Shown here: positions 1 to 64,000 of the stretch, piece by piece
Layout of the letters: every line of letters begins with the position of its first letter
Position numbering within the stretch: the stretch's first letter is position 1
NCBI RefSeq assembly: GCF_026151205.1
Contig: NC_087072.1
Coordinates: forward strand, 23,947,603 to 24,011,602
DNA: 64,000 bases
Source of the DNA: Bolinopsis microptera
Lineage: Eukaryota > Ctenophora > Tentaculata > Lobata > Bolinopsidae
Direction of reading: 5' to 3'
Position numbers and translations under genes: made by a program
The notes under the pieces: generated by a model
Database searches by the model: none
Told to the model about the DNA's origin: nothing
The model's input: only the letters and a program-made list of their open reading frames with translations

Positions 1-3000
1 TGGAGAAAGCGTTGATGGGTTCTGAGTGAAAAGTGGGAACTAAATATAGGGACAAAGAATGCGAGCAAGTAAAACTCGATTGCATAAAATAAAAAGTGAT
101 CTTCACAAAGGCCTCCTATATAAGAGGAATGGGGTGGTAATAACCACCGTCGTGACACAGGCAAGAAACCCATTAGAATATTGACATCAGATATCATCAT
201 GCTTGAGATTGTGAAACCCCCTCCCCGTAAAAAATGAAACTGACGGGGCACTTATCACCGTTCATGTAAATTGCAAGGATATGTCACACTTTGATGAAAT
301 ACCTGACATCATGATTGGCCTAACTTCACCAAAGCTTCACACACATTATATAATGGGGTATGACATAGAAGGATGGCAATGCAAAAATTAATGGTCATTG
401 GGGCACTGACCGAATAATTCCAAGAGCTTCCCAGAATTAACCGCAGTGTTTGAGTAACGGTAGACCGTACCCAGGCTAACACAACAGCTGCCTGGTTCCT
501 TAAATATAGAACACGGCTCATACTCGGTGAATAACAATATTCAGAGGAACATTCGTATAGTCTGCGGCTCGAGCGGGGTCAAATCTAAACCTGGCCCAGA
601 AATCGTTGACCGATGTATTTCCAATCAAAGAGAGCTACATAGTTGGTAGGGTTAGATTTGTCAAAGCCGCATTGTACACCAGTGTGCCATGTCTAAGGCC
701 AAGTGACAGGAGAGATTAAAGTGACATATTTACTTCTAAATTAGTATTGATCTCTTGAAGTCTCTATCAGGATAGCAACACTCCCTATATTTCGTCTACA
801 AGACGTCAGACATAAAGGGGCCGGAAACGGCAAACAACAACGTCCTGCAACGATACTAGACATACCGAAAAGTTGAGACGACGTACGAGGAGCTTGGTCC
901 TGAAGCACCAAATCTAATACGATTTAGTTTAATTACAGGACTATACTAACTAAACTAAACACCGAAAAACAAAAAATAAACGCATCTAAACTTCGTCAGT
1001 AAGAGCGTTACAATGTTATGTCTGAATCTTTGGGAATATGGTGAACGCCGCAAACTCAGTTAAGTGATCAACGTATAACAGGAGTATGATCTGCTGTAAG
1101 TAGGAACATTACACACGTGCATTAAGCCATGTCGAAAGTATAGGTTGGTAAATTGATTGTGGATGACATATTTTTACAGCGTTCTCTGAACGTTTTGAGC
1201 GATTTAGATGATCGATTTAACAATTTCTTCACAAGGACTGCAAAACCGCGAACAGATAAAAATATCTAAAAAATTTAGAGAGGGAGACAGCACTTCGCCA
1301 GATCGAGAGAAATTCGATTATTTTCGATGGCGTTTAAACTTAACAATTGAAATGTGAAAACATCAGACACCATTGGGCGCTGCTTAATATGCCCGGATCG
1401 TAATCGAATCAGTGAATCATTGGCCATCAACATTTGTTTAAAAACATTGGGTCTAATCCTATTAGCAGGTCAGAAAATCTTTTGAAAACCGATAACGAGG
1501 CAGCGATATAATGGTCACCAATGCCGGAACGATCGAGAGTGACATGATCAGCATATAAAACGTACACATAGACAAAAGAACGAATTGGTCGTTCGTTAAC
1601 CTAATATGGTAGTTTGTAAAAACCTCCCCGAGTGCCCTACCAAAACGATCGAGCACCCGAAGATATGTCTGGCAAATCTCATTTCGTTAGCAGGCGGCGG
1701 TCGGTAGCCAGTCAGTACTAAAGAGACCCGTTAGAACTTTAGAAGATCCCAGGGAAAAACCTGCCAAACTGATCGCCCGATTAAATTACAAAGTAGTGCG
1801 GTGGACGATATTAATCAGCAAATAAACTGCGGTCAAGAGCTAGGAATTGGAAAAACGCAACTAATCGCTAGTCAAGAGGAGTAATGAGCGTGGCACCCCT
1901 TAGTACAAGGGGTTGTGTTTCAAAATCTAGGAAACTCTGTCTTAACTATCTTTATCTATCACGATGTGGGGGCAGGCTGCTGTTCGCGGGGTTTCCAGCT
2001 GTCCCTGAGCTTCCTATATTAAACACTAGTGGAGAAAGAGCGAGGCAGAGAACACTGAATCGTACAAATTTTAAACAAGGAGAGGCTGCTTGACAGGTTA
2101 GCGGAACTGTGCCGACTACAAAAAGTACTTTCGCGTGAAGGGTGGGCGAACTATAGCAACTAGTGGACACACCAACGCATACGGAATGTTTTTAAAATCT
2201 GTTTACAACGCAAAAAATAAATTTGAAGGTAATAATATTTATAGGGATTAAGTCACGACTAAGTGTATGAAGCGAGCTGCCTTTGATGTTAGTGAAGAAA
2301 AATAGAACGCTGAAATTGAATTAGGAATGCTCGGTTAAACCTATCAAATGCTCAGAGGATCCCAGACCAGGCAACATGTAACATTTCAGGTCATACACTC
2401 GTGCCGTGAGAGGAGCTATGAAGCGTGGAAAAATGAATTTAGCAAAAAAGGAATACTGAAGACTGAAGTGTTGACGCTGACCCTGGAAAAGGCGGGCCTT
2501 GTTCTGCTTGTACACTTTACATGTTAGGGGAGAGAGTTCAGCAGGTACGTTTCACCTTATCAATGCTCAATATCGCGTGAAGGAACGTCCCGGCCGACAC
2601 GTGATCCCCAAACCCAATGAGGAGACATGTGAGTCGAGCCCACCCACCAAGCCCACACTACTCCTAATCCGACAAATCGACAAAAACTGCAGGAGCCAGA
2701 AACTTACAAAGTTGGAACATCGGAAGAGCGTTAACTGTAAATCAAAGACAATGCTAAGTAAAGTTTAAAAGTGAAGAACGAATCAATTTCCACGCCCTAC
2801 GACCAGGTCGGCTGCCCCTCGCTAAAGGCAGGATGTTGCGAAAATATGTGGGTTATTGTCCTTCTTCGTGAATTTTCAGGGAACAAATTGAGAATTACCC
2901 CGCATATTATGAAATATCCAGACGTCAACAGCGTGCCTCTCTCGTGGGGCTAGTTTGTTAAAAGATGCTTTTAAAAAGGACAGCCCTTAAAGTTTAAGCC

Positions 3001-6000
3001 TCCAAAACACGCCCTATATAGTTGTTAGTCCGCCGTGTAGACTGCAGGTCAGGATTACTTTCCACCAACTTGATCGAGCTGCTTCCCCGGGAACCGTGCC
3101 AACAATGCAAAAGATCCAGCTGTCCCAATAGTAAACTATCAGATCATCACAGCTCAGCTCATGTCATGTACAATGTTCCGTGAGAAAACCACCACTAGTT
3201 CGGTTTAACAGACGAAAAAAAAAGCAATAGAAATTGTTTTGTCAAGTGCAGTCAGCAGTTCAAAATATGAATTACGGAATCAATGATGATGAGAATTTCA
3301 GTAATAAGTAATTAAAGTGTAACGCGTTTACTCAAACTTACGTATTGAAATTAACAGTAAAATCTGCGACTACGAAGTGCACTCGTAAACTAATTTAAGG
3401 AGACAACTGACAAATTAATAAGAAAAATACATCCAAAGAAGAAGGAAGTATAGGAAGTAGGAACTGGTTTTGCACAACTGGACACAGGTGCAATTCCAAA
3501 GAATTGCCAGAAATTCACGAAAGACGTTAAATTAAAACTGAAATCAACATAATATTTGAATACCTGAATTGTCCATTGTTCCTAAAACTAATGGGGGATC
3601 AGTTACCCAGATTCAAGATGTTCATAGTAAAAACCTATTAAGGATGACGTATTAAACTGAAGTTGAGCTCCATCAGCTACTCTTGCGACAAGATAAACGA
3701 GTTAGGATTAGGGTTTGAAGTGGGACAGACAGGCAAAGGTACGGGAGCGTTCAAAGATCAGCCTGTCAGATCTATAGGGTCACCGTGGTCCGTGACACCG
3801 TGCACAATTATTACACTAAAATTACAGGGCACGTCATATGAGATACAACAGGTTAAAGCGAGGAATTTCAGCAATGGGGTGTAAAGAGTACGACAAATGG
3901 GGAGGAGGAGGGCGATTAGACGCTTTTAGGGGAGGTTAAGTGGACTACAATGGTGCAGGGCCACATTTACCAGACGACCTGACTGTGTTTTGACAAGGTC
4001 ACCAGGAAACGACTGATTGATTGGTATGTGCCCTACCAAGAGACCTCACATGAAATCCCACATTATTCAGGCCTCTGGAATTCAGTTCCACGTGCCTTCG
4101 GTCTATTGGATAGTGTCCGCAGTGAACAATGGCCTATACGCGTCAGTCCAAAAGAAGCCTGATTATATGCAGATTAAAGGCAAATATGGCTTGTCACCTC
4201 ATCCATCACACTTCGGACAACGTGTCCAAAAACTACAAAGCTAGCATAATAAGATGTCAAGAATAGAAAGAGAGAAAGTATATAAATCTAGTGCCAGTCT
4301 TCTGGCACCAGTGAGAGGTAATAACTGTGAGAAATAGAGCCACTTATCAGTTGCTGCAGCAAACAATGGGACGATCTTTTAGTGGTTAAGACAAGAAGTG
4401 GCGCCTTTTTACTGGACACATTTGTAAGAGCGGCGTTCTACGGTCAAACTGACCTACAGCCGCTTCAAGACGTGATAAATACTGATTCATAAAAGTACAA
4501 TTGCATGCACACGACATTCAACAAAAAACTAAGTGTTTTGATAGTTGTTTCCAGTAAACTGTTGAGTTGCATCAGTATACGAACATTTTAAATATCGACT
4601 CACTCGAGTGCAAGTCATGAGAAAACGCTACTTCCAGTAGCAGGGGCTGACCCCCTTCTCACCCCACGATTAGCCTAGAGGAGAATTGTTCTGGTCCTTA
4701 GTTTTGGGGAGGAATGCTAATTTGACATTAATTGGTGAACAATCGGATTTACTGTGAGGAAGGCCTATCAAAGTAGCATGTAAGGAACTCAAAATCCCGC
4801 CCTAAAATGCTAACACCTTATAAATATCCCAACGCGAGGTTAAGCCATGCAGTAGCAGAACTCGGGCACAACTTGGGACAAAAATCTAACACAACTACGA
4901 GACGAGGTCTTACAAAAATATTTAAAGCGAGACTGAAAAATTAGGCAAGAGTCAAAACGACACCAAGAATGGAACCATAATGTAGAAATGGGATGAAGGG
5001 CAACTAGATTAAAGGTTGGAGTGGAGATTAACATGCGCCAAGGTGACCATTAGTCGAGAATGGAGGGCTGGTAGGGTTTCAAATAATCAGGGATCAAGGA
5101 AACAGAGAAACACAACAAAGTAGGAGCAGTATCTAAGTGAAGCGGGGACTGCGAGGCTGTGTTTTCTTGGTTACTTAACTGTCACTGGGCGGCTTGATCT
5201 GACCATTGCTCATTATCTTTACTCACTGCTGCAAACTGCTTGAACGGTATCATTTTTTACTGGAAATCTAATTTGTAAAACGCCAAATAAATAGCACTTT
5301 ACTTTCTTACTTTGATGGGTGACAAAGTATTTGACCGGCTGCCCTCAGTATGATTAGCTTAGTCCTATTAATAGGCAAAGATATCTAAGTTGTCTCCTGG
5401 ATTACAGCTGGTACCTTTTTATCTAGCATTTCACCATCAAGACGATAAAATCTTTTGTAACAAAGTTCTCCTATCTTTTTGGGATCGTAGTCAGGAGTAT
5501 GTGACAAGACTTACTATAGTGAATATGGGAACATATTTCATATTAGTGACTCATGGCGTCGTCTGAAAATGAGGGGCTAAGTGTCAGTTAGGCCAGGGAG
5601 TGTTGGATTTAATATTTATTCACAAAACTGAAAAGTTGTTAAAAATGAAGCACATAATCTAGGTAAGTACTCAAAGCTGTCCAAGATGATTTGGACAGTA
5701 CATATTATCATAATTACATATAATATCATGTACAATATTAGCCCGATATATCATGACAGATGTCTCTTGTGCTTACATGTGGCCTGGGTTGAAATCGAGG
5801 AACACCCAAAAATTAACATTCTTAAGTTTAAATTTAATTAACCGCGACTAGGAAATAGCAAATCAACGTGAGGAGGATAAGAGGACTGGCTGACAGATAA
5901 TCTGTTTGAAATTCGTTGCTTAGATCATGTTATAAGGATTCAGCAATTCATTGTCAGGACATCTCCCAGCCAGTTATCCCTATTGTTCCCCAACAGTTCT

Positions 6001-6162
6001 TAACAAGGCCAGATGGTGAAGAGCTGATAGTGTTAATTTCCTGATTGTTGGTACAGTGACGAGAAGCCATGCTTAATCGGGGCCCTCAGGGGGTTGATGT
6101 TATTTTAGATTAGCTCGAGACACTCGTCTGACAGGATGAGATAGAGGGTGACAATACACCCA

Positions 6163-6193
<31 letters not shown>

Positions 6194-9100
6194 CCTCTCT
6201 CTGATCGGGTAGTTTATCACACAAGTGAGCATTTTTATTACCTCTCCAGGAATGTACGTGCGGAAAGGAGGCCTGTGCCGAGGACCTAGAAACACTGGAA
6301 AATGACGAGCTATATATTTGACGTGATCTGATCGTGCGAGGTGCAGATTTCAGGATTGCAAAAGATCTGCCTTTTGTACTGACTCCAACCGATTTGACCC
6401 AACCATCTCAAGTGCGCGAAGATACGAATCCAAAGTGGGATGTAGTCTCCAAAGTCATGATCTACCATGCGTGCTCGCTACTTGTTACTTTTAAGCTATC
6501 AACTCTCTCGTGACCCAACAACAGAGTAATAGCCTCATAACTTTGTCGCAGCGTTAATACCCGCACAGAAAGTGAAGTAAAACAAAGTCCCGGTACGAAG
6601 CTGGTCCCAAATAATTACCATTACTGATTACAAGTAACAACAACCTCAACAACAACAACCTCAAAATGACAACATATTACCCTGAACAATACAGGATAAA
6701 CTGTGATAATGTTGTAAACAAATGCGGAACTGCAGAGCTGTTAGTCCTGTGTGTCTGCAGCGGAGCTAGGAATGCGAAGTGTGCACGTTGTTAAAAAGTG
6801 TAGTTCTGCTCCGGACAAGTGTCGCTCCGTCCCAGGCACAGGACTGACAATATCGTAATTAAATTATCTCCGGGCCTCTTTGTCCTCCTGAGATACACTA
6901 ATATCCGCTGTATCCAGCTGCTTGTCTGGGGAAATAACGGCGGCAAACTATTATAGTTGACACAATAACGAAGTTTCGCGCTTTTAGCACATTACATATT
7001 ATTCGGCGAATCATTTCTGCTGCTGCTGATCAGTGGGGGGCAGTCAAGCATCATTTTTAAGTTCTTTTCACGTCAGCAGCGAAGGGGGAAAGGAGAGTGG
7101 AACTGCCTTGCACGGCACAATTGCGTTACATTAACTAACTTAAATTGATCATATAAAAGAAGGACGATTTAAAACGTGTGAGAAAGTACAAAGTCTGTAG
7201 CGCGCTCAATATGAGGAGGCTCAAAGAGCTGACATCAGCTGTAAAAATGATGGGGCTGTTAAGTATAATACACGGAATAAGTATTTGAGAAGCATGAATA
7301 ACGGAAATCTAATTAGATTTAACTACCTTGTCCTCTGATTGTGTGACATAAAATGATATAAATAAGGTATGCACATTTCAAATTGGAATTCAGTACCGTC
7401 TAGGTTCACCCGGAATAAGATGCGGGCATCTGAAGGCTTGCGGTGCAAAGAGGTAGTTATTACAAGAGCTCAGCAAAAGTGCAGGATCACAAACATCGGT
7501 CCAGAATTCACATGATTGCAAAACCCAGACCAGACTCAACAATATATTACATAAATCATGAAATCTTTAGAAAACATTAAGAAAGTATTGAATATTGATT
7601 TGTTAACACTTATATTAAACACATTTTATTACGAAACATGTAACAAGAAAAAGTCTTTAAGACTAGAACACCCCACCATACGAGCCAAATTGTGGTTATC
7701 GCTGCGAGATAGTTGGCGTTCGGAGTAGCCAACTTGAGAGACGACATGTTCGCTACCGACCTCAGGACCAACATATGGTGGTGAATCTGCGTAAAAAAAC
7801 GGACAAAGTCGTGAGAACTGGGGCGTCAGCATTGTTTGAGAGAGAGAAGTGAGAACCCAGCCCCAGGGCTAGTTGCTCCGTGCTGGCTTAAATAAAACAA
7901 AGACGACAAAGGATCATTGAGAAGGTATTAAGTCCGGTAATTACACTTTTTATGCTGATCAAACCGGGCTCCTTTTTTGCAATGATGTCGGCCGTTATGT
8001 GAAGTACTGGATACTTTCAATATCGGTTATACAGGTAAAGTCTGTGGACGGTCGTGTGGTCTCACGCCCGGGTGAGATGAGAGATCACGTCATATTTGAC
8101 TATGTGATCCGATGGTTTATGTTGATTGGGTTCTGTAACGAAGTGCACCTGTGACTGTGCATTTGTACAAGTTCCCCAGATAGGCCAGGATATTTATACT
8201 CGGATAATTTGTTATGTTTTCTTGGTAGTAGAGTATGAGACATCGACCCCTTTTAAGTTTTACAAAAATAGCTAATTTTAATCCGAAATCTCAAAATTTA
8301 ATGCTCGGGTACTATATACGTATACCAAATTTGGTAAATTTCGGCCCATTACTTGATCATTCTTACATAATTAATATATTTGATTCGAATTATTTTAACA
8401 TTTACTCTATCAACGTATCAACTCATTATCTGCTAGATGTTAATATCAGATTAGGAAAACTTCCAAACACATGCTATCGCAGTTCGCGCATAATTTTCCA
8501 AAATTTAAATAACTTAAAACCTTAATAAGATTTTTACATTTGTTGGGCTTTCTGATACAAACCTACAAAGTACCTTGCAAATGTTATTTCTAACTTACGT
8601 TAATATGGATTTTTCGAAATTATGAAAGCTCGGTGCAGTTATCACAAGGATATACGACACCGTGATGGTTCCGCTCCGTTGGTCGAATATTAATAAAAAA
8701 GAGTCCCTCAAAATATCTTACGCAAATAGAGTTGAAAATTGAAGAAACCAGACACTTCATTTTTAAAACCTCAGGGCAAAGCCCGGTATCTAGTAAGTGA
8801 GAGTCCCTAAAACTGTAGCACTAAGCGGTCAATACTGGGGCTTAGGGGGTGTTTTGAGGAGACATTGGTGACTCTAGACAATACTGTAGACAAATCTATC
8901 CATATTTGTTGTTGAGTGAGCCTGTGACATGTGATCTTTAACTCATCCTATCAATCATTCTGTGCAGACAAGGAACTCATACCACCCAGAATTAGGGGCC
9001 AAAGTGTAAAGGCTCCTGCGGGAGCTATGCCCTATTTTCTAGTCCTTATTTCGCTGCTTAAATTAGAGGATGTGGGTACCATAGAAATACAGAAATTAGC

Positions 9101-11748
9101 CCTGAGGAGGGCTTATGAGAGTTGTCCGATTTCTTAGCCTTACGAAAGCTTATTGAATAACTGACATCCCTACAGAGCTGTAGGATATGGACACTGGCCA
9201 CGGATCGACAGATGGTATTGTCTGGCTTTTTATTTGAACGATGGATTCCAATATAGTAAAACACATATCTTCAGGCTGAAAGTAACTACATTTACAATCA
9301 ATACAAATCGTTTTACGGATCGGTAATCATGTCTGATGGGCACGGTGGTATTTGATAAACATATAAATCGACTGATGATTCCAAGTCCTTCTTGTGGTGA
9401 TTTATACCAACTTACTGATTCCTCATCATCAAGAACATTGAGGTATAAATTCCTTACTAATTGATTGGGACCCCAATTTACACCCTGGATTCCCAATTTC
9501 CCATACTATGTACTCAATTGTCATGTGAACTCAATCAGTGTCATGTGACCAGAATCTTTAGCCTACGAACATGTGGCATGTGACATGAGACCTTGACTAA
9601 CTTACTTTTGGATGCTCTCTCAACGTTTTAAGGTTTAAAACGGCGATTTAAACATTTTACCTGTATACACTACATAAGCGCCCCAAGAAATAAGGTCTTG
9701 GTTTGTGGCTCGCTTTCCCAGACGAGTTTGACCAAAACATTATAGGGGTTTTAAACCACTGAGTAAAATTGGAAGAAGTTGGTTTTTTAACCACGCTAAT
9801 CGGCATCGACAAATGCAATGTATCGCAGCATTATTCAGGCACGCCAATAATGACGGGAACAGCTGATTAGAACCAATCCAATGGGATAAGATATCCCACA
9901 CCCAATAGGTAGACTGCATTAACCTTTAGATAAAGGATCAAATAATTCGCATATCTCGAGAACACTCTAACCTGCTTTGTGAACTGTGATCAAACGTTTG
10001 GGAGATATTATTATGGATTATGAACAATGAAAATCTAACAATAGCATGACCAATCACCAATCTGACAATGGTGACCAGCAATTTGTCAAAGACTGATAAA
10101 GTCCTTTTACCGTGCCTTCCATCACAACCAACCTCAGGTATCCAGATAACACATACAGGACGAACTAACTTAGTTCACAAATTTTAAATTTGTGTACGTT
10201 GTTCTTTACCTACAACGTTTAAGATGTCTGCCAAACAATTAGAGCTATCCCATTTTTTATCGCAACTGTTAAAATGGCTATTTCTGTTCATTAGACTGTC
10301 ATTATTGACAATGATCAAAGCCAGACTTTGGAAAATAGTAAAAATAATGCCATGTCTCGCCGGATGTGTTGAAGATGTGAATTTACTTTACTAATGCATA
10401 TTTACAGACAAACAATTTATAATTACAAAGGGTTTCAAAGAGGGAGTAAGTTCAGCGACTCAGCTGATACTTTAATAGCGGGCTAGACTCCCAAAGGACA
10501 AAATTCCATCGTTTTAAAGTAACTTCAACTTTGAAAACGAATTTGCTTTTTTTCTGTGAGGGTCGAAAGATAGGTGATGGAATGTCTTCCCATAATTATG
10601 GAGTTGAGGGCGTTTGGTGCCAAGCATTGGCTATTTATAAAATTGATATGAATATAATATTACAACCGGGCTGGGTATAATGTATCAAAAATAAGAAAAA
10701 CGCTTTTAAAATTAAATAATCATCGCCGGAGTCAACAGTGTAAAATGTCTTGTCCGTTATATTACAAAATTTTCGAAGTCATTAGATTATTCAAATAAAA
10801 GTTCCTGTAACTCTTATCGTAATTCACCCCGTAATTGAACACTACTTAAACAATCGATTGTGCTTCTAATTGATCCAACAATGAGTGCTAACGTGCTGGA
10901 ATAATCCAGTCGCAGAGTGCTTCACTCCACGGTTAGCACTCCACGGCACTCCACGGCACACTCAACGGCTAGCACTCGGTGACTATGATATAGAACCAAC
11001 ACCGTTTGTAGATCCTCCAGTTTCAGTTATTAAACATAAAGTGCTACATTTTTTGCTGTGAGACACCCCCTTTTTAGTGAGGTCATCATTTTTTGAATCC
11101 CTTGAAAGGAATGGGAACCGAAGTTTCAAGTTTAGTATGTCGCCGCTGTGACCGGCGGCGGACAGTCTTCTGTTATTCAGAGGGAGAGAAATTACACGGG
11201 ACTTCGTGGAACGTCACTGATTACTGAGTAAAGTTATTCCTAATGATAACAGCTGTGCTCTAGATGTCTACTCTGTTGGCCCCTTCTTGTCTTATATTTG
11301 ATTTTAGAATGTTAGGCAATTAATTAATATTTGACTTGTTTATGGAGTCGAACAAGTTTAGATCTCCAAATGAGTGATCCTCAACAGAAAGCCTGTGTGA
11401 CTCTAAATTGTTCTAAATTTAAACGAGCTACCCTATGTAATGATGTGAAACCTTTTCAAATTGTGCTTTATTAATTCCTTATTCGAATCGAAACTGCAAT
11501 TTTTTATATTTGATAGTGATACGGAAACTTCAAATCGGGCCAAATTTTTAAACATCATTAATTTAAAATATAATGGAAATCACGTACATAGGAACAACAA
11601 CAGCAACAACAATACAATTATCATAATTACTAATGAGTTGTTGCTTGGTTCCAAAAAAGTGCTCAATTGACAAGTAGGAGGATCATATTTCATAATAATC
11701 ATAATAAACAAGTAATTACCATAATTAACAAGTAATTAGTCTAATTAC
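1..11748. other. gene-poor stretch with no recognisable exon
   Basis: I read this stretch on both strands and found no exon of known domain type, no long open frame and no RNA gene. The longest open frames are under 100 codons, have no recognisable domain and look like chance. The laminin-like gene to the right runs into this stretch with an open reading phase, so its remaining 3' exons should lie here or beyond the window edge, but I could not find another cysteine-rich exon. Local features are a CT microsatellite near 6.18 kb and a small cluster of CACTCCACGG-type repeats near 10.92-10.98 kb. Confidence 0.6.
6163..6202. repeat. (CT)n microsatellite
   Basis: About 40 bases of nearly pure CT dinucleotide with one CC interruption. 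The minus-strand open frame that reads through it as Arg-Glu repeats is an artefact. Confidence 0.9.
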
Positions 11749-11855
11749 CTGACAGGAGCTGCAATTCCGACCAGTGTAGCCAGGTTTACAATAACAATCT
11801 CCAGTTCTAGGATTACACGGCACCAGCTGTCTTCGTCCTACGGGACACTCGCAAC
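11749..11855 (-). CDS. laminin-like exon 22: EGF repeat
   Basis: Phase 1 in, phase 0 out. It encodes a laminin-type EGF repeat with motifs CECPVGRRQ, GDCYCKPGYTGRNC and SSCQ. The acceptor is TGTCAG and the donor CAG/GTAATT. This is the last exon I can find; the repeat is incomplete at its end, so at least one more exon must follow to the left. Confidence 0.8.
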
Positions 11856-14800
11856 CTGACAGACAATTACTTTAAAGCTAAGCACTCGGAAAACTCGTTA
11901 TATGTAATTGAGAACACACGTCCTTAAAATCTTCTTGAAATTTCAGTAGTTTTGATTTTGACAAACGCTGCTTGAAATATTTCCCGAACATTACATAATA
12001 TTCTGTCAAAAGCCGAAGGCTAAAATTATGTGGACAAAATTTATCGATTGCCAAAATTACCATGATTTAATTTGGGGTACGAAATATGACGGTTTTCGGT
12101 AAAAAATTCCCATATTTTCGTTCCCAAATCATTTAGGTCATCGGAATTATGTTGAACATAAATATGTCTCGTAAGGTAATTATGTCGGCAAATCCAAAAG
12201 CTTAAATTTTATGAATGAAATTTACCAAGTTAATTAAAATGAAGCCTTTGGTGTGAAATTAATCTAATAGGGAGCAGAAATCAATATATTATGTACTTTA
12301 GAACTGCCTAAAAATCAACTGATAAGATATCCAGTTACTCCTTAGAAGACTCGAAAATTACATAAATAATGATTCAATGGAATAAAATATACATTTAACA
12401 AGGTATTGAATTTTCTAAAAATATCCCATAGTATAATTTTATCATTTCCATTTGGTGCGTCGCAGAAATTAAGTTGTCAAACTGCACTAGTTTGACTAAG
12501 TTCGATTAGAAAGGGAATGAGGGTATTTGCAGTTGTATAAACACAACTGTAGAGTGTAGACGCTAAGTTTATCAGCTTTACGACTTAAAATGTTTTCAGA
12601 AAATATGTTAGCCGGATATAATATTTATCCCTTTTTCGCAATTTCGCGAGCTGAAATGAAAACTGTCGACGGCGCAAGTTAGTTCCTGATAATCTGACTG
12701 TGTTGCGATTAAGTCTTGTAAATTGTAGCAATAGACAAGCCAGGGCCGTTCCCCTGGCTTCTGCAGGTCTGGTTTACCAATATATATATATAAGAACAAA
12801 AAATGTGAGAAATGTCACGTTTTCTATCATGCCATGAAAATAACTAAGTGATTTTAGTTCGACGATTATTACGTCTAAAATATTCGGGTCCGGTACCCTG
12901 TCAATTTCTAACTAAGTATTAAAAATTTGCCCAAATTTAAATAATTTCGTTCAATCGGTCTCACTTTGAATCGTGTGTATGTTTTTAAACTTATATGTTA
13001 CTTGATATGATATGATATGATATGATATGAGCTTTAATTTACCTATATTCACATGGAAGCGATCCACCGAAAGTGGAAGTGAATGTGGAAGAGTTAAAGG
13101 ATTGTATCGAATTAAAAGTGTTGTTAAAAACATTGATTGAAACTCACGCTGACAGTCTCTACCAGGACTAGGTGACCAGTAGTCAGTTGAGCATCTCTCA
13201 CAGAAGGCTCCCCCGGTACCTTCCACGCACCTGTAATGGTAATAATAGGTAAATTCTAGGTAACAAGTGAAACTGTGTAACGCCCTGTGGTACAAAGCGT
13301 TACAAGCAACCCGCTGAGGATTCTATAGTGGTCATGACGACCTCTAAAACTCAGAATCCATCATTTTCAAGAAATGTTTAACAGAAATTTAATATTTCTA
13401 TCGCTATGGAATTATTCAAAAAGTAAATCCCAGCCGAAATTTTAACCCTGTTTCTCTGGCGAAGTACCAGTTAACTTCCGTTAGGATTGCCGTATGGATA
13501 TGGACTATAGTAGTACCTACTACCATTAAGTAGTAACTGCCAACTGCTATGTGTTTAAAATACGTACGCAAGACATCGTCCTGTTTGCTGGTCACATGGT
13601 GTCTCACGCGACATATCCAGGTTGTCATTACAACGACATTTCCTGCACCCCAACTCAGGAGTTCCATAATACCCTTTCATACACCTGATAACGAGTAATT
13701 ATCAATTAGAATGAGTAATTATTAATTAGCAACGAGTAATTATCGATTAGAATGAGTAATTATTAATTAGCAACGAGTAATTATCGATTAGAATCAGTCA
13801 TTATTAATTAGCAACGAGTAATTATCGATTAGAATGAGTAATTATTAATTAGCAACGAGTAATTATCGATTAGAATGAGTAATTATTAATTAGCAACGAG
13901 TAATTATCAATTAGGTTCTAGTGTGTTGACAATATCCAATTACAACGATACTATTTTAAACGCAAAATCAACTATAATTTATCTAAAGCTAATGATTGGT
14001 GTTGACAAAGATGTTGATAAGCATGTTGATAAGCATGTTGATACACAACATGTTGAATCTTATAACTTTACCTGTCACAGAGATTACCAGTAACACCAGG
14101 CAGACACTTGCTACACCGCACCTCACCCTCCTTGTCTATCATACACGACCTGTGGAGACAAAACCATCACCTTTTATAAAACGCTTATAAATAATCTTCG
14201 TATTAAGTTAAGGTTGAGGTATGGAAAAGTTGTATTCATTAATGTTTACATAATTTCATTCACTGTGATTTTAAGTTTTTACTTTCATTCATTGTGAATT
14301 TCATCTTTAAACAACCTCTGAGCCAAATAAAACAATGTTTAAATTGCTAAACAAGTTTAGGTAACTAATATCGTTACATAACTCATAAGTGCAAACTAAC
14401 ATCAAGTTTTCAACTCGGGCTACGCCCAATTGTCAATCGGAATTGGAGAATGAAACTGTTGAATAATTTGAGGGATCATTGATTGAGGAATGAGGAATGA
14501 GGGTGAACTTGAGTAATCAGTACATGAACATTATTGGTGTAGTACATTAGGCCCATGCCCCATATTGACGGGTTTTTTCTAGTTTTTTCTAATTTAATAT
14601 TCTAGTTATTACTTATTCAAATTGTTCAATTATAATGTAAATGAAAGTTGCAGCTTTCAATATGAGAATACCAGTTTTGGTCCCGGTCATCCCGGTCATC
14701 CCGGTCATATCCCGGTCATCCCGGTCATCCCGGTAAAATTGGATTGTTGGTCCCGGTCCCGGTCCCGGTAAGATAGAAATCCCAGAAATTATTGGTCCCG

Positions 14801-17800
14801 GTCACGGTAAATTGATAATCTCAGTCCCGGTCCCGGTCCCGGTCAAGTCACATTTTGTATCCCGGTCCCGGTCCCGGTCAGGCCTAAAATCATGTCCCGG
14901 TCACCTCCTGTGATCAACACCCTGATTTAGGGAACTTTCAAATTATGTTACTTGACATTTCATAATATAAGTTATAAATCTAGGGGTTACAAAATCAAAT
15001 CCCCACAGTTTTTATAGTGTAGCCTGTTAGTAAAATAATGGGTCCAAGTTACTGCGGACATAGTTCACTATGTGTTTACCGTGTTTGGGTGCCCATCATA
15101 TTTTACAGATTGGGGGGGGGGATATTTTGAACAATTCTATTTTATATTCATCTATTGCTGTACTCTGTAAAATTTGAAAAGTATTTAATAAAAGTGAGTT
15201 AAGATACAGACCCGTGGCGAGGACAAGGACACTTGGAGCAGGAGAAGGGGGAGACCTGGTAGTATCCTGGTAGACACGTCTCACAATGGGGCCCTGTCGT
15301 TCCTTCACTGCATCCCTGGTGATTTGGAGGATCGAATATTGGGGATCTACTAATTGGTGATTGTTTAATAATACTTTATAAGTTTATGGATATCACAGAA
15401 ATTTAGAGTCCAAGTGAATTTTAGGCAATCCCAGAGGGGACTTTTTTCTGACTTCCGAGTGACCTCACAAGTTGTGTCGGCATTGCATCATCTCAAAGAA
15501 ATCTCTCTTTCACATTGTTAAAGTAATCAAGAATAATTAGTCTACTGCACTAATCGTACCAAACAATTGCCAGAGTCATCACATAGATTAGCCCGTGAAT
15601 TACAGCTGCATTTCTGACATATTTTCCCGCTCTTGAAGTATCCGTCAATACAGTTCTAAGGAAAGAGGTAGGGTTAGTTCAGGGTGCGGAAGGGAAGGTG
15701 TCAAAGTCTAAATGAAGTCCGTAAACCGGCTAAATTATCGTTTCTATCAGGGGAGGGGATCAGTTAACCCGGGAAATTTATACCAGAATCAGCACCATTT
15801 TGGTGAATAAATATTATAATAGCATGACAATTTGAAGCAGTGCCCTTTACCTCGCACGAGGAACCGATATACCCGAAAGGACAAACGCACTGCTCTACAA
15901 ATTGGGAAGGAGGGATACTTTTAACTAGAGCTCTCAGAGGGGTAAGAAGAGTTCGCGTTGTCAGCGACGGGGATCGCAACCTGAGGTGAAAATTATTAAT
16001 GGTAAGTTCGCAAAAAAGTTTGCATTCTTTTTCATAACCAACGAAGATGTTTCATTCCAAATGCTGATGCTCATACAGTTTAATCTTGCTAGTTATATAG
16101 GTATTAGTTAAACCTGGTGAATTTGGACGGGGAAGCGAAGGAAGCACTTATAAGAATTGCTCTAAGATCCACCAGGATATCCATGAAGCTACTTCTCTGT
16201 AATTGGTCTTCTCTAGACTCCCACATACTCTGTAATAGACATAGCATAAATTCTTCGTAACAATAAAAATAAAATGGTAACTGTGAGTCGAGGAAACAGA
16301 CTGTTGTAATTCTCGATAGATTTGGAAGTTCATAAGATTGTCCCAATATATGATCAATATGTCGTCATCAGATGCAAAATTTCATTAACCTCAAGAAGGG
16401 GTATTCTAATTGTGTAAAGCTTGTTGCTCTTCATCTGTCCACGAACGAGGTGCTTCACGGCAGTTTCCTTGCCCTGCGACGCGAGTTGAGGTTTTAAGGT
16501 TACATCGTGTTAACAGGTTAAATATATTATAAAGCATTGCCAAAGCACTTGACCGAAGCCTGGATCATCCTCGAATGATCTTGTCCCCAAAATTAGCAAC
16601 ACAATATTTTGTGGGGTTTTATCCTCAATCAAGAATGAAGATGAGTTCCTTACCACGAGCCATACGTGTAGACTATCATTTGCTCTGTGTTGCTGGATGA
16701 AGTTAGCACTGTAGGAGAAGTTCAGGTAACCCCCATAACTCGCGGCTCTGTTCCCTAGAAACTTGGGGGGAGCCGAGAAGAATACTGGAGAAGAGAAGTT
16801 GGAGAGAACACCCGTGTAGAGAGAAAAATCCCTGACGTGGAGCTCCCGACAGAGGAGGAGGGCGAGGCAGAAGTTCTAGAACCACCTGTTAGCTCCCACC
16901 TGTAGGGGTCGATTAAAGGAGTTAGGTTGGGAAATTTATTTATCTACAGTAGTATCTAAAGAATGAGTTAAACAGTTTAACTCATTCTTAACTTAAACTT
17001 TAAAGGTTAGCCAGTTTTTATGTTTTCTATCCCGATATCTAATTGTGTCATGATACTCAAATAGGTCGGAGATTGATGAGGTTTAGCGACTAAATAAAAG
17101 ATATTACCGCGACGTTTATTGTTTATAAGCCTTAAGTTTATATTTTCACAGTTGCCGATAATGTTTCACAACGAACCAATCCGCAGACTCGCCTGAATTA
17201 CATTTCAAAAATACAGCCCTGTCAACCCTTAACTCAGTATGTCAGTCACCAAATGCATAGAAAGTAATGACCAACCCGTCTGCAGTATAGTCGAAGAGAG
17301 AGGAGACGAAGGAAGAGGCTGTAACAGCTGGTGAACACTGAGCTGAAACGTGGGAGCAAAAGCAGGGAAGACATCCTGTTTCGTGGACAGGAGATAAGGC
17401 AAAGTGCCCGGCTTTACATCCATCACATTGTGATCCTTCTACAAAATCCTGTGGTTTGTAACGTTGATTTTACTGAATATACTCTCAAAACATGTATTGT
17501 ATAACCAGAAATTTCTGAACCTTATAACTATACAAATTCTTAAGTTAGTAAATATTGAAACACGTTATGTGACTAACTTTAACGCTTTCAGTATCATTAT
17601 CAATCAACTGTTGCTACGAACACAAGTTCAAATATCATAAACAGGCACACTCCCGAAAAACAGACCTTGCACTGGCAGTTGACACATCCAGCTTTAGTAC
17701 CGAAATGATTACAGGAGCAGTTCCTGCAGTCAGGGTAGGGGAGTAGCTCAGAGACACAGGAGTCACAGGAGGGTCCAACATAACCGTCCAGACAGGAGCA

Positions 17801-20800
17801 GGCTCCTGTACTCCTGTCACACGAGCTGTGGGGAGAACACTTGCAAGCTCTGCACTGTCCACCGTCCTGTAGGATTATTAGTTGTTATACTGTCATCTCC
17901 AACATCTAGTATCTAGTATCTCTATTCTGATTTAAGAAACATGGCAAATGTCAGGCATTATTCCTAACATTATCCCATTAATATAATCCGAATTATATAA
18001 CATGAGGAAAAAGACTTGAAAGTTTTAAGGAAAACAAACCAAATAGAATCCGTCCAAACAGGTTTCACAGCGCACTCCGGCCCGGTTCTCACTGCAACTC
18101 TCAGTACACTTGGGGAAGCTGAACTTCCTTTCTGTACACTGGCCGCACGTCCTCCCTCTGTACCCAACCCTGCACTCGCACTCTCCCGAGTCCTGGTCAC
18201 ATGTCTCAGATACAGAGCCCAGAACCGAGCACTCGCAGGGGGAACACTCTCCCCCACTCAGATACCACCCATCTGAGCAAACATCACACCTTCTCCCAGT
18301 CCAGCCTTCCCTACAAAAACACTGTCCTGCCGTCATGGGCTTGCCCTGGATGTTGCTAAAACTGCTATCTTTCACACAGTCCCCGTCCGGCCAGCCCTCC
18401 ATCCGGACTACACCTCGCATATGGCAATCGCACGCTGGGGGAGAATGTTATGTTAGTGGGGGAGAATGTCTTGTTAGCTGTAGTCCGTACCAAGTCGTGC
18501 TGGTCCCCCGTCCCGTTACTTTGCCGTTAATTGGTATTTACTTAGGTATTATCGGCAATTTATATATAGACTGCTTTCGACCACGGTATAACTTATCGAA
18601 ATTGAGCGGAATGGAATTTGTCTTTTGAGGCAATTAATTAAGTGTTAGTATCGTGGGAGGAATGGATCTGGTGGTCTCTAATTCTAGTCTGACCTATGCA
18701 GGGAAAGGGAGCCCAGGCAGTGAGGTTGGCAGGCCGGTAGAAGCGAGGTTTACAGGTCTCACAGTTGATGCCGGCTGAGTCTCCGGTGCACCCATCACAG
18801 ACACCCCCTCCTCCTCGTTGTGTCTCCGAGATGTAGGACCGGTATTGGGTCTCGATACTCCGCTCGTAGTGACAGGAACTCGCCTTGCCGTAACACAAAC
18901 ACTCTGTCAGGAGATATTTATGAGTAAGTTATAAAGTTGTGTTAAGGGACATGATAATTTAACAAGTCATCCGCGAGCAATGACAACTTAAATAAATTAC
19001 AACACGCATATTACTTATCTTGATAAGTTGTTTCTTTCTAAAATCAGTAAAATAACATTTGCAGTTTGCACTCTGCTGATTCTACGTGAGTATTATGTAT
19101 TACCTGTGCAGGAGTTAGGGTCGGTTGAGTTGGCCGGCTCCCAGGGGTAAGCGTTATACTTGGGACAGCAACTCTCGCAGCTGGATCCGCACGTGTTACC
19201 CTGGCACGTGCAGTGATACCTGGTGGGAAAACAATTTATAATACTATTTATAGTTGTTAACTACTTGTAGTTAGCTTATATTTATAAGCTAACTACAAGT
19301 AGCTATGTTTCTGTAGATGTGAGCGTCTTCTTGGAGATTTTATTACTGTTCATTTTGGATAAGTCAGCTAGACGATTCATAACTAATAATATAAAACGAA
19401 TATCACTACGATGATCAATTAAATAATACCTCACAAACAATCTCAAGATAATATTGATATCAGGATTAAGAGAAGTGACAAATAAAACTCACTCAGAACC
19501 AACAAGGCTGCACTCGCTGCCATGACCGTTACAGATACACCGACCAAAGAGCTTCAAGTTGTTAATACCGTATACCGTCTGAAATTAAATCAGTATAATA
19601 AACGTACTTTAGATATGTCTAAATAAAGAAAAACAGACTAATGGCGAAAAAAGTTTGTTATTTATTTATGTCAATAGGAACGGCCAACGCGGTACACTTG
19701 ATAATTAACAAAATTGCCGCGGAGTGAGGGAATATTTGACATTTGTCAACAGTCGCAGTAAAAATAGTAGCGATGTATAAACTGTCGAGCAGAAAATACA
19801 AGTAGTACTACTACTTGCAAGTTGAAATAGGAAGAGTAGAGAAATGAACCGTGCACAGAAGAGCAGTGTGTAAGTATGATCTAACTCATCTAAACGACTG
19901 ACACGACAAGAGAAAAAACATCAAGCAGAAACATAACACATATAGTTACGACAGCAGAACTTGTAAAAAACTAACAGGTCCCCCGGAAACAGGTAGCAGG
20001 ACAATCTCCAGAGCACGAGTGTTGACCCACTGGGAGACTGAGGTGGTGCCCTGGTCTGCCCCGAAATCCAATCTACTGGGCTCGTCTCCACCGTACTGGA
20101 AACTTGACTTTTCTCTGCAGAGATCCCTGGGTGTTGGAGGCAATATGTTATAAATTTGTATTAGTTTTTTTGAAAATATTGTGCGAACTGCAATAGCGTA
20201 AAGTGCAGTTGGGTTTTAAGTTTTGTCGTGATGGCTATGTGGCCATAATCCTATTCTTATTATTATATTAGTAGAGATTAGAGCCACTGTTTTTCAGATG
20301 AAATTGAATTTCCTTGCGAAAACATGCATCCTTAAATTTCTATGTAATTTGTAAAATGGTTGAGTACATATTTGGTGTGATGTACCTTAAATTTAAATGT
20401 AAATTTCATATTTCTCACCGTATGTTACTGTCGAAATCAACGCCGCAAACTGATAATTTGTTGGAAATTTCAAACATGGTTCTTTTTCCTTTCGAAGACC
20501 TCTGACGCACTTTGAAGTGATATTTATGGTTTTGAGTCATGAGGTTCAATTCCATTTGATGAACTTCAAATTCCTGAAATAAATAGGAATGAAATAATAT
20601 CTATATTAATGGATACTATCTATATTAAATTATCATCAACAATATCAGAATTATGCGGCGGAAAGCGTCTGCCGAATCATAAAAACTGCAGAGTACATAT
20701 TCGTAATGATAAATTCGTGCTTAAAAAAACCCAATATAGCAAAAAACATTACAAAGGAGGTCTATAAAAACAGAAATAAAACCTGGGAGAGAATGATAGT

Positions 20801-23800
20801 GATGATCACGTGTGTTCTGCCGAAGAGAGGCAGAGTGATAAAGTGGCCGGTAGAGCTGGTTACCAGGTCGATGTTGTGATCACAGTCTCGTCCGGAACAC
20901 TGCACTTTCACCTTGATCCTCAACAGCTCCATCAGCCCCGGGTAAACTGCACCCACACTACTCTGCATAATTAATTAATTGATTAACTACTCTGCAAACA
21001 TACAGAGCTTGTTTAATGTGGGTTTAATTTTTGTGTTTTCTGTTATTTTGGCCGAGTTTTATAAGAGACGATAATGGACATGGTATACTTTTTGTTATAA
21101 TAAATCGTTATTTTACATTCTAAATTTATAAATGTTTTTAATAAAATATGTCGATGTTTATGATAATGAGAAGTAGTGTTAGTGATGCACGTGTTAGTGT
21201 TGCACGTGTTAGTGATGCACGTGCTGGTACCTTAGTGGCGGTGTTGTCACGTATTATAGCATCCACAACACGGCTCCCCATCTCCCAGCTGTCAGGATTT
21301 AACATGAAATCAGGGAAAGTAACTTTCTCTCCATCATCACTGCCAGTCTCTTCAGGAGATTGATTTATTAAGGTTATTTAGTATAAAACTCTGGGGATTA
21401 GATTAATTACTCGGATGGTGTCCGTGAATCAAAAATTGGATGAAAATTCAATCAAATCTTAATCGAATTCGAAAACCATGCGGCCCATAGATTTTTCGGT
21501 TGTATCCAAAAATTCAATACCTATAAATTGTAGCTCCACTACCTGATCGAAGCGGAACTGTAATTTTATTTCGTTCATGCGAGACTTTTCAATTTCAATT
21601 ATCATTATCTGCAGACGATTGTAATGTAATTAACTTACCATTATAAACAGGATTGTCGATCAGAGTGCGAGCGTTTTCTACCTCCTCCCACGACACAAAT
21701 GATCCTGCAATTTTTAGCAAAATGTTGGCGTCGTGAAAATTTAAAAAAAAGTTATATGAAAATTCAGATTAAAGCTAAGCCATGGTGTAGTGAACTTGGT
21801 AATATCACAGTGCTGGCAAGCACGACCGGTGCATTTATTGTGGGTATACTATGTACCCCCTTTACTATTATACCCCCTTTTCTATTATACCCCCTTTGGT
21901 ACACGTTACAACTTTACAAGCCTCTTTCGTGCACGCGAAGCGTGCACTTCGGCAGGAGTTTTTCAGGCATTAAGACTCATCGGAAGTCGTTCAACAGATT
22001 TATTTTTAGTTCAAAACATTCTAATTTGATGTCAAAGATGACAGGAATAAAAAATAGTTATGTTGAGATTTTTAAGAAATTTGCATAAAATACTCGCCAG
22101 CACTGTTATACGAAATTCGGTAAAAAACCCAAAATCGCCATATTCAGGTGCCTTAAAAACCATGTTAAAATCGAGTTAGAGATCTGAAATTTTTCAGGGC
22201 GTCTAGACGTTGACCAAATCGACTGCAAAAAAAGTTTCAGGTTTCAGGAACATCGGGAAGTGGGTTTTCTAGAACCCCTGTTTTACGACAGACAACGCTC
22301 GTGCTTGCCAGCACTGTGATACATATATATTCAGGGATAGACGCTTTGCCAGTCAATTGTAGCCTGTATTTAATTGTCCAAAGATTCAAAAGTATAAAAG
22401 ATACAGCTATTTCCGACCACAGGTCTTGAAAATAATTGTTTACACTTTAGTTTACATTGTATAAACAAATTATTTGACGTCATAAACACCCCTTGATGAC
22501 GTCATCAAGTTAACCGTTTTTAAAACTTGATTTTTGACAAAGTAATAACTTTTAAAAATGATTTTACACCATTAAGGAGTAATTGTATTCAAAATCTGAG
22601 GAAATTTTCACCTTAGATAATTGTTCAAGCATTCTGAAAATCTACCGGAAAGTTTTTCTAGCTTGCTCCTTCATAAAGATATTCGTCATTGAAGTTTGTG
22701 CTTTTTTGAAGAATTATTTTATAAAAACGTCAATTTTGCGATTTAGTATTCTCTGGTGTTGGGCCATGCCTTGGGTTGTGGAGCTCAGTTCTGCTTCCTA
22801 TAGATATAAATTGAGCATTAGGCTAGTTTTAAAGTTGAAAATCGAAAAGTTGCACACGTGGGGACACGCCCAAATTGATAGAAAATTGCTAAAATCACTG
22901 AAAATTGCTGTTTTCGTCATTTTCTGTCAACTTTAGAGTGCCGTTGAGCGACCGATTTCATTCTCGGTATCATTTTGCATTTGAGAACGGTCAATCAAAT
23001 TAATATCATTTCCTTTTGTTTGGGAAAGAGAGACACTGGCAGCGGTCCACTCTACCCATGATTATGGGTTTTGGTAATATAATGTATAGAGATATAAAGT
23101 ATTCTAGGTGACGGCGAGAGTTTAAAATTGCTGGATATGAGCGGCACACTACACAGTGCACACTACAGTGCACACTACACAGTGCACAGTGCTGAGTGCA
23201 CAGTGCACCTAGTGCACAGTATACTCCTTCCTTGTATAGTCTATAATTATTTAAGTAAAGTTAGTCAGCTCACCATTGGACTTAGAAGAAAGTCTGTTAA
23301 ATATCTCCCAAGGATCGACCAGATCGTTTTCAGGAACTGCGAGAGATCCTGACAGATGATGCAATGGTTAGAATTAGAGCGAGCAAAAATGTTGTTAACG
23401 ATTAATAATAATAAAATATTAATGTTATTAATTCCGATTACAAGCGCCGGTAAAATTGAATTTTAATTGGTTATGGGTAATTGGGGTGTACAAATACAAT
23501 ATAAATACTCAATAACAAGCACGTTTGAAAATGTGTACGTTAAAATGTGAAAGACGAAAGTGCGAAGTTTTAATTTTGTTCTGAGGCTGCGAAAGTGAAT
23601 TTGAAAGAAAATGCTGCAATTTGAAAAATATAGTGCTGCTTAAAGCCAAAACGGGTGAAAAACCCGGAGTGATTTGCGACAACCTAAAATAGCGCTCTGA
23701 CAACTAGAAACTAAAATCTGAGCTATAAGATGTAACCAATTTATTAAGTTAATGAAGCCCTGCCTCGCACGCGTGTGAGCTGAACGCGCGCGAACAGCCT

Positions 23801-25809
23801 TTATATCGGCCTATGTCTGTCACGTGACATCGAACACGCGTGTAAGATTACTACGGAGTACTGAATCGCTCAATATTTCACAATCGACAGTTTATTATTG
23901 AGCTATATTAAAAGGTTACTGATAAGCTGCTCAGATGTTAAGCCCCCAACACCGTGAGAAACTTGCCCTCGTATATTATAATTGTGTTGCAATTAATGTA
24001 TAACAGTATCTTTTAATTTTATATCAGTACGATTAGTTTTGCAATCGCGCACCGAATGTGTTTTCAGTTGCTCTCAAAACAGTGCGAACTGCGATTAGTT
24101 TTCTAATCACACGACACACTCCCTAAAAAAAACCGACAAAAAACCGGTGCAATTACAAATTATGAAATATTTAAGTGGCCGTCAAATATGTGAAAAGTGG
24201 AATTACATTATGCAACTATTTTGGTTAGCGTACTTATTGCAGATGCACCAAATTTCTTTAGCAATTGATCGTCATTCGAATAAATACTGATCGCACAAAA
24301 CGCTAAAACTAATTACAAATTTCATACTCTGATAAATCCAGTAACCATGTTTGCAGAAATAAAACCAACTTAAGGGGGCATACACCAAAACAGTGGTTTG
24401 TGCCGTCCAGACCAAATGACCTCATAGGCAGTTCAGTGACCTTCTAGCGCACCGTTTCCACACCAAAAAAAATTATTTTGAGAATTCCCATTTTTGTAAT
24501 CGAGCATTTCCTGGTTAAGAGTGCAATTTTCGGAAAAAATTATTTTGTGGTTGAAACGCTATAAGTTAATCATTTCTTGCGGTATCGGGTTGAAATTTTG
24601 CTCGCCGTTTATTCACATCTATTTCAAGGTGTGTGTAAAATCTTGATATCGTATCTAAAAAGGCTGGTGTGTTATGAATTTTTAAAGTCAAAAAGCTAAA
24701 ATTGTCCTTTTCAGGCTTATTTTAACAAAAAGTCAGTCAGGGAAGATCGGATTTTTTGATGCTTGACATCAAATTGTTCTCTGAATTCTGGCGCAGTTTT
24801 TGATGCCCTCAAAAATGTTTTTACTCATTCACCTTCTGATCTATTGGACCTCAAAGCCAAACAACAAATTTAGGCACATTTTTCGTTTTTAATATTTACT
24901 GATTTTTCTAAAATTTTGATAGGAATGTGCTAGTGACTTTTTGAAGGGTGCAAAATAACCGCAACTAGCACATTTATATATGAGTTATGAACAACAAAAC
25001 ACCCTAAAATGCTTCGCTTTGAAGTTATGGGAGGAAATGTGATTTTTTGGCTTTGCAGATAAAAAATCACATTTCCTCCCATAACTTCAAAGGGAAGCAT
25101 TTTAGGGTGTTTTGTTGTTCATAACTCATATATAAATGTGCTAGTTGCGGTTATTTTGCACCCTTCAAAAAGTCACTAGCACATTCCTATCAAAATTTTA
25201 GAAAAATCAGTAAATATTAAAAACGAAAAATGTGCCTAAATTTGTTGTTTGGCTTTGAGGTCCAATAGATCAGAAGGTGAATGAGTAAAAACATTTTTGA
25301 GGGCATCAAAAACTGTGCCAGAATTCAGAGAACAATTTGATGTCAAGCATCAAAAAATCCGATCTTCCCTGACTGACTTTTTGTTAAAATAAGCCTGAAA
25401 AGGACAATTTTAGCTTTTTGACTTTAAAAATTCATAACACACCAGCCTTTTTAGATACGATATCAAGATTTTACACACACCTTGAAATAGATGTGAATAA
25501 ACGGCGAGCAAAATTTCAACCCGATACTGCAAGAAATGATTAACTTATAGCGTTTCAACCACAAAATAATTTTTTCCGAAAATTGCACTCTTAACCAGGA
25601 AATGCTCGATTACAAAAATGGGAATTCTCAAAATAATTTTTTTTGGTGTGGAAACGGTGCGCTAGAAGGTCACTGAACTGCCTATGAGGTCATTTGGTCT
25701 GGACAGATTTGGTGTATGCCCCCTTAATACTAATAGACATCAAATAAGACTCACCGAAAATGAAGCAGAAGAGGAGAAGGCTAATAAGTATAACAAGTTG
25801 AGACCACAT
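11749..25809 (-). CDS. laminin-like chain, N-terminal part (22 exons, 3' end not found)
   Basis: An extracellular matrix protein of the laminin family. Coding exons, 5' to 3': 25755-25809, 23274-23348, 21639-21704, 21231-21349, 20783-20962, 20500-20573, 19976-20126, 19493-19578, 19104-19219, 18694-18903, 18040-18434, 17666-17866, 17276-17448, 16654-16831, 16114-16280, 15851-15980, 15560-15655, 15212-15315, 14072-14149, 13568-13684, 13148-13230, 11749-11855. They total 2,961 nt (987 codons) and all phases match. Order: signal peptide 1-18; unrecognised region about 19-190; end of an LN domain up to about 250; laminin EGF repeats about 254-590; domain IV about 595-770; EGF repeats 785-987. Domain IV is present in laminin alpha and gamma chains and perlecan but not in beta chains. 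The number of EGF repeats before it is more than the gamma layout has, so chain identity stays open. Alpha-like or lineage-specific are both possible. The open frame continues past 11,749. Expression data would settle the joins; the one between exons 13 and 14 is the least certain. Confidence 0.85.
13003..13030. repeat. ATGAT pentamer microsatellite
   Basis: Five to six copies of the 5-base unit lie in the intron after laminin-like exon 21. Confidence 0.8.
13148..13230 (-). CDS. laminin-like exon 21: EGF repeat
   Basis: Phase 2 in, phase 1 out. It encodes CVEGTGGAFCERCSTDYW and then GRDCQ, the second half of one laminin EGF repeat. Donor C/GTGAGT, acceptor TTACAG. Confidence 0.85.
13568..13684 (-). 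CDS. laminin-like exon 20: EGF repeat
   Basis: Phase 2 in and out. It encodes CMKGYYGTPELGCRKCRC followed by PCDQQTGRCL, a textbook laminin EGF repeat. The acceptor TTATCAG sits directly against a 41-bp tandem array. Confidence 0.85.
13690..13914. repeat. 41-bp AT-rich minisatellite, about 5.5 copies
   Basis: The unit combines two related halves, GAGTAATTATCGATTAG and GAGTAATTATTAATTAGC. The array lies in the intron before laminin-like exon 20 and ends within about 6 bases of its 3' splice site. Confidence 0.9.
14072..14149 (-). CDS. laminin-like exon 19: EGF repeat
   Basis: Phase 2 in and out. It encodes SCMIDKEGEVRCSKC and CLPGVTGNLCDR, the middle of a laminin EGF repeat. Donor AG/GTAAAG, acceptor CCACAG. 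Confidence 0.85.
14680..14903. repeat. CCCGGT-rich irregular repeat
   Basis: About 220 bases rich in CCCGGTCAT and CCCGGT units with AT-rich spacers, inside the intron between laminin-like exons 18 and 19. Confidence 0.85.
15042..15193. mobile_element. dispersed repeat, copy A (about 152 bp)
   Basis: Nearly identical to 41556-41704. Shared landmarks are GTCCAAGTTACTGCGGAC at the start, GGGTGCCCATCATATTTTAC in the middle and GAAAAGTATTTAATAAAA at the end. There is no coding capacity. The class (SINE or MITE) cannot be told from two copies. It ends 18 bases from the donor side of laminin-like exon 18. Confidence 0.8.
15212..15315 (-). CDS. laminin-like exon 18: EGF repeat
   Basis: Phase 0 in, phase 2 out. 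It encodes GCSEGTTGPHCETCLPGYY then CSKCPCPRHG. The donor GG/GTCTGT is chosen because only this phase joins correctly to exon 19; a nearby TCT/GTATCT would break the frame. Confidence 0.8.
15560..15655 (-). CDS. laminin-like exon 17: EGF repeat
   Basis: Phase 0 in and out. It encodes NCIDGYFKSGKICQKCSC and CDDSGNCL, the EGF repeat that directly follows domain IV. Confidence 0.8.
15851..15980 (-). CDS. laminin-like exon 16: end of domain IV into EGF
   Basis: Phase 2 in, phase 0 out. It ends with PPSQFVEQCVCPFGYIGSSC, matching the usual transition out of laminin domain IV (VEQC.CP.GY.G..C). Donor GAG/GTAAAG. Confidence 0.85.
16114..16280 (-). CDS. laminin-like exon 15: domain IV
   Basis: Phase 0 in, phase 2 out. 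It contains SSFMDILVDLRAILISASF, which matches the conserved C-terminal helix of laminin domain IV (the family has REDFM..L..L..LLIRA.Y). Confidence 0.75.
16654..16831 (-). CDS. laminin-like exon 14: domain IV
   Basis: Phase 2 in, phase 0 out. It contains FFSAPPKFLGN and SYGGYLNFSYS, the signature of laminin domain IV (Y F.AP.KFLG....SYG..L.F). The acceptor is uncertain: CACGTCAG gives the phase used here, and an alternative TTCTAG acceptor upstream would add about 15 residues with a different donor in exon 13. Confidence 0.7.
17276..17448 (-). CDS. laminin-like exon 13: EGF end and start of domain IV
   Basis: Phase 0 in, phase 2 out by the preferred model. It encodes QCDGCKAGHF, ETGCLPCFCS and then DYTADG, the typical laminin EGF into domain IV junction. 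The donor GG/GTTGGT is preferred on phase; TTG/GTCATT is the alternative. Confidence 0.75.
17666..17866 (-). CDS. laminin-like exon 12: EGF repeats
   Basis: Phase 0 in and out, 67 codons. It encodes CKCSPHSSCDRSTGACSC, GYVGPSCDSC and NCSCNHFGTKAGCVNCQC, one full and one partial laminin EGF repeat. Confidence 0.85.
18040..18434 (-). CDS. laminin-like exon 11: EGF repeats
   Basis: The largest exon of the gene (395 nt), phase 1 in, phase 0 out. It encodes CFCREGWTGRRCDVC, CECSVLGSVSETCDQ, ECECRVGYRGRTCGQC and VRCETCLDGFYL. The last repeat is shortened: only one cysteine separates FPKC from RAGVRC. The donor TTG/GTTTGT is unusual but is the one that keeps phase. Large open frames on the other strand here are shadows. 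Confidence 0.85.
18694..18903 (-). CDS. laminin-like exon 10: second EGF repeat
   Basis: Phase 1 in and out. It encodes CLCYGKASSCHYERS, VCDGCTGDSAGINCETC and FYRPANLTAWAPFPC, the second laminin EGF repeat after the LN domain. Confidence 0.9.
   Translation of the reverse strand, partial: SVCVTARRVPVTTSGVSRPNTGPTSRRHNEEEGVSVMGAPETQPASTVRPVNLASTGLPTSLPGLPFPA
19104..19219 (-). CDS. laminin-like exon 9: first EGF repeat
   Basis: Phase 2 in, phase 1 out. It encodes YHCTCQGNTCGSSCESCCP then YNAYPWEPA, the classic first laminin EGF repeat (C.P.YN..PW..A). Confidence 0.9.
19261..19302. repeat. perfect 20-bp inverted repeat (hairpin)
   Basis: Arms of 20 bases (ctacttgtagttagcttata and its complement) are separated by two bases, in the intron between laminin-like exons 8 and 9, about 40 bases from the exon 9 acceptor. 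Confidence 0.9.
19493..19578 (-). CDS. laminin-like exon 8: LN end and EGF 1 start
   Basis: Phase 0 in, phase 2 out. It encodes TVYGINNLKLFGRCICNGHG then SEC. The GRC.CNGH..EC motif is the diagnostic junction between the LN domain and the first EGF repeat in laminins and netrins. Confidence 0.9.
19976..20126 (-). CDS. laminin-like exon 7: C-terminal half of LN
   Basis: Phase 2 in, phase 0 out. It encodes SQWVNTRALEIVLLPVSGG, which fits the strand of LN domains ending in .I.L.RL or similar just before the EGF rod. The rest is divergent. Confidence 0.75.
20500..20573 (-). CDS. laminin-like exon 6: N-terminal region
   Basis: Phase 0 in, phase 2 out, with a strong acceptor (ATTTATTTCAG). It encodes EFEVHQMELNLMTQNHKYHF. 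No motif recognised; placed by phase and position. Confidence 0.65.
20783..20962 (-). CDS. laminin-like exon 5: N-terminal region
   Basis: Phase 0 in and out, 60 codons. It contains LLRIKVKVQCSGRDC and GHFITLPLFGRTHVIITII. The alternating hydrophobic pattern suggests beta strands, as in LN domains, but the usual LN signatures are absent. Confidence 0.65.
21175..21226. repeat. 15-bp repeat, three copies
   Basis: Units like GTGTTAGTGATGCAC lie within 5 to 56 bases downstream of the donor of laminin-like exon 4. Confidence 0.8.
21231..21349 (-). CDS. laminin-like exon 4: N-terminal region
   Basis: Phase 1 in, phase 0 out. It encodes KVTFPDFMLNPDSWEMGSRV. Acceptor CCTGAAG with a second AG two bases on; only the first keeps phase. 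No domain recognised. Confidence 0.6.
21639..21704 (-). CDS. laminin-like exon 3: N-terminal region
   Basis: Phase 1 in and out, 66 nt. It encodes SFVSWEEVENARTLIDNP. Strong sites on both sides (ATTGCAG and G/GTAAGT). No domain recognised. Confidence 0.65.
21805..22319. mobile_element. MITE-like element with TA duplication
   Basis: Terminal inverted repeats begin TCACAGTGCTGGCAAGCACG on the left and end with its complement on the right. TA lies on both outer edges, as for Tc1/mariner-type insertion. The 515-bp interior has no transposase. It sits in the intron between laminin-like exons 2 and 3. Confidence 0.8.
23145..23220. repeat. GTGCAC-rich repeat
   Basis: Irregular copies of CAGTGCACACTACA with many self-complementary GTGCAC sites, about 50 bases downstream of laminin-like exon 2. 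Confidence 0.75.
23274..23348 (-). CDS. laminin-like exon 2: N-terminal region
   Basis: Phase 1 in and out, 75 nt. It encodes LAVPENDLVDPWEIFNRLSS. Clear acceptor CTGTCAG and donor G/GTGAGC. No domain recognised. Confidence 0.65.
24374..25723. mobile_element. 1.35-kb near-perfect palindrome flanked by TTAA
   Basis: The left and right halves are complements of each other almost base for base, with a centre near 25,048 and a spacer of about 12 bases; I saw only a few mismatches. The ends read GGGGGCATACACCAAA and its complement, and TTAA is present on both sides (24370-24373 and 25724-25727), the target duplication of piggyBac-type elements. There is no transposase. It lies in the first intron of the laminin-like gene. 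Confidence 0.9.
25755..25809 (-). CDS. laminin-like exon 1: start codon and signal peptide
   Basis: The ATG at 25,809-25,807 opens a signal peptide, MWSQLVILISLLLFCFIF, then a donor G/GTGAGT in phase 1 that fits exon 2. Only the coding part is given; the 5' untranslated part continues upstream for an unknown length. Confidence 0.75.
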
Positions 25810-28800
25810 GTTTGCCTACGGCTGCCACTGTCCGGTCATGTTGAACTGGGACGTCTCGCTGGCTCTACAGCAATCCTTCCAGCAGAGCATACAATCCCGC
25901 ACTCTCAGTGTAGCTACAAAACTGCTTTTTCTTCAGGAGGTCGAATTCCCGCTTTGAAACAGAGGTTTTGCTAGTGGATGAGAGGAATATTTATATATGA
26001 ATTGTTTATAGATAATTTGTATCACTTAAGATAATCATCATACGGAAAAGTGAGAACCATGTCGACGTTGTGAAGGGTATAATTGTTGTTGACTATAAGT
26101 GTATTTGAGTTGACGTGACAAAGAAGCGTACTCAAGCGATATATATATAAATTGTAGTTGTACGTTCGTGTTTTTCGATGGAACTGGTAGTCACAGTTTA
26201 CCAAGACATGGATCATTTAAAAATAGAAATAGCCACAAAAATGTTTAATCTGACAGATTGAACGATGCCATCGATTCGGAGAAACTATAAATATACTACA
26301 GTTGTTGATCCCGTGACCGAATGTTTTGGCAAATATCTGATAGTTTCGACCATGGAAAATGAAATACTGTATAATCAATAGTTCTTACGGCACTTTTAGC
26401 AAATTGAGACGGGTTTAAAGCAATTTCCGATATCTGGAGCTGTAAATCCAAATAATGGGAGTCCCACAAACATTAATAACATATCACACACTGCACCACA
26501 TTTAATCACTTTAAAAGTTTAAAGTAATAGGGAATACTTTGTTTTTCTGACATTGTCATGTTTCACTGGTGCAGCAGTTTTATCTTCATAGAAAACCAAA
26601 TAATACTTTAGACATAATTGTAAGTCAACGCGTATAATATTGTTAATATACAGCACATCCAGCTTACAGTGACAATTACTACGATAACAAATGTTATCTT
26701 AATCTATATATCGTCATGAATTATACAAATGTGTTCACGCCGAGCTACGGTAAAATGTTTGCAATAACCGTAGCATAACGAACCAAAGCATAACAATATT
26801 AACAATCATTTTTCGAAGCTCAACTTTATTCTCGAAAATTCTCAGCGCTGAGTCTAAAGTGTGCTGGGAGTGGGAGGATCAATATTCCAGGCAGAAGACT
26901 TCACTTGAATCATGGTATTAATATTTTTCGAGTAAAAATCCGATAATGGAGCCCGCCCTGAAGTTAAGATTACTGCAGTTTAACAAATGGCAAACTTATA
27001 ACCAACCAAAGCCAATGCATACTGCACAAATGGAGTGGAGTTCTAAATTTAGCTCAGAATACAATTCATTTAATTCCTGCGGACCTTCTCTTGGCCACCC
27101 AACCTGTAACAATTTGAAACATCTCGGAATCTGCATGAAAGTTCGACTAGGGTGGTCTATGATTTAATACATACAATCCACGACTCCCACCACGCCTTCA
27201 AATACCGAATCCCTAAATTTAGAATGCTTCATGCTTGAGTTGTGGAATTCAAGGAACCACAGGAATTCTCCGAGTCAAAGGCAAGTACATAAATCGATAC
27301 AATTGTGAATGGTCAGATTTGGTCACTTCATCGGCAGGTGCTGTCTCACGTTTCACTGGAAGAGCAGCGTTTTGATAGACCTGTTTTAGACGAGGATATG
27401 CACATGACACATATATTATGTATCGTAATGTACAATTTTATGTAACTCATAACGGCGATAAAATCGAAAATAAATTCACTTTATTTCATAAAGACCTGTC
27501 TACAGAAGCTAAAGGTTTGATTTTGTACGTGGCAGATCGAGGGATAGCATGTGGCACTCACTACATACACATGTTGTGAGCGGAGTGCCACTAAGTAACA
27601 AGTCAACAAAATGATAGAGAGGGGAAATATCAGCTACGGGTTGATCTACAGAGTAAGTCTTAGAGTTGGTAGTTGGTTCCGACTTCCGATGACTCATCAT
27701 CTTCAGGAAGATGGATTAGTCATAAATCGCGATTCATGATCTACAGGATATGTAACAAGTTGCTGGAGAAAAAGGCACCGCAGCCAATCTATTGAAGTCG
27801 CTAATTATGACGATGACATGTAAGATCTACAGTAATGATTAGGCAGAGCCTGAAAGTTGAAACCCTGAATTTTACGGAATGAGCCAATGTATATAGCTAT
27901 ATATAAGCCCATCTAGAATCTGGAGTCAGGACGATTACAAACCTAGCTAAACCATCGTTCTTATCCGACATTAGATGCTTCTTCAATGAAAGCAGTTTAA
28001 TACTTATAACTAGAAACACTTTTTACTTCAAAGAACTATGTACAGAGCACTGTGGAACTAAGTGAAAGTCCGCTGGGAAGGAAGTGCTCAAAGTACACAA
28101 AGAGGGCGGCATCAGTCCCGAACAAGCAATATTTGTGACGTACAACTCTTATATATATACTCTTATATAGTGTATACACGACGTATCCTGGTATAGTACA
28201 CGTCGAGATATCGTAACTTATAATATCATCGCAAGCTGTAAACCACCACAATTAACGTTAAATCAGCTCCACTGCAAAGGTTTTCTAGTTAAAGTTTTCA
28301 GAACTGTGACATTGCATTGTCTGTTGACAGCTATCTCACTGTATGACACCGAAAATACGTCTCCATAGTTCTGTTGCAGTGATGTACCAATGTTGCTTTA
28401 TATTAGTTCACGGTTAAACAGCTTCTGCATAGACTTGTAACTAAGCACGAGTTGAGCTGAAATCGAAATGTAATAAAACATTTTGTTCATCTGGTGATGA
28501 CGTGGTTGCAGTGTATGTATATTATATAGAAATCATGAATAATTTAGGGATCGGTCCAACAATTATATTTCGACCATGCCTGAAGCTCTTTTCGAAATTG
28601 GTTAAAGCTAACAAATCAATTGCAGATAGAACAGCTTATATACAATTACAAATACAACTAAACATATAATGTGTTAGACTTGGAGGCATAAACATCATTA
28701 AGTAAATTGCCCTTCTTTGAGTCGTACCAGATCAGGCAGAGGAAACTGAACAATAAAGAAAGTTTATCTTAGCTATATCAGGGAGCATTCACATATCGTT

Positions 28801-31800
28801 TTCTTTCGACTATTCAAACTGTTAAAATAAAAGTGGAAAGAAAACTCGCGTTTGCTTTCAAATAAATGGCGAACATTTCATTAAGTTTGAAGACAAAAAA
28901 TAACGTGACCCAAAGTATCAGCCCTAAAGAGCATAGGCCAAAGACTAAAGAGCTGGCGACCTAGAGGCTAATCACAAGCTCAGCGATCATTAGTGCTTTA
29001 GAGGGTTTGTATCAAAATGAGAAGCTTGATGTGGCCTTGTGGACCTCCCCTGTGCATGTCTTAAATTTAGCAACCACAACTTTAGCCAGTGCATGGTCTG
29101 ATACGCCTTTTGGAATCTGATCTATAAGTCTTGTGACTGCATGAAGTCGAGCAACGCAGACATCAGAAGGCATGCTATGATCAGGGTATCGTGATTTTAC
29201 TGATACTGATAATACGTTCAGTGTCCACTCATCCACATTCCACTGTCGTCTGTCTAGAATGAATTATAAATAATGCCTTATTACACGCCCAATTTGATCC
29301 AGCAGTGGTCAACTGTCAACTGTATTATGCATGTTTCTGAATCCTTAACCGCGAAACTAAACCTCAAATTGAAATTCCAAAATCATACTTTGGTAAGTTC
29401 TTAATGGTCCAGTTTATATGCATCCTGCATATATTATAATTCTCGATCCAGAATTTCTGATGGAGAATTTCCGTCCTCTTGCATTGGCACACTGAACATC
29501 AAACTTCTACATAATAACATTTTACCAACACAGTTTTACCCATGAGTCTTCGGCACCAATTCTACTCAGTCTATGATTCTTTATCCGTTGATTCTTCGGC
29601 GATAAGATGGACGAATAATTGATGTGGAATAAGTGTACAAAACTATGATAATATGATGCACGAAGCTAGTCTTTTCATGACTTAATTATTAAATAATTCG
29701 AATTAATAGACCTCAGAATGTTGAGCGATTAATGCATTAACATAAAATTAAGACCAAATAATTAAAGCTCAATAATCAACCTCCAAGCAATTGTATAACT
29801 GAACGAACCTATTCAAAATCTTCCAATTATCAGAAGTAAAGGTATCAACGTAACTAACAAAACTATATAAACCTTACACTGCAGTTATTCGACGAACAGA
29901 AGAAATCGCAATTTTCAGAAATTCAGCACAAGCTACTGCCGATTAGTAGGGTTCTACTACTAGATATTTGACGAGCCAGACGTGCGAGAGAATGTTCTGG
30001 AATGTCTAGCATTACTGTCTCAATGTTGACACATCCCTTAATTTATCAGACATAAGGGCAGACATAACATAATTTCAATTTCTTGTCTAAATTGGAGAAC
30101 AGTAAAAGAGAACGTACTGGATCGCTAGCCACATTAACACATGCTCGAGAGACGACAGACTCTAGTATTTGAGTGTTTACAGTTTCTTGCGAGGTAATAT
30201 TAAATCTTAACAGTATACTTCTTTTAGACAGGCTCAGTAAGAGTAATTACAGTATTTATACACCCCCGCCATTTCACATTCTGTTCACTCTATGCAGCTG
30301 ATTGCAGCTCCACTTGTACTCTTGCTATATGTCTACCGTCTAGTCTAACGAATGTCTTCTCTTAAAACCGAGTCTTCTCTAAAAACCGGTGTTAGTGAGA
30401 ATGTTCAGCGCAAAATCTGCGTGCACTTTTGTAACGACTTGAGGCGTTTATGGTTGTCACAAAAACGAGCAAAAATTGATTGAAGAAAGGGCATCTAGAC
30501 CCACAGCTGTCGGCCCTCGTCAACATTTTTCTCGCTATAAACGGTGTCGGCAGAAACAAATGAAGTTTGATCAGCATATTCTGTAAAATACGATCATGCA
30601 CCTAACTAATTATGTACATTGTTGTACACAAGAGCTATAAGACGCTAGGCTTTAACTAAAATCCAGGCTATAGGTAGTATCTGCACTTTAGAGAGTCGGT
30701 TAGTGACAGACGAGGGGAGTGTCCCAATATGCTCTGTGAAAGTGTTCAGTACAACAACCAGAAATCTTGACTAATAATTATGCAATTAGTCCGTGAGGAA
30801 AACGGAAACAGTCCACTAATTATGTGGCACGGAATCAAATGAGAGGCGGAATGCAGGAAAGATAAGAAAGGTGGGACGGGGACGGAGGTGTACTTGTGGT
30901 CCCGTAAGAGAAAGGTAGGTGGTCATGTTCGATAGAAGAACCACGACTGAAGAACGACACCAAAATAGTGAAAATATGCACAATATCTCAAATTTTGCAA
31001 GCAGCTCCACATGTCCAGTATGAGAAGGCGATACATTTTTAAACAGCGTTTAAATTACTCCAACTGTGCTCCTGTAATAGACCTGCGGTGGCCGGTTCTA
31101 ACAAAACAACACGTGTCATACCACGTGACTACATTGTCAGATGAAATGATCAGACGAAATAGTTTGCACCGTCTCAATTACTCCCCTCCTCCATGGCAAG
31201 TACTTAAAGTGCACGAGTTTGAACCATTAGAAAGGAATGTAGCAATAAGAACTACTAACTGATCAAAAAAGTAAAATCTGCATCTGCTTGATATGTATAG
31301 CCGGTGTTGATACTGTACGGAGAAAGTGATCGTGCAGTGTAGTGCTACCTTAATATGTTGAATAACTTGATGTTACGATATTACGCTACAAAATAATCAA
31401 ACACCTCTAGCAATCCACCATACCAATACACTAATACAAGGCAGCGTACGTCAGTTCCAAACTTTTATTTTTAAAATCGATCTTCGTTCCATGAGTATAA
31501 TAAATTATTGGGAATTCAAACATAACAAATGCAAACTATGAAACTGTGGTACCGCATACCCGTATGTTTATTGAAGCCCATACTGGAATAATTGACACTG
31601 ATATTGACATTGATATTGATATTGATATCTAAACTAATTTATACTGATACGGATTATTGATAATGATTAATCCCAATTAATAGTGATATTGATATTGTCA
31701 GTTAACTTCGCCCTTAATTCTCCCAGCCACAAGGAGACACAAACCCAACAATCACAAGAACCGTCAGAACCGTCAGATCAGGTACGGCAAACTTGGGCCC

Positions 31801-34151
31801 AGAACTACGGGAACAACCACCTATTCATGATTTATCCGCCCCGGATTAAAATACAGTTCCAGGCGGACCACATTAGTCCCACCTTAGGAACCTACCCCGA
31901 CCCATCCTTAGGTTCACATCAGAACAAAAGTAAAACTAGCTCATAACAAAACTAGCTCCGCCCCCTCACCAGGCACAAGATATATGGGTCCTGATCATCA
32001 CTCTCATAAACCTATCTCTGTTTCTGTACTGCAACAATGGTCAATCTATAATATCTCTTTAATAAGCATCACACATCTGGTCCCCTCCCTCCTGGGGGCG
32101 AGTTTAATGCAATACCAGGGAAGCCTGATCTATGGTTGAAGATGGATAACTCCTCTCATTACGGAGATACCAGAGATTCCTAATGGGATTTGAGAGCGGA
32201 TGATTTGATTGGAATGTCTAGACAATTTATTGTACATTTGGCAGAAGATTATAGGGTAAAGGGTTCTTGAATTGCAAGTGGTAGCTGGTTGAGTAGGTAA
32301 AATACCACATGCACTTGAGAAATAGGTATTTTCTAGAGCTAGTTATCATCAGTAAGCTGCAGGGTACGGGTTAAGCTTGAAATTGGTAGATGTTTCCAGA
32401 GAATCAGTGATTACGATAGATGCAGGTAACATGAGGCCAAACTTTTCGTATTCTAATTACGTAGACGCAATTAAATAATGTTATTTGGGAGGAGGGCCGA
32501 ATGTTTTTCTCTACTAGTGATACTGCAGGTTACTGGGTATTAAGTACTCCAGTGTTACTCATGACGTGATATAGGTCATCATGTTTGCAGTATCAAATCA
32601 CAAATGAAAAAAGTAGTAAAGCGACTGTAAGTAAAACGTTACGCTGATGTCTGAAAAATAAAAGAAAGACTAAAGCGACTGCAGCTTAAATTGATAATGC
32701 GACCTTGAATTGAAGATCCAATAGAATTTGACCTCAAGAGATTTAACCTCGAGAAATTAACCTCAATATTTGAGAAGATAGCAAGCATCATCTTTAAAAT
32801 TAAAAACAAACGCTCGATAGATATACTTATAGATCTGTATTTCAGATAAATGCTATCAAATATATCGTGATCTCGACAAATCTATATCTTGATACAGATA
32901 GCTACCAATAACGTGTGAAGTGCAACATTGTATCGGGGATTGCTTGCTAACGCCTCGCTGGACCACAAGTGCCGGACTCTCCGTATCTCATCGTCTTAAT
33001 GAGAATTGTTGGACACTGACTCACGTGACCGGGAGCAGTGGGGCACGTGACCCAGCAATAGCTCACGTGTCCACCAAATCTGGACCTGTGGAGCATTGTG
33101 ACATGTCCACTGCTTTCAGTCCACAATCCTTTGACGCTTTGTAATAATTACTACTATATCTTCAAGCTCGATTAAATTGAATGATCCGCGAACTTCACTG
33201 GACAATGAAGGAGATGTGATGGGCGATCATCACAACCGTACACAATCATCAAACTAATAACACAGTACTACTACTGATCAGGCAATCCCCCGCCACATAA
33301 CGAAACCTAGTACTCCTCTCGTAACAACACCTAACAAGATGACGGGAAGGAGAACTATACACAAGGGTGCAATGGCGTGTTTGAATGATGATGTCAAGAC
33401 CGATTTGAGCTGCAGGCTGGGTGGACCACTCCTAGATGGTGGCTATACCCACTAGACGGGGGTAGACGAAGAGCACGGGGTGGTAGCAAATGACCGGGGC
33501 CAGGAGCCGGCTCTGCTACACTACACAGCACCAGACAGTTAGGAACCTGCGCTGATCCTGCCGAATATTTAGATTGGTAAAAACACTTGTTTTAATGCGA
33601 TTAGAGTGGAACTAACTACTGTAGAGCCGTGTAACAAGACACCAGGGTCCCGACCGTGCTGCCTGGCGTTCCTCCTAAAATACAGGGTATAACTTAAATC
33701 AATAGAAATGCCCCACTTTTGCCACAATAATATCCTAATTAACCCTGTGGCGTAAGAAGCGTGGGTATTAATTTCGACAAGCATTGAATTTTAAACGGAG
33801 TGTTGCGGCTTTATAGGGGACATATCAAAATATTGCGTACTGTTGTGTCCTGAAACCTGATATAGATCAATTTTGAAAATCCAATCTCTCCAATTGGAAT
33901 AAGAAAAGAAATAATACCCCACATCTAAAATGAGCGATGTTTGCAAAATATATACAACTACAAACCATTATTTCAGCAAATTATCATAGATCACGTTTAA
34001 AAGTTACATTTAGCATTTTGCATTGACATGCGAAAATTGTGATCAAAGCAGAAAACGAAAATAAAAGTTTGATATAAAGCCAAAACAATCAGGTTGCGTA
34101 TCAAAGCAATTATAAAAAGATGAAAATCTCAAAATCTGTTTTCCGGGAGAC
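25810..34151. other. intergenic stretch between the two large genes
   Basis: This 8.3-kb stretch lies between the start of the laminin-like gene and the stop codon of the Ig gene, both on the minus strand. It should hold the laminin-like promoter on the left and the Ig gene 3' untranslated region on the right. I see no domain-bearing open frame and no RNA gene. A short (GATATT)n tract lies near 31.60-31.63 kb. Confidence 0.6.
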
Positions 34152-34861
34152 TCAAGCGTTAGATGTCGGGATGTTTCCCAAATTTTTGGCCGCAAGATTC
34201 CTGCTGTACACGCTGGCATCAAAGTCCCGGTTATATCTGACGCCTGAATTGTCGGGCGTCCGAACATCAGTCCTTGTCGGGGTTCTAGAACCTCCCGAGC
34301 TTGGAGGTGTTGGGGCTGCCTTCCTCGCTTGTGGCCTGGAATCAGTCCTAGGGTTATTTACCCGGTAGTTGACCCTGAGATTGTTGCCGTTTATGTGGGC
34401 CTGATCGTTCTCGCGATGTTGTGTACTGTACCTTGCCGCCCGATGTGCTCCCTGGGCCTGACCATCCGCGTTCGCATATATCAGAGACTCAGGTCGATTA
34501 AATGAGTTTGAGTTCATGGACAGAGTTTTGATGTTGAAGGACGCCCGTCTTGTTCTGTGTTTCTTGAAGCAGCAGTACCCGACCACCAGCACTGCTATTA
34601 AAACAAGCACCACTGGAACCGTTATACCGATTATAAGGGGCAGATTCTTATCGGAGCCACCTTCTGGATCAACAGGGTCAACAGGGTCAACTGGGTCAAC
34701 AACCCCCGCTTTAGTGACTTCAATATTCCTGGTAAACTCCGCAACCCCCATATCGATAACACAGCGGTATGCCCCGGTGGTAGAGACGTCTACGAATGTG
34801 GTGGTGACCGGGTCCGGCCAGCCAGCGCCTGACAGGCTCTGTATCAGCTCCTGGGAGTTTC
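34152..34861 (-). CDS. Ig receptor exon 28: Ig 14 end, stalk, TM, tail, stop
   Basis: Phase 1 in, TGA at 34154-34152. It encodes [14 protein letters not shown] (Ig strand F cysteine), three to four VDP repeats, the helix [20 protein letters not shown], then [10 protein letters not shown] as a basic stop-transfer signal and the tail. The acceptor TATCCCTAG has a good pyrimidine tract and is the one that keeps phase with exon 27. Confidence 0.9.
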
Positions 34862-37800
34862 CTAGGGATAGAACAACCGTTACAGGATGCTATTTGGTGT
34901 ATTGCGTGGGTTAGATAGACAAAGAACGACATATGACTGAGAAAATTCAGGGCATGATTCAGTCTCGACAGTTATATCTATAAACAGAATTCTAAAACCT
35001 GTGAGGTTGATGGAGACACTCTGTACGTGCTTTTACAATTGAACACTAGATATTTCGTAGCAATGTTTACAAATGAATTTGATCACTATTCAACAAAGTT
35101 TCTGGTTATTTTTCTCGAGGACTGAGGTTAACTCACCTTTGTACCAAATAGATTTGACTGGCTCGAAGTGCTTGGAGCCGGAGATGGTGCACGCTATATC
35201 AACCTCCCCGTCGTCACCTATTTCCACTTTTTCAGGACACGTGATATCAATGATATCTAATGTAGCTGTGTGGGTAAATTCCTTTCCTTGAACGGAAAAC
35301 CCACATGCAACTTCTTGGTCGACCGTGGCACTGGTAACCGTCATATCGTACTTGCTGGTTACCGAACTTCCTATTAATATAAAATGTCAGGTCACAAGAT
35401 ATAGTGGATGTTATTTGGGCCTTAAACGAGATTGATAAGGCGCTTTTCTCCACGTCAAACAAACATCTTAGAACACGAAGAAACACCAGAAATAATAGAA
35501 TAAGTATATAAAAACCAGCTACTGTAGCCATCTTGAACTCTTTCTGTCCTCCAATAACCCAATATGAGGACACTTGCTGCCTCATTTCCGTTGATAGATC
35601 TCCGTGCATGGTACATGCTAGCTCGGCCTCCTCCACACCATCACTGAGACTGACTTTGTTCTTTTTGAACTCTGGGAGGTTATTAGAGTTATGATAAGCA
35701 TTCTCAGTCATCAGGTTAAGGTATGCGGTTTAAGGAAACTAAGAATGTTCTCACTGCATATATAATAATATCAGACAATTCTCACGGATTTAAATGCGGT
35801 AATACATCCATTTAATGTAGTTAATGAGTATGTATGTATGTCTTTTGATTGGTTGGCATCGACTGTAAGCCTTCCTTGCGGTGGCTTTCGCAACGCGTCC
35901 CCACTCTGTTACCACCGCCCCTGGTGCAACCCCTTACGGGTTAACGATGAGGAGACAGGGACTTCCAGGGACGGTCATGGCCTGCTACGTGCAACTCGTA
36001 GGAGTATGCAATGTTCCTGTAACGTCACTGTAGACCACTCCTCTGTCGTTGTTTTGAGTGTCCGATCCAAAAACCAAATCCTAGGGTACACGAGACGTGG
36101 AAGCCTGTGAGCGTGTTAGAGTCTGTTAAGTGTTAGAGTCCTAGGGTTACACGAGACGTCGAAGCCTGAGAGCGTGTTAAATCCTAGGGTTACGCGAGAC
36201 ATGGTAGCCTGTGAGCGTGTGGACCGCTCCTCTATCGCTGTTTTGAGTGTCCGATCCAAAACCAAATCATAGGGTACACGAGGCGTGGTAGCCTTTGAAC
36301 GTGTAAAATCCTGGGGTTATACGAGACATGGTAGCCTGTGACCGTGTAGTCCGCTCCTCTATCGTTGTTTTGAGTGTCCGATCCAAAACCAAATCCTAGG
36401 GTACACGAGACGTGGAAGCCTGTGAGCATGTTAGAGTCTGTTAAGTGTTAGAGTCCTAGGGTTACACGAGACGTGGTATAGCCTGTGAGCGTACGCGTAT
36501 TAAATCCTAAGGTTACACGAGACTTGATAGCCCGTGAGCGTGTTAAATCCTGGGGTTACACGAGACGGGGTAGTTTATGAGCGTGTAGACCGCTCCTCTA
36601 TCGTTGTTTTGAGTGTCCAATCCAAAACCAAATCCTAGGATACACTCGAGGCGTGGTAGCCTGTGAACGTGTAAAATCCTGGGGTTACACGAGACATGGT
36701 AGCCTGTAAGCGTGTAGACCGCTCCTCTATCGTTGTTTTGAGTTTCCGATCCAAAACCAAATCCTAGGGTACACGAGACGTGGAAGCCTGTGAACGTGTT
36801 AGAGTCTGTTATAAGTGTTAGAGTCCTGCGGTTACACGAGACGTGGTAGTCTGTGAGCGTGTAGACCGCTCCTCTATCGTTGTTTTGAGTGGCCGATCCA
36901 AAGCCAAATCCTAAGGTACACGAGACGTGGAAGCCTGTGAGCGTGTTAAAGTCTGTTAAGTGAGTCCTAGGGTTACACGAGACGTGCTAGTCTGTGAGCG
37001 TGCTAAATCCTGGGGTTACACGAGACATGGTAGCCTGTGAGCGTGTAGACCGCTCCTCTATCGTTGTTTTCAGTGTCCGATTCAAAAACCAAATCCTGGG
37101 GTTACACGTCATGTGGGATCCTGTGAGTGTGTTAGTTTCCTAGGGTATTTGGCTAAATTTGGCCTAATTTGGACCAAATATGGGCGTGGCTGCCCCGCGG
37201 GCACCGTTTGGCGGTCGCGGTTGGGGACCCCCTCAAAAGTTCGGTCACCGGTCTTAGTTTGTTGGTCAACTGCTATCTCGAAACCAAGTTTCACAAAAAA
37301 ATCAGGGTGAACCCCCCCCCCAAATATATCCACACAATTTGTGACTCAGACTTACCAACAACGTGAATGTTAGATGTCAACGTGTGTACAGCATCAGAAC
37401 TGTCTGTGTATTGGTAAGTAAATATCATGGGTGTAACAACTGAAGCGTAAGTAACTGTTACTTTCTCCTTCTCTACGGTGATGGTTGCTGTCCCGTCTAC
37501 TGTCACGTCTTCTGATACTTCAGATTGCCTGATGGGTAGTAATTAATAATGAGAATTCAAGTATATTTGTTCATCTATTTTATAATTCAACGCTTGTAAC
37601 GTTCGAAGCAGGCGAAATAGGATGATAGTTGGGGCTTTAACACATTTTTATAGGACAACAACTTGCAATCTAGACTGCTACTGCTAGCCAAGACCTACAA
37701 CAACAACAAAAACAGCCAAGACCTACAGGCTACAATACAGTGTTTTTATAACCAAGAAGAACTTACTTAACATAAGAGGTTATGTCCGGTATTTCGGGCT

Positions 37801-40800
37801 CAATCTGTATTTCTATCTGAAGCGACTTTCCTTTCTCTACTATATGTGTTGCAGGGATAGCCAATTCGTATATGTTGATCTGAACGAGTTTCAAGATAAG
37901 GAAAACAAAATTAGAATCATAGAAATACTTCAGGCTGACCCGAACAGTTTTCTGAATGAGCTAACATCAACCAAACTCACAAACCAAAACTCTGCAGTCT
38001 GCACTTACCAGAACTTCCGTACTAAACTCGGTACCCTCCACATTGAACGTACAGCTGTACAGCAGTTCCTTCATCACATTCTTCACCTCCAGCGTGCTAA
38101 CCAGAACTTTGTCTGCGAAATTTCCAGTATTCTCTGTTGTCTCTTGGTCGGGATTATTTGCCTGGGACCAGGATACTGTGGGAGCGGTGCTGGCACCCTC
38201 CAACCGGCACTGGACTGACGTGTCTGAACCCTTGTGCACCATAGAGGGGGTACTGGTGATCTCCACTACCGTTACAGCAACTTTCCTGAAATCAAAAGGT
38301 GTGCTTAGCCTGCTAGCCAGTTAAACATGAAAAATGAAGGGAAAACAATTATCTTGATAAAAGAAGAATCGTTAGAACAAGTGGAATACGATCCAGTAAA
38401 GAGAAAATAAATCTAAAATCAATATTTGAACAATCTATTATTATTTTAATTTAATATCAGTTAAAAAATCCAACCTGCTTCCAGTGGTTCCGTCCAACAC
38501 GAATTTACAAGTGAAGATAGCGGAAGTGGATGGTTCAATCTCTAGAGTAGTGGTCTGCTCTCCGTCCTTGAATGTTCCTGCCACCACTGTATATTCACTT
38601 GAAGAGTCGGTCGCCTTGTACTCCTTGTCATTTTCGTCTAAAAAAAACAAGCGTAAGAATCATTTTGGAAACCCAAATCATCAAAACAATAAAAACAAAA
38701 GCACAAATTTACTTCAACTAGAAGAAAAATCCGCTCAAAATGGTCACCTGTCCATAAGACAGAGATTGGCTGCGAGACAGCACCCGATAGATCACACTTG
38801 ATTGTAGCAGGCCCGGATCCCTTCAGCACCACAGCACCCACAGCACTCACTGTCACCGAGGAAACAGTTGAAGACTTTCCAGATCTAGAATCTTCAATGC
38901 CACACCGGTACTCTCCAAGATTCTCATTCTGAACACTCTCCAAAGTAAGGGTACTAGTCACAACGAAGTCGTCATAAGTCTCGGTGTGCCCGGGAACTGG
39001 ATCAGTAGCCCCATCCTTGTACCAGTTCAGATCTACTTTAGTGTAGTTTTTAACAGAGCAGGACAGCTCCACCTCACTTCCTGCTGCTACCACCAAGTAC
39101 TCCTCACTCAGTAGCTCTATATCTGAAGTGATTGGTCACGTGTGAGACCACGAGGGTTGAAGTAGATAATAATACGGTGCTGCTAAGAAAGTGCTCGGAC
39201 TAAACATCAGAACAGTGTGATTCGCTTAGTGCTTTAGTGGAGCCAGTGTGATTAGTGGAAATGTTTCAAATCCACAATTAGTGTAACTAACAAGTGATCG
39301 TGTCAGCAACAATCAGTAGTCTGCACTCACTAGTCTGTAATTAGCCAATCAACTCTTAAGTCCAGTACTATTAAAGTATTAAGAGAAACAGAAATAGAAA
39401 GACTAAGTAATCAAGTGTTTAGGTAGGGCACACTGAAATTCCAGGGCGAAAATTGAGCGTTCGCTTAAAATTTATTTGTCAGTATTCTAGAAAGTTTGGA
39501 TTTTCATCAACCCGAGCTTAATTCCTAAAAGTGTACGAAAAAGTACATTAAATCTAGAATATTTGTCTGTATGTGATCTGTTTCTGTATGTGATTTGCAT
39601 TAGATAGCAAATCACATACACACACAGAAACATATATTTACTTCAGAGACAAATCACATATGACTTCGATGGTTCTAGTTGAAGGAAAATATAGGGGGTG
39701 TAATGATAAATCTCTCTCTGATAAAAAATATCTATAGAGATTTTCAGAAAATGGAGGATTACGTACGTGACACGTGTTAAACCACAATCCCAGACCATTA
39801 CATCATTGGCAATGAAAGCAAACTTATTGATACAATTAGGACTTAGGAGATACGGCAGAAAAGTACAATCGCCTTCATTAGTAGGCCAGATTAAAAAAAC
39901 TGGCATAAGCTGATATTCTTTAGTTATTTGGGAATATCATAATATGTTTGTCTTCCTTTTTACATATGATGCTTTGATCGTCACATACTATTAATAAACG
40001 CGTTGGTTGGGTTAAATAAGATACTATGATGGCGGACAACTTACTGCGAATGTAAGCGTACATAGTCTCTTCAAGTTCCTTGTTGCCCGGCACATCGTAT
40101 AGACAACCAAAGGTACCTTCATTAGCTGCTACCACCTGGGCAGCGAGATTAAATATTAACTAGAGATAAACTTGTACCAGTTTGGAACAACTCTGGAACA
40201 ACCAGGGTTCATACATTTCTACTTCGGGTTGAGAATTTAACCCTTCTTATCTTATGTAGATAGTAATACACGACTCAATCAGATTATGAAGATTATTTTC
40301 ACAAATTAACTATGTACCGAATTTCCGTATTATTGAGATAAATGAGGAACTACAAATTATAGCATTTTTGTCTTATCTATTCGGCAACAAGATATCCAAG
40401 ACTCCAAGTTATATTTATTAACTTTAAAAGAATTAGGAAGAACTTTAAAGATATTAACGTTACCTCATTGATGGAAAGGTAGCTTGTAAGTGGGTCTGAT
40501 CCAGCTGTAACATTGAAGGTAGGTGCTTTCACTGTCTCGCTGTTTTTCACCCATTTCACCCCGGATACGGTCAGATCCTTGCTCTTCAGAACGCATGTAA
40601 GGGTCACTGAGAGCGCGTCGTAGAACTTCGGTTCAGCAGGCAATGTCTCAATATCTGAGGGTATTATCAACTATTAGCTATTAGTATCAACTATATTATC
40701 AACTATTAGTATCTACGATATCAATTTATCTGTTGGCAAGCTTGTCATAAGAATAAAATAATATCTAGTGACATGTTCTTGCAGCAATAACTGTAAAGTA

Positions 40801-43800
40801 ATTGAGAGAGCATCGGATGTCAGAGGACCGTATTTAAGTTGATATGGATAACATTTTAAACTAGAAATCAATAGAGTTAAGAATGTTCCCCCATGGCTTA
40901 AGCGTCGGCCACTCTCCACTAATCACCACTATAAAGTATAACGGCCACATTTTAATCACAGAAAGAGAGAGTTAGAGAGAGTTAGAGAGAGAGAGAGTTA
41001 GAGTTAAGGAGAGCTTGTAGGATGGTTGGACCGACAAGCAACAGCTTAGACTTCCCTTCAGGGGACCATTACTAATTAAGTTATTATTAAAACACAATAT
41101 TGTAATAAAACATCACCTTCCACTCATCTGATTAGCAAGTCAAGCACAATCAGGCTACTCCCCACAGGACAGCCACGTGACTGTAGAGCACTCAGCTCAC
41201 ACCGTTATCTCACTCTACTCAACCGCCAGATTGAGTGAGACAATCGTTATTGCAGCTCTATTTTTGGCGATGACGGACAGGTTGTGACAGTGTCCGGGCA
41301 ACAGATGACGTGTATAGAAACGGGCGTGATTTCAGCACTTTAGTTTGCATCTTGTGGTTATATAACTGTGCTCTTATTTCACACCTCAGTTAACTTTGTT
41401 GCACAAGGGTTCTGACAGCTTTCTAACTTTTGGCCTGACAATCATTTAGTTGTAGGCTACTGCCATTTATAGTTGCAGCCGCTGAGGATAACGGTTCCTT
41501 GCTTTTCGGTTCTTTGTTATCTTTCTTAATAATCGTCATATCCAGTATGTAATGAGTCCAAGTTACTGCGGACATAGTTCACTATGTGTTTAATGTGTTT
41601 GGGTGCCCATCATATTTTACAGATGGGGATGATATTTTGAACGATTCTATTTTATATTCATCTATTGCTGTACTCTGTAAAATTTGAAAAGTATTTAATA
41701 AAAAAGAACAAATGAAATGACTTCTTACGCAGAATAGAAAGGGTTTGCAGCCACCACCCCGACCTTCTTAAACAAAAGATGCCCTCAGCTATGACATTTA
41801 AACAGCTATGACATTTAAACATGTTAAAGAGGCTTTTATTTAAATTCAATCTCGGGTGTTGCATAATCGTGCCCCACCTTGGATTGTCCGAAACGAACAA
41901 CGAAAACTCTTACTATAAAAGTTACAAACGTTGTCAAAACTAGCAAACATTTGCTGGAATCAACATTGACGTTGAGCATTGCCTTTTGTGATCAGTTTTT
42001 AGTAAAGTCTACCAATTGATAATCAAGTTGTCGCTAATATCACGATTGATTGTTGATTTGGACGACAAAGCCGTTGCGTACACACTATAACACATTAAAA
42101 TTTGGCATAAACTTATACAATTCTCTTACTTTGGATGGACCTTGTTTCGTCAGATCACTTCTCGTATGGACACAATAAGGGATGCTAAGCGTCTAAACAA
42201 ATTCTAAATTAGAAGTGCTCATATGTCTCTAATTTTCCAGATTCGTTAAAAATTGATGATGGAGAATATTAAATATACGACGTTTAATCATATTGTAATA
42301 TCCGGATATATTATAATAGGATATATTATATATTCATATTTAAGTTTCTGGCAGATTAATCAATATAACGAAACCCTTTAATAACGTATATATGAAAATA
42401 TTTATATACGGTACATGAAACTATTTTAATTTAGCATATTCTGATATTCCATCAAAGAGCATTAAATAAAATATTTCTACGAATTTTAGAAAAATCAGGT
42501 CAGGTATCTCAAGAACGTTAACTGAATCTGAAATCTCTGGCATCTTAACCTTCGACCTTAACCATTCATCGCACTAGGATGGATAATGTATATTTGAGTT
42601 TTGACAAAATTAAATCCAACCAAACAAGTTTTACTTTTACAAATTGTGTTTGTGTGAGCAAAACTTGTTTAGGAGAAAATTAATGTAATATTTGTTTGCA
42701 TTCCGACCTGACAGTGACACTATAATGTATGATATAGCTATTATGAGTTTATCCTATAAAGCTATAAAGCTATTCGTATTCATCGGAATTATAGGTATTC
42801 TAGGAATAAACAGACTTTCCGGTTAGGTGATAGACTTAGTTTACTCACCATATCCACTTTAAGACTACAAGCTTTCAAGTTACTGCACGGTAGATTTTGT
42901 CGACCTCCATAGTCTATCTTTCCTCATTTTGTAAGCAATTGCATTGATTCGACCACCCGAATATTGTAAAATGTTTTATTGATTTCATCGATTTTTGAAG
43001 TTCATACAATTTGGTAGTTGAATTTCTAGCTCAAGAGGTTCTAGTTCAAGCTATTCTAGCTGCAGTGGCGCAAGATAGACAATCCAGGTTATAGCAGAAT
43101 AAGTTTGTCATCGGTCCCACATTTCCCATTATTCAGTGCATATCCAGCTCCTTTTAATCCCTATCACGAAATATTACAAGAAAGCAACAAATTTCAAGAA
43201 AACGGGTACTCTGATCCTTTCTAGTCATGATTCTCCAGCTTGAATGGTAATTTAAAGATGCACTCTTTTCAAAGCTGAAAGTGACCCTATACCCTATATC
43301 CCGTTATACAGAGTTATATGTCCTGACTAAGAGGTATGTTGGATATGTGCTAACATATTTCATTAGTAAAGCTCACAATAAAAAGATAAAAACTCTCAAT
43401 GAACACTGTACCCAGCTAAGTAGGTGCTGTATAAGAGTTTATACCTATAAATATAATAATGTTGTCAGGTTTGTGGGAGTTTGTGGTCCTAGAATTTGAT
43501 TTTATGCCCCTTGCCCTCCATTATCCTGACTCACAGCATAACTAATCCAATATTCACGCTAGGTTGCTTTTAGGGACTGCATTAATATGTAGGTGGGGTA
43601 GAAGGTTTCAACATATTATGTAAGCACATGTTTGTCAGCATTCAGATATCCCACTATATTCATGTCCGCATTTTCCAGACCCCCTGTTAATTTACGAATT
43701 GAAGCTTGCAAATGACGTCTATGAACATTATGGACCTAATATAAGTCATGTTGAAAAATAAATCCAACCGTACTAATACAACAGGTGTCTAAATTGAGGT

Positions 43801-46800
43801 GTAAATTTCTTATTCCATGCCAATGCAGATTGTATCTTCTGAATTATACCGGCTTGTGCCACGTGCGTCTTACTCTATACATGAGCTTATTTTTGTATTT
43901 TGTACCGTTACAAGAATCAACACAGTCTAAATTAATCGAATTGTCTCACAGCAAAGTGAAAATTTAACTTATTGAATTTTGACTGAATTATGAGTAGTTC
44001 TACCATGACAGCGTTCACACTTGATTAGTTCTTCTAATGTGCACTTTGAGCAGGACTGTTTATCCAGTTTGAAGACAATTTTATTGTAATTAGCGGATGT
44101 GCGTACGTAAACGCAAAAAACTCGACATTACTAGAGACATTTTGCTTTCCAACTACTTTTGAGTTTCGATATACTTGACACACTGTATGTGATGGAAAGT
44201 TATGCGATGCTTATATATGGCGAGACTATTGTCTCAAGATAACTATTCTAGGTAAGAGACTAGTATATTAGTATAACGACTAGTATAGCAGTATAGACAG
44301 TATATTCCAGACAATGTTTATTTAATATTTAAGGAAGATATATAATTAAACTTATGATATAGTCTCCTTCTGTATAGGGCACTGCACACTGAAATGTCGA
44401 CTATCCCAAAATACGTTTCAGGACTTTGATTTTCTTACAGCGGAAATAATTTTACATTTTTTATAAGCTTTGATATAAAACCAATACGTCCCATGATATT
44501 GTGCGATGTTGATTGTTGAAGTAACCTGCACACTTTTTTAGCTTTAAGTCTCGAGAAAAGGTCCCGTATTCGTGATATGAAGAAAAGTGTTGTCGATAAA
44601 GGAGCAGATAGTTTCATACTACAAGCCGGAATCGCTCTCAACAAACGATCTCTAGCATCCACTGGTTCATTCCTCTCCCCATGTAAGTGTTAATACCTGA
44701 TTTCCCAGCGAATTTGATTGCTTTCTTACTGTAGAATTTTTGACTTGAATTAAATCCGTCAGTATTGAAATTTCCTCAAAGATGGTTGGTCGCCAAATAA
44801 CGAACACTTAACTTCAGAAGAAGTTCATATAGAAGAAGTGCACACTAAGCCGACTAAAGATGATATCAGGAGAAGATATCAACACCACTGCAGAGGCTCT
44901 CGGGGACACAGTATCCTTGATCTCCTCTGAAGACACCACCTCAATTCCAGCGACTCTGGAGTCAAATTCTACTCAGTACAGTGATCTTGAGGAGATCTCT
45001 ATCTCGGATACACTGCTGGTACCACTCCCTCCAACTCCTTACTACAAGGTGGAAGACAAGTTCCTGTTCGACGACCTAGTAGATGATATATCAGAGGAAA
45101 AAGCTTGCGAGGAGAAGAGACCCAGGGACAGATACAACCGCTACTTCGTAGCATTTATGATCCTTGGAGCTGGGTTTCACCTGCCCTTCAACAGCTTTGT
45201 GGCAGCAGTTGACTACTTTATGCTCAGCTTCAACCGGAACAACATGGCATTTATAGTCGCCTCCACAAACTCCTACACAGTCTGTTTGGCGGTGATCATC
45301 AACGTGGTTCTGGTTAACAAGGTCTCCACTCATAAGAGGATCTCCTTCGGTTACCTGGCCTTCATGATATCCCTGCTCTCCATGGCCTTGCTGGTGGCGC
45401 TCACAATCCTGGGTGTGGTGGACAGTAGCACGGGGTTTCTGGTGACCATTGGAGCTACCATCTTCACAGGGATAGGGTGCGGAGTGCAAGAGGCCAGTTA
45501 CTATGGTTACGCTGGCATGTTGCCCAGCAAGTACACCAGGGCCCTCATGTTAGGGGAGAGCTTCGCTGGGCTTGTGGTCTCATTCAACAGGATCGTGACA
45601 AAGTTGACGATTGAGGACCCCCTTACCAATACTGTTATCTTCTTCTCCCTGTCAATAGTCGGTGAAATAGTGTGCATTATCCTTCACAGATACATCAAGA
45701 AAAGCGAGTTTGTGAAGTATTACAAAGCGAAGGAGGAGGCTGCGACTGCTGAAGATAAACACCAGTACGATACCGTATCTTACTCTCCTCTTCCCTCAAA
45801 GACAAAGAAGTCTGCCTGGGACTCGATCAAGGAGGGTCTGAAGCTACGGCTCAAAGTAAGCAAGAAAATCTGGAAGCTGATGTTTGGGATCTTGAACGTG
45901 TACTTCGTGACCAACCTACTCTACCCTGGTGTGGCATCCGTTATAGGATCTTCGTGGTCGAACGGCTGGCTCCCGGTCATCCTCATCACAGCTTTCAACC
46001 TATCAGACTTGGTAGGAACCCTGGTAACTGGGCTACCCTGGAAGATGCCGGATAATATCCTCCTGTTGATGGGATGTCTGCGCTGGGCGCTCATACCCAT
46101 TCTATTGATGTCCGTCCTACCGCTTAATGGTCCCTTCATCTCTGGAGAAGGATGTCCCTTGATCGTGATCCTGATCCTGGGGTTCACCACCGGTTACATG
46201 GGCTCTACTCCCATGTGCGCTGCTGCTGATAAAGTTAGCCTAGAAGAACGAGAAATGGCTGGTAATCTCATGACCATGATGATGTTGCTTGGCTTAACTC
46301 TGGGCTCTTCATCTGCTCTTATCATCAACAAAGTCATGGGAATCGCCGGACAATCAGAGATTTAGGTCGATAGCCTTACAAAGACGGGCATTACAGTGAG
46401 TATGTGATTCGTTATTACAGTGATTCTGAGATTAGGTACGGGTTTATTGATACAAAAGGTAACGACTTGTTATTTAAGTAACATTATAAGGTACTGAAAA
46501 TCGAATCATATTATGTGTGTTAAATGTATGTATGTGCCCTAAACGAGAAATTTATCGGGTGAAACCTACTTACATATTCAATATTCCGAAATATAAGCGT
46601 ATTCGAATTTGATACCCTTCGTTTCATTTATCCCAAGAAACAAAATACTACTAAAGAGTAAAGATTTCCGAAAAATCCTTCGCCTAGAAAGAAATAAACA
46701 TTTAGGGATTAAATTAAGACAGTCGAGTGTGATATTCTAGCCTGTAATTTAATTTGGGTGGCTATAACCACGGTCTACGGAGAGGAATATAAGAGTATCA

Positions 46801-59300: not shown

Positions 59301-61333
59301 ACAGGTGTCGATAACATCACGATAGAAGATGCAGAACAACAAGCAACAGACAAGGTTCGCTGGAGATGTCTAATACACCGGAGAAAGGAGTTACCGCATG
59401 GTGCAGGCCACTCCAACGACTAGGAGGAGACCATAAGTAGTATGACCATGTGGAACAATGAGTCAGTGTTCTAACGAGCTCATTCGTATGAATTATATCC
59501 ACAAAAGTTAATAACACAACTGCAGTATATTGTTAATAACACAACACAATTGCGGCACAGTACATTGAGGGTAACTATTGCGACAATGAGGGTGGGGCTG
59601 CAACATGTAGGCCGGAGGTTGATAATTGAGCTGTGTCAGCGGTTTGGGGGTGCAGTGGGGTTGAGCACCAAATAAAACTGCACCTTATACAAATCCTGCT
59701 AGTTCTTAAGAAGTATTTTGGGCTTTGAAGTTTGAACCATCGAAGTAAACTGTGTCAAGGTGGCCGCTAAACCACGATGTTAATGGAACAGCAGGGTAAG
59801 TTTCCATAGCATCAATTGATATACCTACTAGTAACTAGTAACTCTTATACTCTTTCTACATCTGTCGCTAATTTGAACATAGTGACTGAAACAGTTAGAA
59901 TATAAACGAACCTCGACACGATGACGGCATCTGACCAGTTACACATGGTACATTAGCAACCGAACTGCTCCCTAACTGATACCTGTAACAGATAAAATGG
60001 GTTACTGGAACACAGAAACCGGGTCTGGGAGGAAGTTAGAGCAGTGAACATGGCAGGGTACTAAAGCTAGGAAAAGGTTACGTTATATACCGAGTAAACC
60101 AACGAGCATAACCATTTGTCAATATGTCCGGTTTTTGCCATATTGTCAAGCTGATAACACGGTATACACGGTATACACGGTATACACGGTATACACGGTA
60201 TACACGGTATACACGGTATATACGGTATACACGGTATACACGGTATACACGGTATACACGGTATATACGGTATACACGGTATACACGGTATACACGGTAT
60301 ACACGGTATACACTGTATACACGGTAGTATACACGGTATACACACACGCGTAACTCTATAACTTACTGGGAGTCACAGAAGACTTCGAAAGCGGTTGACT
60401 CGCTGATCTCCTCGTCGACGGAGTTAGCGTTCCCTATCTGTCCGTTTTGTATTGTGGGAACAGTACATTTGGGTCCAGTATCCTCATCCGCCGTTTCAGT
60501 GTCATCAGTGTTATCTTGACCTGTAAACCCGGAGTAATAGATTGAAATAGGGTCCGAGTTATCAGCTATTCTTATCAGTTTCTATAACTGAGCATTCTGT
60601 TTATGCAACCATTTCCACTAGAGACGTTTTTAAATAGAAGCATACCTTATAGGTTATACATAGTGAGTAGTGAGTACTTACATTTTACTGTATTCTGCCT
60701 CAGAAGTATGAATATGGTAAACCTGAAAATAGATACTTTTAGTATGAAGCGTCCGGAGTAGTATATAGCGGAATAGAATCCTATATGCATCGTTATTTAT
60801 GCACGGTCTACATGAAAATGTATCATCTTAAGATATAATATGGAGTTTGAGTATGACTTAGTAAATAGGTCCTCCGGTTCCCGCAACCGTAGGTGTATCT
60901 TATACTCTGTCCTCAGTATATATCATAGCTGAATACTGCATACCCTACCGCATACAGCATACAGAATATAATATGAATTTATGAATATTTTTAAAAACGT
61001 CCACACATCGTTTACCCGTTCGGCATTTTAACTACAGTTACGTGTGTAAGTGACTAAAACGCACTTGAGATCGAATTACGAAGAATACGGAATTTCAGAA
61101 AAACTTTCATAAACGCCTGGGAAATGATTACAATCCGCTATAGACTTTTATCATATTATAATTCGATAACAAACATGTAATTTACGATCCCAAAGCAAAT
61201 TCATCACAGCAAATTAATATCCTAACTGGATAAGACAAATTCAGGAGAAATCACAATCCTTACACAGCATGATAAACAGAACTTGCTAAAGTTAAACTAC
61301 TTACGCTAGAAGTAAAGAAGTGTGAAGTCGCAT
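34152..61333 (-). CDS. sushi and 14-Ig-domain type I membrane receptor (28 exons)
   Basis: A large cell-surface protein, probably an adhesion or recognition receptor (inference from domains). Its 28 exons, each listed separately, sum to 4,857 nt: 1,618 codons plus stop, with all 27 junctions in phase. Order: signal peptide 1-20; sushi domain about 42-97 with four cysteines; 14 Ig-like domains from about 99 to 1435; an acidic VDP-repeat stalk; transmembrane helix about 1456-1481; cytoplasmic tail of about 137 residues. Most Ig domains keep the two cysteines and core tryptophan; domain 12 lacks the cysteines. The tail has LIYANAD, whose YxN fits a GRB2-type SH2 site, four other tyrosines and a proline-rich APTPP, but no clear ITIM or ITAM. 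Two genes are nested in intron 18. No named orthologue is recognised. Confidence 0.88.
35137..35370 (-). CDS. Ig receptor exon 27: Ig 13 second half, Ig 14 first half
   Basis: Phase 1 in and out. It encodes [16 protein letters not shown], then [20 protein letters not shown] and SIWYK. Donor G/GTGAGT is strong. Confidence 0.9.
35516..35671 (-). CDS. Ig receptor exon 26: Ig 13 first half
   Basis: Phase 1 in and out. It encodes [20 protein letters not shown] then SYWVIGG. The acceptor CTCCCAG follows from phase. The donor G/GTTTTT is weak and was chosen only because it is the site that keeps the frame; the exact 3' edge could differ. Confidence 0.75.
36040..37130. repeat. complex tandem repeat of about 1.1 kb
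   Basis: Irregular units built from CCGCTCCTCTATCGTTGTTT, GAGTGTCCGATCCAAAACCA and ACACGAGACGTGG, repeated many times with variants, inside the intron between Ig receptor exons 25 and 26. No coding capacity. Confidence 0.9.
37356..37528 (-). CDS. Ig receptor exon 25: Ig 12 second half
   Basis: Phase 2 in, phase 1 out. It encodes [20 protein letters not shown] and [13 protein letters not shown]. The position of the strand F cysteine is taken by another residue. Donor G/GTAAGT. Confidence 0.8.
37767..37879 (-). CDS. Ig receptor exon 24: Ig 12 first half
   Basis: Phase 0 in, phase 2 out. It encodes [20 protein letters not shown], an Ig strand A-B pattern with no cysteine at the strand B position. 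Donor AA/GTAAGT. Confidence 0.8.
38009..38285 (-). CDS. Ig receptor exon 23: complete Ig 11
   Basis: Phase 2 in, phase 0 out. It encodes [22 protein letters not shown] and [11 protein letters not shown], so cysteine, tryptophan and cysteine are all in one exon. Donor CTG/GTAAGT. Confidence 0.9.
38475..38637 (-). CDS. Ig receptor exon 22: Ig 10 second half
   Basis: Phase 1 in, phase 2 out. It encodes [20 protein letters not shown]. Long T-rich acceptor tract. Confidence 0.9.
38748..39122 (-). CDS. Ig receptor exon 21: Ig 9 and first half of Ig 10
   Basis: The longest internal exon (375 nt), phase 1 in and out. Ig 9 is complete: [31 protein letters not shown]. Then [11 protein letters not shown] and VLWT begin Ig 10. 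No intron separates the two domains, unlike most of the gene. Confidence 0.92.
39581..39630. repeat. short inverted repeat
   Basis: gtatgtgatttgc and its complement lie about 8 bases apart, with flanking TTTCTG/CAGAAA also complementary at an offset. Located in the intron between exons 20 and 21. Confidence 0.7.
40045..40135 (-). CDS. Ig receptor exon 20: Ig 8 second half
   Basis: Phase 0 in, phase 1 out. It encodes [18 protein letters not shown]. Donor A/GTAAGT. Confidence 0.9.
40464..40654 (-). CDS. Ig receptor exon 19: Ig 8 first half
   Basis: Phase 1 in, phase 0 out. It encodes [23 protein letters not shown] and LTSYLSINE. This is the first exon after the 7.4-kb intron with the nested genes, and its phase matches exon 18 exactly. 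Confidence 0.9.
40961..41010. repeat. GAGAGTTA purine-rich microsatellite
   Basis: GAGAGA and GTTAGAGA units over about 50 bases in intron 18 of the Ig receptor gene. Confidence 0.85.
41556..41704. mobile_element. dispersed repeat, copy B (about 149 bp)
   Basis: Same sequence and orientation as 15042-15193 apart from a few substitutions and a shortened G run. It lies 26 kb away in the intron of a different gene, so this is an interspersed element and not a local duplication. Confidence 0.8.
44860..46365 (+). CDS. equilibrative nucleoside transporter family protein (SLC29-like), intronless
   Basis: Carries nucleosides across a membrane down their gradient, by family. 501 residues, slightly longer than typical animal ENTs (about 450-475) because of an acidic N-terminal tail of about 93 residues. 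TM1 carries [18 protein letters not shown], the family GxG..LP.N.F pattern. The TM4-5 signature [19 protein letters not shown] is followed by [14 protein letters not shown] long hydrophilic loop (about 279-335) separates the first six helices from the last five. FNLSDLVGT at about 379-387 resembles the FN..D..GR motif but lacks the arginine, and [10 protein letters not shown] replaces the usual SNGY, so substrate range may differ. The gene has no introns and lies on the plus strand inside an intron of the minus-strand Ig receptor gene, which suggests origin by retroposition. Confidence 0.9.
   Translation: MISGEDINTTAEALGDTVSLISSEDTTSIPATLESNSTQYSDLEEISISDTLLVPLPPTPYYKVEDKFLFDDLVDDISEEKACEEKRPRDRYNRYFVAFMILGAGFHLPFNSFVAAVDYFMLSFNRNNMAFIVASTNSYTVCLAVIINVVLVNKVSTHKRISFGYLAFMISLLSMALLVALTILGVVDSSTGFLVTIGATIFTGIGCGVQEASYYGYAGMLPSKYTRALMLGESFAGLVVSFNRIVTKLTIEDPLTNTVIFFSLSIVGEIVCIILHRYIKKSEFVKYYKAKEEAATAEDKHQYDTVSYSPLPSKTKKSAWDSIKEGLKLRLKVSKKIWKLMFGILNVYFVTNLLYPGVASVIGSSWSNGWLPVILITAFNLSDLVGTLVTGLPWKMPDNILLLMGCLRWALIPILLMSVLPLNGPFISGEGCPLIVILILGFTTGYMGSTPMCAAADKVSLEEREMAGNLMTMMMLLGLTLGSSSALIINKVMGIAGQSEI
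46693..46698 (+). terminator. candidate polyadenylation signal AATAAA
   Basis: The AATAAA hexamer lies 328 bases after the transporter stop codon and before the actin-like gene. It is a plausible 3' end, not proven. Confidence 0.4.
46786..46794 (+). promoter_or_regulatory. candidate TATA-like box
   Basis: AATATAAG lies about 100 bases before the actin-like start codon. It is the only TATA-like site at a sensible distance, but such sites are common in AT-rich DNA. Confidence 0.25.
46894..48021 (+). CDS. divergent actin-like protein, intronless
   Basis: 375 residues, exactly the length of conventional actin and alignable end to end. Conserved parts: first phosphate loop [97 protein letters not shown] and GPEIVH at the end. 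Differences: DSGDGVTH is DSGEGVTH, the methylated histidine of PIEHGI is tyrosine (PIQYGI), the D-loop is rewritten, and the C-terminal KCF is replaced by SLK. These suggest an actin-related protein with altered nucleotide handling and polymer contacts, perhaps tissue-restricted like other intronless actin-like genes (inference). It is nested in intron 18 of the Ig receptor gene on the opposite strand, 528 bases after the transporter gene. Its 3' end lies only 79 bases from exon 18 of the host gene. Confidence 0.92.
   Translation: MNSVVLDCGTGIIKSGFAGDDTPTSVFPSVVGHPKHSHTPMVAAETSREYFVGSEAQWKRGMLDLRCPIQYGIVTDWDDMEKIWDHVFNKELKVSPNEHPVLLTEPPLNPKQNKEITAQIMFENFSCPGIHFGMQSVLALYSSGGTTGMVVDSGEGVTHLVPIYQGFSIPQAVTRLEVAGGELTDYLTKLLNENTGYEFVSSSERDIARDIKEKLCFVAQDPARELRDNTAGNTLKKKYTLPDGQVLSVNKERFQCAEALFDPFLLGRQTPGLHTACAESIMKCGIDLRSDLYRNITLVGGTTKLPGLDLRLEKEVNSLSPKLARVKVIAPHNRQHSVWIGGSVLASMSTFGTTSAWISKQTYEENGPEIVHSLK
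48101..48267 (-). CDS. Ig receptor exon 18: Ig 7 second half
   Basis: Phase 2 in, phase 1 out. It encodes [17 protein letters not shown]. Donor G/GTCAGT. It lies 79 bases from the stop codon of the actin-like gene on the other strand. Confidence 0.9.
48404..48548 (-). CDS. Ig receptor exon 17: Ig 7 first half
   Basis: Phase 1 in, phase 2 out. It encodes [18 protein letters not shown], then [12 protein letters not shown]. Donor AA/GTAAAA is weak but phase-consistent. Confidence 0.88.
48809..48952 (-). CDS. Ig receptor exon 16: Ig 6 second half
   Basis: Phase 1 in and out. It encodes [16 protein letters not shown] and KFSWKG. The strong acceptor has a long T-rich tract. Confidence 0.9.
49112..49285 (-). 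CDS. Ig receptor exon 15: Ig 6 first half
   Basis: Phase 1 in and out. It encodes [20 protein letters not shown] then LEDGTPIG. The plus-strand and longer minus-strand open frames here are read-through of intron sequence. Confidence 0.9.
49447..49719 (-). CDS. Ig receptor exon 14: complete Ig 5
   Basis: Phase 1 in and out, 273 nt: a symmetrical exon holding a whole Ig domain ([32 protein letters not shown]). It has two extra cysteines near the canonical pair, which could form an additional disulfide. Confidence 0.92.
50067..50229 (-). CDS. Ig receptor exon 13: Ig 4 second half
   Basis: Phase 0 in, phase 1 out. It encodes [17 protein letters not shown]. Donor G/GTGAGT. Confidence 0.9.
50482..50624 (-). 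CDS. Ig receptor exon 12: Ig 4 first half
   Basis: Phase 1 in, phase 0 out. It encodes [15 protein letters not shown] and [11 protein letters not shown]. Acceptor TGTCTAG. Confidence 0.88.
50651..50800. repeat. 74-bp tandem duplication
   Basis: Two essentially identical copies (50651-50724 and 50727-50800) separated by two bases, in the intron between exons 11 and 12. Confidence 0.9.
50933..51125 (-). CDS. Ig receptor exon 11: Ig 3 second half
   Basis: Phase 0 in, phase 1 out. It encodes [35 protein letters not shown]. Donor G/GTAAGG. Confidence 0.9.
51361..51532 (-). CDS. Ig receptor exon 10: Ig 2 end, Ig 3 first half
   Basis: Phase 2 in, phase 0 out. It encodes [16 protein letters not shown], then [18 protein letters not shown]. 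The acceptor GTTTCAG is directly preceded by an 11-bp tandem array. Confidence 0.9.
51542..51668. repeat. 11-bp minisatellite (TGTAGTTATAG), about 11 copies
   Basis: Nearly perfect array in the intron just before the 3' splice site of Ig receptor exon 10; on the transcribed strand each unit reads CTATAACTACA. Confidence 0.9.
51688..51803. repeat. 9-bp minisatellite (CCGTGTAAC), about 12 copies
   Basis: A second array about 20 bases beyond the 11-bp array, in the same intron. Confidence 0.9.
51959..52041 (-). CDS. Ig receptor exon 9: Ig 2 middle
   Basis: Phase 0 in, phase 2 out, 83 nt. It encodes [20 protein letters not shown]. Donor AG/GTACTT. Confidence 0.88.
52243..52370 (-). CDS. Ig receptor exon 8: Ig 2 first part
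   Basis: Phase 1 in, phase 0 out, 128 nt. It encodes [19 protein letters not shown] and [11 protein letters not shown]. Its acceptor (TATCCAG/GTACC) lies in the first unit of the 32-bp minisatellite. The first four codons formed across the junction (S T T M) come partly from repeat sequence. Confidence 0.88.
52361..52875. repeat. 32-bp minisatellite, about 15 copies, overlapping a splice acceptor
   Basis: The plus-strand unit contains TTGTGGTACCTGCAGATATT and TACATTACTTCA. On the transcribed strand each copy reads ...AAATATCTGCAG/GTACCACAATG, that is, a copy of the exon 8 acceptor. A period of 32 and the lack of stops keep all three plus frames open, producing three spurious long open frames. 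Confidence 0.95.
53235..53317 (-). CDS. Ig receptor exon 7: Ig 1 end
   Basis: Phase 2 in, phase 1 out, 83 nt. It encodes [20 protein letters not shown], holding the strand F cysteine (about residue 172). Donor A/GTGAGT. Confidence 0.9.
53353..53392. repeat. (TG)n microsatellite
   Basis: About 20 TG dinucleotides in the intron just upstream of Ig receptor exon 7. Confidence 0.95.
54024..54086. repeat. 31-bp tandem duplication
   Basis: Two copies of GTTATACCTAGTAACCTAGT plus about 11 more bases, differing at a few positions, in the intron between exons 6 and 7. Confidence 0.85.
54159..54286 (-). CDS. Ig receptor exon 6: Ig 1 middle
   Basis: Phase 0 in, phase 2 out, 128 nt. It encodes [13 protein letters not shown] (core tryptophan about residue 132) and [10 protein letters not shown]. 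Confidence 0.9.
54418..54500 (-). CDS. Ig receptor exon 5: Ig 1 start
   Basis: Phase 1 in, phase 0 out, 83 nt. It encodes [19 protein letters not shown] with the strand B cysteine at about residue 119. Acceptor TTATTTCAG. Confidence 0.9.
56325..56371. repeat. perfect 18-bp inverted repeat (hairpin)
   Basis: Arms tataggttgacctcccac and its complement surround an 11-base loop, inside the 3.6-kb element. Confidence 0.9.
56790..58219. mobile_element. nested inverted-repeat unit with poly-C/poly-G edges
   Basis: It starts AATTGACCCCC followed by a C run and CGACAATTGACC, and ends with G-rich sequence and GGGGGTCAATT. Second-level inverted motifs GGCGACATCTGTCCGACAG (left, 56870-56960) and CGGACAGATGTCGCTGTCGG (right, 57855-57900) mirror each other. 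The 0.8-kb core shows no protein domain. The right part holds the telomere-type array. Exact edges are uncertain. Confidence 0.65.
57909..58111. repeat. interstitial telomere-type repeats (CCCTAA/CCCTGA)
   Basis: About 33 hexamers, mostly alternating CCCTAA and CCCTGA, reading as TTAGGG and TCAGGG on the other strand. Far from any visible chromosome end and enclosed in an inverted-repeat unit. The plus-strand frame reading Pro-Asn/Asp-Pro is an artefact. Confidence 0.95.
58480..58700. repeat. 85-bp tandem repeat, about 2.5 copies
   Basis: Units start GATAATTTTATA and contain CCTGCCAAGTTAATGGAAAA, close to the right end of the 3.6-kb element. Confidence 0.85.
59912..59982 (-). CDS. Ig receptor exon 4: sushi domain second half
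   Basis: Phase 2 in, phase 1 out, 71 nt. It encodes [18 protein letters not shown] then PSSC, the third and fourth cysteines of a CCP module (Y.L.GS....C...G.....P.C). Strong acceptor TGTTACAG. Confidence 0.88.
60158..60348. repeat. 9-bp minisatellite (GGTATACAC), about 20 copies
   Basis: Nearly perfect array, alternating purine-pyrimidine over long stretches, ending about 19 bases from the donor of Ig receptor exon 3. It keeps several frames open on both strands, none of them real. Confidence 0.95.
60367..60520 (-). CDS. Ig receptor exon 3: acidic linker and sushi first half
   Basis: Phase 1 in, phase 2 out. An acidic run ([13 protein letters not shown]) is followed by [13 protein letters not shown], the C..P.I.NG start of a sushi/CCP domain, and then VFCDS. 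Donor CA/GTAAGT. Confidence 0.88.
60682..60722 (-). CDS. Ig receptor exon 2: end of signal peptide (41 nt)
   Basis: Phase 2 in, phase 1 out. It encodes [13 protein letters not shown], completing the hydrophobic core of the signal peptide. Clean sites: TTTTCAG and T/GTAAGT. Confidence 0.8.
61305..61333 (-). CDS. Ig receptor exon 1: start codon
   Basis: The ATG at 61,333-61,331 encodes MRLHTSLLL and then GC/GTAAGT in phase 2. Joined to exon 2 it gives [17 protein letters not shown], a convincing signal peptide. The exon may extend upstream as untranslated sequence to an acceptor (TTACAG) that would put its edge at 61,478. An upstream ATG in that stretch is closed after two further codons by a stop. 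Confidence 0.75.
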
Positions 61334-61478
61334 AAAACTCCTATAAATTGAATTGAGAGGAAGAGAAGTGATTCAGCAGAAGATGTAGGCTTCAGTGAGA
61401 GATTACCAATGTTGTGTCTGTGACCGTTGTCTGGAGCGAAGAAGTTGTGTCTCAGTGTAACATGGACCCCTGCTGATT

Positions 61479-64000
61479 CTGTAATTAATATAAAGTGTCT
61501 CGACTCATCTATTTAGATAAATTAGCTGCAGGTAAAGACGTAGCCAGCTGAGAATGTTTCCCACTGTACTGGTAACAATGACAACAAAGGTGCACTCACA
61601 AACACTGAACAAAGGCTGATGTGGCTTTCCTGTTAAATTCATAAAACCAACAAAACGACCGCACACATCCTTGTAGTTGTAGTGAATTTACAATCCACAA
61701 CAACACGACTACCGCCCTTAAAAACATACTGGGGGAATAAGGGACATTGATTCAGATTGACAAGCAATATAAAACGAACAGCAATTGCAGGTAAAACCAA
61801 AAAAGAGACGGACACTGAATTACTAAGTATCATGTAAAGTGAGATCACAAGCAATTAACATGTGCTTGACGCTCGGCAAATGAGGCTCCACGACCATTAT
61901 ATGGATCAGTACTGCCAGAAATATTCCCGTCACAGAACGTTACTAAAACTTTACCGTAGTAATCTAACAGTTACACGGATAGTGTATGGTAACAATAGCT
62001 CTAGAGCCTTATGTAATCACTATAATATAGCGGTATATGAACTGTAACATTAAGCGTCCGATGTGATCACAGGTATTATAATATAAACTAGTAATAGCTG
62101 GTATATAGTGGTAGGAAACGTCAGATGTGACCACAGTAAATTGGTCTGAAGGAAGCTCCATCACTACAGTAACAAGAATAACAATAACGTTAACTGTTAT
62201 CAGCCACTAGCTGTTATACGGGAGGTTAGGTAGCATATTTAACTGGTTTGTACTAGAAGCTTCTGAACTGTCACAAGTAATTTATATGCTGGCAGGTGTA
62301 AATCAATTTTGATTTACAGCCTTTGTAAATATCAAAAAACAACGCTTATATTCATTTTAATGTGATTTTCATAGTCATATCTCAAGACATTTTATTATAA
62401 GTTACAAATATAAAATTAATTCCTTATAACGAAACAGTCCAGTGAACGTGGGTAAAAGTTAAAACATAATGCAGCAACGAATGATAAGAAAACCCGTAAC
62501 TTACAGCGATCTAAGCAACTTATCTCTGAAAGACAAAGGAAAATGAACTAACACACGAAAGGTTGATGTAGAGATCGATGAGCTGTTTAAGTGATGAGGT
62601 CATGGTGAGTGACTTGGTTGGGATAGCGCTGGTCGCTAACTGTTAGAAAGTTAGAAGGATATTTCAGTGGAATACAAGTTGCTCTTATTAAAGACGTTAT
62701 CTAGCAAGCGGGTTATAAACTATAATGTGATCGGTCAATATTTTAAAATAAGATCAGCAAATCATTGCGAGTCCGTCGTAAACCAAAAGTTAGACAGTTT
62801 TGCATTTTATTTCTTAGTCTTGTGACGTCAATAAAAATAAAACAGCCTCCGTGAATATCATAATCTAAGCCTCTGCAAATTCAATTTCACCATGATCATC
62901 ATTATAATTACAGCTCATATTTAAAGTAAAAATATTAAATTTGAGTGTTTTGCAAGTCTTATTTTAGGACGGTCCAGTCGAGATTTGACTGTCGGTTACA
63001 TACAAAAACAAATATTAAGGTTGCCCGTAACTGATGATCAAGCAGCTCAAGCAGCTCAGAGAGACAAAAGGAACAGCTCAGAAAAATGAACTAACAAACG
63101 AAAAATGAGTGTCAAACGATCGATCAGTTTTATCAATTATCTCATGGGACATATGTCACATGGTTACAATGAGCCCGGTATGTAACAGGAAGTGCACTCT
63201 GAGCCAAGCGTACGAGAGCAAACAAGAACCTGTGAGAAAACTGTTAAGTAAATAGACACTAACAATAGCCCATATTACGTAGGAGCAGCACAGCGTCTCA
63301 CACATACACACAAACGTACACCGACAATCGAATAGAATTCACACGCCGTCTCGTTTCTGAATATAAGATAAACAAACTGAAGTATGTGATGGGGAGGAGA
63401 GCGAGGAATGTGCATGACGTCACACTCCAGCTTAGTTTGTCTGATACTTGTTAATTTGTACTATCCTGCCTTCAATCGGCGGTAAAGTAGGGCTCTGGAA
63501 GGTACTAAGGTAGTAGGGCGCTAATGACAGGAAGTCGCTGGACTCTAAGCCATAAGGACAGAGTGGTGGTATAAGGGCCTAGGGACCCTGGAGAGGAAGT
63601 GAAACACTAGGGACATTGAGACACGAGATCATCTGGTTGGAGTAATAGGACCAGTGGCCACACGTACACTACACAATATACAGCAGGCTTAGCGGAGGTA
63701 ACAAAATAATAGATGAGACTAAAGTCTAAACAGAAAGAAATTCAATCACAAGTTTGTGAAAATATGCACCTTATTAGTCGGTACGTGACGTCACGGAAAT
63801 ACCGCGTGTGATCGTGATTCAAGGCCTGGAGTGGGTAAGCACTAAGCAGAGCAGGTTAACAATAACATATGTATAGGGAACATCATGTAATTACATCATA
63901 CAATTCATACATTACTGAATACATACCAGATCAATGACTGAACTTATGTACACACACCACAGTTATTGGGGCGAGTACAAATGTATATCATGTTATCGGA
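61479..64000. other. upstream region of the Ig receptor gene
   Basis: No supported gene. It should hold the promoter and any 5' untranslated exons of the Ig receptor gene. Two stretches near 62.53 and 63.07 kb share an imperfect motif (AAATGAACTAACA followed by ACGAAA), suggesting an old duplication. Confidence 0.5.

What the first reader, a model, noticed from the sequence alone, without database searches (positions are those of the whole stretch)
34152..61333. Large unrecognised receptor: one sushi domain, 14 Ig domains, one transmembrane helix
Twenty-eight exons rebuilt by hand give 1,618 codons with every splice phase agreeing, from signal peptide to stop. I recall no named family with a single N-terminal sushi module followed by 14 Ig domains and a short tyrosine-bearing tail. 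A recognition or adhesion role is inference.
Basis: partly seen in the sequence, partly recalled or inferred. Interest (0 to 1): 0.75.

Follow-up and report, generated by a model that had tools for sequence, protein, structure and literature searches.

The report
Comb-jelly receptor with fourteen Ig-sized domains
A large single-pass cell-surface protein of a comb jelly, one sushi-like module and a rod of fourteen immunoglobulin-sized domains, was correctly read from raw DNA; it looks like a recognition or adhesion receptor, only distant relatives were found in its own genome, and it shares with some of them an unusual shortage of sugar-attachment sites.

Summary
The genome is inferred to be a ctenophore, by assembly size and largest chromosome Bolinopsis microptera. 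The protein has a signal peptide (by eye), a four-cysteine sushi-like module (Pfam 15.2 bits, under the 20.7 cut-off), fourteen Ig-sized units, one membrane helix and a 140-residue tail with five tyrosines. Thirteen units have some sequence support as Ig domains; unit 12, without cysteine or tryptophan, has none. Two separate genes score only slightly lower. Best reading: an IgSF adhesion or recognition receptor. No close copy turned up in its genome (29 of 329 candidates scored), but a distant multi-Ig relative with sushi domains did. Unexpected: 3 N-glycosylation sequons where 11.8 are expected, reversed motif normal; 5 of 21 tested sets show this, the two best matches among them. Ligand, expression, polymorphism and orthologues elsewhere were not testable. 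New variant of a known kind.

The parts
61305..61333 (-). exon 1, start codon and first part of signal peptide
60682..60722 (-). exon 2, rest of signal peptide
60367..60520 (-). exon 3, acidic linker and first half of sushi-like module
59912..59982 (-). exon 4, second half of sushi-like module
   Evidence: phase 2 in, phase 1 out; replaces a decoy at 57453-57547 that lies in a dispersed repeat
54418..54500 (-). exon 5, Ig1 part 1
54159..54286 (-). exon 6, Ig1 part 2
53235..53317 (-). exon 7, Ig1 part 3
52243..52370 (-). exon 8, Ig2 part 1; its acceptor lies in a variant copy at the edge of a 32-base minisatellite
51959..52041 (-). exon 9, Ig2 part 2
51361..51532 (-). exon 10, end of Ig2 and start of Ig3
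50933..51125 (-). exon 11, Ig3 part 2
50482..50624 (-). exon 12, Ig4 part 1
50067..50229 (-). exon 13, Ig4 part 2
49447..49719 (-). exon 14, whole of Ig5 (two extra cysteines)
49112..49285 (-). exon 15, Ig6 part 1
48809..48952 (-). exon 16, Ig6 part 2
48404..48548 (-). exon 17, Ig7 part 1
48101..48267 (-). exon 18, Ig7 part 2
40655..48100 (-). intron 18, 7,446 bases, holds two plus-strand genes
40464..40654 (-). exon 19, Ig8 part 1
40045..40135 (-). exon 20, Ig8 part 2
38748..39122 (-). exon 21, whole of Ig9 and start of Ig10
38475..38637 (-). exon 22, most of the rest of Ig10
38009..38285 (-). exon 23, end of Ig10 and whole of Ig11
37767..37879 (-). exon 24, unit 12 part 1 (no cysteine)
37356..37528 (-). 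exon 25, unit 12 part 2
35516..35671 (-). exon 26, Ig13 part 1; weak donor gttttt
35137..35370 (-). exon 27, end of Ig13 and start of Ig14
34152..34861 (-). exon 28, end of Ig14, VDP-repeat linker, membrane helix (about 34575-34643), 140-residue tail, stop

Best explanation
The gene encodes a type I, single-pass cell-surface receptor of the immunoglobulin superfamily in a ctenophore. A sushi-like module sits at the outer tip of a rod of fourteen Ig-sized domains. The rod binds a partner on another cell or in the matrix, and a long tail with five tyrosines, one in a Tyr-x-Asn context, couples binding to the cell interior. Shown by sequence: the gene and its phases, the domain order, the helix by hydropathy, the shortage of N-glycan sites. 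Seen by eye only: the signal peptide. Inferred: surface display, the adhesion or recognition role, tail phosphorylation.
For: Complete frame of 1,618 residues, 28 exons, GT-AG throughout, phases agreeing, far above 60 shuffles. Ig domains by Pfam and by profile comparison. Hydropathy peak 3.25 over the one strong helix. Nine domain starts at phase-1 introns, the usual layout of shuffled extracellular modules (the rule is recalled). The nearest solved sequences are mostly adhesion and guidance receptors: Dscam 5.6e-11, Robo1 1e-5, TYRO3, LAR-type phosphatases; titin, which is intracellular, ranks second at 1.8e-6. Sequons are depleted only in the N-x-S/T sense (3 against 11.8; reversed motif 13 against 11.7), which I take as a sign of passage through the secretory pathway (inference).
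Against: No transcript was available. Sushi is below the Pfam cut-off. Unit 12 has no sequence support as an Ig, and hhalign probabilities for units 2 and 7 are low (4.5 and 24%). Exon 26 has a weak donor, and four other in-phase donors keep the frame open. The tail, which should lie in the cytosol, also has no sequon where 2.8 are expected (37 of 1000 shuffles as low), so the depletion may not be confined to the ectodomain. Nothing here tests binding, ligand, cell type or phosphorylation. The two AlphaFold models, of single exons with three-row alignments, are poor (mean pLDDT 62.5 and 61.5); the fold search with the first gave no match at E 0.001 or better.
Confidence: 0.6

Rival explanations
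1. The span holds two genes: a secreted or truncated one (signal peptide, sushi, Ig1-7) and a second receptor (Ig8-14, helix, tail), parted by the 7.4 kb interval with two plus-strand genes in it.
For: The split costs little in coding score: 220.2 or 214.0 for two parts against 226.7 joined (the joined run used the decoy exon 4). The interval is the longest in the gene and holds two other genes.
Against: No single-exon signal peptide with a phase-1 donor was found on the minus strand of the interval, though that scan could not find a two-exon signal peptide such as the real one. The best start found for the second part is five residues, MVKVE. Phase 1 matches on both sides of the interval.
Confidence: 0.12
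2. An immune or self/non-self receptor with polymorphic alleles, in the manner of the Alr receptors of Hydractinia or fester of Botryllus. This overlaps with the best explanation and differs in the ligand and in polymorphism.
For: Multi-Ig ectodomain, sushi-like module, tyrosine tail. Ctenophores have many undescribed Ig genes.
Against: No ITIM or ITAM in the tail. No close copy found (29 of 329 candidates scored), and the nearest other I-set row is about 330 kb from the gene, although that search misses most of this gene's own domains. Polymorphism could not be tested.
Confidence: 0.2
3. A structural, load-bearing or secretory-granule protein rather than a signalling receptor: a bare Ig rod that packs side by side.
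For: Sequon depletion shared with other long arrays; one relative has a much longer array.
Against: A 140-residue tail with five tyrosines is more than an anchor needs (judgement).
Confidence: 0.15

Closest known systems
Dscam family
   Same: Long rod of I-set-like Ig domains, single helix; best hit among solved sequences.
   Different: Dscam has ten Ig and six FN3 domains and no sushi (recall); no FN3 hit is listed here.
Siglec-1 (sialoadhesin) type multi-Ig receptors
   Same: Many Ig domains, one helix, no FN3 (recall).
   Different: Siglec-1 begins with a sialic-acid-binding V-set domain and is vertebrate (recall); here a sushi-like module is first.
Large Ig-sushi gene at C1:3.06-3.10 Mb of the same genome
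   Same: Long Ig array, sushi domains, a membrane helix, sequon depletion; 24% identity over a 284-column alignment.
   Different: Far larger; sushi domains lie after the Ig array, with an ephrin-receptor-like module; different tail. My model of it is a draft that did not join the exon with the helix.
Hikaru genki and GABA-B1a
   Same: Known proteins where sushi modules occur with an Ig domain, or at a receptor tip (recall).
   Different: One Ig with several sushi, secreted; or a class C GPCR. Neither has an Ig rod (recall).
Allorecognition receptors Alr (Hydractinia) and fester (Botryllus)
   Same: Invertebrate single-pass receptors with Ig-like or sushi ectodomains (recall).
   Different: A few domains only (recall); here fourteen, and no ITIM or ITAM.

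Membership tests
Immunoglobulin superfamily | Ig-fold domains with B and F strand cysteines and C strand tryptophan | tested here: met
   Pattern in 13 of 14 units; a Pfam cut-off passed by 5 of 14, E below 0.01 in 9 of 14
Sushi/CCP domain | Pfam PF00084 at its cut-off | tested here: not met
   15.2 bits against 20.7; four cysteines and an NG motif fit, so it is called sushi-like
Dscam | FN3 domains next to the membrane (recall) | tested here: not met
   No FN3 among hits up to E 1 in the joined protein (the filters drop most hits above 0.1)
Hemicentin | N-terminal VWA and C-terminal EGF/fibulin modules (recall) | tested here: not met
   No such Pfam hit; a helix and tail instead
ITIM or ITAM immune receptors | ITIM or ITAM in the tail | tested here: not met
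   No match of either pattern in the 140-residue tail
LAR-type receptor phosphatases and receptor kinases | Cytoplasmic catalytic domain | tested here: not met
   140-residue tail without a catalytic Pfam hit
Allorecognition receptors | High allelic polymorphism linked to fusion outcome | not testable with these tools
   One assembly only, no reads

The most novel reading that the evidence does not exclude
Ctenophores evolved a class of long, nearly N-glycan-free Ig-rod receptors, of which this is a compact member; selection removes sequons because the bare Ig faces must dock along their length. This would be an independent cell-recognition or adhesion system in an early-branching animal lineage.
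Probability: 0.25. Interest if true: 0.75.

Novelty: new variant of a known kind. Interest (0 to 1): 0.42.

Why it matters
[quoted passage not shown] The genome paper that I could read counts their Ig genes and describes other families. A defined 1,618-residue receptor with exon coordinates gives a concrete handle, and the sequon depletion, present in some Ig-bearing genes of this genome and absent in others, marks a class that can be tested directly for glycosylation, location and binding.

Tried and rejected
A first model used 57547-57453 as exon 4.

Organism: genome size in the literature led to a nematode paper and nothing useful; no COX1 match. Used instead: innexins, no match to the Antennapedia homeodomain above 55% identity in 19, matches only on C1 to C13, and C1 of 26,206,493 bases, which agree with Table 1 of PMC11797021 for Bolinopsis microptera: 265 Mb, 13 chromosomes, largest 26.2 Mb (passage seen). 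The scaffold count differs (346 there, 232 contigs here).

Structure: two AlphaFold jobs on single exons were poor; the one fold search listed mainly antibody, T-cell-receptor and MHC chains, none at E 0.001 or better, and is not used. Reading L009 by eye I took one stretch for a sushi module; Pfam gave no Sushi hit up to E 1, so it is not claimed. Unit 12 against the relative: 24.3 bits; best of 50 shuffles 25.0, best of a second 20 shuffles 21.9; not counted as support. In the same call units 7, 10 and 11 stood clearly above their shuffles, units 3, 4, 5 and 6 fell below the best of 20 shuffles, and the rest were close to it. A possible shared domain after the sushi modules of the relative and L009 was not borne out (hhalign probability 0.5%). 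Sushi matches in the genome (150 of 817 candidates scored) do not include the window's own module, so I drew no conclusion from them.

Full report
Check of the observation. The gene lies on the minus strand from 61333 to 34152. A simple exon finder that I wrote, trained only on the nucleoside-transporter and actin-like genes nested in the span, scores the minus strand 118.7 (28 exons, 1,326 codons), against a maximum of 15.3 in 60 shuffles that keep dinucleotides; the plus strand of the same span gives 48.2. A run retrained on its own exons listed 29 exons, 22 of them identical with exons of the final model. One exon of my first model was wrong: the stretch at 57547-57453 occurs in 8 other places of the genome. 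The replacement at 59982-59912 has matching phases and supplies the third and fourth cysteines of the sushi pattern.

Domains. Signal peptide by eye; sushi-like module at residues 40-98 with cysteines 42, 72, 88, 97; fourteen units of 86 to 106 residues from 99 to 1433; a VDP-repeat linker; a helix at 1456-1478; a tail at 1479-1618. Pfam puts the sushi module below its cut-off. Five of 14 units pass an Ig cut-off, nine of 14 have E below 0.01. Units 2, 5, 7 and 13 beat all 20 shuffles each against a profile of those nine, with scores 18.0, 25.9, 23.4 and 28.6 (probabilities 4.5, 47, 24, 65%); unit 12 scores 8.0 and fails; leaving out each of the nine in turn gave 18.6 to 51.9. So the count of fourteen is right by size and position, thirteen by sequence, and of these unit 2 is the weakest.

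One gene or two. The 7,446-base intron 18 carries an uninterrupted nucleoside-transporter gene (Pfam 6.7e-49) and an actin-like gene (6.5e-120) on the other strand. Scoring the two halves apart gives 220.2 or 214.0 against 226.7 joined, a small margin, but the second half then starts with MVKVE. A scan for a single-exon signal peptide found none; it would miss one split over two exons. I keep one gene, at about 0.88.

Organism. No COX1 was found. Eighteen innexin matches, no Antennapedia-like homeodomain above 55% identity in 19 matches, and matches confined to contigs C1 to C13 point to a ctenophore. Assembly size 264,652,675 and C1 of 26,206,493 bases match the Bolinopsis microptera column of Table 1 in PMC11797021 (265 Mb, 13 chromosomes, largest 26.2 Mb; passage seen). 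The scaffold number in that table is 346; G000 has 232 contigs. The species is inferred.

Relatives. The whole-protein search of its own genome, in which 29 of 329 first-look candidates were scored, found besides its own exons and the repeat only weak matches at one place, the best with 27% identity and E 7.4e-9 at C1:3082017-3082598. A shorter query, 41 of 41 candidates scored, found two more weak ones. The region around the first encodes a very large gene. After removal of doubtful 5' exons my draft has 4,753 residues, mostly Ig-type units that I did not count one by one, then sushi domains (one at E 4.7e-10, over cut-off, three others below it) and an ephrin-receptor-like module (3.2e-10); a last open frame with a membrane helix follows, which the draft did not join. 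Pfam was run on two Ig-bearing pieces of it only, with Ig hits in both. Window protein against twelve fetched proteins: best bits 63.2 for that gene and 58.9 for L009 (C8:9.17 Mb), 45.1 or less for the rest; long targets are favoured in such a list. Taken alone, only units 7, 10 and 11 of the window match the relative clearly better than shuffles do. The genome has 145 I-set matches, with 150 of 593 candidates scored; the window gene supplies one row, the large relative none, so such a search undercounts this kind of gene.

An unexpected feature. The ectodomain has 3 N-x-S/T sequons; shuffles give 11.8, and the reversed motif S/T-x-N, which has the same composition but no glycosylation, is at 13 against 11.7 (1 of 2000 shuffles as low, 0 of 1000). 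I counted 21 sets from this genome: the window ectodomain, the C1 relative's Ig part, L018 joined with L008, L009, L002, L010 to L017, and L019 to L026. Five of 21 had no shuffle of 1000 at or below the observed count: window 3 against 11.8, C1 relative 4 against 50.9, L009 1 against 14.8, L025 0 against 9.8, and the C9:5.21 Mb protein, mostly not Ig, 5 against 24.2. In these five the reversed motif was at 13, 48, 19, 10 and 23 against 11.7, 50.9, 14.3, 10.0 and 24.2. Weaker depletion: L016, L010, L024 (13, 18 and 26 of 1000 as low). More than expected: L002, L011, L014 (14, 13 and 16 against 9.7, 7.3 and 8.8). The transporter and actin-like proteins are at expectation.

Limits of that result. 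Two further counts are not among the 21: the window tail has 0 against 2.8 (37 of 1000 as low; reversed 5 against 2.8), a weak sign against a purely lumenal cause, and the sushi part of the relative has 2 against 5.7 with the reversed motif equally low. In L002 the reversed motif itself is low (3 against 9.9), which shows that repeats can upset this control. The loci followed the I-set list and the two searches and were not random; L019 to L026 and the relative are partial drafts from my exon finder; L021 and L022 share near-identical exons; L021, L022 and L026 gave under 200 residues each. The depletion is therefore a property of some extracellular proteins here, not of the genome as a whole.

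How it most likely works. A long rod held out from the membrane, with a sushi-like tip, suits binding in trans to another cell or to matrix. The tail has five tyrosines, one as YAN, and one PTPP; it has no ITIM, ITAM or Yxx-hydrophobic motif. YxN as a Grb2-type site is recalled knowledge. The lack of N-glycans would leave Ig faces bare for docking. Beyond the motifs this paragraph is inference.

Literature. Six searches joined ctenophore or Mnemiopsis with immunoglobulin, sushi, allorecognition, Dscam or Ig-domain terms, and one joined sushi and immunoglobulin domains with allorecognition and found no paper; all were seen as listings. Read further: PMC11797021 (passages, and section 6 part 1 of 2), PMC10232365, PMC13231562, PMC13245172 and PMC10879605 (passages only). 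PMC11797021 states that hundreds of genes carry domains such as I-set and V-set and then studies other domains; it reports C-type lectin proteins of Mnemiopsis combined with Ig, EGF and sushi domains. None of the passages that I saw describes this receptor. PMC10232365 says that the Bolinopsis genome was annotated with RNA-seq and Iso-Seq, so the gene is probably present there as an unnamed model; I could not look.

Verdict. It is an IgSF receptor, a known kind of molecule, with an unusual domain order in a lineage where such genes are little described. The sequon depletion is the most surprising part and was not in the finding.

Noticed in passing
window 44860-46365 (+): Uninterrupted equilibrative nucleoside transporter gene nested in intron 18 of the receptor, opposite strand (Pfam 6.7e-49).
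   Followed up: partly
window 46894-48021 (+): Uninterrupted divergent actin-like gene in the same intron, at most 56% identical to the other full-length matches in the genome, several of which are also uninterrupted.
   Followed up: partly
window 34152-61333; loci L001, L003-L007, L008 with L018, L009, L025: Strong shortage of N-glycosylation sequons in 5 of 21 tested sets, reversed motif near expectation in these five.
   Followed up: partly
G000 C1:3061000-3101900 (L001, L003, L004, L005, L007): Very large multi-exon gene with a long Ig array, sushi and ephrin-receptor-like modules and a membrane helix.
   Followed up: partly
G000 C9:5200400-5216300 (L018, L008): Open frame of 3,268 residues with repeated cysteine-rich modules and, by eye, Ig units at its end.
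   Followed up: no
window 52351-52874: 32-base minisatellite, 15 copies at 52399-52874; a variant copy at 52351-52431 covers the acceptor and first codons of exon 8.
   Followed up: no
window 57913-58111: Telomere-like ACCCTAACCCTG array inside intron 4.
   Followed up: no
window 57453-57547: Part of a dispersed repeat found in 8 other places on C1, C2, C4 and C5, with usable splice signals; a trap for gene finders, my own included.
   Followed up: partly
window about 12950-18930 (-): Laminin gene fragments: laminin EGF and laminin B domains, some of the pieces below cut-off.
   Followed up: no
window 50651-50800: Perfect 76-base tandem duplication in intron 11.
   Followed up: no
G000 C1:4254005 and C1:4378223; C7:6754013 and C7:6935049: Innexin genes in pairs with identical scores, recent duplications or assembly duplicates.
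   Followed up: no
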